Origin: Sphaerolaimus hirsutus
Taxonomy: Eukaryota; Nematoda; Chromadorea; Monhysterida; Sphaerolaimidae
Assembly: GCA_964036195.1 (NCBI GenBank)
Contig: OZ038456.1
Location: 992,001 to 1,056,000 of the forward strand
Length of the DNA: 64,000 nt
Reading direction: 5' to 3'
Shown here: positions 1-64,000 of the stretch, piece after piece
How the letters are laid out: each line of letters opens with the position of its first letter
How positions within the stretch are numbered: position 1 is the stretch's first letter
Notes under the pieces: model-generated
Database searches by the model: none
Told to the model about the DNA's origin: nothing
What the model saw: only the letters and a program-made list of their open reading frames with translations
Made by a program: the position numbers and the translations under genes

Positions 1-187
1 CTCCCGCACACTGGGCAACTTCCTCGTTTGGCTGTCAATTATTTTAGGCCAACCTTTGTGCATTCTCATGTATTATCACGATTGGTATCTCATTAATTAT
101 CCTATTGATGCGTCCAATGGCACTGTGCCAGAAATGCCGGCCACTGTGTGAAAATTAACTGCGCTGTAGTTTTTGTTACGTAGAGAG

Positions 188-907
188 CAGGGTTGGCAAA
201 ATCTCAGAAAAAAAGAATAATAAAATTAAAATAAAATGGAAAGTGGAGAAAAAAAAATTAAACGTGAATAAAATTAAAATAAAATACAATTTTTACACAA
301 TTTTAGTAAAAAGAATTTTACTAAAATGAATCCTGGTCACAAACTAAAATAGAAAATAAAACTACTGTATTTCCTCGAAACCCCCCCTCGAAATACCCCC
401 CTCAAAATGGGCACTATGAATTTGTGGTCCGGGAAATGCATAACAGACGTTCAAAACACTTACTGTGTTACGTTAGAACATCGTTTCTACCATCTACATC
501 CTTATATAAGGCTGTAAAAACTTATAAATGGTGGTTATTGTTGTATTTTTCACGTTTTTCTCTCAAAATTTTCACTCTGAAAAAATATACCCCCGGGGGG
601 TAATTCGAGGAAATACGGTAAATTGTTCATTCTTGTGTTGACATTTATATAGGTATATTCCCTTTATACTGTATCCTGTGCGGAGGAACCAGACCTTATC
701 TTGGCTGTCCCTTATGTATGAGTAAAAAATTTTAATTGCTTGTACGTTGATCCGCTCTACCCTTAAATTAAATTAAATAAAATTGGAAAATTGAAGAATA
801 AATTAAAAATAAAATGGAAAATTGAAGAAAAAATAAAAATTTAATAGCATTTTTGATCCAATTTTACTACAATTTTAGTAAAAAGAATTTTACTAAAACC
901 AACCCTG
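188..907. mobile_element. hAT-like non-autonomous element, 8-bp TSD GTAGAGAG
   Basis: Begins CAGGGTTGGCAAAATC and ends AAAACCAACCCTG. GTAGAGAG is duplicated exactly at 180-187 and 908-915. The interior is AT-rich AATAAAATAAAATGG words and TTTTAGTAAAA palindromes. A foldback element (363-620) is nested inside. No coding capacity. Relatives lie at 42797-43616 and 59026-60092. Confidence 0.85.
363..620. mobile_element. Foldback element, ACYGTATTTCCTCGAA family
   Basis: 258 bp with inverted ends TACTGTATTTCCTCGAA and TTCGAGGAAATACGGTA, and C-rich then G-rich tracts just inside each end. Nested in the hAT-like element at 188-907. Many relatives occur in the window. Confidence 0.75.
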
Positions 908-1204
908 GTAGAGAGGTCGTATAGTTGGTTGATTGCGTAGTCGCATTTGAATGTAGGTAATCTAAATTTGATAGTGCATTTTGAACAGTTATGCACAATG
1001 CTTAAAATTTGTGTGCTCTGCTCTGACATGACGGAGGACTTTTTGCGGATTTTATCTCAGTGCGAGCTTCCGGCGAGTTCTAAATTTCTGCGTGTGAGCT
1101 TATACGTTGGTTTGAGCAAAGTGACAAGTATTTTAATGTACGGATTTACTTGTCACTTACATGTTTGGTTACCACTTGTCACTCTTATCACCTGTCAATT
1201 TATT

Positions 1205-1572
1205 CAGGGACGTATCCAGGATTTTTGAGCGGGGGGCTGCTTGTTTACGGAGGCTGGCGGGGGGGGGGGGGGGGGCTCAGCCCCCCCCCTAAATTTTTTA
1301 GCTACATAGTGGCGAAATGGCGCCATTAGTAGGCGCCACACCATGGCGCCATTGGCGTTGGCGCCAGCGCCATGGAACGCTGTATATGTATGTGAATATA
1401 CATACAAAACAGCAAAAAGCACAACATTGAGTGTATTTATAACGATTTGCGGCCACATTTTTTACGCTGACGTTGAAAAATTCGCATTTTCCGGTCACTT
1501 TCTGGTCTCGCCCGGGAAGGGGGGCGGGCTGTAGCCCCCCCCCCGCCGCCCCCCCCCCTGGATACGGCCCTG
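1205..1572. mobile_element. hAT-like MITE (CAGGGACGTATCC), 8-bp TSD
   Basis: 368 bp. Ends are CAGGGACGTATCCAGG and CCTGGATACGGCCCTG. AATTTATT is duplicated exactly at 1197-1204 and 1573-1580. Long G and C runs lie inside the ends, and a GGCGCCA-rich core is present. Short ORFs across it are by-products of the GC-rich repeats. Confidence 0.88.
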
Positions 1573-2029
1573 AATTTATTGGCTGATGCATTGGTCCCTG
1601 ATTAATTTATTATCGATGAATTTTCCACCCGTTGGTGCTCGCTGCATTTTTTTCGTAATTTGCTCGCTCTTGTATTTTTACAGTGTTCATTTACATATAT
1701 TTTTCACTTTTTAGCGCTTTCTAGATATTTGTCAAAAATCGTTGTGATATTTTTAGTTGCCACGCAGATTTTATCCTAGATGTGCCGATATTTACCGTGA
1801 GTGCTTATTAGGCCGTATTTTACGTTGTCAAATGTTGTTTCATTTTAGCGGAATTTTTTATTACGACAAATATCAAATATCGATAAATATGTGTATATTT
1901 CTACACAATTTATGTACAACATGAAACTCCAAATACACCAGTGGGTTTCAATCAGAACAAAGTTACTGATAACGGTATTTACCGCATCCGTATAGTTGTC
2001 ATCTATCGGTCATCGGGACGGGTTGTCTG
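1573..2029. other. AT-rich stretch, nothing recognised
   Basis: No coding pattern, TIR or tandem repeat that I can support. Confidence 0.4.
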
Positions 2030-2786
2030 TAGTGATGGAAAAGCGCCATAAAAAAGGGCGCTAGGCGCCGTGGCGCCATTCAAAAAGTGGGCGCCAAGCG
2101 CCAAGGGCGCGACAGAAAAAGGGCGCCAGGCGCCATGGCGCCATTCGGAAAGCGGGCGCCAAGGCCGCCACGGAAAGAGGGCGCCATGGCGCCATTTGAA
2201 AAATAGGGCGCCAGGATAAAAAAGGGCATACAACACCCTGCGTGTGCTAAAAGTGTTTCTACAGCACCTTAGTAGACTCATTCATTTCCTAATTTGCGTT
2301 CTGCAGGATGTAATGAACAAAAACAACACTAGCAACAGATTTTTAAAGTAAAATCCACATGACGAAATCAAACACAATGGAAATTGGCATTTGACAACAA
2401 TTCATTCACTTTTCAAATAGACTTTTCCAAACAATGTTTCCTTGAAATGGACAAAACCGGAATTGCAACGATTTGAATCCGTTTTTTGTGATTTTGAAAG
2501 TTCAACGGTCCATCATTCTCGTCTTCTGATCTGTCAGACACATCTGATGAACTGTTGCACGAAAGATTTCCACCCACTCACACCACTTCGTCCATTTTTC
2601 TGGTGAATTTAGATTATTCTCGGATGTTATTTTCATTTTTTCTCCTTTCATACAGCACTCACCTTAAACCCTGCTGGCGCTCTTTTAAAGCAGGGCGCCG
2701 GGCGCCACGGAAAAAGGGCGCCAAGCGCCAATGGCGCCATGGCGTGGCGCCCTTTGGCGCCCTCAAATGGCGCCATTCCATCACTA
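2030..2786. mobile_element. hAT-like element with GGCGCC-array interior
   Basis: 757 bp. Ends are TAGTGATGGAAAAGCGCC and GGCGCCATTCCATCACTA. Flanks are GTTGTCTG (2022-2029) and GTTGTCGG (2787-2794), a 7/8 target duplication. Both arms are degenerate arrays of GGCGCCAAGCGCC-type words. The AT-rich middle (about 2250-2680) may be a later insertion. Confidence 0.8.
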
Positions 2787-3034
2787 GTTGTCGGGTACCC
2801 GGTTGAAACCGACAGGAATTTTTGTGGATATATGCCTACATCAAGGACGTACCCAGGGGGGCGACCCCATCTAAGCACTGTTTTTCATTTGCTCTGTTCA
2901 TCTAAATATAAGGGTTGAAAACTACGTTACGGTGCGGTGAATCTGAAAGTATCGTAAATGTTGAAATACGGTACGGCATTTCGCAACATAGCGTTACTTG
3001 GCCCACTTCGCGTCTGCAGTTATGACGGTAGATG

Positions 3035-3272
3035 TACGGTGTCAACAAAATTTGTTTACGGAAAACGGAAACGGAAAAAATTTTGCACTTGCCGGAAAAC
3101 GGAACCGGAAAAATATTTGCACTTGCCGGAAAACGGAACGGAAATCGGAAAAAAATTTGCCTGCGGAGAAGCGGAAACGGAAAAATTTTTGCACTTGCCG
3201 GAAAACGGAACGGAAAACGGAAAAGAATTGCCTGCGGAAAGCGGAAACGGAAAACGGAAATTTGACACCCTA
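3035..3272. mobile_element. hAT-like MITE with GGAAAACGGAA array, 8-bp TSD
   Basis: 238 bp. Ends are TACGGTGTCAACAAA and TTTGACACCCTA. GGTAGATG is duplicated exactly at 3027-3034 and 3273-3280. The interior is an array of CGGAAAACGGAA words. Sister copy at 33688-34308. Confidence 0.87.
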
Positions 3273-3559
3273 GGTAGATGTGCTCTGTTACTCTACATCT
3301 TACGGTAGATGTCCACTAAAATTCTCGTATGAAGAATAGCCCTCACTAAACTAAGATTTGAACCCCCGCGGGGGTTCGTATACCATTTTACCTAAAGATT
3401 CGCTGAGGAAATAATAAAGTACGAAAACATTTTGGTGTACACAAAGCCAATTTCCTGTATTGTGCGACGCGTAAATGTCTTGAACAGAACTGAGATCTAG
3501 AGCACTACAAAATATTGTGAAGACCTCAATATTTTCTACCCCTACGTCGCTCAGCTATC

Positions 3560-4295
3560 TAGGGTGGCAGACGGTACGGCCTTGCGGTAAACCGTACGGT
3601 ACGGTAAATTTCCCATTTTGCGGTAAACGGTACGGTACGGTAAATCTTCAATTCTGCGGTAAACGGTACGGTACGGTAAATCTGAAAAGTGCGGTACGGT
3701 ACGGTACGGTAAATTTCCAATGTCAGAAATGTATCAACGCGGAACTATGTAGAGGCTTATTTATTGTGTAGAAGGAAGAAATGGAAAAAAGTTGCTAAAA
3801 GTGGGTGAAAAATTGCTAAAAGTAGCTGAAAATAGTTGAAAATGAGTATATGACCATACGTCAAACCTATCACTGCAACAAAAAAGTTCAGAATAGAAAG
3901 TAAATACATTGAGGGTGATGTTTCACACCTTGAGAGCGATTTTATAAAGCACATTATACTAATGTTAATCATGAATTATAGCAATTATGCATGCAGAAAT
4001 GGAAGGGCTTCAAACAGGAAAACAATGTGAAAGTTGCGCACGCGTGCAAATTTTATTCAGAAAACCACATTAATTTGCATCAATAAATTGCCATATTAAA
4101 GGTCAATCTGAGAAAAATTTACCACATTTTCGGCGGTAAATGAGTGCGGTACGCGGTACGGTACAGTAAATTTTGGAAAATGCGGTACGCGGTACGGTAC
4201 GGTAAATTTCTAAAAGTGCGGTAAACGGTACGGTACAGTATGGTAAATTTCCCAAAAATGTGGTACGGTACGGTACGGTAAATTCTGCCACCCTA
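3560..4295. mobile_element. hAT-like element with GGTACGGTAAA array, 8-bp TSD
   Basis: 736 bp. Ends are TAGGGTGGCAGAC and TTCTGCCACCCTA. CAGCTATC is duplicated exactly at 3552-3559 and 4296-4303. Both arms are arrays of CGGTACGGTAAA words. The middle (about 3740-4060) is unrelated AT-rich sequence. Confidence 0.88.
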
Positions 4296-4501
4296 CAGCT
4301 ATCTGTCTATCCCAGAGGCATATTTTTTGGCTACTGACCCCCCCCCCCAGGATACCCCTGTTCCTTCCAATCGCATGACTAGTTTTTCCAACTTATAAAT
4401 AGAATAAAAAGTACCTTACCTATCATTTATCGACACAATAAATTAATTGTAAATCTTTCTTTAAGAAATCACAGTCCGCCTATTTAATTCAAATCATCCA
4501 C

Positions 4502-4529
4502 TCACAACCTTTGTGTAATATTTCGCGCG
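4502..4529 (-). CDS. Receptor exon 9: last codons and stop
   Basis: 28 nt. C completes a Ser codon, then ARNITQRL and TGA at 4504-4502. The exon is short but follows a good acceptor (GACTGCCCCAG) and is in phase. An ATTAAA about 20 nt downstream is a possible but very close polyadenylation signal. Confidence 0.7.
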
Positions 4530-7500
4530 CTGGGGCAGTCCCAGACCCTGTAAAAAAACCTTTAAAATGTCAAATGTCATGCAAAGTGTCAAAAGTCATG
4601 GAAAATGTCCTGCAAAATGGCAACCGAGGCACCATTTTGCAGGGCATTTTCCATCACCTTTGACACTTTGAATGACACATGACATTTTACAGGGCATTTT
4701 ACAGGGTCTGGGGCTGGCACCTGGTAACTTGATTGGCGGTGCCGCCCAGGCCGCCGGGCGTCACGTTGGACATCGGTTTCGGCACGCTGCCCGGCCCGAT
4801 TCTGTTCTTGCGGCCGCACAGCAATTCTCTGACCTGCTGGCGCACGAGCGAGTTGAATACCTGGCGGCAGTCCCGGACCCTGTAAAATGTCTTGTGAAAT
4901 GTTAAGGGTCATGCATGGGAGCAGTCCCAAGCCCTGTAAAATTGTAAATTAATGTGCCAAATGTAAAGTCAAATGCAAAGTGAAGTGTCAATCAAAACAA
5001 AAAGAGAAGATTTTATTACTGAACTTAACATGACAATTGACAGTTTACATTGCATTTGAATTTACATTTGACAGTTCTCTTTGCATTTGACTTTACATTT
5101 GACACGATACTTTAAACTTTACAGGGCTTGGGACTGCCACCTGGTATCAAAAGTCATGTGAAATGCCCTGGATAATGGCAAACGTCTTTGTTTGCCATTT
5201 TCTAGGCCATTTTACATGTCTTTGGACACATTGCATGACATTTTACATTTTACAGGGCATTTTACAAGGTCTGGGATTGGCACCAGATAGATGACTGGGT
5301 TGAGGCTGCTGTTCACCGCCGCGATTACTTGCCCCATTACCTGGAAGGTGGGGGTTGCATTTCGGTCACAATTTCACACATTTTCCAGTGACAAGAAAAG
5401 GGATAAGTTGAAAACCGAGCTTACAAAACTAGTGATGGAAAAGCGCCAAGGCGCTGGCGCTAGCGCCAAAGCAAAAAGCGCCATGGCGCTTTTGGCGCTT
5501 GGCGCCTTTTTGCTGTGGCGCCATTGGCGCTTGGCGCTGTGCAATGAAAAAGCGCCATGGCGCTATGGTTCTCTGGCGCCATTGGCACTTGGCGCTGGTG
5601 TTTTAGAAAGCGCCAAAAAAGCGCCAACACCAGAGTGAAAAACGTGCAGGCAGAATTCACATTTTAAACATGCAACATGCAACATTTAAATAAATTTAGG
5701 TATCAGTCAAGTTGGAGTGCAATAGAATGGCTGCAAATATTGGAGCCATAGACTTGTGATTTCTTCCAAAGATCCATTTTATGTTGACTGATTACGTAAA
5801 TTTCCTTTAGTCAAACATTGCTGATTTCAAGTTAATTTCGACATGGAATTGTGGTTAAAAGGGCTTTAAGAGAAGGGTAATTTTGACGTTTCAGACCGCT
5901 GTAGCATGTGGATACACATTGGTTTGATATTGTATAGTACACTACGGGGGTATTCTGGATTAAGGACCTCCCGGTGATTGGATAGATAGCAAATTTCTCA
6001 TTTAGTGATTGCTGAAATGAATTTTATCCATGGGGTTCATGGGAGTTTTGATATTTCAGCTTTTTTGAGGTGCAGAAGTATGAAATCTTTTGAAAAATTT
6101 GTAAAAATAAGGGAAAAAAGCTAAAAATAAGTACACAGGTACATATTTATATACCGTATATCCTTGAATAAGACCCCAGGGGCGTTATTATTTCGTCAGA
6201 GGTTTTGGAGGGGGGAGTTATTCAAGGGGGGTACTATTCAAGGGGGGGAGTTATTTTTTCCTCAGAACTTCCAGGAAAACTTTCACTTTATTCATTGTTT
6301 GTATGCATTCCGTCAACACATCTAATGCAGAAAATGACCAGTTCAACACTAACAAAACAACGTATCCATCCTAAAATTCGTTTTCATTTTCGTGTGTTGC
6401 TCATCGATTGTTTTACCCAGAGGGGGGACTTATTCAAGAGGGGGAAGTTATTCAAGGGGGGGGCGTTATTTTTTCCTCACCTGGCCAACAGGGGGGGGTA
6501 TTATTCAAGGGGGGGGGGTCTTATTCAAGGATATACGGTAGGCAAAATAGCTGAAAATAAACAATAAGGCACTAACTAGTGATTTTGGACAAGGACAAAT
6601 AGGGAAAAAGTCATGAAAATTGTGATTTGGCGCTAAAATTGGGGCGAAATTTGCTAAATAGCTGGGTGATTTGAGCGCTGGGGGGAAAAAGGGTCACTTT
6701 GAGAATATGGTATGTATCGATGGGGCGGAGTGCGCTTTTGATGTGGTCATTTGCGTCTGATCACCACATAATGCCATATAATCCGCCCGCGGCATCAGCT
6801 TTGGTTGAACTATTTATGGAAATAACCGGGTGACGTGTAATGAAAGTGAAGTGAAATGTAAATTATATGCTGGGGCTGGATAAGAAATTGATTTCTGTTT
6901 TGGCTTGAGATTGGCAAATGTAATCTGAAATACATCAAGTTACATGCAATAACCGATGGAAAGTGTGTGAATGTGAAATTTCTTTTTTGTCGGCTCATAA
7001 CACTTTCCAAACTTTCATCCGAAAAATAGTTCTCAACCAAAATTTTGAAAACTCATTGATCGGTCTTGAACACATTTCAGTTTACTGGAATGGCGTTCAT
7101 GATAACTCTAGAATTCAAAAATTTTCAAAATCTAGTTTTCAAAAGTTTTCTAGTTGCACATGCAAAATAAAATTGATTAACAATGAAATTCAACAATTCA
7201 AATCTAATGTCACTACAAATTACCTACCTAATATTCGCAATTGTATTTGAATGCCTATTTCTCACTATTAATTCAACTATTAAAGTGACCAAGCATACCA
7301 TATTCCTAAAGTGACCCTTTTTCCACCCAACCTGATTTGGGGATGGGTTACACCCCTCCAAATCCCGATTGGAGACCATAACATACGACATCATGTTATT
7401 AAACACTAGCATGAAAAACGGAAAGTTTTACAGTAATAAAAATACAAAGCCAATTAAAAGAACTACAATGTCTGTGTCTGAATTTGTACACGCTCAATCA

Positions 7501-10500
7501 CAAAGTGATAATAATGGATATGCCACACCGCTAACTGCTACTGCATCTCAAGAGAGCGAAATAACCACCATTGCATCCTGGCGCCGTGGTTAAGAAAAGC
7601 GCCATGGCGCTTTTGGCGCTTGGCGCTAAAACGCCCTGGCGCCATTTGCGCTTGGCGCCGAGGTCCGGAAAAGCGCCATGGCGCTTTTGGCGCTTGGCGC
7701 CAAAGTCCTGGCGCTTTTTCCATCACTATACAAAACCCTTACAAGATTACTTTACAAGGTTACAAAACCCCTACAAGATTACTTTACAAGATTACCAAAC
7801 CCTTACAAGATTACAAGATTACAAAACTTCAATGTATATTTACCTAATAATTAAAATTCACTTTCCCCCCGAGTACATAGATAGAACGAAAAATATTTTC
7901 TTGGACCCAACGTTGTAAAAAAACGTAAGATACTTTTCACATAAGAAAACGTAAAATCAAGTATTTTTTCACTTTTTACACTGGGAAAAGTTCGGGAGGG
8001 GGCACTTTATTTGCCCCACTTTTTCCCCACCCCTCCAATTTCACCCACCGTGCCCCAAAATCCCATGACACTCTTAATCTCCGGCAAGAACCAAAAAGTG
8101 GTTGTTTGCGCAGCCAGCATCACAGAAATTACAGCGCCCTGCACCAAGAGGGACCGTTCCGCTTTCGCCCTGGGGGCAGTCCCGGACCCTGTAAAATGTC
8201 AAATGTCATGTAAAGTGTCAAAAGTCATGGAAAATGCCCTGCAAAATGGCAACTCGGTTGCCATTTTGCAGGGCATTTTCTATGACTTTTGACACTTTAC
8301 ATGACATTTGACATTTTGCAGGGCATTTTCTATGACATTTGACACTTTGCATGACATTTGACATTTTACAGGGTCCGGGACTGGCACCTGGTGGCGTTGT
8401 GCGCGCTGACCGAGTTGCGCGTGCAGCGGAGCCGAGTAAATAGGGCCGCGTAGGTGACCAGGATTAGCCAGGGCACCGTTTTCACCACCCAGGATTGGAT
8501 GGTCGTCCACACCACCGCCTGCGAAGGTCGGGTCTGGTGTAAAGCGCCGTTGCAAGCTTTGGCATTGGGCCAACACATTTGTGACATCGCAAATTTGTGT
8601 CAACCGAATTTCAACTAAAAAATAAAAAAAATTTAATAGCATCACACTTAGCAGCAACAACGCCAATTAAGTGTCACTATATAAAGTTAAATTATGCTTT
8701 GAATGTCAGATAGGAATGTTGAAATGACATAATTAGCCAAAATTTAGCCGAGTTAAGTGGACAGGAATTTTGATGTCTACTAGTGTGTGTAGGCCCATGG
8801 CTATTTGGCGACGAAACCACGTGGGGGTTTTTCGTTCCATTTGTCATTGACGATGATAAACACTTTACCACCCAAGTCCGACAGTTATTGTGCCAGTGGG
8901 GACAATATAAATCTTGTAAACTTGGGGTGGGAGAGATACTACCTATTCATTAACGATGGCAAACAATTGGAATAAATTATTTAAATTTTTAAGTGTTTTT
9001 TTCCTAAACTAATTTTTAGTCTGTTTTTTGAGTACATCTTTATGTTATTTTACAACCTTGCCGCTGTTACCGCATACGTACCTAGTTTGCCTCTGCTGCT
9101 AAAAATCCATGTGAATATGATGTTTTTAGTTAAGTTTCTGCTTTTTTTACACATTTTCAACAAAAAAAAAAGACAAAAACATCAAAAATTCAAAACGTTT
9201 TTGAATTTTCGAATCATCATCTATCTGCCATAGTTACCATTCATGCATCCAGTGGCGTAGCCAGGGGGGGGCGGCCACCCCCCCCCCCTTCCGGGGTGAG
9301 ACATGGAATTGTAAGGAAATGTGTTCTTGTGCAACGATTTTGGGGTCAATTTTCAAAAATAATGCCGCAAGCGGGCATTTATGCTTCACGTTACAGGAAT
9401 TTTTACTTAACGGGTCGCCATTGCCTCAAGCTGTGTGAAAATGCACTCAATTGTGTCCATGTCGCTGTAAATGTATGTAAAATACATACATTTACAGCAG
9501 TCTGTGGCGCCAATGGCGCCATGGCGCGGTACCTACGAATGGCGCCAGCGCTACCCCCGTTCGCTGGGCCCCGTAAACAATCCGCCCCCCCCCCCCGCTC
9601 AAAAATCCTGGCTACGCCACTGCATGCATTGTAAAAGGGTATAGATCGGTCTGGTTACCCACAGGCCACTGCATTTCTTCCGTAGGCCCGCATGCGTAGG
9701 TCCAGTAAAATGGCGAGTGATTGTGCACCTTTGGGCAGCCGACCAGAATGATGCCCAGGGCGCAAATGCCGCACGCCACCAGCGAGCCGGCGAACCTGCA
9801 GTGGGGCGTGGCTATTTTGCTAGGTGTCCAGGGGCCAGATTAAATTCTCCCTACAGATTTGTAGGGTAGGGCGTACGCCCGATAGATTTTTTTAAGTTCA
9901 GCCGCATCCACGCACATGCACCGAGAGCAAGGCGGTTTGTAAAATATACGAAACCATCCCTTAAGGTCGCCGATATCGCATAATGACGTATATCACTTCG
10001 ATTTTGGCACGGAAATCATGATTTCGTCATTTCTTGGCCGTCGGCCAATTCGTTTTTTATTTTATTTTGTCGGGCGGGTTACTCGCATAAGTCGCGCTTT
10101 TGTACGCTCGTGCATGCATTTCTTTCTTGTCGCTGCCCTCATGGTTTCGGTTGCAGACAGTGAACACTAAAAAAGTGACCACCTGACTACACAAAAGCGC
10201 GAGTTATGCGAGTAACCCGCCCGACAAAATAAAATAAAAAACGAATTGGCCGACGGCGAAATCATGATTTCCGTGCCAAAATCGAAGTAATATACGTCAT
10301 ATTGCAATATCGGCGACCTTAAGGGATGGTTTCGTATATTTTACAAACCGCCTTGCTCTCGGTGCATGTGCGCCGATGCGGCTGAACTTTAAAAAATCTA
10401 TCTGGCGTACGCCCTACCCTGCAAATCTGTAGGGAGAATTAAATCTGGCCCCTGGGGGGTTTGTAGATTTGGACCCCTGCGGGGGTTCATATACCATATT

Positions 10501-13500
10501 TTCTCGAAATACCCCCAGGACCCAGGTGTTTTCGAGCTGGGGAAAAATAACCCCCCCCCCCCCTCAAGAAATACCCCCCCTCTGAAATGATGTACATCAT
10601 GTATGTTAAGCGGCGTTTACACTGCGAGCTGTGCCAACAAATTTTTTTCTGTCGGCAATGGTCATTTTGTCACGACAACGCACAAATTTTTCAAAAATTT
10701 CGCCTGTGCCGATAAAAAAGCCTCGTTCAACAGAAACCGAACCGACAACGAAAATATGACAAAAAAGCCTCGTTGAATTCCGGGCGAACCGACAACGAAC
10801 ATTTGGACGGATTGGCAATTAGTGTGATCATTTTTGGAATGAGGTATTGTAGGTAGAAATATGGCTAACTAATCATGCGTAAAAACGTAACGACAATTTT
10901 GCGCAGACACTCCGACGACTCGAGAACGACCATGTGCGACCGAATGACTACCCGCGGTGCACAGGGAAGTCACAGTGAACGTGCGGTTCGCTGTGCACTG
11001 CAAATCCACCAACGAAGCCGCAGCCCCAGGACGGTACGCCCGAATGGACACTACTGCGGCCATGAATTTAATTGTTTCTTTTCCGTTAATTATTTAATTA
11101 CTTCCCGTGTGACGCTAATTTTTATTTTAGTGGTTCATTAATTAAGTTAATTAGGTTACCCACATTTTGAGTTAATTAAGTGATTACTCTCGTTTTTTCT
11201 TTTTGCATTTTCCCAATATGTACTGTCGAACGTCATAATTATTAGGTTTTTATCAAGTTTACATTTTAGTTAAAAGGGTGCAGTGTCTGGGAATGGGTGA
11301 GAAAGACTTTAATGTTTCTAGTTAAGCTAACAGGTGTTGACTCTGTTAAATGCTTAGACGCCCCGATAGATAACATTCAGAAAATTCCCCGACCAAGTGC
11401 TTTTTACTTAGGACTAGGTAATGGGTGGAAAAGTGGCAAACGGCAATTATTGTCACATGCGACTGCAAGACACATGCAGAGCACAGTTTACAGTGAAGAG
11501 CACAGTAGTGCCAATTAATTATTCCCATCACCCAGGGTGATTGGTGAACTCACAAGTGCTAGTGTTTTGTGGCGTGTGCCCGAAGTTTCCAACCCTTACC
11601 CGGCAATGCATTAACCTTGAGCAACCCCCGCAAATGAGCGTTCTTTCTGTGGCCTTGGTCGGGCGCGCTATAAAAATATTTTTCACCTAAAGGGGCGCAG
11701 GTTGATAACACGTGTCACACCACCTGCTCTCGACTGTACCGTAACCTCTGAATAGAAACCCAGTTCCCGACACTCACCTACGAGATAAATTGTGTTTTAA
11801 TTACGTCAGTGATAACCACAGTTACTTTACGCTTGACTTAAATTACGTTTGCACCCGTTTGTTTAATTAGTTAATTTTCCCGCATTTAATTAATTTACTT
11901 GTGCCTTGTACGTTATGTTTACGGTTTTCCAGTGATCATTGAATTTGCCTTATTGATTCGCTTATTATGGTTAATTGTTTTGTCTTTGATTTAGTATTCA
12001 GTTCGATTATGGTAGATTCTGGTGATTATAAAACGCGCTGATTTTACATTTTTTCACCCACTAGAGGCTATACGACTCACTTGAGCTATTGTGAAATTGA
12101 CTCTGACTATATCGCTAAATAAAGTTCCCGTGAAACCAACTTGGTCCCCCTGAAGCATACTAACTGCTTGAATTTTAATTTGAATTTTATTAATTTCGGC
12201 TTTTCATTAATTACGGCTTTTTAACAATTAATTGAAGTAAACCGCCGGCAGCAGTTACGAAAGGGATTGGTAAGTTGCCGTGTCCGTCCTCAGGAACTGT
12301 CAGGACCCCAAGGGGTACTGGCGCCGTTCCTGATTTGCGTGTAAAACATCCCCGTACCATAAAACCAATTATTTATTTAATTAAGCACGCAAGTGGAAGC
12401 GCAAAGGGACCGGAATTTGCAATTCTCTGCCGCGGCAAAATTCGACGAGTGGCGTATTTTTGTGGTAAAAACGGAAAATAGTAAAATTAGTAAAAACGTA
12501 AAATATCTGACAACTGGTAGCGTAGCGAGTGGTTTCCTAAGCAAGCCATAAAGTTTTCTGTCTGGGGCGCCTGATCAACGCCTCTACAAAAAACGGCTTC
12601 ACGGATAACGAGTCACCCCAAAGGGAATTGAGATCGAGGGGGCCAGCAAGCTTACAAGGGGACACCATAGAACAAGTTTGGCACGCTGCATTGGAGAAGC
12701 AAAAACAAGCACGAAGGCGCGCGCGACAACAGAAGGCTGGGCAAGAAGTGGACGCACAACTTGCTGCAGCTGAGAGTCAAGCAGGAGACAGTGAGTCGAA
12801 CGATTCGGTTAACCCTGAAACAGAGGCGCCGGAAGCGCTAGAGGAGAGTGAAAGTCAACGCTGGTCTGGACAGACAGCTGAGGACACCCCGGTAATCAGG
12901 TTATCAACGGTTGAAGGTGCAGGGCCTGCGCCAGACAGTTTCAGTCAGTGGAAGACGCCAGCTGTACCGGCAGCGGCGCGGCAGCTAACGTCCAGCGCAG
13001 AAGCTGAAGAAGCGCCTGGGACAAGCAGACAAGCTGCAGGAAAGGAAGCAGGTAAGACAGGTAAGTGGTCTAAGCTTCGGAGGACATTGGGTTGGAGCGC
13101 GGGCAGCTCATCCATATCGCCTGGAGTGCGATCGGGTTCTGAAGTCGGTTCAGACGGATACGTTGGTGACAGCGAGCCTCTAGGGCAGCCGTCGATTCAA
13201 CGTGATTACCCTTTGATTGCAGCTGAGCTGGGAGCTACTGCAGATCAATTTCCCGTGATTGAAAATACCGTAGCGGAATTACTGGAGACAGCGGCGCAGA
13301 GCGGAGACACTTCCCCGGCGCTGCAGTTAAGCCCACCGAAGAGCACTTCGATGCCGAGAGACGTGTCAGGTAACAGCAGTCGGAATTTATCGAGCGACCA
13401 GTCGAGATCGCAGAGCGCAACTGCAAAGGCTAGACGCCAGTTAATTAAGACTGAAATTTCAAGTAATCCCCCCGTGATAATTATTAGCAGCCCCGCAAGC

Positions 13501-16500
13501 AGAATGACAAACAACGGCGCGAACCAGACGGCGGCTCCGGCGCTGGAAGACAGGTACGCAAAGGTCACTAATGCGGACTTAATTTACCAAGCTACCATAA
13601 TGGATCTGGACCCGGTGCAAACAACGCCAACCTGTGCACAATGGACACCTAAAAAGGCATGTGCAGCTGCGAAGAAATGGGCAAACATGATGAGTCAGGC
13701 GAGACCGGTTGGTGCTTTCTCACAGAATGGTGGTGAACCAGGGGACTTGCATATGGTGACACTAATTAAAATTGCTATGAATTTATGGGGAAGTGACCCA
13801 GTCGCCGAGGTACCTAGGGTGGAACATTTTTTGCAGGAATTCGAAGCGCACCACAGCGTACATGGCGACGATATAGTTGACCTGACGACTGCGTACCAGC
13901 AGCATAATCAAGCCTTACAAAATCAGAATGCGACGCTGGGAGGAAATTCACCGGCCAGTGGCCAGCAGCCGATAGTGCTGACCAATGGTCAAGCAGCGCC
14001 CTTACAGTCATCAACGGCACCAGCGGCGCCCCCGTCGGCAGCTGGAACGAACCAGGTGAGAACTGTTACGCAGCGGCGCGCTCGATCCCGTTCGCCAGCA
14101 TCCTCCAGGAGCTCGTCGGCTACATCTGAAGTGGCGCGGCCTACAGATCCGGGACAAAATTGGCAATTAGAACAAAGCAATGCGGCGGTCATTACAGCCC
14201 TAGCACAACAATGTGGATATTTTCGTGGCAAACCAAATGAGGGTTTCAGGGACTGGAGAAGGAGCTGGGATACGGTATGTGATGCGCTGCGCATAAAATT
14301 ACAGGAGCGGAAGCCGCTGGTAAAATTGTTTTTGAAAGGCAGTGCCAGAGCCATTTTCAACACTCGATACAGAGAATTGCGCGACCTGAACTACAAGGAC
14401 ATGATGCAAGCACTGGAAAAGTTCTATGAAAATCCGAATGACAAACATCATGCACAGAGAGAGATTTTTGAGACGCGACAGGGCGCAGATGAGTCGGTAC
14501 TGGAATGGGCGGTACGTTTGGAAAAGTTGATAAAACGCGCCTATCCCGGCATGGGTCATGAAAAACGAGGTGACACATGCATGATAAAATTTCATGGAGG
14601 GCTGAGAAATGAAATTCGGCGCAATGTACCTGTCACGGCGTCTATCACTTGGAAAGAGATGGTTGACAACGCACGCGCACAAGAAAGCTTTCTGGAAGCA
14701 GAACAGAGCCAGAATAAGGGAGAAAAATCCAAACAGGATGTGGTTGCCAGCGCTACAGACAAGGTAATGGACAGGTTGATGGCGCTAAACATGCCCGCCA
14801 TGGCTGGACTGCCGTCCCAGGCCGACAAGACGTTAGAGACAATGGAACAGAAAATGACTGAGAGTGTTGCCAAATTCGACTCTGTGCACCAAGAGATAGC
14901 GAAGAAATTAGCGCAACTGGGCGCATTGGAAGGTAAACTTTTGGGATTGAATAGGGACCCCCCTAAATTGCCCCCACGAAAATTTGACAAAGGATGTTGG
15001 GAATGTGGCTCCGAAGAACACATCAGATATGAGTGCCCCAAACTAACCCCAGAACAAAGGGAACAGTATTTCAAAAGGAGCCGCGGCGGCGGAGCATCCA
15101 GAGGAAATGGACGTGGGCGCGGCGGAGGACAACGTGGTGGCTATCAGGGAAATAATCAAGCCCAAGCGATGCAGCCAGGTATGGTGCCCATGCAATACGC
15201 ATATCCGCAGTGGCAACCAGCGCAGCCGATGCCTGTACAACCAGCGCAGACGGTACAGAGGGCTGGCGATATGAACATGCAACCGCAAATGATGGCTTAT
15301 CAAACGCCGCCAGCTAACTGGATGGCTATGGGACCGGACGGGCGCATGCAACAATATAACATGCAACCGGTACAGGTAAGTAACCCCCACGTAGAGTCGC
15401 TGAACCCCACGCGAGTGTCCAGTACGACTGGAATGACCATGCATGTGCGCGAAGATGATCGCTGCATGATGATACGTCCCGTTAATAAATTAATCCCTGT
15501 GATGCAAGGCTTGGAATTAGAGGATGAGGAACCTGACGAACTGGTTCCAGAGTCACCCGAAGAGCAGCAGCGCACTACTGGAATGCATGTGCTCGCGCAG
15601 GAGCGGGAATTCTGGATCAAACCGTGGGCATACATGCGAACTGAAAAAGGTTACTTGTTTCGAACTACTTGGCTGGCCTTCTTACGCAGGATCGGAATGC
15701 ATGATTTGAGGGAAACGGACTGTACGCTGTGGCCTAATTGCCCTGCAGACAACCACTCAGACACGCTGACGGAGGTGCCCTTGGACGTGCTCATGAACAT
15801 CAGTCTGGACCCGTTCCTGTACGCCACGCCGGCCGCCCTGCCGCCACGTACTGGCTCCAGCAACCAGGTAGACAGGTATATGGGTTTTCTGTCTACTGAG
15901 GAAGGGGTGCGCCCCGCGCCGCGCGCATATTCAGAACCCCCCTACATGCCTCAGGTCGCACAGTCGCTGTTTTTCGTATTGGCAGTTGGATTAATTATAA
16001 TGGGATTAGCCTTTTTGCCGGGCGCGGGCGCGACTACCATGCCCTCGTTTCCACTGCTCTGCAGTGACTTGACGGATCACTACGATTTATACACGTACCC
16101 CCCCCTACCCAATTGCACGGCTATTGTTGACACTACGGCGTCATTAGAACGGCCACGAAAATTGACACTGACAATCTACAAGCGAAATATGGTAGAATAT
16201 CGTGCGGCAGCACACAGGTGTGTGGCCTCTATCAGAACGGCAAAGACGTATCAGAACTTCTGGGGCGACGTCACGCTGGAAAAGTTTGATTCTAATCCCC
16301 GATCTGTGGGCGCCGCCGAGTGCGAAGGCATGATTAAATATCACAAGTGCAACAATGGGCCCATGACCCCTGTGAGTGATTTGGACAACGCATGGGACAC
16401 TCAATACCCCACCAATGTTAGTTACTCAGGACATGGACTGTACTGCTGCAAATGGGTGAGTGAAACGACGCCACACTGTGGGCTGTTTCGAGGGGAAGTA

Positions 16501-19500
16501 CGAATGAGATATGGAGCCAACACCATGCAAAGCACGCTGGGTGATGTTAGTAAGTGCAATTATGAAATGGGTGCATGCACACTAGAAGACGGCAGCCAAT
16601 TAACATGGAAACCGAACCCGAAGGCGGAATGCCCGTATGAAAAATGGCGCGAAATGCATGGACGCATTAGACAGGATATCTGGCTAGCCGATGATCATAC
16701 ACTATCACTGTCTTTCAGAGCACATGAAGAGGTTGAATCATGCGGCATCAAATTATGGAAATCGGATCAGGATATAGTAGTGGCCCCATTTGAAAAGGCA
16801 GTGATTCGAAGCGTCAGACAAAAACGAGCGCAAGGTCGACCCACGCTGGGAATAGTGAGCGCAGGCCAATTAGCAGCCAGCATGCAGGCAGTATACGAAA
16901 CAGCAGAGCAAACCATGCGTGCACAGGCCGTAGCCACCTGCAAGAATGTGCAACACTTCCAAGAATTTGTGCGCCTGGCTATGAGTGAACACGCCACTAC
17001 GACAGCCCGCTGGTACATGAATGATAACGAATTAATTGCTAAACCCGCGCCGGACGGATTTTTGGTTCACAAATGTTTCGCGGTAAAAACATACGAGATC
17101 ATGAAAGAGGAAAAGTCTCCAGAATGCTATGAAACAGTACCTGTGCAAGTTAGTGTACACGGGCAAAATGTGACGTTGCACATGAATAGGTTGACAAACA
17201 TTTTGCACTTTCAAGCGATCCCGGGATCATGCACCAATGCTCACAATCGTGTGGTAATGTTAAATGGACAGTGGTACAAATATCTACCGGAAGTAGGCGG
17301 CCTGGAACATTTACCTATGTATAACACGCACAGTTTCCCGCAGAAATGGCAACAGGAAAAGGTCAAGGATGTGCATCATCAGATTTTTGCCGCCACGACC
17401 ATGTACAACTTGTCAGAATTATTGCCGACTACCACCCTAAATGACGTGTGGCATGCATATTCAATCGTGCGGCAAATTACGCAGGGGGCGGAGCCGAGGG
17501 TGGAATCACACATGCAAAGGCATCGAACCTTGGCAAAATCGGTCTTAGCGCTGGGATGGTGGGACTTTGACACCTGGCGCACCTGGCTACAAGTATGGAT
17601 TTATCTGATATGTGCACTGGTCACCATGCAGTATTTACTAGCCGCGCTCATGGCTGCAGCGCCGGAAACGGCCGTGACTTTGGTGAACAGGGCAAAGGAA
17701 AAAATTAAAAGGCGACCGAAGACAGAAGGAAAGTCCAATATCATTGTCGAATTGGCTGAAGACCGCCCTAGCGAACAGGTAAAGGTAAGAACGGTAATTA
17801 ACCCGTGCGTGGGAATGCCAGGTGGCATGCCCGCACTCACGGGCGCGCGTCGTTTTCCCGCTATACAATACAGTATCAACAGAAAATGCGATCTGGAAGA
17901 AGAATCGGTGTGCATGATCACTTTCTCGACGGAAGAAAGAGATAACATACATCAAGTAGCCAATCGACGTGAAGAGATTGTGCATGTGTATTACAGCCCA
18001 TCCATCACCATAACCATCGATGGGAGAGAATATCGAAGATGTCTACTGGACACAGGCGCCATGCGTTCATTATGCAACAGAGACGTGCTGATGCGACACA
18101 AGGAAAAGGCTACTAAGCATGACGAAGTTTCACCTATTGGAGCCCTTAGGTGTGCAGCAGACTCAAAACTTTTGGTATTGGGACAAATGGAAGTACCGGT
18201 AACCATGGGAAACCACACCTTCGGGATTGTGTTTCAGGCAGTGAACGGATTAGCTGGTGAAATTCTAATTGGTGCAGATGTCTTACGGCACATGGTAGTA
18301 GACCTACCTGCAAGGGAATTACGAATCCCTACGGCTAATGCGATCATTCCCTTTGATAACCCAGACCCGGAAGTGCAGCAGCGCAGAATTTATTGTGAAC
18401 GCCATTGTGAACGAAAAAATAGAAATTCTGGCTAGACATGAAGCGCTAGTGACGGCGAAATTATCTGCCCCCATGGATGAAAAGTTATTCACAGTCATGG
18501 GATTGGATACGGTAGGCGAACGCTGTGGAGTTATGGCTGCTTCAGCGGCCTATGAAACTAGTGCCCCTGTGTTTCAGGTGAGATGTGCAAACGTACGAAA
18601 TCAGCCTGCAGTGCTACAGGTAGGACAGCGTATTGCGGTGGTCGAACCGGTGGACTGCGTGCTGAAGGTGAAACCTGGAGACCCCCCCGCTGAATGGGTG
18701 AAGCAGTGCTATGACAGAGATGTGTGTCGACAGGTTCAAGCGACTGAACCCCCCCCCCAAAGTAGCCGAAGACAAATTAGGACCTCCACTGCAAGTTGCA
18801 TGTCCAGATGGACACGTGATGGAATTTACCGTGCCAGAAACATTGACGGATGAACGCAGAGAGGAACTGAAAAAGGTGATTCTGCAGTACAAAGAAGCTT
18901 TTGCCCGACATAAGTATGACATCGGCTACAGCGAATTAGTGGACTACCGGTTGCAATTAGTGGACAAAAAACCAATTGCATGCAGAATGTACCGGTTGAG
19001 TCTGGATGATCAGCAATACTTAGAAAATCATTTGAGATGCCTCATTGAGCACGACATCGTGGAACCCAGCACGAGCCCGTATTGTGCCCCCACGTTGGTG
19101 GTATCCAAACCGGATGGATCGAAGCGGATGGTAATTGATTACAGACGCCTGAACGCTGTTTTGCACGCTCCCCAATTCCCATTACCCCGCTTAGATGAAA
19201 CAGTCGAATCTTTATGTAGCTGCAAGTATTTTTAGCAGTGCTGACATAAATCAAGCTTTCTATAACATTGCTTTGCATCCAGATGATCGACACATTACGT
19301 CATTTAGAAATGTTTTTGGACAATTTCAACTGAAACGTTTACCAATGGGATTAAAATGCTCACCCAGTTTAGCGCAGCGCTGTTTTGAATTAGCTATGGC
19401 CGGTTTAATACATCGAAATGTGTTATTATACATCGACGATTTACTGATTTACAGTGCAACCTGGGAAACACATTTATATGACATAGGGCAGGTGTTGGAA

Positions 19501-22500
19501 AGATTAATTAGGAATAATTTCAAAATTAGCCCAAAAAAGTGTTTTTTCGCACGCGTCACAGCTGTACGCTTTCTAGGATTTATGATTGGCCGCGACGGCG
19601 TGTGCGTACCAGATGATAAACGGCACATAATTCAGGACTGGCCGGTACCCACTACCGTAAAAGAGGTCAAGGGATTTCTGGGAGCTATCGGTTTTTTCAG
19701 ACGCATGATTCACAGATGCGCAGAGCTAGCTGTACCCTTGTCAAATCTCACGCGTACGGGACCAAGAGAAAATTACAATAGCGACACCCCGGTGGATTTG
19801 ACATCGAAACCCAAGGCACTGGAAGCTTTCCATAAGCTCAAGGAAGCATTGTTAGGAAGCCCATGTCTGCAGTTTCCCGATCCCAAACGTATGTTTATAA
19901 TTATCACGGACGCCTCTAAAATTGCTGTTGCAGGCGTGTTAGCACAACGAGCAGAGGACGAGAAAATACTACATGCATGTGCCTTTTACAGCCGGAAGTT
20001 AGGTGCAACCCAAAGCAAATGGCCAGCAATTTCACTAGAAGCATGTGCAATCTACGAAAGTATACGTAACTGGCATTGTTATCTGGCGGGACGGCCCTTT
20101 GAAGTCTGGACCGACGCCAAGAGTATTTCGTGGGTAAAAAATCCTAATTTAGAGACTACCCCGCACGCCATGCTACACAAGTTCGCGTTAGCAATTACGC
20201 CGTACCAAATCACGTTCAAACACTTGAGGGGAAAAAGCAATGAACTAGCTGATGCATTGTCTAGAAGACAAGACGCACCAGTGGTATTTGACGAGAAAAA
20301 GGACCTGGATGAGGCTTTTGAGCAGTTCGCACAAGTTACGTGCCGTGAAATCGCTATCCCACACGATAAGCAGGTTACGGTAGCTGCGGCGAGCAGGGCA
20401 GCGTACCAGCCAATCAGCGTAAATGAGGAGGCGGAGTTTCTGCGACCAATCAGCGACCGGACGCGCGGGCGAAAAGAGGCGGAGTCACCCGGGCTGCGAG
20501 AGTGGCAGAGGAATGCGGAAGCACCTGGAACTGGAACAATGGCTGGTGGTTCAGGAGCCGGAAATGAAGTTGTTCCGGGTTTGACGAGTGTAAACAAGCG
20601 CAGTACGATTATGGCACTACCTCCAATGACTTCGGTTGACAAATTGAAGCGACTACAAGCAGAAGAACCGTACATAGCCACAACTATAGAAGTATGTCGC
20701 GCAGATAATTTTTACAGCGCCGCGCCGTATTTTATTGACCAATACGGTTTGTTACGTCGCCAGGCGGGAACGTCCCAAATACCAGGTATACAATTATACG
20801 ACCCCGTGTGTATTCCGTCGGAATTAGTTCCATTCGTGTTAGAATTAGCTCACAATCACCCTACGGCGGGCCATTTAGGAATAATAAAAACATTTGAAAG
20901 ATTACAGGAATTCGCGTGGTTTCCAGGAATGCGGCCAGAAAGTGCGCGCTGGGTTGCCACCTGCCCTTCGTGCAACGCCAAGAAAGGTCTCAGAGCGGCA
21001 ATGCGAACTCAAATGGTGTGCCGCCAGGTAGCCAAAAGGCCAGGTGATGTGATAGCGGTAGACGCAATAGGACCTTTACTAACCACGAAACGCAGAATTT
21101 GGAATAGTATTTGTTGATCAGTGCACACGTTTTGGAATTGCTGTGCCCGTTCCCGACATAAAACAAGACACAGTATCATTTGCATTTCTGTTGCACATTT
21201 TGCCTATATTTAGTGTGCCGGCCATTATACTCAGTGATAACGCCCCTAGCTTTACCGAGGGCACTTTTGCCAAGCTTCTACAATATTTGAACGCGACCCA
21301 ACATACATCATTTGCGTACACCCCCAAGAGCAACGGAATGGTGGAACGTAGGAATGGTGTTCTGATGGAAATAGTATCACACTACGTAAATCGTACACAT
21401 GACGATTGGGACATACATTTAGGCGCCGCGGTACACGCGTACAACACATCGAAACACCCTTCCTTGCAAACCACCCCCTATGCGTTGCTATTTGGCAAGC
21501 CTGCTGCGTCCATGTGGGAGCGTATGATCGAGCCTCCCCCTGACAACGAGGCATTGCCCTCATTGCCGCATAAGCGCGCTCTTATAAATGAATTAGGCGC
21601 GCGTCTGACCACAGCACGCGAAGCAGCGCACACCGCTTTAGCAAAGGCGCAGCAAAAAGAGCAATTTTACGCCAATCGCCGTGCGCGCCGATTGAATGTG
21701 CAACGCGGGCAAGCGGTACGCGTATACACGCCGCGTATTACTCAGTTGACGGGCCCTAGTAAGAAATTCGTGCCTCGCTTTATCGGCCCGTATGAGTGCA
21801 TTGATTATGCCCACCCATTAGTGACTTTATTCAACAATATTAATAAGAAAATTTATGTAGTTCATGCAGATCGTTGCAAGGCAACCAGTGAATATTTAAT
21901 TCCCCCTTCTTACAGTGAATTATACGGCGACGACTAAAATTGATTAATTAGCTGATTAATTAGCCGTTACGATCATCGCCGTCGCGTCAAACAGCACGAA
22001 GCCAGGTACCACAGGTATGAAGTGTGTGTGAAAGTGTGTGTGTTTTTAGGAAGCTCGTGCACCCCTTTTGCCCACGGGCAACTGGACCGCACGAGTTCTT
22101 GTTACTTTCCCCGTTCATAAAACTTCGCAATTAATTATTTTATCACATTATTATAATTATAATGGCTTCGGCCTCTCGCAAACGCCCATTTGAAGGTGCA
22201 GACAATAAAATAAAATAAATAAATAAGGTGCCCATAAAATCCAAGGAGACAAATACACATGGTGCCTGCGGCGGCGGAACCATTCCCCCGCGACAACTTT
22301 ACCGCGCGCAGCAGATGAAAAATGGACCGGAAATCTACCCCAGCAGAGGGAAATTCGAAGGTTGGGTAGATAGGGTGTATATTGACTCGGGCGCCGACGG
22401 GCATGTTGAGTATCAGTGCCATGTGAGAATTTCTGAGCAGACGATGGCGATACTCAGCGAAAACGAGCAGTGGGTGAATGCGGATGAAGCCTATCCGTAT

Positions 22501-25500
22501 TTTTATTATTCGAATAAGCGGGCCAAGGCGGCTAGGGACAAACGGACCACCCAGCTGGTGGATTTGTGCGCGAGAATTCAGAAACAACACCCCTCGATGT
22601 TCCTGCCCCTGGTGCGCCACGGGATGCGTTTCTCGGCGACCGTGATCACACAAAAAATAGAAAATCCCCGGTACTGGGAGTTTACCGGCGTCGCGATATG
22701 GGGTAATCAGACAAAGTGCCCCTTAAACGTTGCCGCCCCCGTGGTCGTGAGTACGCAGGGCACGCGGCGCGTCACTCAAGCGGCACGTACATTGACGCGC
22801 GGCGACACTTCCGGCTACCAGCCCTACACGAGCGACTGGAAAACGGCGCGGCTGCGAGCGGCCTTCACGCCGTCGAATTACAAAAATCTGGAACCGCTGG
22901 GCGCGGCGGAGCGGGGCGATGCCGGGCCGGAAAAGCTGGTCATTTTGCACAGAGAATATGTGAGTGACAGCAGAGTGGAAAATTTGAGTGCTGGGCAGTT
23001 GGGGCTGGCCCACGTCGAATATCACGACCTGAACGATTTGGACGTGTTCGGCGACGAATTCTACGGCCATGCGTACGGGCTGCAGGTCGCCACGGCCGAG
23101 GACATCAGCACATCGGGCATCCAGCCAGACACAGAGAACCGAGACAACATGGACGCGTTTCTCAGGTATAAGTTGGGTATTTTAGCAGCGGCCCACTGCT
23201 ATAACGAGTCATTTTTGTGATTTCGGGCGAAACGCGCAACGGATGTGTGCGCGCATGTGTCCTGGGAACACACGCCGCAGGCCACTGCATGCGACATTAT
23301 GGTGCGTCGCCCGGACCCAGAAGAATTACAAGCTGATACTTTCGAAGGACCAGAAGAGCAGCGCGTTCGTCTGCTGGAGCAGGTAAATACGCAGACACAG
23401 CTGTTGAACCAGGCGACGCCCATGTCGGTGTTGAGCTTGGTGCTGGCCAGACCGGACGAAGACAAACCAGCGGCGGGCAGCCCCAATCTATCAGTCAGAA
23501 TTACCAGCGTGGAATCAGAGCCAACCACTACAATGCTGCATGCGAAGTTGGACATGGCGGCGTCGCAATCAGCACTGCCCCGAACCCTGGAGAGTGGAAG
23601 ATACATGGTGCGCGGCTCGAACGACTCGCCCAATTACGACCGAACCATGCGGTCGCTGCAAGCCGCCCTGAACAAAGCGCCGGTCGGCTGGGTGCCAAAA
23701 GTGGTTCAGGGGTCAAAAGTACTCATCCTGGAGGCGCAAATCCAATTAGCAGTGATATTGAATTTGCGTCTGCTGGATGACGAAACTGACTGGGCGCTAA
23801 TTAGCCGCGAGGCTAATGAGTTGTACGAATCACTGTTCAGAGGAAAAAACGAACAGATGATTCAGGCCAAATTAGGTGAGTTTTTACCGCAGCAGGGACA
23901 GGTAGAAGTTTTAGGAGCTGTGATCACAGCCGTGCAAATGCGCAAACCCCTTTTCATTATGTGTGACTCGCCTTTCGGGTCCGGGAAGACGACCACACAA
24001 AATCAACTGGCGTATGTGTGCTCACGCGGCTATAATTATTATAACTCGAGACCCAGGGTGCGCGCGGGCTCCGACTTGCCATCGGACAAGCAGCCGAACG
24101 CCAAATACCATTCGACGCTCATCACGTGCACGGTCAACTCGGCGGCCGACGAAGGCGCGCGCAGGGCCCTGACCAATCTGAATAAATTAGGGCAGCGGGA
24201 TATTTTTGGGGCTTTGGAAGTTTTGTTGCGGGAGCGCGCGAAATGGACCGCTATGGCTGATACGCCATTTTCTGAAATGGAAAAACTGGAGGGTTTTGAA
24301 GAATTTTTGAAATTAAGAGCGGCATTTCCGGTGCGCGTTTTGAGCCCCATGTGGGAAACTGACCCCACTTACAATACCACCCCCGCGACCCAATTGCCAA
24401 CCCTGCATACCCTAGCACAGCGAACCGGCCACAACATCGTCCGCCTCAGCCCCGAATGGACGGCAGCGCTGGAAAAGTACGACGGCGCCAAGAAGGACTA
24501 CGAACTGGTGGACGAAATCATCAACAACTGCACGGACGACGCCGTCATACGCGCGCAGCTGACCGAACAGGTGCCCTTTCTCACCGCCGACGATGGAGAC
24601 GAGCAGCCATTCGATGACTTCGAGGCAGGCGTGGCGGGCGCCCGGGCTGGTGAGGCTAGTTTAGCTGATCAGGGATTTTGGGGTAAGGTGCTGCGTAGGG
24701 CGCTGTCTAAATATGTCAGGGCTAAGGTCAGGCTGCACCGGGTGTTCTTGGAGGTGGTGCAGCCCGGTCAAATCCATGTCACTTTAGACTCCGCCCACGA
24801 CGCCCGTATAAAAAGTGTGACTGCGTGTGCGGTAATTATTGACGAAGCGTCTTTGGCGTCTGACGCTGCAGTAATTAGCGTGGCTCAGGCGGCTCAGCTC
24901 CCAGTGAACGGCATGCTACTTCTATTTGGAGACAGTAAACAATTGACGCGTATGATTCGCGTGCAAGACTGGGTGGAGCCTGTCCTGAAACCCGACCCCA
25001 CCCTCATTGATAGGCTCACACAATACCAACTATGTCCCGTGGTTCACTTGGAAACAGTGTTCCGCGGGCATCGCCAGCTCATTCAGGCCAACTCAGTGGC
25101 GGCGTACAACGGACTGCTACGCGCCTACAACGACACCGCAGCGCACGGCGCCACCATGTTGCCCGCGCCTGGCGACTTCGAGGATGGCGTCATGCTGTCG
25201 TCGACGTTGGTGCACCAGGGCTGCGAATCGAAAGAGGGCATGTCCATTATCAACAAGAAGGAGCTGCGCATCATCCTGCACCTGTACGACTACCTCGTGG
25301 CCACGGTGAAAGAAGATCCCACCCTGCCCTGGGCAGATCTCACAGATCCCGCTAGTTTGCTAATTGTGTGTTTTTATGCGGCGCAGGCGCGCGCCCTAAT
25401 TAGTCGACTAGTAGCCCATACAGAACACGACGCGGCCTACTGGGCCACCCGCGTAATTACTGCCAACAAAGCACAGGCCCGGGAAGCGGAAGTGGTCATC

Positions 25501-28500
25501 ATTTCCTGCGTGCGCGGCAGCCCGCCAACCGACTCCGCCCAGCTGGATGCCGATCCCAAGAAGGCGTACGGTAGAGTTGGATTTGTAGCGGAGTTGCCCC
25601 GGGGAAACGTAGCCACCTCCCGCGCCAAATGTGTGCGCATCGTGGTGGCCAACGCCGAGACCATGTTGTGGTCAACCTTTTTCCACCGGTTTCTGACGGT
25701 CGAGCACAAAGACGACCGGATTTACTCTTACGAGTCAGGCCAAATTTGGGGAAACGTGTTGGGATTTTGGCCTCCGGAATGGCGCCCGCGGGCCGACTTG
25801 AAAGAACTAGTCGGACCGGACAGATACCCGGCCCTTGAAGAAGAACTGCAGGCGGAATGTTTGTCTGACATTGAAACCGCCACCGCGGGCTCTGACTCCT
25901 CCGCAGACGCGCGGGAGGAGGGTGTGCCGGTGTTGGAGGAAGTGGTGCCCGTTGTCGAACCAGTTTACCGCCCTAATGAAGAATATTCCCCCATTAGCAA
26001 CGACATGGCGGCCATGGCACTGCAGAACGTAGCCGAGCCCCCCTCGCCGCCGCCCGAGCACCACGACGCGGTCGAGGCCATCCCACTGCCACCGGAGGAA
26101 GCTCCAGCGCAACAGGTAGAACACCACATGGAAAATGGTAATTGTGAAAATTGATACGAAACAATTTTTGCCTAAGTCAATTATAGAAAGTTTCAATGTA
26201 ATGATTCATGCACAACTTTTGTCATCAGGAGAAACAGACAACTCTGTAACAAAAAATAATCAGCAAACAAAAAACATACTTGTTAATATTCCATGAAAAC
26301 AATTAGAAAATCTTGTCGACGATCAATTTTCACACGCACGGACTGCGACATGTCGGTCGAGCAGGTAACTTGAATGTTGATTCCAAACTGCCCATCCAAC
26401 AGTGGCACGATGCTGTGAAATAACACAGATTAGTAGTCTGATTAATTAGTTTCCAAAAAGAAACACTTTTTTCTTACATCGAGCCCTGAGCAGGAACCAA
26501 AATTTCGAAGTTTCGAGCACAAAAAGCCGGCACGGCAGAAAGCTGATGCCATAATTCGAATGAAGACGAGCCATATTTGCACCCCCAGGGCATGTGACTG
26601 CCACAGCCGTCCACCGAAAAATGCAGAGAAGGCATGATTTTTGAATAACCAAAAAACGGCGCAAACACTTTTTCTGAACATGTCGTTTTTAGCCCGGAGG
26701 TAAAAAATTAATGGCTGGTGGGATTGTAGGTAGAAATATGGCTAACTAATCATGCGTAAAAACGTAACGACAATTTTGCGCAGACACTCCGACGACTCGA
26801 GAACGACCATGTGCGACCGAATGACTACCCGCGGTGCACAGGGAAGTCACAGTGAACGTGCGGTTCGCTGTGCACTGCAAATCCACCAACGAAGCCGCAG
26901 CCCCAGGACGGTACGCCCGAATGGACACTACTGCGGCCATGAATTTAATTGTTTCTTTTCCGTTAATTATTTAATTACTTCCCGTGTGACGCTAATTTTT
27001 ATTTTAGTGGTTCATTAATTAAGTTAATTAGGTTACCCACATTTTGAGTTAATTAAGTGATTACTCTCGTTTTTTCTTTTTGCATTTTCCCAATATGTAC
27101 TGTCGAACGTCATAATTATTAGGTTTTTATCAAGTTTACATTTTAGTTAAAAGGGTGCAGTGTCTGGGAATGGGTTAGAAAGACTTTAATGTTTCTAGTT
27201 AAGCTAACAGGTGTTGACTCTGTTAAATGCTTAGACGCCCCGATAGATAACATTCAGAAAATTCCCCGACCAAGTGCTTTTTACTTAGGACTAGGTAATG
27301 GGTGGAAAAGTGGCAAACGGCAATTATTGTCGGCATGCGACTGCAAGACACATGCAGAGCACAGTTTACAGTGAAGAGCACAGTAGTGCCAATTAATTAT
27401 TCCCATCACCCAGGGTGATTGGTGAACTCACAAGTGCTAGTGTTTTGTGGCGTGTGTTCATGCCCGAAGTTTCCAACCCTTACCCGGCAATGCATTAACC
27501 TTGAGCAACCCCCGCAAATGAGCGTTCTTTCTGTGGCCTTGGTCGGGCGCGCTATAAAAATATTTTTCACCTAAAGGGGCGCAGGTTGATAACACGTGTC
27601 ACACCACCTGCTCTCGACTGTACCGTAACCTCTGAATAGAAACCCAGTTCCCGACACTCACCTACGAGATAAATTGTGTTTTAATTACGTCAGTGATAAC
27701 CACAGTTACTTTACGCTTGACTTAAATTACGTTTGCACCCGTTTGTTTAATTAGTTAATTTTCCCGCATTTAATTAATTTACTTGTGCCTTGTACGTTAT
27801 GTTTACGGTTTTCCAGTGATCATTGAATTTGCCTTATTGATTCGCTTATTATGGTTAATTGTTTTGTCTTTGATTTAGTATTCAGTTCGATTATGGTAGA
27901 TTCTGGTGATTATAAAACGCGCTGATTTTACATTTTTTCACCCACTAGAGGCTATACGACTCACTTGAGCTATTGTGAAATTGACTCTGACTATATCGCT
28001 AAATAAAGTTCCCGTGAAACCAACTTGGTCCCCCTGAAGCATACTAACTGCTTGAATTTTAATTTGAATTTTATTAATTTCGGCTTTTCATTAATTACGG
28101 CTTTTTAACAATTAATTGAAGTAAACCGCCGGCAGCAGTTACGAAAGGGATTGGTAAGTTGCCGTGTCCGTCCTCAGGAACTGTCAGGACCCCAAGGGGT
28201 ACTGGCGCCGTTCCTGATTTGTGTGTAAAACATCCCCGTACCATAAAACCAATTATTTATTTAATTAAGCACGCAAGTGGAAGCGCAAAGGGACCGGAAT
28301 TTGCAATTGTCTGCCGCGGCAAAATTCGACGAGTGGCGTATTTTTGTGGTAAAAACGGAAAATAGTAAAATTAGTAAAAACGTAAAATATCTGACAGTAT
28401 GAATTTCGCCATTTTCAGCAAATATAGGACAGCCTCCCGTAAGACACTACCGCTTCGAATTATCCCCCCGCGTGAATTACCTACCTCTTTGAATTATCCC

Positions 28501-31500
28501 CCCCCCCGCGTGACTTACCTACCTCTTCGAATTACCCCCCCCCCTGTGTGAATTACCTACCTCCTCGAATTACCCCCCCCCGCGTGAATTACCTACCTCC
28601 TCGAATTATCCCCCTCCCCGCGTGAATTACCTAACGCCTCGAATTATCCCCCCCCCCCGCATGAATTACCTACCTCCTCGAATTATCTCCCCCGCGTGAA
28701 TTACCTACCTCCTCAAATTACCCCCCCGCGTGAATTACCTGCTGGCTTGAATTACCCCCCCCCACCGCGTGAATTACCTACCTCCTCAAATTATCCCCCT
28801 CCCCGCGTGAATTACCTAACACCTCAAATTATCCCCCCTTGTGAATTACCTAACGCCTTGAATTATCCCCCCGCGTAAATTACCTACCACCTTAAATTAT
28901 CCCCCATGTGAATTACCTAACCTCTCAAATTACCCCCCCCCTGCCTGAATTACCTACCTCCTCGAATTATCCCCCTCCCCGCGTGAATTACCTAACGCCT
29001 CAAATTATACCCCCCATGTGAATTACCTAACGCCTTGAATTATCCCCCCCACGTAAATTACCTACCACCTTGAATTATCCCCCATGTGAATTACCTAACC
29101 CCTCGAATTACCCCCCCCCCACCTGAATTACCTACCTCCTCGAATTATCCCCCTCCCCGCGTGAATTACCTAACGCCTCGAATTACCCCCCCCCCGGTTG
29201 AATTACCTAATGCCTTGAATTATTCCCCCCCCTGTGTAAATTACCTACCACCTTGAGTTATCCCCCCCACGTGGGGGGGGGGGGGCTGGCCTGCCGGCAC
29301 GTGTTTATATCTCGGGAACCGCTGGGTGAAAATGGTTGATTTTTTAATATAATGTGGCCACACAAGCTGGTTTTCAATGTTCCTTTTTGAAAACTCTTCT
29401 GGGCGACGCGTCGCTGTACGCTATTCAAAAGTGTGCAATTTGCACTTTTATTTTTCAAAAAAGTGAAAATTGATTGAAAATTGGTTTCGGTAAGTCACAA
29501 AGTTCACATTTGGAGAACATTTTTGAAAACCGTACGGCGACGCGTCGCCCTGTAGCGGCGACGCGTCGCCAACGTCGCTATACGCGTTGCCTAGTTTGTA
29601 ACGTATGCAGACGTAGAAAAATGCAACAGTAGTCGACAAAATAATAAAAATAATAGTTTTGAGACTTATATAAGTATGTAGATGGTGTAAAAAGTTTTTA
29701 AATATTTCAACAAATGTGTAAACATTTTTGAAAAATGAACATGGACGGTGACGTAAAGCGACGTCGCCCTACGTTGCTGTACGTGCCAGTTTTCAAAACC
29801 ATTTACACATTTGAAAGATGCGTCGCTGTACACACATAATGTACAGAAATCGTCGCCGAGCGTCGCTAGTTTTCAGAATTTTGCCAAACTACTCCAAAAT
29901 CCTACAAAAACCACTGGATGGATGGTTTCATGTAAAATTCGCACAGTATATGCAGTATTTTATGCTGCATTGAATGGTATGCTCTGTGAAAACTTGGAAT
30001 GTCTGTAAAATGAACTAAATTTTTTTTAAAATTATGCCATTTCGGCGACGTTCAGGCGACGTCACTAGTTTCCATAACTTAATACCAATTTTGAAAAGTA
30101 TGGTTGGGCTGAAAACTCCCCGGGCAGTGGTCGCCATTTGCGCTAGGGGTAAGCTACGGTCATAAAATTTTGACACATTAACATATCAGGTGTTTTGAGT
30201 CTTCACCCAAAATTTCACCCCTCTAGCTTCACCCACTGCGTTACTGTGGGGGTTAAAATTTCAGTAATTTTGTACTGATGTACAAATGGTGCTCTAGCTC
30301 AACGCTGCTTTAAGTTGTGATCATGAAGCTTTGGCTAGAGTAAGCCACCAGTGTTGGCAATGTGCTGATAGTATTCAACACTTTCATCAACATGATTGCT
30401 AATATGGCAAATTAATATGCAGATCAGGGTTATGTGCAAGAAACATGGTAACTGTGATGGATCTTTTTGGTGATCATCTGAGATCATGTTGTATTGCAGT
30501 GATTTTAACGTTGTTTTGAAATGTGCAGTAAATAATTATGTCAATTAAATTTCATTTGTGTTTCATTACTAATCTGTAGTGGACACATTACCTGTGTTCA
30601 ACAGCAGTGTGCATGCAAAATGCATCCTGTATTAACCTGTATTGACCAACCGTACAAACAGAATGATGAATTTGGGTGTGAGAGTAGTGACAGAATTGGT
30701 AATATGGACTAGGTGTATGATATCATAGCTAATGTTGTTTAGTGCTGCAAATTGCCAACACTGGTTGCTTACACTAGCCAAAGTTTCATGATCACAACTT
30801 AAATGAGTTTTTAAAAAGGTTCACATATGTGTTAAATTTTGTGACAGATTAAAATATGAAATGAAAACATTTCTGAAAACAATACAATAAAATTGTTTTT
30901 ATTTTTTTGTGCTAGTGTATTGAATGTGAAATCATCGCAGTCAGTGTTTACTTGTAGTTCATTTTTGTGGCTTTCATTTACATACAAAATCAGCTGTTTG
31001 AATTGCACTTCTGATTTTTAAAAAAATTATAAAGTAGATTGTATAAAAATATCATTATTTGTTTTGCGGAAATGTTTTTGAATTCAGTTTTTTGTTGTTC
31101 GAAGTGCAAAAATAAGGGCTTTTTACTGTGATAATGCAATAATTACAGATACACAGATGTAATTTTAAAATTTTTTTTAATGTTTTAAGCATAACCACAA
31201 TTTCTTCATCATCTTTGAACTTCTATCGCAAAACATGGTATCAAAAGAAAGAGAAAAAAAAACTGGATATATATCTGAGACGGATATCATATACAATGTA
31301 AAACTGAATTTTAAAAAAATATTTATAGTTAGAAAATGAATTAATCTTTAAAAAAATGTATAACAGCACTAAAAATATACAATACAGTCCCAAAAATCAA
31401 GCATAATTTTCTGCATCACATGCCACTTACAGCTTGTCCTACAAGTGCGTACTTATGTTGCAAAAAAATATTTTGTCTGCAGCATTTTACCATAGTTTTC

Positions 31501-34500
31501 AAATATGTGTTCTACCGGCAGAAAAAACAAAGATGGTGGCCGTTTTGCTGATAACACAGACTGTTTAAATGAATTTGAAAACAAAATAATGGGTTTTCAC
31601 AGAGGGAACCTTGAAAACCAGCTTGTGTGGGGCCAATATGGTTTCAGGTCGGGGCTAGTTACAAGTCCGAGAAAATTTCGCTATGATGCCCCAGGCCGGA
31701 GATAGAGTGGGTCTATAAAAAGATGGTCATTTGCGAAATTTGTGCGTGTAGCTCAGAACATGCAAACTTTGAACATCAATAACTCGACTGTTTCTGGGCC
31801 GATTTTAATAATTTCACTTTTAAAATGATGACAAATGCTTGGAGAGTTCATTTCTATTACCCATCCCCTCAAATAACACCCCTTGAATTATCCCCCCTGG
31901 TTGAATGAATTATCTACCTCCTCATAGTAAACCCCCAAGGTGGGTGAATTACCTACCCCCTCAAATTACCCCCCCAAGTGAATGAATTATACTTGGCAGA
32001 CATCACACTTAGTATGAAAACCTACCATAACACATTGGAGTTATGAACCAAAAATTATACAGGTTTTTATCATAATATTTAGTTTTTACTATGGAATAAT
32101 TAATTATGAATTATTACAAAATTTATCACAAGATTGTATTCATTAAATTATGGTAGGCTTCATACCATGTGTGCTCAGGGCCGTATCCAGGGGGGGGGGG
32201 CGGGGGGGGCTGCAGCCCCCCCCCTCCTGGGGCGAGACCAAAAAGTGACCGGAAAATGGGACTTTTAGAATGTCAGCGTAAAAAATTTTGCGCGCAAGCG
32301 CTCATTCTTCCCCAGACATAAGGTATTATCATCGGAGTTGCTCCATGTGGCCACAAATACACTCAATGTTGTGTTTTTGCTGTTTTTTTATGTATATTTA
32401 CATACATATACAACATTCTATGGTGCTGACGCCAACGCCGATTGCACCATGGCGTGGCGCCTACAAATAGCGCCAGCGCCATGGCGCCATTCCGCCATCA
32501 TGTAGCTATAATTTTAGGGGGGGGGGGGCTGAGCCCCCCCCCTTGCCGGCCTCCGTAAACAAGCAGCCCCCCCGCTCAAAAATCCTGGATACGTCCCTGT
32601 GTGTGCTGTCTGCCGGGTGTGTTAAAAAAGCAATATGATGATGAAAAACTGTATAATCTTTGATTCATTATTCAGATGTTTAATGGTAGGTTTCCATACT
32701 AAGTGTTATGTCCACCAAGTATGCCTACCTCCTCGAATTACCCCCCTATGAATTATGTATCCCTTCGAATCACCCCCCACATGAATTACCTATCCCCTCA
32801 ATTTACCCCCTCCTCGCATGAATTACTCATCCCCTCAAATTATCCCCCCATGAATTATCCATCTCCTTGAATTATCCCCATGTGAATTACCCATCCCCTC
32901 GAATTACCCCCCACGTGAATTACCCATTCCCTCAAATTATCCCCCTGCGTGAATTACCATCCCCTTGAGTTATCCCACCTGTGTGAATAAACCAGGGGTC
33001 TCCAAGATTTTGGCCCTCGCGGGGGCAAAATATATCGGCTTTTTCAGTGCATAGAAGGCCAAAAGGGGAAAAAATCGCTAGTAATTGGTTAAAAGTGGCT
33101 AAAAGTAGGTTTAAAATGGCTAAAAACAGGCATATAACCATGCATATAGCTGGAGAGCACGATTTTGAAGGTTAAAAACTATAAAAAGGTGTGAAAATTA
33201 GTGATTTTGAGCGAAAATTGGGGGAAAATTTCTAAAAAACCACTCCAGATAGATAGATAGCTGAGCGATTTGGGGGGGGGGGTCTTTGGGGGTAGTAGCC
33301 AAAAATTTTGCCTCTGGATAGATAGATAGCTGAGCGGCCTCCGGGATAAATAGATAGCTGGTGGATTTGGGGGGGGGGGCAGCCCCCCAGCCCCCCCCTA
33401 GGAGACCCCTGGAATTACCCATCCCCTCAAATTACCCCCGTGCGTGAATTACCCATCCCCTAGCAGTAACCCCCTGCATGAATTACCTACCCCTTGAATT
33501 ATCCTCCCTGCATGAATGAATTATCTACAAAATTACAAATTACATTACAAAATTTATCACAAGATTGTATTCATTAAATTATGGTAGGCTTCCATACTTA
33601 GTGTGCTGTCCACTGGGTGTGTTAAAAATGAAATATGATGATGAAAAACTGTATAATTTTTTATTCATTATTCAGATGGGTTATGGTTAGGGTGTCAAAT
33701 TTCCGTTTTCCATTTTCCGTTTCCGTTTTACACAGGTAAATCTTTTCTGTTTTCCATTCCATTTTCTGGCTGCTGAAATGTTTTTTTCCGTTTTCCGTTC
33801 CGTTTTCCAGCAACTTTTTTTCCGTTTCCGTTTTTCCGGCTCATTTTCCGTTGTCCGGCTAAATTTTCAGTTTTTCCCCCTTTTTTCTGTTTTCCACCTC
33901 AATTTCCAGTTTTTCTGCCTTTTTTCGATTTTCCGCCTCAATTTTCCATTTTTCCGCCTCATTTTACCTTTTTCTGGCTCAACTTTCTGTTTTCTGATCA
34001 TTCAAACTGGTAGCCAAATTCATGCAGATGGTCAATGATGTAAAAAAATTTCCATTTCAAGCAAAATTACTGCAAATTTTTTCCACTTCCAGCAAAATTT
34101 CAGCAAATTTTATCTGTTTTCCGGCAAAATTTCAGCAAGTTTTTCCATTTCCATGCAAATTTGATTTTTCCATTTCCGTTTTTCCAGCCTCTTTTTCCGT
34201 GTTCCGGCCGCTGAAATTTTTTTTCCATTTCCGTTTTCCACCAAGTGCAAATTTTTTCCCGTTTTCCGTTCAGTTTTCCGGCTGCTGAAAATTTTTTTTG
34301 ACACCCTAGTTATGGTAGGTTTCCATACTAGGTGTTATGTCCACCGAGTATGCCTACCTCCTCAAATTAGCCCCCAATCTGGGTGATTACCTACCTACTG
34401 GAACTATCCCCCCACATGTAGGGTTCAAATGATATGACTTTTCGATATCGATATTTGATATTTTTTCTGAAACTCGACATTAAATTTCTTTCTGAAACTC

Positions 34501-37500
34501 AACATTTAATTTTTTTCTGAAACTTGATATTCAATATCGATACTATATGGAACCTTGATGTCGATATTGTTTATAAAAAATGGTCTATATTTGATATCGA
34601 AATTTCTCTTGGTATAGCAAGGCATATTTCAAGTGGCATATTGTATTTTTGTGTGGTAACTTAATTTAGGGACACAATACAGGTTTGGTATATCAAAAAA
34701 TTGGTCAATATTCAATATTCAATATTTTTTAAAATTTTTGATATCGATATTTGATATTCAAGATTTTTTTTGAATTTTTGATATTGATATTCAATATTAA
34801 AAAATGGTTGATATTCAATATTTGATATGATATATCATTTGTACCCTACCCACATGTATGAATTGCCTACCTCAAGTTATACCCCCGGTTCGAATGTTTA
34901 CTTACATCCTCAAATTATACCCCCCTCCCATTGATAAATTACTCACCTCCTTGAATTACAGCCCCTCAAGAATTACCTACCCACTCAAATTATCACCTCG
35001 CATGAATTACCTATCTACTTGAATCATCCCCCATGAACTACCAATCCCCTTGAATTATTCCCCCTGCATGGATTACCTACCCAATCAAATTATCCCCTCA
35101 TGTGAATGAATTACCCACGCCTCAAAGTATCCCTCCACATGAATTAATGACCTACCCTCTGAATTATCCCCACATAAATTACCTACCCCCTGAATTATTC
35201 CCCACATAAATTACCTACCCCTTTGAATTATCCCCCCGCATCAATGAATTACCTACCTTCTCGAATTATTCCCCCACATGGATGATTATCTATCTCCTTT
35301 GTTCTTTGTGTTCCATCTGAGTTTGTTTGTAATCCCTATTATCAAAATCATTTTTTTTCTTCAATTGAGCAGGATTCTTTTGAAAAGCTGTGTATACTTG
35401 GCAGACATCACACTTAGTATGGAAACCTACATAAACCATTTGAATAATGAACCACAAATTATACAAAGTTTTCATCAGAAATTTCATTCTTACTATGGAA
35501 CAATGCGATAAGTATGAAGTTCATCACAAGATTTTATTAACTAAATAATGGTGGGATTCTGCAGATACTTTGTGGTTCACCAAGCAGAGTTGTTAAAAGT
35601 ACTTTTTACTCAAACTTTTTTAATGTATACATAAACATAAACTATTTATTTTTACTCATCCCCGAGTACAGAAAACAAAAAAAATTTTTTTACTTTCACT
35701 CACGAGTAAATTTTAGTATAATACATTTCCCCAGAAAAAGTTAAAAGTGAATATTTTTGAAGATAATTTCCCCCAATTTTCACTGAAATTTCCTATTTTT
35801 AGTTACTTTCACCTTCAAATTCACTTATTTTTGGCTATATATTTATTTTGGCTATATATTTAGATTTTGCCAGCTGGCACAGATTTTGATCTTATATACC
35901 CATGGCTAAAGCCAACAAAAAGCGGATGCCATATCCAAACTTGTATGCCTTTGGATGCAGAAATGTAATATATCATAAATATCTTTGAGCTTTTTTATCT
36001 TTCAAGTGTGCAGCACATTGACCCAGCTCACACTGCCATGCAAAAGTTTGGTGAAATTGTATCCTTGTGATACATGTTGCTGTGTTGATAGCCTATATCA
36101 TCAATAAAGGTATAAATTACCCTGGCTTTATATACCTCTTTTGATAGCTCAATCTAAAAATGGCAAGATATTTATGATACATTACTTTTCTGCATCCAAA
36201 GGCATACATGTTTTGGATATGGCATCCACTTTTTGTTGGCTTTAGCCATTTTTTATGGGATATACTTCTTTTTGGTGGCCGATATAAAATCGATAATGAA
36301 TAATAATAACAAATATAACACCAATCAAAAATTGTGTTTAAAAAATTTGAATAGAAATAAAATTATAATAAATAATAAAGAAAATATTAAAATAAAAAGA
36401 ATAAAAAAAAAAAACTTAATTCAAAATAAAAAAACTAACCAAAATAAAAAATATATTACAAAAATTAATTAAAAGATAAAAATAATTAATTTATTTTGAT
36501 TTTAATATAAATAAAATTATACAAATAAACTATTAAAAAAAACTACTAAGTTTTCATACTAAGTGTGATGTCTGCCAAGTATAATTCATTCACTTGGGGG
36601 GGTAATTTGAGGGGTAGGTAATTCACCCACCTTGGGGGTTTACTATGAGGAGGTAGATAATTCATTCAACTGGGGGGGGGATAATTCAAGGGGGTAAATC
36701 GAGGGGATGGGTAATTCACGTTGGGGGGATAACTAATATGCGGATAACATGCGGGGGGAATTTGCAGGGGTGGCTAATTCACGCGGAGAGGTGATTCGAG
36801 GGGATTACTGATTCATGGGGGGTGATAATTTGAGGGGTTAATTCACACGTGGGTAATACGAGGGGACACATAATTCATGGGGGGATAATTCGAGGGGATA
36901 GGTAATTCACGTGGGGGATAATTCAAGGTGGTAGGTAATTTATGCGGGGGATAATTCAAGGCATTAGGTAATTCACGCAGGGGGGGGGAATAATTTGAGG
37001 TTCAGAATCGCTGAGGTTTGCTGAGGTTCAGAAAAGCGCCATGGCGCTTTTGGCGCTTGGTGCTATTTTGCTCTGGCACCATTGGCGCTTGGCGCTGTAG
37101 GCAGGAAAAGTGCCATGGCGCTTTTGGCGCTTGGTGCCATATTGCTCTGGCGCCATTGGCGCTTGGCGCTGTAGGCAGGAATAGCGCCATGGCGCTTTTG
37201 GCGCTTGGTGCCATTTTGCTCTGGCGCCATTGGCACTTGGCGCTAAAAGCCTGGCGCTTTTTCCATCACTAGTCGCGGCCATCGTGTCCGCGGACTTCGT
37301 GTCCGCGGCCATCGTGTCCTGCGGCCTTCGTGTCCCGCGGCCACAACTGCGCGGCCACAACGTCCGCGGCCACAACGTCGTGGCCACAATGGGCTCATAC
37401 CGGGGGGGGGGGGGGGGCGAGGGTGGGTATTTTGAGGAAATACAGTGTATACATACCCACCAGGGTAAAAACTGTTATTTCTACTTCATTGGGTACAATT

Positions 37501-40500
37501 TTGCCATTTTTTATTTTTGTCGGTTCGGGTCTCGTTAACGAGACCCAAACCGACAAATTGAGCAAAAACGAGGACAGTCGCGTGTCTTTGTGTCAGTTTG
37601 TTGGCACATTGCCGTCACAAGCTGCGAACGTGTTTTTAAAAAATTTTTGTGCTGACATTCAGTATTTCAATGGAATGGCACGTTTTGGCACATTTTTGCA
37701 CTCACAAAAACATCAGAAAGGCAGCCTCCAATTGAACGGCAGGTACTAAATATTATTAGCGTGTAAACTAAGTTTCTTATATATTTTTGCAATCTGATAC
37801 AAATACACATTCCTGCATTTCATTCTGTTGTACGTTGACCAATTTTGATGCCCTTCAAGTACGTTTGGTTTTGATATCTGGGCTATGATGAAAAAAATTT
37901 GTTTGCTCGAATAATCCCCCAGTCCCGAGATAAGGGGAGTCTATAACATCATGGTCATTTTGCATGGCCTATCTGGCCAATCGACTTTGGAGCTCAATAA
38001 CTCGGCCATTTCTGAGCCGATTTCGACCATTCAACACTTACAATGATCGCGACAACCTGTAGATTCCATTTTTATAGTCGGCTTAGTGATGTCTATATTC
38101 CCAATGGATATGGATCCGATTTGGACCGTTCAACATTTTAAATAATCGGCACAACCTTTAGATTACATTTTTGTAGTTGGCTTATCAAGAGCTTGTCAGT
38201 GATGAGGGGTTTAGTGGAGGGGGGGGGGGGTTTGGGGGGGGGGGGGTTACCCCCCAAATCCGCCAGCTATCTATCTATCACGGAGGCCCGCTCAGCTATC
38301 TATCTATCCTGGAGGCAAAATTTTGGGCTACTATCCCCTAAACCCCCCCCCCCAAATCGGCCAGCTATCTACCTGTCTGGACCAATTTTTGAGAAACTAT
38401 ACCCCAATTTTCACTCAAAATCGCTATCTCAATACCGTTATAAAGATTTTAACCTTCAAAAACACTAGTTCATGCGTCTAACTGCCTATTTTCAGCTATT
38501 TTTAGTAAAATATGACTTTATATACCTATTTTGAGCTATTTCTCACCTACTTTTAGCGATTTTTATCTTTTTCCTCACTTCTATGCCTATATTTTGAACC
38601 CCCATGAACCCCCAGCCAACCCCCACCCAGAAAATTGTTCAGCTATCTATATCTCTGGAGGAGCGATTTGCTATCTATATGAACCCCTGCGGGAGTCCAA
38701 ATATACAAAACCCCTGCAGTGATGTCAAAATCCCTTATGCCGATTTGACTAGGTTTTTCAATGGAGAAATTTTTTTTTCTGAACATGCTATCATACAGTA
38801 TTGACAATGAGCATTCATATACCGGGCGAATTTTTTCAAGTTCTCTTTCCAATACAAAGTTATAGCACTTCAAACTACCGCCTCCCATTCACAAAAAACC
38901 ACTTGAAGAATGTGGCGTGCAAATTCATCATTCCATATCTCGACCTTTTTGCACCGATTTTGACAAATGAACACTTCAAATGATCAGAATAACCTGCAGA
39001 TTTCATTTTTATGCTAACATTAGCGGTATATTTCACTAGATTTCCCATAAAAACAAAATAATGTGACTGTTGTATGAAATAATCATTATGAAAATGCAAA
39101 TACCATATTTTCTCGAATAGTTCCCCCGGGGAATTATTTTTTCTCATACTTTTTTGAGGGGGGAACTATTCAAGGGGGGGAATTATTTTTATAGCAAAAT
39201 TTTTAAGCACAGTTCTTTCGATTTATTTCACACAACATTCATGTTGAATGAAACAACATGCTGTTCTACTTCAAATTCAACCACAATTTTGCATTTCCAT
39301 CGGACACATTTGCACATCGAACGCATTTGCATTTGATGATGCATTCAATGCCTAGACGCAGCAGCTCTTATGCTTGCCTGCATAAGTATATGTGGTATTT
39401 TTCGAGTGTCAGTAGGGGGGAACTATACGAGGGGGGGAATTGTTTTTTCCTCACTCGCCTAACATGGGGGAACTATTCAAGGGGGGAACTATTCAAGAGG
39501 GGGGGGGGACTATTCAAGAAAATATGGTATAAAATCTGGGCATAAAAATGAAATCTTCAGGTTATTCTGATAATTTTAAGTGTTCATTGCGGAAAATCGG
39601 CTGAGAAATAGTCGAGATATGGATTTTTTGCATTGAAAAACCGGGTCATAAGAACTTTAGACATCACTAATTCCAACACAAAAGTGGCATCTACAGATGG
39701 TGCCGATCATTTTAAGTGTTGAACAGTCAAAATTGGCCCAGAAATGGCCAAGTTCTTAACCTTCAAACTTGATCGATCGGATCGGCCATGTAAAATGACC
39801 ATCCTTTTATAGACTCCCCTTATCTCGGGACTGGGGGATTATTAGACGAAACAAATTTTTTTCGTCAAAGCCCAGAACCTAAACCAAAACATACTCAAAG
39901 GGCATCAAAATCGCCCAACATACAACAGAATGGGACACATTTCTATGAAATCGCAAAAAAATACAAGAAACTTAGTTTACACCATAATACATTGGAAGAG
40001 TGACAAAAAACTAAAACGTAAAGAATGAATGGTGAGAATGTTCAAATAGATATTACCTAAATTCCAGCATTCAAAAAGATATACTCGGCGGACATGATGC
40101 TCTGCCCTCGTACTCATTTATGTCTCTCATAAAAAGTTGAAAAAGTCATCTCTGTTATAACGCTATACGTTAACTTATTTACAAAGGTGTTTTTTTCATC
40201 GTTTATACAGACATCACATGCTTTATCATCATTGGCATGCTTCCAATGTAAGTCACATGCGTAAAGAAATCGTTGGCATGCTTCCAACGGGAACCACACG
40301 TGCAGGGTGTAAAGTAACTGGGGTATATTTATTGTTGACAATGAAAAATGTTGACACAAAATAAAAGAGCACTGTTCTATTAGAAGAAATACAGAAACCA
40401 TAAAAGTGATTTAGCATCAAACAAATTGTTTAGTCTGATACTTTGATAAAGTACTGTATTTCCTCGAATAACCCCCCAAGGTGTTCATTTTCAGAATGGA

Positions 40501-43500
40501 AATCTAGGGGGAAGGTTAAACGAGAGGGTATTTTGAGGGGGGTTATTATTTCACCAGAAATTTCTTGAACTCCCAGTACTGATTCATTGTTTTAAATGTA
40601 CTCAGATGTACAAAAATGCACAAAACCACCATGTTAAAGACTCAATAGACATAAATATATTTAATTATGTAGCTAGTATAAACCCTGGCATTTTACAGGG
40701 TCTAATTCATGACACATGACATTTTACACTTTACAGGGTCTTTTACATGGTCTTGAATTGTCTTGAACAGGGGTATTATGAGGAGGATCAATTCAAGGGG
40801 GGGTAATTCGAGGTAATACGGTATATGCATTCCCCTTATCACTCACTATACTACTTGCTCACACAGTTATATAAGCAACTGTGGTAAACTCCAGTGCCTC
40901 TTGAAAAATTTACTCATTGTCGTCACAAAAAAAAATGAAAAAACACGTTCGCAGCTTGTGGCGACAATCGACAACAAAAATCAGGCTCCCATGACAACAT
41001 TGTTTCTAGTGTGACGACAAGCGCACATCGTCGCATTGTCGCCAATCAAAAGCTTGTGCCAACAACAACATTTTTTCGATCCAAAAAAGCGAACCGACAA
41101 CGCAAATTTTTTCAAATGCTTATAACTATGAAACGAAAAGATCGATTTATCTGAAATTTGGCATGTGAGTGCACCTAACTAGTGGGTATACTTCACTGTT
41201 TTTTCTCGCAGATATGGAACTTTATTCTGGATTAATGGGACTTTTTCACTTTTTGATTTGTCGGCACATTTTGCAGTGTAAACGCCGCTTTACGTAAATA
41301 TACTCGGCGTACATGATACTCTGCCCTCACACTGATTTATGTCTCGTGTTGGGTGATTGCTTCACAGTGGTCCCGAGAGGGGGGGGGGTTAAGCGAGGGG
41401 GGGTATTATTTCGCCAGAAATTTTTTCAAATTCTAGTACAAAATCGTCGTTTGTGATGTACACTGGGGTAGAAAAATGCATCAATAACTGACATGTATAC
41501 CGTATTTCCGCGAAATACCCCCCCCCTCGAAATACCCTCCCCCCCTCGAAATACCCCCCCTCAAAATGGACACTATGAACTTATAAACCCCCCCTCGAAA
41601 TACCCCCCCCCAATTTAGTGTATAGAGAACGTAAATGAAAAAGGCTGCGGTTTGTCATCCGGGCAATGCAGAACACACGTTATAAAGAATGATTGTGTTA
41701 CGTTAGAACATGGTTTATACCATCTACATAGTTACATATATAAGGCTGTAGACTCTTATACATGGTGTTTTTTGTTGCATTTGTCTACGTCTGCGTACGT
41801 TATTAGTACTGGGTTTTCAAAAAGTATCTGTAAATACTCGTTTTCTGTACTCGCGTACTTTCAAAAAGTACGCGAGTAACTGAGTACCGGTATTTTTTTC
41901 GGGAGAAAACGTAAACGTATTTACGCAGCACTCGAGTATACGTATTTATCGAGTAAACGTAAATACGTTTGTACAACTATGCATTACAGCCGGATTTACG
42001 TTACGGCCGGGTTTACTTTACGGCCGAGATCTCGCCGTGAAAAACAATGACTCTGTTATGTGAGAACAGTGTTTGTACGTTTACACACTTATAAATGTCT
42101 TTAGAGTCTTATAAATGGCAATTTTTGTTGCATTTTTTGACGTCTGCGTACGTTTCAGACGACATTTTAGTACTGGGATTTCAAAAAATTTCTGGCGAAA
42201 TAATAACCCCCCCTCGAAATACCCCCCCCCCCCTTCGTTTAACCCACCCTCAAAATTCTCACTCTGCAAAAATAAACCCCCCGGGGGTATTTCGAGGAAA
42301 TACGGTAGACTCCTGTAGACTAATAGTAGTATGTAGATGGTATAAACACTGTTCTAACGTGATTACGACATTGTTTAAACGTGTGTTCTGCACTACGCAG
42401 AACACAAACTACAGTATTTGTCATGTACGTTCTCTTTACACTCAAGTTGGGGGGGGGGTGATTGTTTTATAGTGGTCTCGAGAGGGGGGGGGGGGTCAAA
42501 CGAGGGGGGGGGTATTTCGAGGAAATACGGTAGTTCGATATGAAATTTAAAAGTGCGATTTTGGTACTCAAAATCGCATTTTCCGAACTTGTCGATTTTA
42601 AGAATTAAACACCTCAATCAAAAGTGAACAACTGACGTGGCCATCGAGCCCTTCCTGCTGAACACGATATCGTTCAGTTTGGGCGCCAGGAACGTGGTCG
42701 CCCTGTTCGCTGCGATCAACGTGGTGAACACAAAGAACGTGTAGAAAGCAAACGTGTTTCCCCAGCCGAGCAGTATCTGCGGAAATGGGTGGTGGGCATG
42801 GTTGGTTTTAGTAAAATTCTTTTTACTAAAATTGTATTTTATTTTTATTAAAATCGTATTTTTTTCTTCATGTTTCCGTTTATTTTATTTTATTCTGAAA
42901 TGTCATTAATAAAATAAAATGAAACCATTTTACAAAAAATTTACAAAAATTTTACAAAATTTTTACAAAAAATCGGAAATCTTGGATGCAAGGACATAGA
43001 ACAATGTGCATGCTAGAAACATGCAGATGTATACAAAAAAATTTATGTAAACTTTTGACACGAGTTGTGAGGTAAGCATTTTGTATTTTGACCCTCAGGA
43101 GGTCCTGGACATATGCATCTAATTGCTCCTCCCAAGGGAAGATACCTAAAATTTGGTTGTTGTTTTTTGGGTAGGGGAGGGCTAGCGGGGTTCAATATAT
43201 AGGCTTTTTCAAGGTATGGAACGATGAAAATGGGAAACAAAGTACATAAATTAGTGATCTTTAAGGTGAAAATAATTTAAAAAATGTGAAAATTTGCAAT
43301 TTTGAGCAACGATATGTTTCAATCACAACAATGAAAGATACAACCTGGCACTAGTTCTGCAAATTGGCAGCTAGGAACTTGAGCAACATGATAGAAAACT
43401 TTCTATAGAATTTAACAGACACTCAAGTTTTTGTAAAATTTTACTAAAATTGTACAAAAATTTGAATAATTGTACAATTTTACTAAAATTTTACAAAAAT

Positions 43501-45306: not shown

Positions 45307-45415
45307 TTTCAATTGTCAATTTCGTCAACTGAATATTTTTAAATAGCCAAGCACTTTTAGGTTACTGTAAACCTGTAAGGAGAGGGAAAATTAATTCCTA
45401 TTGAAGATGTGATTG

Positions 45416-47659
45416 TAAACACCTTCCCGATCAAGTCCGGCCGCCTATTTTTTTTTCACTTCGCAGGCCATATCTCCGGTTGCGGGAGGGGTCAGAGTTG
45501 TTAAAATACAGGTATTTTTGGTAAGTGTAAGTGTAAATACACTTTCCACATTTTATGTATGGATACTGTAAGCGTAAGGTATTTTTAAAATACCTAGGAA
45601 AGTGTAAAAAAAAGTGTAAGTGTAAAATTTTTTTTAGAAAGAGCTCTCACTGTTGAGCATCAGAAAACACCACTGTTTTCACCTTTAGATCAATTTTTTA
45701 TCATTTTCATGCATCACATTTTACTGCTGTATGAGCAGCCGTATGAAACATTCCAGACTATAACAAATTAAGTGGTATGAAGTTGTGTAATAATGGCACG
45801 TTTTCAGTGTTGATATTTTACTGATTAAACTATGTGATACACACTGTTTAAATACAAGAATGACATACAGCAATAATGTCAATGCAAAAGCCAGTGTCCA
45901 GCAGGTGAAATTGATCTTGTCCTGTTTACAAAGTATGATGAAACTGTAGAATACCATGAGTACTGATCAAAGGTACACGTTTGTACATTTGCCATATTTT
46001 CTACATTCAATGCATAACGGCATGGTTGCACTGTGCAGTTATTTTTTGTACATGACCCTGTTTTATGCTTCCTCAAATGCTGAAAACAGGGCCATCTGAA
46101 AGAAAAAATACACTTTCTGTATCCGGGTATTTTGCCGAGGAAAGTGTAAAAAAGTGTATGGGTATTTTATGAAAGTGTAGGTGTAAGGGTAAATATAAAT
46201 ACCCATTTACCCGGGTATTTCGGGTAAGTGTAAATACACTTTCGCAACTCTGGGAGGGGTGGTAAACTAAAACTTGGGTGGTATATAGGCGCAACCCCCC
46301 ACTACCCCGCATGAATAAATGGGGCAGCAGCGACTCACTATAGAGGGGGTTGCCATATACGTGAAAAAAATTTGCAGCGTTTTCACTGTCCCGCACAGGT
46401 CCGGCCCCCGGTTGATTTCTTACACTGCGGGTCCCGTATCTCCAGCTGTGGGAGGGGTATAGATCTAAAATTTTTGGGGATGTGTCGCCAACACCCCTCC
46501 CCTACTATACACTGGCCAGGCGGTTTTTGGCAACTCACCACAGTGTGGGGTGCAAAGTTTAAAATATATTAAAATGTTACTGTCCCACACAAGTCCAGCA
46601 TCCAATTGAATTTCAAAAAATGGACACATTTGTGTTGTTTTAACACTCATGTGGTTGACAATGTGAAATAAGCATGAAATATCCTCTAAAAAATATCTTA
46701 TCCGACCTAAACTGGCCACCACATGAACCCCTTCCCCCAAGTGGGTGACAAAAAAATCACTTTTTACAACTTTTTTGTTAGACACTTGAACGGCTGGTTT
46801 ACAATAATTTATAGGGGAGGGTTAAAGGTCTCAAGTTGTGTAAAAAATCTTACCTCAAACATGCCTTCATAAGAAAATTTGCTGGGGGTGAATTTCAAAT
46901 TGTAAAAATGACATCATTGCAGGAACAAAAATAGGCAAAATTCACGATTTGAAATTCACCCCAAGCAAATTTTCTTATGAAGGCATTTTTGAGGTAAGGT
47001 TTTTTACACAATTTGAAACCTTTAACCCTCCTCTATAAATCATTGTAAACCAGCAGTTCGAGTGTCTGATGAAAAAGTTGTAAAAAGTGATTTTTTGTCA
47101 CCCACTTGGGGGGAGGGGTTCATGTGGTGGGCAGTTTTATGTCGGATAAGATATTTTTTAGAGGATAATTCATGCTTATTTCACATTGTCAACCACATTA
47201 GTGTTAAAACAACACAAAAGTGTCCATTTTTTTAAATTAAATTGGATGCTGTACTTGTGTGGGACAGTAACATTTACATAAATTTTAAACTTTGCACCCC
47301 ACACTGTGGTGAGTTGCCAAAGACCGCCTGGCCAGTGTATAGTAGGGGAGGGGTGTTGGCGACACATCCCCAAAATTTTAGATTTATACCCCTCCCACAG
47401 GTGGAGGTACGGCACCCGCAGTGAAAGAAATCAGTGGGGGCCGGACCTGTGTGGGACACTAAAAAAGCTGCAATTTGTTTTGCACTCGGCAGCCCATTCT
47501 GTAGGGGGTCGCCGCGACCCCTTCAATTCATGCGAAGTAGAGGGGGGTTGCACCAATATCTACCCCAAGTTTCAGCTTCTGGCGCGTCCTAGAACAGGAG
47601 ATAGGACGTCAGAAGTAAAATAAAAAATGGGGGGCCGGACTTGATCGGGAAGGTGTTTA
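45416..47659. mobile_element. Long-hairpin element, TAAACACCTTCCCG ends, copy 1
   Basis: Ends are TAAACACCTTCCCGATCAAG and CTTGATCGGGAAGGTGTTTA. Removing the nested hAT-like element leaves about 1.48 kb folding into two long arms centred near 46900, with an AAATTTGCTGGGGGTGAATTT segment repeated inverted. No convincing ORF. Confidence 0.75.
45493..46252. mobile_element. hAT-like element (CAGAGTTGTTAAAA), exact 8-bp TSD
   Basis: 760 bp. Ends are CAGAGTTGTTAAAATAC and TTTCGCAACTCTG. GGAGGGGT is duplicated exactly at 45485-45492 and 46253-46260. Interior holds AAGTGTAAATACACTTT words. Nested in the hairpin element. Confidence 0.88.
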
Positions 47660-47930
47660 TTTATTCTAATTAGTCACCAGTGTTGAATTCTAATTCTAAT
47701 CAGTGTTCTAAAGCAGTGTTCACACTGCGGCGAGCTGTGCCAACAATTTTTTTTCTGTCAGCAATGATCATTTTGCCACGACAACGCACAAATTTTTCAA
47801 AAATTTCGCGTGTGCCGACAACGCGGCCTCGCTATCGGGGTTTGTCGGTTTGGCCCCGTTGAATGTTTTCCTCGTGGATTTTGTCGTCACTGAAAAACCG
47901 TTCACAGCTTGTGACGGCAATGGCCCTGCG

Positions 47931-48118
47931 CACACTAGTTTTCACACGTAATTTGGAAAACTCATAAATGAACTTTAAACGTGTTTGAGTTTTCCACATT
48001 GAGTCGTTTTTAATCTCCGTCAACTGTAGTTGACGGGCACCTCATTGTAGAAAATTCAAATATGTTCTAAGCTGATTTATGAGTTTTCGAAATTTCGTGT
48101 GAAAACTAGTGTGCGCAG
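47931..48118. mobile_element. Short TIR element (CGCACACTAGTTTTCACACG)
   Basis: 188 bp with ~30-bp inverted ends; a relative of the same length lies at about 60634-60821. Confidence 0.65.
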
Positions 48119-48176
48119 GCACAATGTGACGACAAACAGTCACATGATCGACGCGACCGCTGTCATTTTCGCTCAA

Positions 48177-48218
48177 TTTGTCGGTTCGGGTCTCGTTAAC
48201 GAGACCCGAACCGACAAA
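48177..48218. repeat. Perfect 42-bp palindrome around GTTAAC
   Basis: TTTGTCGGTTCGGGTCTCGTT and its exact inverse. Sister of 37516-37557. Confidence 0.8.
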
Positions 48219-49816
48219 TACATAAAATACCAAAAAATTGTTGTACCTTGCTCGATTCTGATACCGTTGTTGGGTATGTTGGGTTTGGGGTCTGGGCTAT
48301 GACGGATTCTTCTGGTTTGCCTGAAAAATGCCCCAGTCCCGAGATAAGGAAGGTCTATAAAAAGGGATATTTTGCATGTATGTACTGTAAATCCTTGAAT
48401 AAGTCCTCCCCCTCGAATAACTCCCCCCTCGAATAAGTCCCCCCTGTTACATGACTGAGGAAACAAAAACTCCCCCCTCGATTAACTCCCCCCTACTTTA
48501 TGGGTGGGAACAACGTACATGCATAAACACGTTGTAAATGTATGTGTACCTACATTGACTTTGAAGCCTAATAACTCGGCCAACTCTGGGCCGATTAGAA
48601 TCGTTCAACACTTGAGATGATCAGGACAACCTGTAGATTCGATTTCTGATGACGGATTTGTGATGTCCAAATTCCGTATGCCGATTCGGCCCGGGGTTTG
48701 AACATGAAAAATAATCGTAAACATAATTTTTAAGACAGTTTTTTGAACATGCTATCATATACTTCAGACAAAAATAATTAATCTGGCCCAAAATTATTTC
48801 AATGTCTCTTTCCAGTCAAAAGTTAAACCACCTCAAACTTCCACCTCCAAACCATAAATATAAATTTAAAACAATAACTATAAATGAAGAACAATGCGAG
48901 TTCATAACTCTACATCTAAGCCATTTCTAAGCCGATTTTCACCTATGAATGCTTAAAATGATCATAATGACCTGTAAATTTCATTTTTATGTTCTGATTA
49001 TCTGTATGCGCTGTTCTTCATGCAGTTATGTGATGAGTGAGAGGTGGAAGTTCAAAGTTCTATCAATTTTGATTGGAAAGAGATATTGAAATAATTTTTA
49101 GGCCAGATTTATTCTTCTTGTCTAAAGTATATGATAGCATGTTCCCAAAATTATTTTATCGTGTTCAAAAACTGAGTCAAATCAGCCATCGGAATTTTAG
49201 ACATCACTAATCCGACCACAAAAATTGAATCTTAAGGTCGCCCTGATCATTTTGAATGTTGAACGATCCAAATCGGCCCAGAAATGGCTGAGTGATTGAG
49301 CTTCAAAATTAATGTGCAGATCATCCATGCAAAATGATCACCTTTTTATAGACCCCCTTTATATTGGGACTGGGGGATTATTCGAGCAGACTAAAACGAC
49401 CCGTCATAGCACAAACCCCTGCATACTAGAACGGCATCAAAATCAGCCAAGGTACAACAGAATTGGACACATGAATGTACATATGAAATCACAAAAAATC
49501 ATCACTAATTAGTGTACACCCTATTAAATACTTACCCATCCCAAAACACCTCATTAAATTTCCACAAAAAAGAGCATTCAAGAGAAAATTGATTCATGGA
49601 AATGTCTAGTGCCCAATACCACCTTATATATGCACATACTCATTGGGGATGGCAAGTGTTCATTGACCATCTTTTTAATCATAAAAAACGTTTTTTATAA
49701 CAGGCATTGAAACCATTGTTTCAAAAAAACAGCAGCCAAAATTTTTTGTACTTATGCGCTAGGTATTTTGCAATTTTTTTCATGCAAGCGCGCAATTTCA
49801 CATACACATTACCATT
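48219..49816. other. Repeat-derived sequence without genes
   Basis: Inverted pair of the AGTCCCGAGATAAGG repeat (48340 and 49350) with arms in between; AT-rich, no coding pattern. Confidence 0.4.
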
Positions 49817-50187
49817 CACAGCAAAAAAATAGATACGTGAAGCGTGTGGAAGCGGGCTGGATGCGCGTGAAGCGGTGCGCTTCCACACGCTTCCACCAAC
49901 ATCACAAGATTCTGGGTGAAGTGTCTTCCACACGCTTCACCTAGCTTCACCGCGCGCTTCACGCGCATCCAAAATGTGGAAGACACTTCACCGCGCTAGT
50001 GCTTTCACACGCTTCCCCCATGCACACATTTGCGTGGGAGCGCCATATAATGAAGCGTGAAGCCTTCACGCAGATTTTCGTGATGCGTGTGGAAGCGCCC
50101 GCATGCTTGGTGAAACGTCGGGAAGCGTCGGCGTGAAGACACTTCCCGACGCTTCACCGCGCATCCACACACAAATTTTTTGCTGTG
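49817..50187. mobile_element. GAAGCGTGTGGAAGCG array element
   Basis: Inverted ends CACAGCAAAAAAAT and AATTTTTTGCTGTG enclose a dense array of GAAGCGTG and CACGCTTC words, another family whose interior is a degenerate short repeat. Confidence 0.65.
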
Positions 50188-52080
50188 ATTGCTGGTTGTT
50201 TTCATTGGTTTTGAGGCATTTTTAGTGTGAAACCTTCCATTTGTTAATGCTATTGTGTAATAATAAGCTTTGATATGTTAGTTAGTATATTATATCCAGC
50301 CAGTGTGCTCCCACATACTTCTACAGTGTGAAAAGTCACTGTCACTGTATTAGCCTTTTGTTATAACCTTAATTAAGCACTATTCCATGCAAAACTTGAC
50401 TTGAAGTCACAAACATTCGACAAAATGTGATATACATAACAAGTCAACAAAAAATGGTTATTTTTGGCAGAAAGTGCTTCCAATTGCTTGCATCAAAAAA
50501 TTATCTATTTTCTGTGTTTCCATGTTTCTGTGTTCTCCAAAAAACCTCATTTGAGTTTTGAGTTTTTCAAAAAGTTTGAGTTTCCATGTTTCTGTTTTAA
50601 ACAAAAACACAAACACTCAATGAGTTTCCATATTTAATGGTGGCATTGTGTGTTTTTGCCATCACTGCTAGTGTGTGGGCCACCATTGAGTTTTTGAAGC
50701 TGAAAGCATTGTTCTTCATGCAGTTATTCATATTTATGGTTGGGAGGAGGAATTTAAAACTTCTAACCCATGATTGGAAAGAGATATTGGATGACTTATG
50801 GTCCAGATAAATGCTTTTTGTCAGGGAATCATTTTGAGTGCTGAACAATCCAAATTGGCCTGAAAATGACTGAGTTTTATTAAGCTCAAGTGAGAATCAA
50901 TAATCTGGTTCAGCTATGCAAAATGACCAGCCTTTTTAGAACCCATAATCTTGGGACTGGGGGATTATTCCCCCTGCTAGACTCCTTTAATGTTGTGTCA
51001 AAATGGGGTGCATGTCAAGCATAAAATTACCACCCTTAAAAGCACAATTCTCCATGTGAGAGAAGCCAAGTAACCATTATATTAATTTTACTTTTCTTTT
51101 AATATACCGTATTTCCTCAAATTAGCCCCCAAGGAGTTTATTTTGTTCAGAGTGGAAATTTTGAGGGGGGTTAAATGAGGGGGTATTATTTCGCCAGAAT
51201 TTTTTGAAATCCCATTACTAAATTGTTGTTTGAAATGTACACAGACATCAAAAAATGCAACAAAAACCGCTATTTATAAGACTCTATAGACATGTATTGG
51301 TCTGTTGGGAATGTTTTTTCCATTTCTGGATCTTGTTGCATTGGAGCGTCCTGGACTATCAGTTGGGTTTAAGCGGGGTATATAAGCTGGAATTTTTTCA
51401 ATTGTAGTATTTTACCATGAAATTGATTATGTAAAAGTGGATCCAGTAATAATTTATCAGAAATGTCCAAAACTCAAAATGCATGGTCCATCTTTTGTGG
51501 AGTTTTTTATTTTTCAATTAAATTTTGATGTAAAAACATTTGGAAACATGTGGTATTATCCACTGTTGTGTAATCAATTTCGCTGTATAATTTTATGCTA
51601 GAATTATTTGTCAAGCTGTAATTCCAGCTTACATAGCCCAGCTGAAACCTCAATTATGCAGGACAATCCAACGGAGGATGGTGCGGAAATAGAGAGAACT
51701 TTAGATGGCCAACATTAGATTTAGAACCAACAGCCCAATAGATGGTATAAACACTGTTCTCACATAACACAGTCATGGTTTTTAAAGTGTACCATATTTC
51801 CTTGAAATACCCCCTGGGGGTTTATTGTTTCAGAGTGAGAATTTTGAGGGTATTGCAAGGGGGGTTATCTGAGGGGGGTTTATTATTTCACCAGAAATTT
51901 TTTGAAACCCCAATACTAATTTGTTGTTTGTAACGTATGCAGATGTGGAAAAATGTGACAAAAATCACCATATACAAGAGACAACAAGTATGTCGATGGT
52001 ATAAACGGAACTGAGCCAGTGCCCAAGTAAACACAGTGCCCAAGTACACCCAGTGTTCAAGTAAAATACCCAGTGCCCAA
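50188..52080. other. AT-rich repeat-derived stretch
   Basis: Contains fragments of the ACCGTATTTCCTC family (51104 onward and 51800) but no gene I can support. Confidence 0.4.
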
Positions 52081-52410
52081 GTACGCCCAGTGCACAAGTA
52101 GTGTGCCTGTACTTGGGCACTGGGTGGCTCTTTACTTGTGCACCAGGCGGATGTATACTTGGGCACCCAGCAGGTGCAAGTGTCCTGCCCGGTGCACAAG
52201 TATGGGAGCAATACTTGCCCTGTAAAATGTCAAATGGCAAATGGCATGCAGAGTGTCAAAAGTCATGGAAAATACCCTGTAAAATGCGAAATGGCATGCG
52301 AAGTGTCAAAAGTCATGGAAAATGGTCTCTAATATATCAAATGTCATGCATAGTGTCTAAAGTCATGGAAAATGCCCTGTAAAACGACCTGGAATGGTAC
52401 CCGTAATTGG
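52081..52410. repeat. GTGCCCAAGTA hairpins and introner-like words
   Basis: Repeats of GCCCAGTGCACAAGTA and TACTTGGGCACTGGG facing each other (52020-52200), followed by CCCTGTAAAATGTCAAATGG words of the introner family (52205-52390). Confidence 0.55.
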
Positions 52411-52415
52411 ACACG

Positions 52416-52484
52416 ACATTTTTTTGGGTCATAAATATGAGCACTAGTCGACTAGCACTCGTATTTATGACCCGAAAAAATGTC
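52416..52484. repeat. 69-bp palindrome centred on TCGA
   Basis: GACATTTTTTTGGGTCATAA...TTATGACCCGAAAAAATGTC, near-perfect through the centre CTAGTCGACTAG. Confidence 0.75.
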
Positions 52485-52520
52485 AAAGTCCCCAAAACTT
52501 CAATTCCCCAGAAAACTCAC

Positions 52521-52585
52521 CATCCTCCTCAAAGTCGGGCCCCGGCAGTCGCAAATTGCTCCACTGTGGCGAGGGGGGCGGAAAC
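52521..52585 (-). CDS. Possible single exon of an unknown gene
   Basis: A GC-rich 65-nt island with a good minus-strand donor (GGATG|GTGAGTTT) and acceptor-like GTCAAGCCAG. One frame reads PQWSNLRLPGPDFEED. It is flanked upstream by GTGCACAAGTG repeats. Nothing else of the gene is visible, so this is tentative. Confidence 0.25.
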
Positions 52586-54548
52586 CTGGCTTGACGCCGG
52601 CAAGGTGCACAAGTGCTGCCCAGGCATTACAAGTGTATGAACAAGTAAATGCCCCGTCCGGTGCACAAGTACGGGCACTTTACTTGGGCACCGGCCCTAC
52701 TTGGGCACCGGGTATTACAACTTGTGGACCGGTGGCACAAAACGCAGTCTGCACGCAGCTTAATTCTAACAATCAGCCATACATTAATTTGTTCTAATTT
52801 CAGTCAACTCAGTTGCGATGTGCTACATGCGTCAATAAAAACCGACTAACATGTATGAGATGTAAATTAACTATGATGTAAGATGTAAATTAACTAGTGA
52901 GAAACCGCGATTTATGTCTAAAGACACTTAGAAACGCGTGGCGAATAAGTACCTACCGTGTAACCCCGAATAAGACCCTACTTGAATAACTCCCCCACTT
53001 GAATAAATCCCCCCTTCCCTCTGTGATATGTGGAAAATGTGTTGAGTCAATATAAAAACAATAAATGAAGTCAGACAGATCAAATAAAACTACGCCTGGG
53101 GCCAGTTCCGCAAATTGAGAAGTGAGAAGTAAAATGGCAAATGCGAAGTGAAATAGCAAAAACTAAGTGAATTGAGACATAAAATAGCAAAAGCGAAAAG
53201 ACATTACCTTTTTTGTAGTTCGCTTTTGCCAATTTGCTTGCATTTCACTTCACTTTTACCATTTTACTTCTCACTTCTCAATTTGCGGAAATGGAACCTG
53301 GGCTGCAAATGCAGTGCAGTGCGTCAAACGAAAAATACATGGAATTTTAGCTTACATCAGCGACAGATACATAATGTTATTCTGAGGTAAAAATAACAAC
53401 CCCCTTGAACAACTCCCCCTCAAAAACTCTGACGAAGAAGTAACTCCCCAGGGGCTTTATAAACACCTTCCCGGACAAGTTCACCACCCATTTTTTATAT
53501 TTCACTTTGAACGCAATATCTCCGTCCATGGGGGTGTTATAAGGCTGAAACTTTGTATATATAAAGTTGTAAGACCCCCTTACTCCCCAACAATGGGGGG
53601 AGGTGCGGCAACTCACTACAGGGTGGGTCGCCCTATATTTATCAATTTTTGTGGCATTTTTGGTGTCCCAAGCAAGTTCACCACCCACTTGATTAGCTAC
53701 ACTTTGAAGGCTATATCTCCACCTGTGAGGGCAGTAGAAAGCTGAAATTTGGGGGATGTCTTGCCAACAACCCCCCTGACAATACACCAGTGGGGCGGCT
53801 GCTGACGACCCACTAAAGCATGGGTCACTGCATATAAACGTGATAATTTTTTTAAGAACAGCCCAAGTTTCAGAAACAAGTTTGCCACCCAACTGCATTA
53901 CAAAAAAATGTTGTGAGAACATACCTGATATAAAATTGAATCAGATTTGAACCCTAGTTCTGCTCATAAAATTTTTTTCAGTAGGGCACCCACCCCATCT
54001 GAAAAAGAGCAGACTGAAAATTTCATTTTAAACAAATTTTTTGATTCTCATTTAAAAAGTTGTTTCACAAAGTTCACTAGGGGAAGGTTCAAAGTTATGT
54101 AAACAATATAACCTCTAAAATGCCTGCAAGGAAATTTTTTTGGGGTGAATGAAAAATTGGAAATTTTGTCAAATATTGTTCCTGAAATGACATCATTTTG
54201 ACATCATAGAATTCACCCCAAGTAAATTTCCTTATGGAGGCATTTTAGAGGTTATGTTGTTTACATAACTTTGAACCTTAGACTATTCTCTAGTGAACTT
54301 TGTAAACCAACTTTGTAAGTGTGAAACAAAAAAATGAATTAAAGTGAAATTTTCATTCTACCGTTTATGGGACAGGGAGGGTGCCTTACTGAAAAAATTT
54401 TTTTTGGCTGAAATAGTGTTCCAACCTGATTCAGTTTTATATAAGGTATGTTGTTGCAACATTTTTTCAATGCAGCTGGGTGATGAACTTGTTTTGGGAC
54501 ACTTGGGCAGTTTTTAGAAAATGGTCAACTTTTTATGCAGTGACCCAT

Positions 54549-56996
54549 TTCATTTCATTTTCATTTCATTTTTAACTAAGTACCACAATTGGCAACGTGC
54601 GTCAAGGGTATATACCAAAATAAACACTAACGAAACAAAAGAAAAATCACTCAAGCTTGGTAAATACAGATGCGGGAACAGATTCACGAGGTAACATGCA
54701 AAGGAAGAAACCAGTTGAATGAAAAATAAAAATATCCGTAATGCAGAAGTGTTTTAAGTGAATTAAAAGGAAATGGCAAGTGGAGATACTGTGGAAACAC
54801 GTGAGCAAGTGAAATGCGAATTGTAGAAGCACCAAAATACACTACCAGAATACACTAGTGTACTCAAATATAACATCTTAAAAACTCACAATCTGAACTT
54901 AAAACTTATTTCAAAATACAGGGTGCACCCTGCTACACCAAAGCTCATTTTAGTGTTGCACACACTAATATGACTAGTGTACCAGTCATATTTTACCGGT
55001 AAATTGCGTCCATATAGGATGGCTTTTTAGATGGTCTGCTCCAAGTACTCTCTTGCAGCCATCTATCATTTCATGATTCTAGGAATACAGTTAATTCTGT
55101 AATGATTGTAAGTGTAAGAGAAAAATACCTACAATAGATCTGAGTTTACATCTCACCATCATTTCCAACTAGATTTGCAAGTATTACCCTTCCACAGAGC
55201 TTGTGTAAATATTACACAGCCCCATATCCAGAGCATACACTTCTTTCAATAGTATACCTCTGACATGTTTACACAGAGTAGATGATCATATAACATCCGA
55301 TCTGTCTACTGGGCTAGCCAATTTTATGTGTTCCACACATTTTTCGTCACAACACTCATCCGGGAGTGCTCTAAATAGACCCTCCTGCCACCCCTTCAGA
55401 TGTAGGGAGGGGCACCCATACAGAATGTGTGCCACTGTAAGCCACATATAAACTCAATTTCTCATACAGAATATGCAGTTCACAAATGTCCTACCCCTGG
55501 TACCTGCCCCCCAAGTGAATTGAATGGTTTTTTGAAGTAGACCATGTCTAAACCATAGCCAAGTCAATTCATTACTATACAATGCCTTTGGATTGATAGG
55601 CATCAACCCCACACCGTTGTACACATCACATGTGTGTCCCCAAGGCTTTTGTCATCCCAGGATTTTTCCTTACAGGTAAGTTTTAGTCCTTTTTTACTAA
55701 GTAAAGGGTTAAGATCCCATTCCTTTTGAATTTTCACTTCACGCCCCACAGGACTGTTCTGGCGTCTCTGTCCATTACGCAATGTCTGCCAGAGAGCCGC
55801 AGCTTCCGATGTTGTTTTACTCACAGACACCCCTCTGAGATACTTACTATGGCTAACAACAAGCTTATTATAAGCTCCTTTAACCGTAGTAAGATCCCCT
55901 TCTATGGCAAGTATTCTGTTACTGACCCATTGTGGTGCCTTCAGGGCATGCCGAAAAGTCTGCATTTGTAGACTGACTAGTTTCTTCAGATGCGTTTTTG
56001 ACAGCCCGCTTATTTCTGCACCATACAATATTTTGGGCATTGCATAGAGGCTCCAGAGTCTGTTTGTGGCCCATAAGGGCCTCAAGCTAAACTGCTGTAC
56101 CTCCCCTACAAGAATCGCCGCTACATGCGACCCCTGAACAAGGCTTTCCATGTGCAGTTTCAGACTATCTGGACCCGATGAAAGCTGTACCCCTAGATAC
56201 TTTATTTCATCCACCTCCGTTATAGTCTGAAGATTCTTATGGGCATCTAATCCTAACTTCCAAGTTTTAGTCATATTTGCACTTTGTCTAAAGTGCATAA
56301 CTTTACTTTTTGATGGGTTTATTGCAACCCCCCATTCCCATGCCCATTGTGTGAATACATCCATAATCTGCTGCAAAACCATGTCATTATTTGCTAGCAG
56401 TACAATGTCATCCACAAAACAAATGGCCGGTACATATCTTCTACCTAAGGCTGCACCGGAGCCCAACTTTTCTAGATCTGTCCTCAGATCTGCCATGTAA
56501 ATAACATATAGGCTAGGAGAGAGGCAGCATCCCTGTCTCACTCCATTCTCATATGTCATCAAATCAGATGCAAAATCACCATATTGAATAAAACACTCTA
56601 AATCAGTGTATGTATTTGACATTGCAGTCACAAATTTAGAAGTGTATCCATACACCAAAAGTTTTCACCACAACAGCTCCCGTGGAATTCTGTCGAATGC
56701 TTTCACAGCATCGACAAAACATGCAGAAAGTTTACCTGTATATGCTAAACATCCCTGCATAACCACATGATTGTCTGTGGTACGGCGTTTCTTTCAAAAC
56801 CCCCCTTGCATATCCCCAAAGCCATTTACAACCTCAAATGTGTCCAAGAGGCGTTTATTTAAGATGCAACAAAATAGTTTCAAGAGGTTGCACTGCAATC
56901 CTATTGATCTATAGTTGTTAACATCATGCCTAGATCCCTAGATTAGCATATTTTTGCCTTCCAAGGTATTTCAGCGCCGTCAAACCATGAGTTGAA
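54549..56996 (-). mobile_element. 5'-truncated LINE retrotransposon
   Basis: 2448 bp, minus strand. ACCCAT is repeated at 54543-54548 and 56997-57002 as a short target duplication. The 3' end carries an AATGAAATG-type simple repeat instead of poly(A). It splits the hairpin element between TATGCAGTGACCCAT and GCTTTAGTGGGTC, which are contiguous (inverted) in the other arm at 53806-53836. Confidence 0.8.
55290..56940 (-). pseudogene. Non-LTR reverse transcriptase remnant
   Basis: A 351-codon open stretch (56658-55603) has RT motifs GVRQGCCLSPSLY, CFVDDIVLL (catalytic pair) and VAINPSKSKVM. Upstream, RT motifs 1-3 (NYRSIGLQ, FVDAVKAFDRIPREL) persist to about 56930 but are broken by stops and a frame change. 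Downstream, a Cys/His pattern ending HILYGCPS continues with further stops to about 55290. Endonuclease absent. The clade is not assignable by eye. Confidence 0.83.
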
Positions 56997-57812
56997 ACCC
57001 ATGCTTTAGTGGGTCGTTGGCAGCCGCCCCACTGGTGTATTGTGAGGTGGGTTGTTGGCAAGACATCCCCCAAATTTCAGCTTTATACCGCCATCACAGC
57101 TGGAGATATGGCTCTCGTAGTGTAGAAAATCAAGTGGGTGGTGAACTTGTTTGGGACACCAAAAACGCCAAAAAAATTGTTGCATATAGGTACTGCGACC
57201 CACTCTGTAGTGAGTCGCCGCACCTCCCCCATTGTTTGGGAGTAGGGGGGCCTTACAACTTTATATATACAAAGTTTTAGCTTTATAACACCGCCATGGA
57301 CGGAGATATTGCATTCGAAGTGAAATAAAAAAATGGGTGGTGTACTTGTCCGGGAAGGTGTTTACAAAGACATATGTAAATATGGTACCTTAATATGTAG
57401 CATAGTTGTTAAAACGTATTTTCTTTTACTTGATAAATACGTATACTTGAGTACAAGTAAATACGTTTACGTTTCCTCCGAAAAAAAGTTTCTGTACTCG
57501 CGTTGGCGTATACTTTTTGAAACGCGAGTACAGAAAACGTATTTCTGATAGAAAATTACGGTATGTAGGTTTTTGAAAACATAGAAGGGAGAAAAGGGTG
57601 AAAAAAGCTCAAAATAGAGAAAAATAGTGAAAAATGGGTATGGAATATCCTATATAGCCAAAATGTTAAAAGTAGGCTTACTTGAAGGTGAAAATGGGCT
57701 AAAATATGGAAATTAGTTATTTTGATTTTGAAAATTGTGACATAATTTTCAGAAGTACTCACTTTTACGTTTTCCGGGAAAAAAAGTACGTTTACTCACG
57801 TTTACCCATGAG

Positions 57813-59017
57813 TAGTGATGGAAAAAGCGCCAGGACTTTGGCGCCAAGCGCCAAAAGCGCCATGGCGCTTTTCCGAACCCCAGCGCCGAGCGCCAGTGGC
57901 GCCAGAGCAAAATGGCGCCTGCGGCGCCAAGCGTCAATGGCGCCAAGCGCCAATAGCGCCAGCGCCAAAAAAATTTTGCTTCTCATATATGCAGCCATGT
58001 TAATGCACTGCTTTTAATTTGTTTTTGGCGTAAGATATACCTAAGTCTACTCAAGTCACTTTTGTTATTTTTGTCTTGATATTTTACAGCTGGGTGTTTG
58101 GGCTAACTATAGCAAACCATCTGTAAAAAGTGCTAAGATTTTTAGGTGTTTTTTAAAATTACTTTTGGAATTTAGTAGTTTTTCCCCACAATATATAGGC
58201 TTTTTTAAGGTTAAGAAGGCAGAAAGGGGAAAAAATTGCTAAGAATCAGTTAAAAGTAGCCAAAAGTAGGTATCAAATGGCTAAAAATAGGTATATAACC
58301 ATGTATATAGCCGGAAAGCACGATTTTGAAGGTGAAAAACTATAAAAATGTGCAAAAATTGGTGATTTTGAGCGAAAATTGGGGCAAAATTTCTCAAAAA
58401 CCACTCCAGATAGATAGATAGCTGAGCGATTTGGGGGGCGGGTCTTTGGGGGTAGTAGCGAAAAATTTTGCCTCGGGATAGATAGATAGCTGAGCGGCCT
58501 CCGGGATAGATAGATAGCTGGCCGATTTGGGGGGGGGGCAGCCCCCCCCCAGCCCCCCCCCCCCCTAGGAGACCCCTGCACAGTAAGTGTTTTGAATGTC
58601 TGTTATGCATTTCCCAGACCACAAACTCATAGTGCCCATTTTGAGGGTGGGGGTATTTCGAGGGGGGGGATATTTCGAGAAAATACGGTAGTCACGTAAA
58701 GCCTTACATAATTCGGATCAGATGGGACAAGTGTTGAATACCGATGTAATCACACGGACATTGTTTACAAAGTAATCAAGAATAGGGTATGTTGATCCTG
58801 GAATACACTTACAGTAGCACATATACTTCTGTAAATTAAATTTAACAGGTCTTTCTGCATAAAATAATAATGAATTTTTAGTACTTCTTGGCGCTTTTTT
58901 GGCGCTTTTTAAAACACTAGCGCCAAGCGCCAATGGCGCCACAGCAAAAAGGCGCCACAGCAAAAAGGCGCCAATGGCGCCACAGCAAAAAGGCGCCGTG
59001 GCGCTTTTCCATCACTA
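57813..59017. mobile_element. hAT-like GGCGCC element, exact 8-bp TSD CCCATGAG
   Basis: Ends are TAGTGATGGAAAAAGCGCC and GGCGCTTTTCCATCACTA. CCCATGAG at 57805-57812 and 59018-59025. Contains a nested CAGGGGTCTCC relative (about 58190-58577) and a half ACCGTATTT copy (to 58690). Confidence 0.88.
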
Positions 59018-59025
59018 CCCATGAG

Positions 59026-60092
59026 CAGGGTTGGTTTTATAAAAATTCATTTTAGTAAAATTGTATAAAAATTGTATAAAAATTTTATTTTATTTTTATT
59101 TTATTCTTGTTTCATTTTATTTTATTTTATTTTATTCCATAAAGTCATTAATAAAATAAAATGACACATTTTACAAAAAAATTTACAAAAATTGTACAGA
59201 AATTTTACAAAAAATCAGAAACATGCATGCAAGGCCAGAAAAATGTTATAATTAGACCTATACATGAAAAACCTGTGACAAATTTTTCCCTTACTTTTCA
59301 AAAGTTGCATGCAGTATGTATTGTCAGCTAGCTGCAAGTGTCAAGTTACAATTATTGATAAGAATGGTTTGCATTTTCAGTAGAAGGACTACTGGAGTGT
59401 GCTCGGCACATTTGTAAAATGTCAAGCAAAGTGTCAATTGTCATGACAAATGTAAAGTAAAGTATCAATTGTCATGCAAAATGTCAAGTGTCATGTAAAA
59501 TTTCAAGCAAAGTGGCAATTGTCATGACAAATGTCATGCAAAGTGTAAATTGTGTATCCAAATCTTGTGTTTTTGTATCCATAGTTGTTTTATATCCAAA
59601 TATTGTGTTTTTGTATCCAAATGTTCACATAAGATTTGGAGTCAACAACAACATAATTAGGATACAAAACATAAGATTTCGAAATAAAACATGAGATTTG
59701 AACACAATTTGCTTGACAATTGATACTTTAATTTTCATGTCATGACAATTTACACTTTACTTTACATTTGTCATGACAATTGACACTTTGCATGACATTT
59801 TACATGACATTTGACACTTTACAATGCTTGGGACTGCCCCCAGATTCATGAATAAACAGGTAGAGACTCAAGCAATGCGACAAAATTTTACAAAAAATAT
59901 GAATTTTTATACAATTTTACAAAAATACGAATTTTTATACAATTTTACAAAAATTTTACAAAAATTCGAATTTTTATACAATTTTTATTTTTATTCTTAA
60001 ATTTTCCATTTTATTTTATTTTATTTTATTCTTGAATATTCCATTTTATTTTTATTTTATTTTTATTTTTTTCTGAGATTTTGCCAACCCTG
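59026..60092. mobile_element. hAT-like CAGGGTTGG element, exact 8-bp TSD CCCATGAG
   Basis: Ends are CAGGGTTGGTTTTATAAAA and GATTTTGCCAACCCTG. CCCATGAG at 59018-59025 and 60093-60100. A long introner-family relative (about 59400-59838, ending GGGACTGCCCCCAG) is nested inside. Confidence 0.88.
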
Positions 60093-60633
60093 CCCATGAG
60101 TAAAAGTAAAAAAAATTTTACTTTACGTTTTCTGTACTCAGGGGGCGAGTAAAAAAAATACTTCACGTTTACGTATACTTTGAAAAAAGTTTGGTACTTT
60201 TAACGACTCTGATAGGTAGGTAAAATATGTAATGTTTCTATCTTGATATGTGAAAGATTTTGTTTACCTACCTATATGAAAGTAAAATAGAAGAAAAGAG
60301 ACGATACTTGAGTCCTCAAGAGCTACTGAAACGCAATTAAATGTCATATTAATTATTGTGCAGATTAAAAGGGAGTTGAGATGCTAAAAGTGCTCACCCG
60401 GTGATTTCCATTTCTAGAATAAATATCTATCTCTCAGCATAAATGACTGGGAACAGCATTTTTCTAGAAACTTTGGACTCTTTTGAGCATGTACAGTAAA
60501 TATATCTGTAACTTGAAATACCTAATATACCATATTTCCTCAAATTAGGCACCCTTAAAAAACACCCAAGTCGCAGCGAGCTGCGACAATAAGTGACCTC
60601 CTTGAGTGTAAATGCTAACGATTATGGCGCTGC

Positions 60634-60821
60634 ACACGCTAGTTTACCGTCAGATTTTGGTAAACTCATAAATGAACTGTGAACGCATTTGAGTTTACCA
60701 GAATGACATATCTGTCAACTGCAGTTGGTAGGGATTCCGAATTACTCACTCCGAAACTCAAAAGTATGCAAAGCGGATTTATGAGTTTACAAAAATCTGG
60801 CGGTAAACTAGCGTATGCACG
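60634..60821. mobile_element. Short TIR element (CACACGCTAGTTTACC)
   Basis: About 188 bp with ~28-bp inverted ends, relative of 47931-48118. Confidence 0.65.
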
Positions 60822-61082
60822 CGCAATATAAATGACTAAGTTACCGTATTTCCTCGAAATACCCCCAGGGGGGTTTATTTTTCAGAGTGGCAATTTTGAG
60901 AGAAAAACGTGAAAAATGCAACAATAACCACCATTTATAAGTTTTTACAGCTTTTTATAAGGATGTAGATGGTATCAGTAAAAAAATGGCTAAAGCCAAA
61001 CAAAAAGTGGACGCTGCCTCCACAGCAAATAGACATGAAGTGTGTCTCTCAAATGGACATGAAGTGCGTCCCTCAAATGGAC

Positions 61083-61620
61083 ATTAATATATATGCTGGC
61101 AAGTAGATGGTGCCACTCCACAAAAATGGTGCCATTTTGGAGTAGATGGCACTGCCGTTTTGGAGTAGATGGCGCCACTCCATGAAAATGATGCCGTTTT
61201 GGAGTAGTTGGTGCNNNNNNNNNNNNNNNNNNNNNNNNNNNNNNNNNNNNNNNNNNNNNNNNNNNNNNNNNNNNNNNNNNNNNNNNNNNNNNNNNNNNNN
61301 NNNNNNNNNNNNNNNNNNNNNNNNNNNNNNNNNNNNNNNNNNNNNNNNNNNNNNNNNNNNNNNNNNNNNNNNNNNNNNNNNNNNNNNNNNNNNNNNNNNN
61401 NNNNNNNNNNNNNNCAGTAGGTGTCTTGCTGAACAATATATATATGCTGGCAAGTAGATGGTGCCACTCCACAAAAATGGTGCCATTTTGGAGTAGATGG
61501 CACTGCCGTTTTGGAGTAGATGGCGCCACTCCATGAAAATGATGCCGTTTTGGAGTAGTTGGTGCCACTTCATGAAAATGGCACCGTTTTGGAGTAGATG
61601 GCACCACTCCATAAAATTGC
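61083..61620. repeat. Tandem repeat TTTTGGAGTAGATGG, interrupted by a gap
   Basis: Units of TTTTGGAGTAGATGGCGCC and CCACTCCATGAAAATG. The same >100-bp block occurs on both sides of the gap, so copy number is unresolved. Confidence 0.8.
61215..61414. other. Assembly gap, 200 N
   Basis: Exactly 200 N within the tandem repeat; the round number suggests an arbitrary size. Confidence 0.98.
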
Positions 61621-62012
61621 ACAATTTGAAATCATAACCCTCGAAGACCCATATAGTGACAGCATCACATCAAACAGCACTATATTTTGATTAAAAATAT
61701 GCAACCCATAACTTGGATGAGCGCCAAATTTATATGTGACCAGGTGAATTTCATCCTACAAATATCGGCTGGCATGGTGCCAGCGCGTGCCAATGATACT
61801 TGCATATGCTATGTGTTAAATGACATATCCAAAACTCATTGAGAAATGTCTCTTAAACCAATATGGTCCGCCATTAAGAGTTAAGGAGTGTATCAGAATT
61901 CTATGTACAACTCATATTTGTGACAATAGCATTATGTGATTGTTCACAAAAAAATTAACTAGAAATATGGATCACAAGTATCCATTTATCAAAGTTTTTC
62001 AATTTAATTTTT

Positions 62013-62398
62013 TACTTGCCATTTCACTTCTCATTTGACTTTTGTTTATTTTCACTGCAATTCACTTCTCACTTCTCTTTTTACTTGCCATTTGACTTGA
62101 CTTGAGACTTGACATTTATAACTTGACATTTGACTTGATATTTGATAACTTGACATTTAACTTTACATTTGACTTGACATTTATCACTTGAAATTTGACT
62201 TGACATATGACTTGTTATTTGACTTGACATGAAATTTGTCACTTGACATTTGACATGACATTGATCAGTTGACATTAAACTTGACATTGGACGTGGCATT
62301 TGACATGACATTTATCATATGACATTAAACTTGACATTTCACTTGAAATTTATCACTTCATGTAAAACTTGACATTTGACATGACATTTATCACTTGA
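62013..62398. repeat. ACTTGACATTT satellite
   Basis: Degenerate tandem units of ACTTGACATTTGACTTGACA and ACATTTATCACTTG. Continues at 63690-64000 beyond the presumed solo LTR. Confidence 0.85.
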
Positions 62399-63689
62399 TG
62401 TGCTGACCGTGGCAAAATGGATGGATAAAGAAATACAGAGAATTGATAATTAGGCTCATATTTTCACATTTACTTATTTGCACTAATTTACAATTTATAC
62501 ACTATATTAATTTACCACGCAAATTGTATTTCCTGCACTATATTATTTACCCATGGAGAATATTCGATTAGGAAAGTGTTCTATAAGTTATTGATAGGTT
62601 TTTGTGGAATGTTTAGGTTAAAAGGTCAAATATGTTATTAATAGGTGTATTAATATAAAATTAGGCTCATTCAACTCGCCGTAATTTTCTGATCATGATT
62701 ATACATACATTTGCATAGTTTACTTGCAGTTTACAAAAGTCAAATCTTGTAAATATTTACGTGCTGCGTAATTATCTAGGCCAGCGTCCTAATGGAGAAA
62801 TAGTGCCCTGTGTGCAACTAGCATTTACTGTACGAAGCCCTTCGCGTAGGCATAATTGTTTAACCCTGTCCACAACTTATATTTATATTTACTTAATAAT
62901 TATAATACTTTGCTCAAGCTGAATATATTATAGACCCTGCTCAATTAATATACCCATTTACCTCGAATAAGTCCCAATCTGCCAATTATGAAATATACGT
63001 TTCCAGGAAGTGATTATTATTATTATATCGAATATACCCTACTCTATTTATGTCATTAGGAACATTTACACTACTATTTACAGTTTCAAACCCTATTTTA
63101 TTAGTTCCAATGTGCGTCAATGTTTTCTGACAAATTGGAACAAATTAGTAAATCGGCCGAGTTTGCCGACTTCGCGCCTCTCAAGATTAATAGTTTTCTA
63201 TTAACCCAATTTGTACCTGGTATTTCTTTACCATAAGTATTTGAATGTATGCACGCATAGAATAAGCCAACTGTTTCTATCAAATGTGTCTTATTGCTAT
63301 ATTAGTGGTTTATTTGTGCATTTGTATTAGGAAATTACTGTAACTGTTTTTCTATACATGATTTCCGTGTCTTAGCTACTTTGGAAGTTTTTACTTCAGT
63401 CTGCGGACCCCAAGCTACTGAACGAAAATAAGCTAGCGATAGAAACTTCAATTAGGAAGCTCGCTAGACTTTGCGCTTTTGTAACACGCTGTATCTGATC
63501 GAAATAAAGTACCTGAAACAATTCGAAACCCCTTTTCAACACACAACTACGAAATAAACTCAACTTGACTGTCGACAAGTGGACGTTCGGCTACAACGGG
63601 AAATCAACCACTCTAAAGGCCGTTTCTCACTACGGTCTTGGAGCTGCTGGATTCGGTGGTAGAAGACGCTGACTTCGGTGGCTTCATCA
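62399..63689. mobile_element. Probable solo LTR in the satellite
   Basis: 1291 bp starting TGTGCTGACCG and ending GGCTTCATCA (TG...CA), flanked by CACTTGA on both sides. Contains GAAATAAAGTACC. The satellite motif itself includes CACTTGA, so the duplication is not decisive. It is unrelated to the LTR at 10848. Confidence 0.5.
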
Positions 63690-64000
63690 CACTTGACATT
63701 AAGCTTGACATTTAACTTGACATTTGACTTGACATTTCACTTGAAATTTATTACTTGACATTTCACTTGAAATTTATCATTTGGCATTTGACTTGACATT
63801 TCAATTGAAAGTTATCACTTTGTATTCACCTTGACATTTATCACTTGACATTTGACTTGACTTGACTTTAGACTTGACATTTACAACTTGACATTTGACT
63901 TGACATTTATAACTTGACATTTGACTTGATATTTGATCACTTGACATTTAACTTGACATTTGACTTGACATTTACCACTTGAAATTTGACTTGACATTTA
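63690..64000. repeat. ACTTGACATTT satellite, continuing past the window
   Basis: Same units as 62013-62398. Confidence 0.85.

What the first reader, a model, noticed from the sequence alone, without database searches (positions are those of the whole stretch)
10848..28396. 17.5-kb retroelement with helicase and glycoprotein, young and nearly intact
Gag-Env-Pro in one frame, Pol, an unknown ORF and an SF1 helicase between near-identical LTRs with a 4-bp target duplication. I know of no described Ty3/Gypsy lineage with this set. Recent insertion implies a functioning source copy.
Basis: partly seen in the sequence, partly recalled or inferred. Interest (0 to 1): 0.95.

Follow-up and report, generated by a model that had tools for sequence, protein, structure and literature searches.

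The report
Retrovirus-like element carrying its own helicase

Summary
In detail: near-identical LTRs (10848-12512, 26725-28396), a GTAT target duplication, Gag-Env-PR in one frame, Ty3-type Pol and an SF1 helicase. It is no chimera: 47 full-length helicase matches were scored in the same genome, and in the copies read further LTRs, Env and Pol lie where expected. Corrections. (1) The 'unknown ORF' is the N-terminal part of the helicase gene: 44 of 46 other copies have one open frame of at least 1327 aa. (2) This copy is not nearly intact: its pol is split over four frames and its helicase gene is interrupted; apart from one pol join these breaks are private. (3) That one join is no damage: the window and 10 of 10 copies have UUU UAG C inside RT, followed by an open +1 frame with the lowest pN/pS of the element, so I read it as a programmed +1 'shifty stop'. 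(4) Gag begins with about 320 codons without AUG that still show coding selection. pN/pS is 0.01-0.10 in every region (helicase core 0.03, Env 0.06). In-frame Env between Gag and Pol is known from planarian Burro; a conserved Upf1-like helicase gene or a frameshift inside RT turned up in none of ten literature searches. New variant of a known kind.

The parts
10844..10847 (.). target site duplication GTAT, left
10848..12512 (+). 5' LTR, TGTAGG...CTGACA; TATA-like box at 11669, AATAAA at 12118
12515..12532 (+). presumed primer binding site (TGG... 2 nt after the LTR); tRNA not identified
   Evidence: sequence; assignment is inference
12541..18435 (+). ORF1 as open in this copy: AUG-less N-terminal part, Gag, CCHC, Env, PR; in 10 of 10 other copies the frame runs on into the RT fingers
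14320..14559 (+). Gag core, Retrotrans_gag PF03732 (aa 594-673 of ORF1)
14992..15042 (+). CCHC zinc knuckle (aa 818-834)
   Evidence: weak score; motif visible
15943..17664 (+). Env-like glycoprotein between two hydrophobic stretches (aa 1135-1167 and 1682-1708), RQKR at aa 1426; PF24664 match aa 1328-1585
18007..18279 (+). aspartic protease (aa 1823-1913; LLDTGA, ILIGAD)
   Evidence: 0.066, below cut-off; motifs
18302..19235 (+). region between PR and RT, and RT fingers, here split over two frames by breaks private to this copy
19227..19238 (+). TAT TTT TAG CAG: conserved stop and +1 shift site inside RT
19195..21117 (+). RT palm, RNase H, integrase zinc domain in the +1 frame
21083..21937 (+). 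integrase core and C-terminal part, in a further frame through a break private to this copy
22219..23220 (+).
23221..26154 (+). ORF2 helicase part, Upf1-like SF1, motifs I-VI
26725..28396 (+). 3' LTR
28397..28400 (.). target site duplication GTAT, right

Best explanation
One damaged copy of a young, multicopy, env-bearing Ty3-type LTR element. Shown: LTR ends, target duplications, gene order shared by copies, two long coding units, and selection on both. ORF1 reads Gag-Env-PR-RT fingers and ends at UAG; a +1 frame continues with RT palm, RNase H and integrase; ORF2 is one gene of about 1323 aa, made of a ~345-aa N-terminal part without known relatives and an Upf1-like SF1 helicase. Inferred: an LTR-started genomic RNA; ORF1 starts at a non-AUG codon or on a spliced message; most ribosomes stop at UAG and give Gag-Env-PR, a minority slips +1 on UUU UAG C and adds RT-RNase H-integrase; an internal signal sequence takes Env to the membrane, so that the element can pass between cells; ORF2 is made from its own, probably spliced, message and its ATPase works along the element's own ~16-kb RNA, keeping it accessible for packaging and reverse transcription.
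For: Same parts in other copies; 4-bp duplications in 12 of 15 other copies and 0-4 substitutions in 13 full LTR pairs; pN/pS 0.01-0.10 everywhere; third-position pattern in ORF1 and ORF2 but not in the LTRs; shift site identical in window and 10 of 10 copies; helicase motifs I-VI complete in 7 of 8 loci; Ty3 is the best solved match of RT-RNase H.
Against: No expression data. No RNA structure after the shift site (z +0.93). Env rests on a score one bit above the cut-off; no protein relative of Env at E 1 or of the helicase at 1e-3 was found; the Env and ORF3 models were too poor to use. One of 8 loci has a change in helicase motif II. One of 29 further copies has other DNA where Env should be, and one copy lacks a 3' LTR. 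Copies were found only by the helicase, best scores first.
Confidence: 0.7

Rival explanations
1. The helicase serves against the host: it shields the element RNA, with its early stop and kilobases behind it, from nonsense-mediated decay or from MOV10-type restriction, rather than helping reverse transcription.
For: Upf1-like family; long RNA behind the UAG. Host UPF1/MOV10 acting on retroelements is recalled and seen in listings and abstracts only.
Against: Nothing here separates the two; conserved ATPase motifs and pN/pS 0.03 argue for an active enzyme rather than a dead decoy.
Confidence: 0.35
2. The frame change inside RT is a fixed defect or an assembly error; the family moves only through helpers.
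For: A T5 run lies at the site; no stimulatory structure; no translation data.
Against: 10 of 10 copies at separate places plus the window share it, and both sides are under strong purifying selection (pN/pS 0.03 and 0.01).
Confidence: 0.15
3. Chimera: env and helicase belong to separate insertions nested in this one copy.
For: ORF2 has a different GC3 (0.65 against 0.41-0.53), which fits a separate origin.
Against: The same parts lie at the same places in other copies; selection over the copies' history.
Confidence: 0.02
4. The helicase is a passenger gene without a role for the element.
For: Role not shown by experiment.
Against: pN/pS 0.03-0.06 along ORF2, like pol; 47 scored matches full length without stops (the best-scoring ones, so biased).
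Confidence: 0.06

Closest known systems
Burro giant gypsy-like elements of planarians (PMC6431247, section 7 read)
   Same: gypsy-like; env in frame between gag and pol; env with mononegavirus-type fusion glycoprotein hits
   Different: Burro exceeds 30 kb with a 4.9-5.1 thousand aa ORF1 and BIR, BCL2, ankyrin, MATH and dUTPase-like parts, none of which Pfam found here at E up to 1; no helicase is named there
Ty3
   Same: best solved match of RT-RNase H (1.2e-47); +1 frameshifting (PMC5009743, passages)
   Different: Ty3 shifts near the end of gag at GCG AGU U, not inside RT at a stop codon; that it lacks env and helicase is recalled
Anakin, BEL-Pao elements of mosquitoes with a chuvirus glycoprotein (PMC7642597, passages)
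   Same: chuvirus-type glycoprotein inside LTR boundaries
   Different: BEL-Pao, not Ty3-type pol; no helicase in the passages seen
Insect retrotransposons with viral SF1 helicases (PMC5563155, PMC6338049, passages)
   Same: retroelement proteins with an SF1 helicase
   Different: plus-RNA-virus type helicase, mostly in LINEs, fused to Copia-type parts in two cases; here a separate Upf1-like gene in a Ty3-type element
Bdelloid rotifer LTR elements with extra ORFs (PMC5408684, passages)
   Same: LTR elements with captured env and enzyme ORFs
   Different: extra ORFs are paramyxovirus-type env, GDSL esterase, DEDDy exonuclease; env is a separate ORF

Membership tests
Ty3/gypsy LTR elements | RT-RNase H-integrase order with H2C2 zinc domain | tested here: met
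Ty3/gypsy LTR elements | RT closest to Ty3 | tested here: met
   Ty3 165.8 bits, next other family 88.9 bits among solved structures; 18 protein relatives, best 34% identity over 38% of the query
Ty3/gypsy LTR elements | placement in an RT tree | tested here: inconclusive
   17 of 18 relatives used, one dropped; element on a long unresolved branch
Ty3/gypsy LTR elements | short target duplication, TG...CA ends | tested here: met
Burro | env in frame between gag and pol | tested here: met
Burro | BIR, BCL2, MATH, ankyrin, dUTPase-like parts | tested here: not met
   none in Pfam at E up to 1
Burro | sequence relation of pol and env to Burro | not tested
   no Burro sequence at hand
BEL/Pao (Anakin) | BEL-Pao type pol | tested here: not met
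   best solved match Ty3; no BEL-Pao-specific Pfam family among the hits; no BEL-Pao reference compared
Chuvirus-type (Monjiviricetes) fusion glycoprotein | PF24664 above its cut-off | tested here: met
   28 and 27.9 bits against 27 in two copies; only about 260 of 653 profile positions
Chuvirus-type (Monjiviricetes) fusion glycoprotein | class III fold | tested here: inconclusive
   model pLDDT 37 without alignment
Upf1-like SF1 helicase | motifs I-VI and AAA_12 domain | tested here: met
   motif assignment from recall and from the alignment
UPF1 itself | N-terminal cysteine-histidine zinc domain | tested here: not met
   no such Pfam match in ORF2
Insect retrotransposons with viral SF1 helicase | helicase of plus-RNA-virus type (PF01443) | tested here: not met
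   PF01443 0.034 against AAA_12 3e-24

The most novel reading that the evidence does not exclude
A lineage of reverse-transcribing elements that encodes and needs its own Upf1-like helicase, makes Gag and Env in one polyprotein from a non-AUG start, and sets the amount of RT by a +1 shifty stop placed inside the RT domain: a reverse-transcribing counterpart to large RNA viruses that own an Upf1-like helicase.
Probability: 0.5. Interest if true: 0.88.

Novelty: new variant of a known kind. Interest (0 to 1): 0.77.

Why it matters
LTR elements and retroviruses normally rely on host helicases (general knowledge). A family in which a helicase gene is about as strongly conserved as pol makes it testable whether long reverse-transcribed genomes need their own helicase, or must disarm host RNA decay. 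A frameshift inside RT would be a new place for recoding in such an element, and Env inside the Gag-Pol frame would be a second case beside Burro of env capture by insertion into the polyprotein.

Tried and rejected
Rejected: chimera by nested insertion; long frames by chance (the 333-codon frame alone would not have passed); the unknown ORF as a separate gene; a plus-RNA-virus type helicase; the pol joins near 18.3-18.85 kb and near 21.1 kb as family features (10 of 10 other copies lack them).

Led nowhere: protein relatives of the helicase (none at 1e-3 among 7996 scored candidates) and of Env (none at E 1 among 4298); viral contigs with RT, helicase, Env, RT fingers and ORF3 (no relative); structure models of ORF3 and Env without an alignment (mean pLDDT 28.6 and 37.4), so no fold search was run; RNA structure after the shift site (z +0.93); RT tree; tRNA and Rfam scans of the window (0 hits); LTR or protein pieces of the element elsewhere in the window (none). 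Ten answered literature searches showed no Ty3-type element with an Upf1-like helicase gene and no frameshift inside RT; they cover open-licence PMC papers only and several are broad lists of which I saw only the top.

Own errors: the 'pro' row and several pol rows of GC3 (and the test there that uses them) were read in a wrong frame; one search replaces them. One search failed and was redone.
Full report
What is there. The window holds a complete LTR element at 10848-28396. The LTRs are 1665 and 1672 bp, start TGTAGG, end CTGACA, and differ by 4 substitutions in 1665 aligned columns plus 7 gap columns. GTAT stands on both sides; a TATA-like box lies at 11669 and AATAAA at 12118. A presumed primer binding site begins 2 nt after the 5' LTR; its tRNA was not identified.

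Genes in this copy. One frame of 1964 codons (12541-18435) holds Retrotrans_gag (1e-5), a CCHC knuckle (weak), a Monjiviricetes-type fusion glycoprotein match (PF24664, 6.9e-7, 28 bits against a cut-off of 27) and an aspartic protease (weak score, motifs present). The glycoprotein part has two hydrophobic stretches (aa 1135-1167 and 1682-1708) and one RQKR site at aa 1426. Pol follows in pieces in changing frames. Its RT-RNase H piece matches Ty3 best among solved structures (165.8 bits; next other family 88.9). Then come a 333-codon frame without Pfam match and, directly after one stop codon in the same frame, a 977-codon frame with AAA_12 at 3e-24. The nearest solved chains of the latter are named 5'-3' RNA helicase-like protein (1.9e-5; by recall of the Sen1/senataxin type) and UPF1 (0.086 and weaker); its NCBIfam match is the IGHMBP2 family (3e-13, far below that model's cut-off). 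In 200 simulated sequences with the same base steps the longest frame was at most 339 codons.

Other copies. The window lies in a 348-Mb genome of 762 contigs. One search, with the helicase, was answered: 47 matches (the window's own included) were scored out of 553 candidates, each covering all 977 residues at 98-100% identity without stops. That is a lower bound and favours intact copies. In 44 of the 46 others the open frame is at least 1327 aa (the other two 1123 and 1009): the 333-codon frame and the helicase are one gene, 1323 aa from its ATG in the copy read. In the window copy this gene is interrupted near its start (sequence) and again at 23218-23220.

Structure of copies. In 10 copies LTR matches lie on both sides; the 5' LTR start lies within about 30 bp of the expected place in 9 and about 440 bp off in one; in one copy the 3' LTR match is partial. 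Of five more copies 4 had both LTRs and one lacked the 3' LTR. Exact 4-bp duplications were found in 12 of these 15 (8 of 10, 4 of 5). The 13 full LTR pairs differ by 0-4 substitutions over 1675-1682 columns; the partial pair by 6 in 1414. Exact motif strings in the 10 copies: CCHC, RQKR, the second hydrophobic string and ILIGAD in 10 of 10, the first hydrophobic string in 8 of 10, LLDTGA in 9 of 10. Env was then sought in 29 further copies: 27 full length (26 without a stop), one cut by the edge of the stretch fetched, one with other DNA at that place. Seven of the 46 others were not tested for Env: six on small contigs that I did not ask for, one stretch beyond a contig end.

Reading frames across copies. 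In the Gag-Env-PR stretch 6 of 10 copies have one uninterrupted frame, 3 have one stop and 1 a larger interruption. In the pol stretch 10 of 10 show the same two frames: the ORF1 frame running on into the RT fingers and, overlapping by about 38 nt, a +1 frame of 915-919 codons with RT palm, RNase H and integrase. The site TAT TTT TAG CAG is the same in the window and in all 10. So of the four pol joins that this copy shows, one is a family feature and three are its own. The site has the 'shifty stop' form, in which a codon that can re-pair one base on (UUU) precedes a stop codon; this reading rests on general knowledge and on passages on +1 shifting in PMC5009743, which holds no mention of UUU UAG in the part available. 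No RNA structure after the site was found.

Selection. Pairwise pN/pS among copies with open frames (6 of 10 for ORF1, 10 of 10 for pol, 7 for ORF2) is 0.10 for the codons before the first AUG, 0.08 Gag, 0.05 Gag-Env linker, 0.06 Env, 0.02 the PR part, 0.03 PR end to RT fingers, 0.01 RT-RNase H after the shift, 0.05 integrase, 0.06 the ORF2 N-terminal part, 0.04 and 0.03 the helicase parts and 0.09 its tail, with pS 0.055-0.18. Variable columns fall on third positions (Gag 26/14/104; helicase core 8/1/79), whereas the LTRs show no such pattern (71/84/77). The AUG-less start shows it too, in 9 copies: 0/0/5, 1/3/15, a weaker 6/0/8, and 6/3/15 along its length. The first AUG is at codon 322 in 9 of 10 copies and at 271 in the window. 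So both sides of the RT shift are translated, the AUG-less part is translated, and Env and helicase are kept by selection as pol is. Copies diverged over a long time (pS) but inserted recently (LTR pairs).

Origin of ORF2. GC3 is 0.65 in both parts of ORF2 against 0.41-0.53 in ORF1 and pol (p about 2e-21, ORF1 and pol pieces of one copy against ORF2 of one copy). This fits one gene with its own history. The helicase is Upf1-like, not of plus-RNA-virus type (AAA_12 3e-24 against Viral_helicase1 0.034).

How it most likely works. ORF1 starts at a non-AUG codon or on a spliced message; an internal signal sequence sends Env to the membrane; most translation stops at the UAG and a +1 minority adds RT-RNase H-integrase. 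ORF2 fills the place that env has in ordinary env-bearing gypsy elements (recalled) and is probably made from its own message. Its motifs (complete in 7 of 8 loci; one copy has a change in motif II) argue for an active enzyme on the element's long RNA. Which step it serves is not shown; protection from host RNA decay is the main rival.

What is known. Burro elements of planarians have env in frame between gag and pol, with mononegavirus-like env (PMC6431247, section 7 read). Chuvirus-type glycoproteins occur in mosquito BEL-Pao elements (PMC7642597, passages) and near Gypsy and BEL-Pao fragments in insects (PMC10084718, abstract and Results); passages of PMC13172572 call them type III fusion glycoproteins. 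Insect LINEs and two Copia-type frames carry viral-type SF1 helicases (PMC5563155 and PMC6338049, passages). Rotifer LTR elements carry various extra ORFs (PMC5408684, passages).

Limits. No relative of the element outside this genome was found beyond ordinary Ty3-type pol proteins. Copies were found only through the helicase, so copies without it were not looked for. There are no expression data.

Noticed in passing
   Followed up: no
window 28447-29266: Large minisatellite (period about 38 and 178) beginning some 50 bp after the right target duplication; similar arrays elsewhere in the window.
   Followed up: no
window 46264-47578; also 9828-10455 and 53820-54548: Long palindromic fold-back repeats (87, 86 and 76% self-complementary), like terminal-inverted-repeat or fold-back elements.
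   Followed up: no
window 55603-56664, minus strand: Reverse transcriptase fragment of another element (RVT_1 1.6e-19).
   Followed up: no
window 60990-61631, minus strand: Match below cut-off to CxC3, a cysteine cluster associated with KDZ transposases (0.0011).
   Followed up: no
L004: One copy's helicase has a change in motif II while the rest of the frame is open.
   Followed up: no
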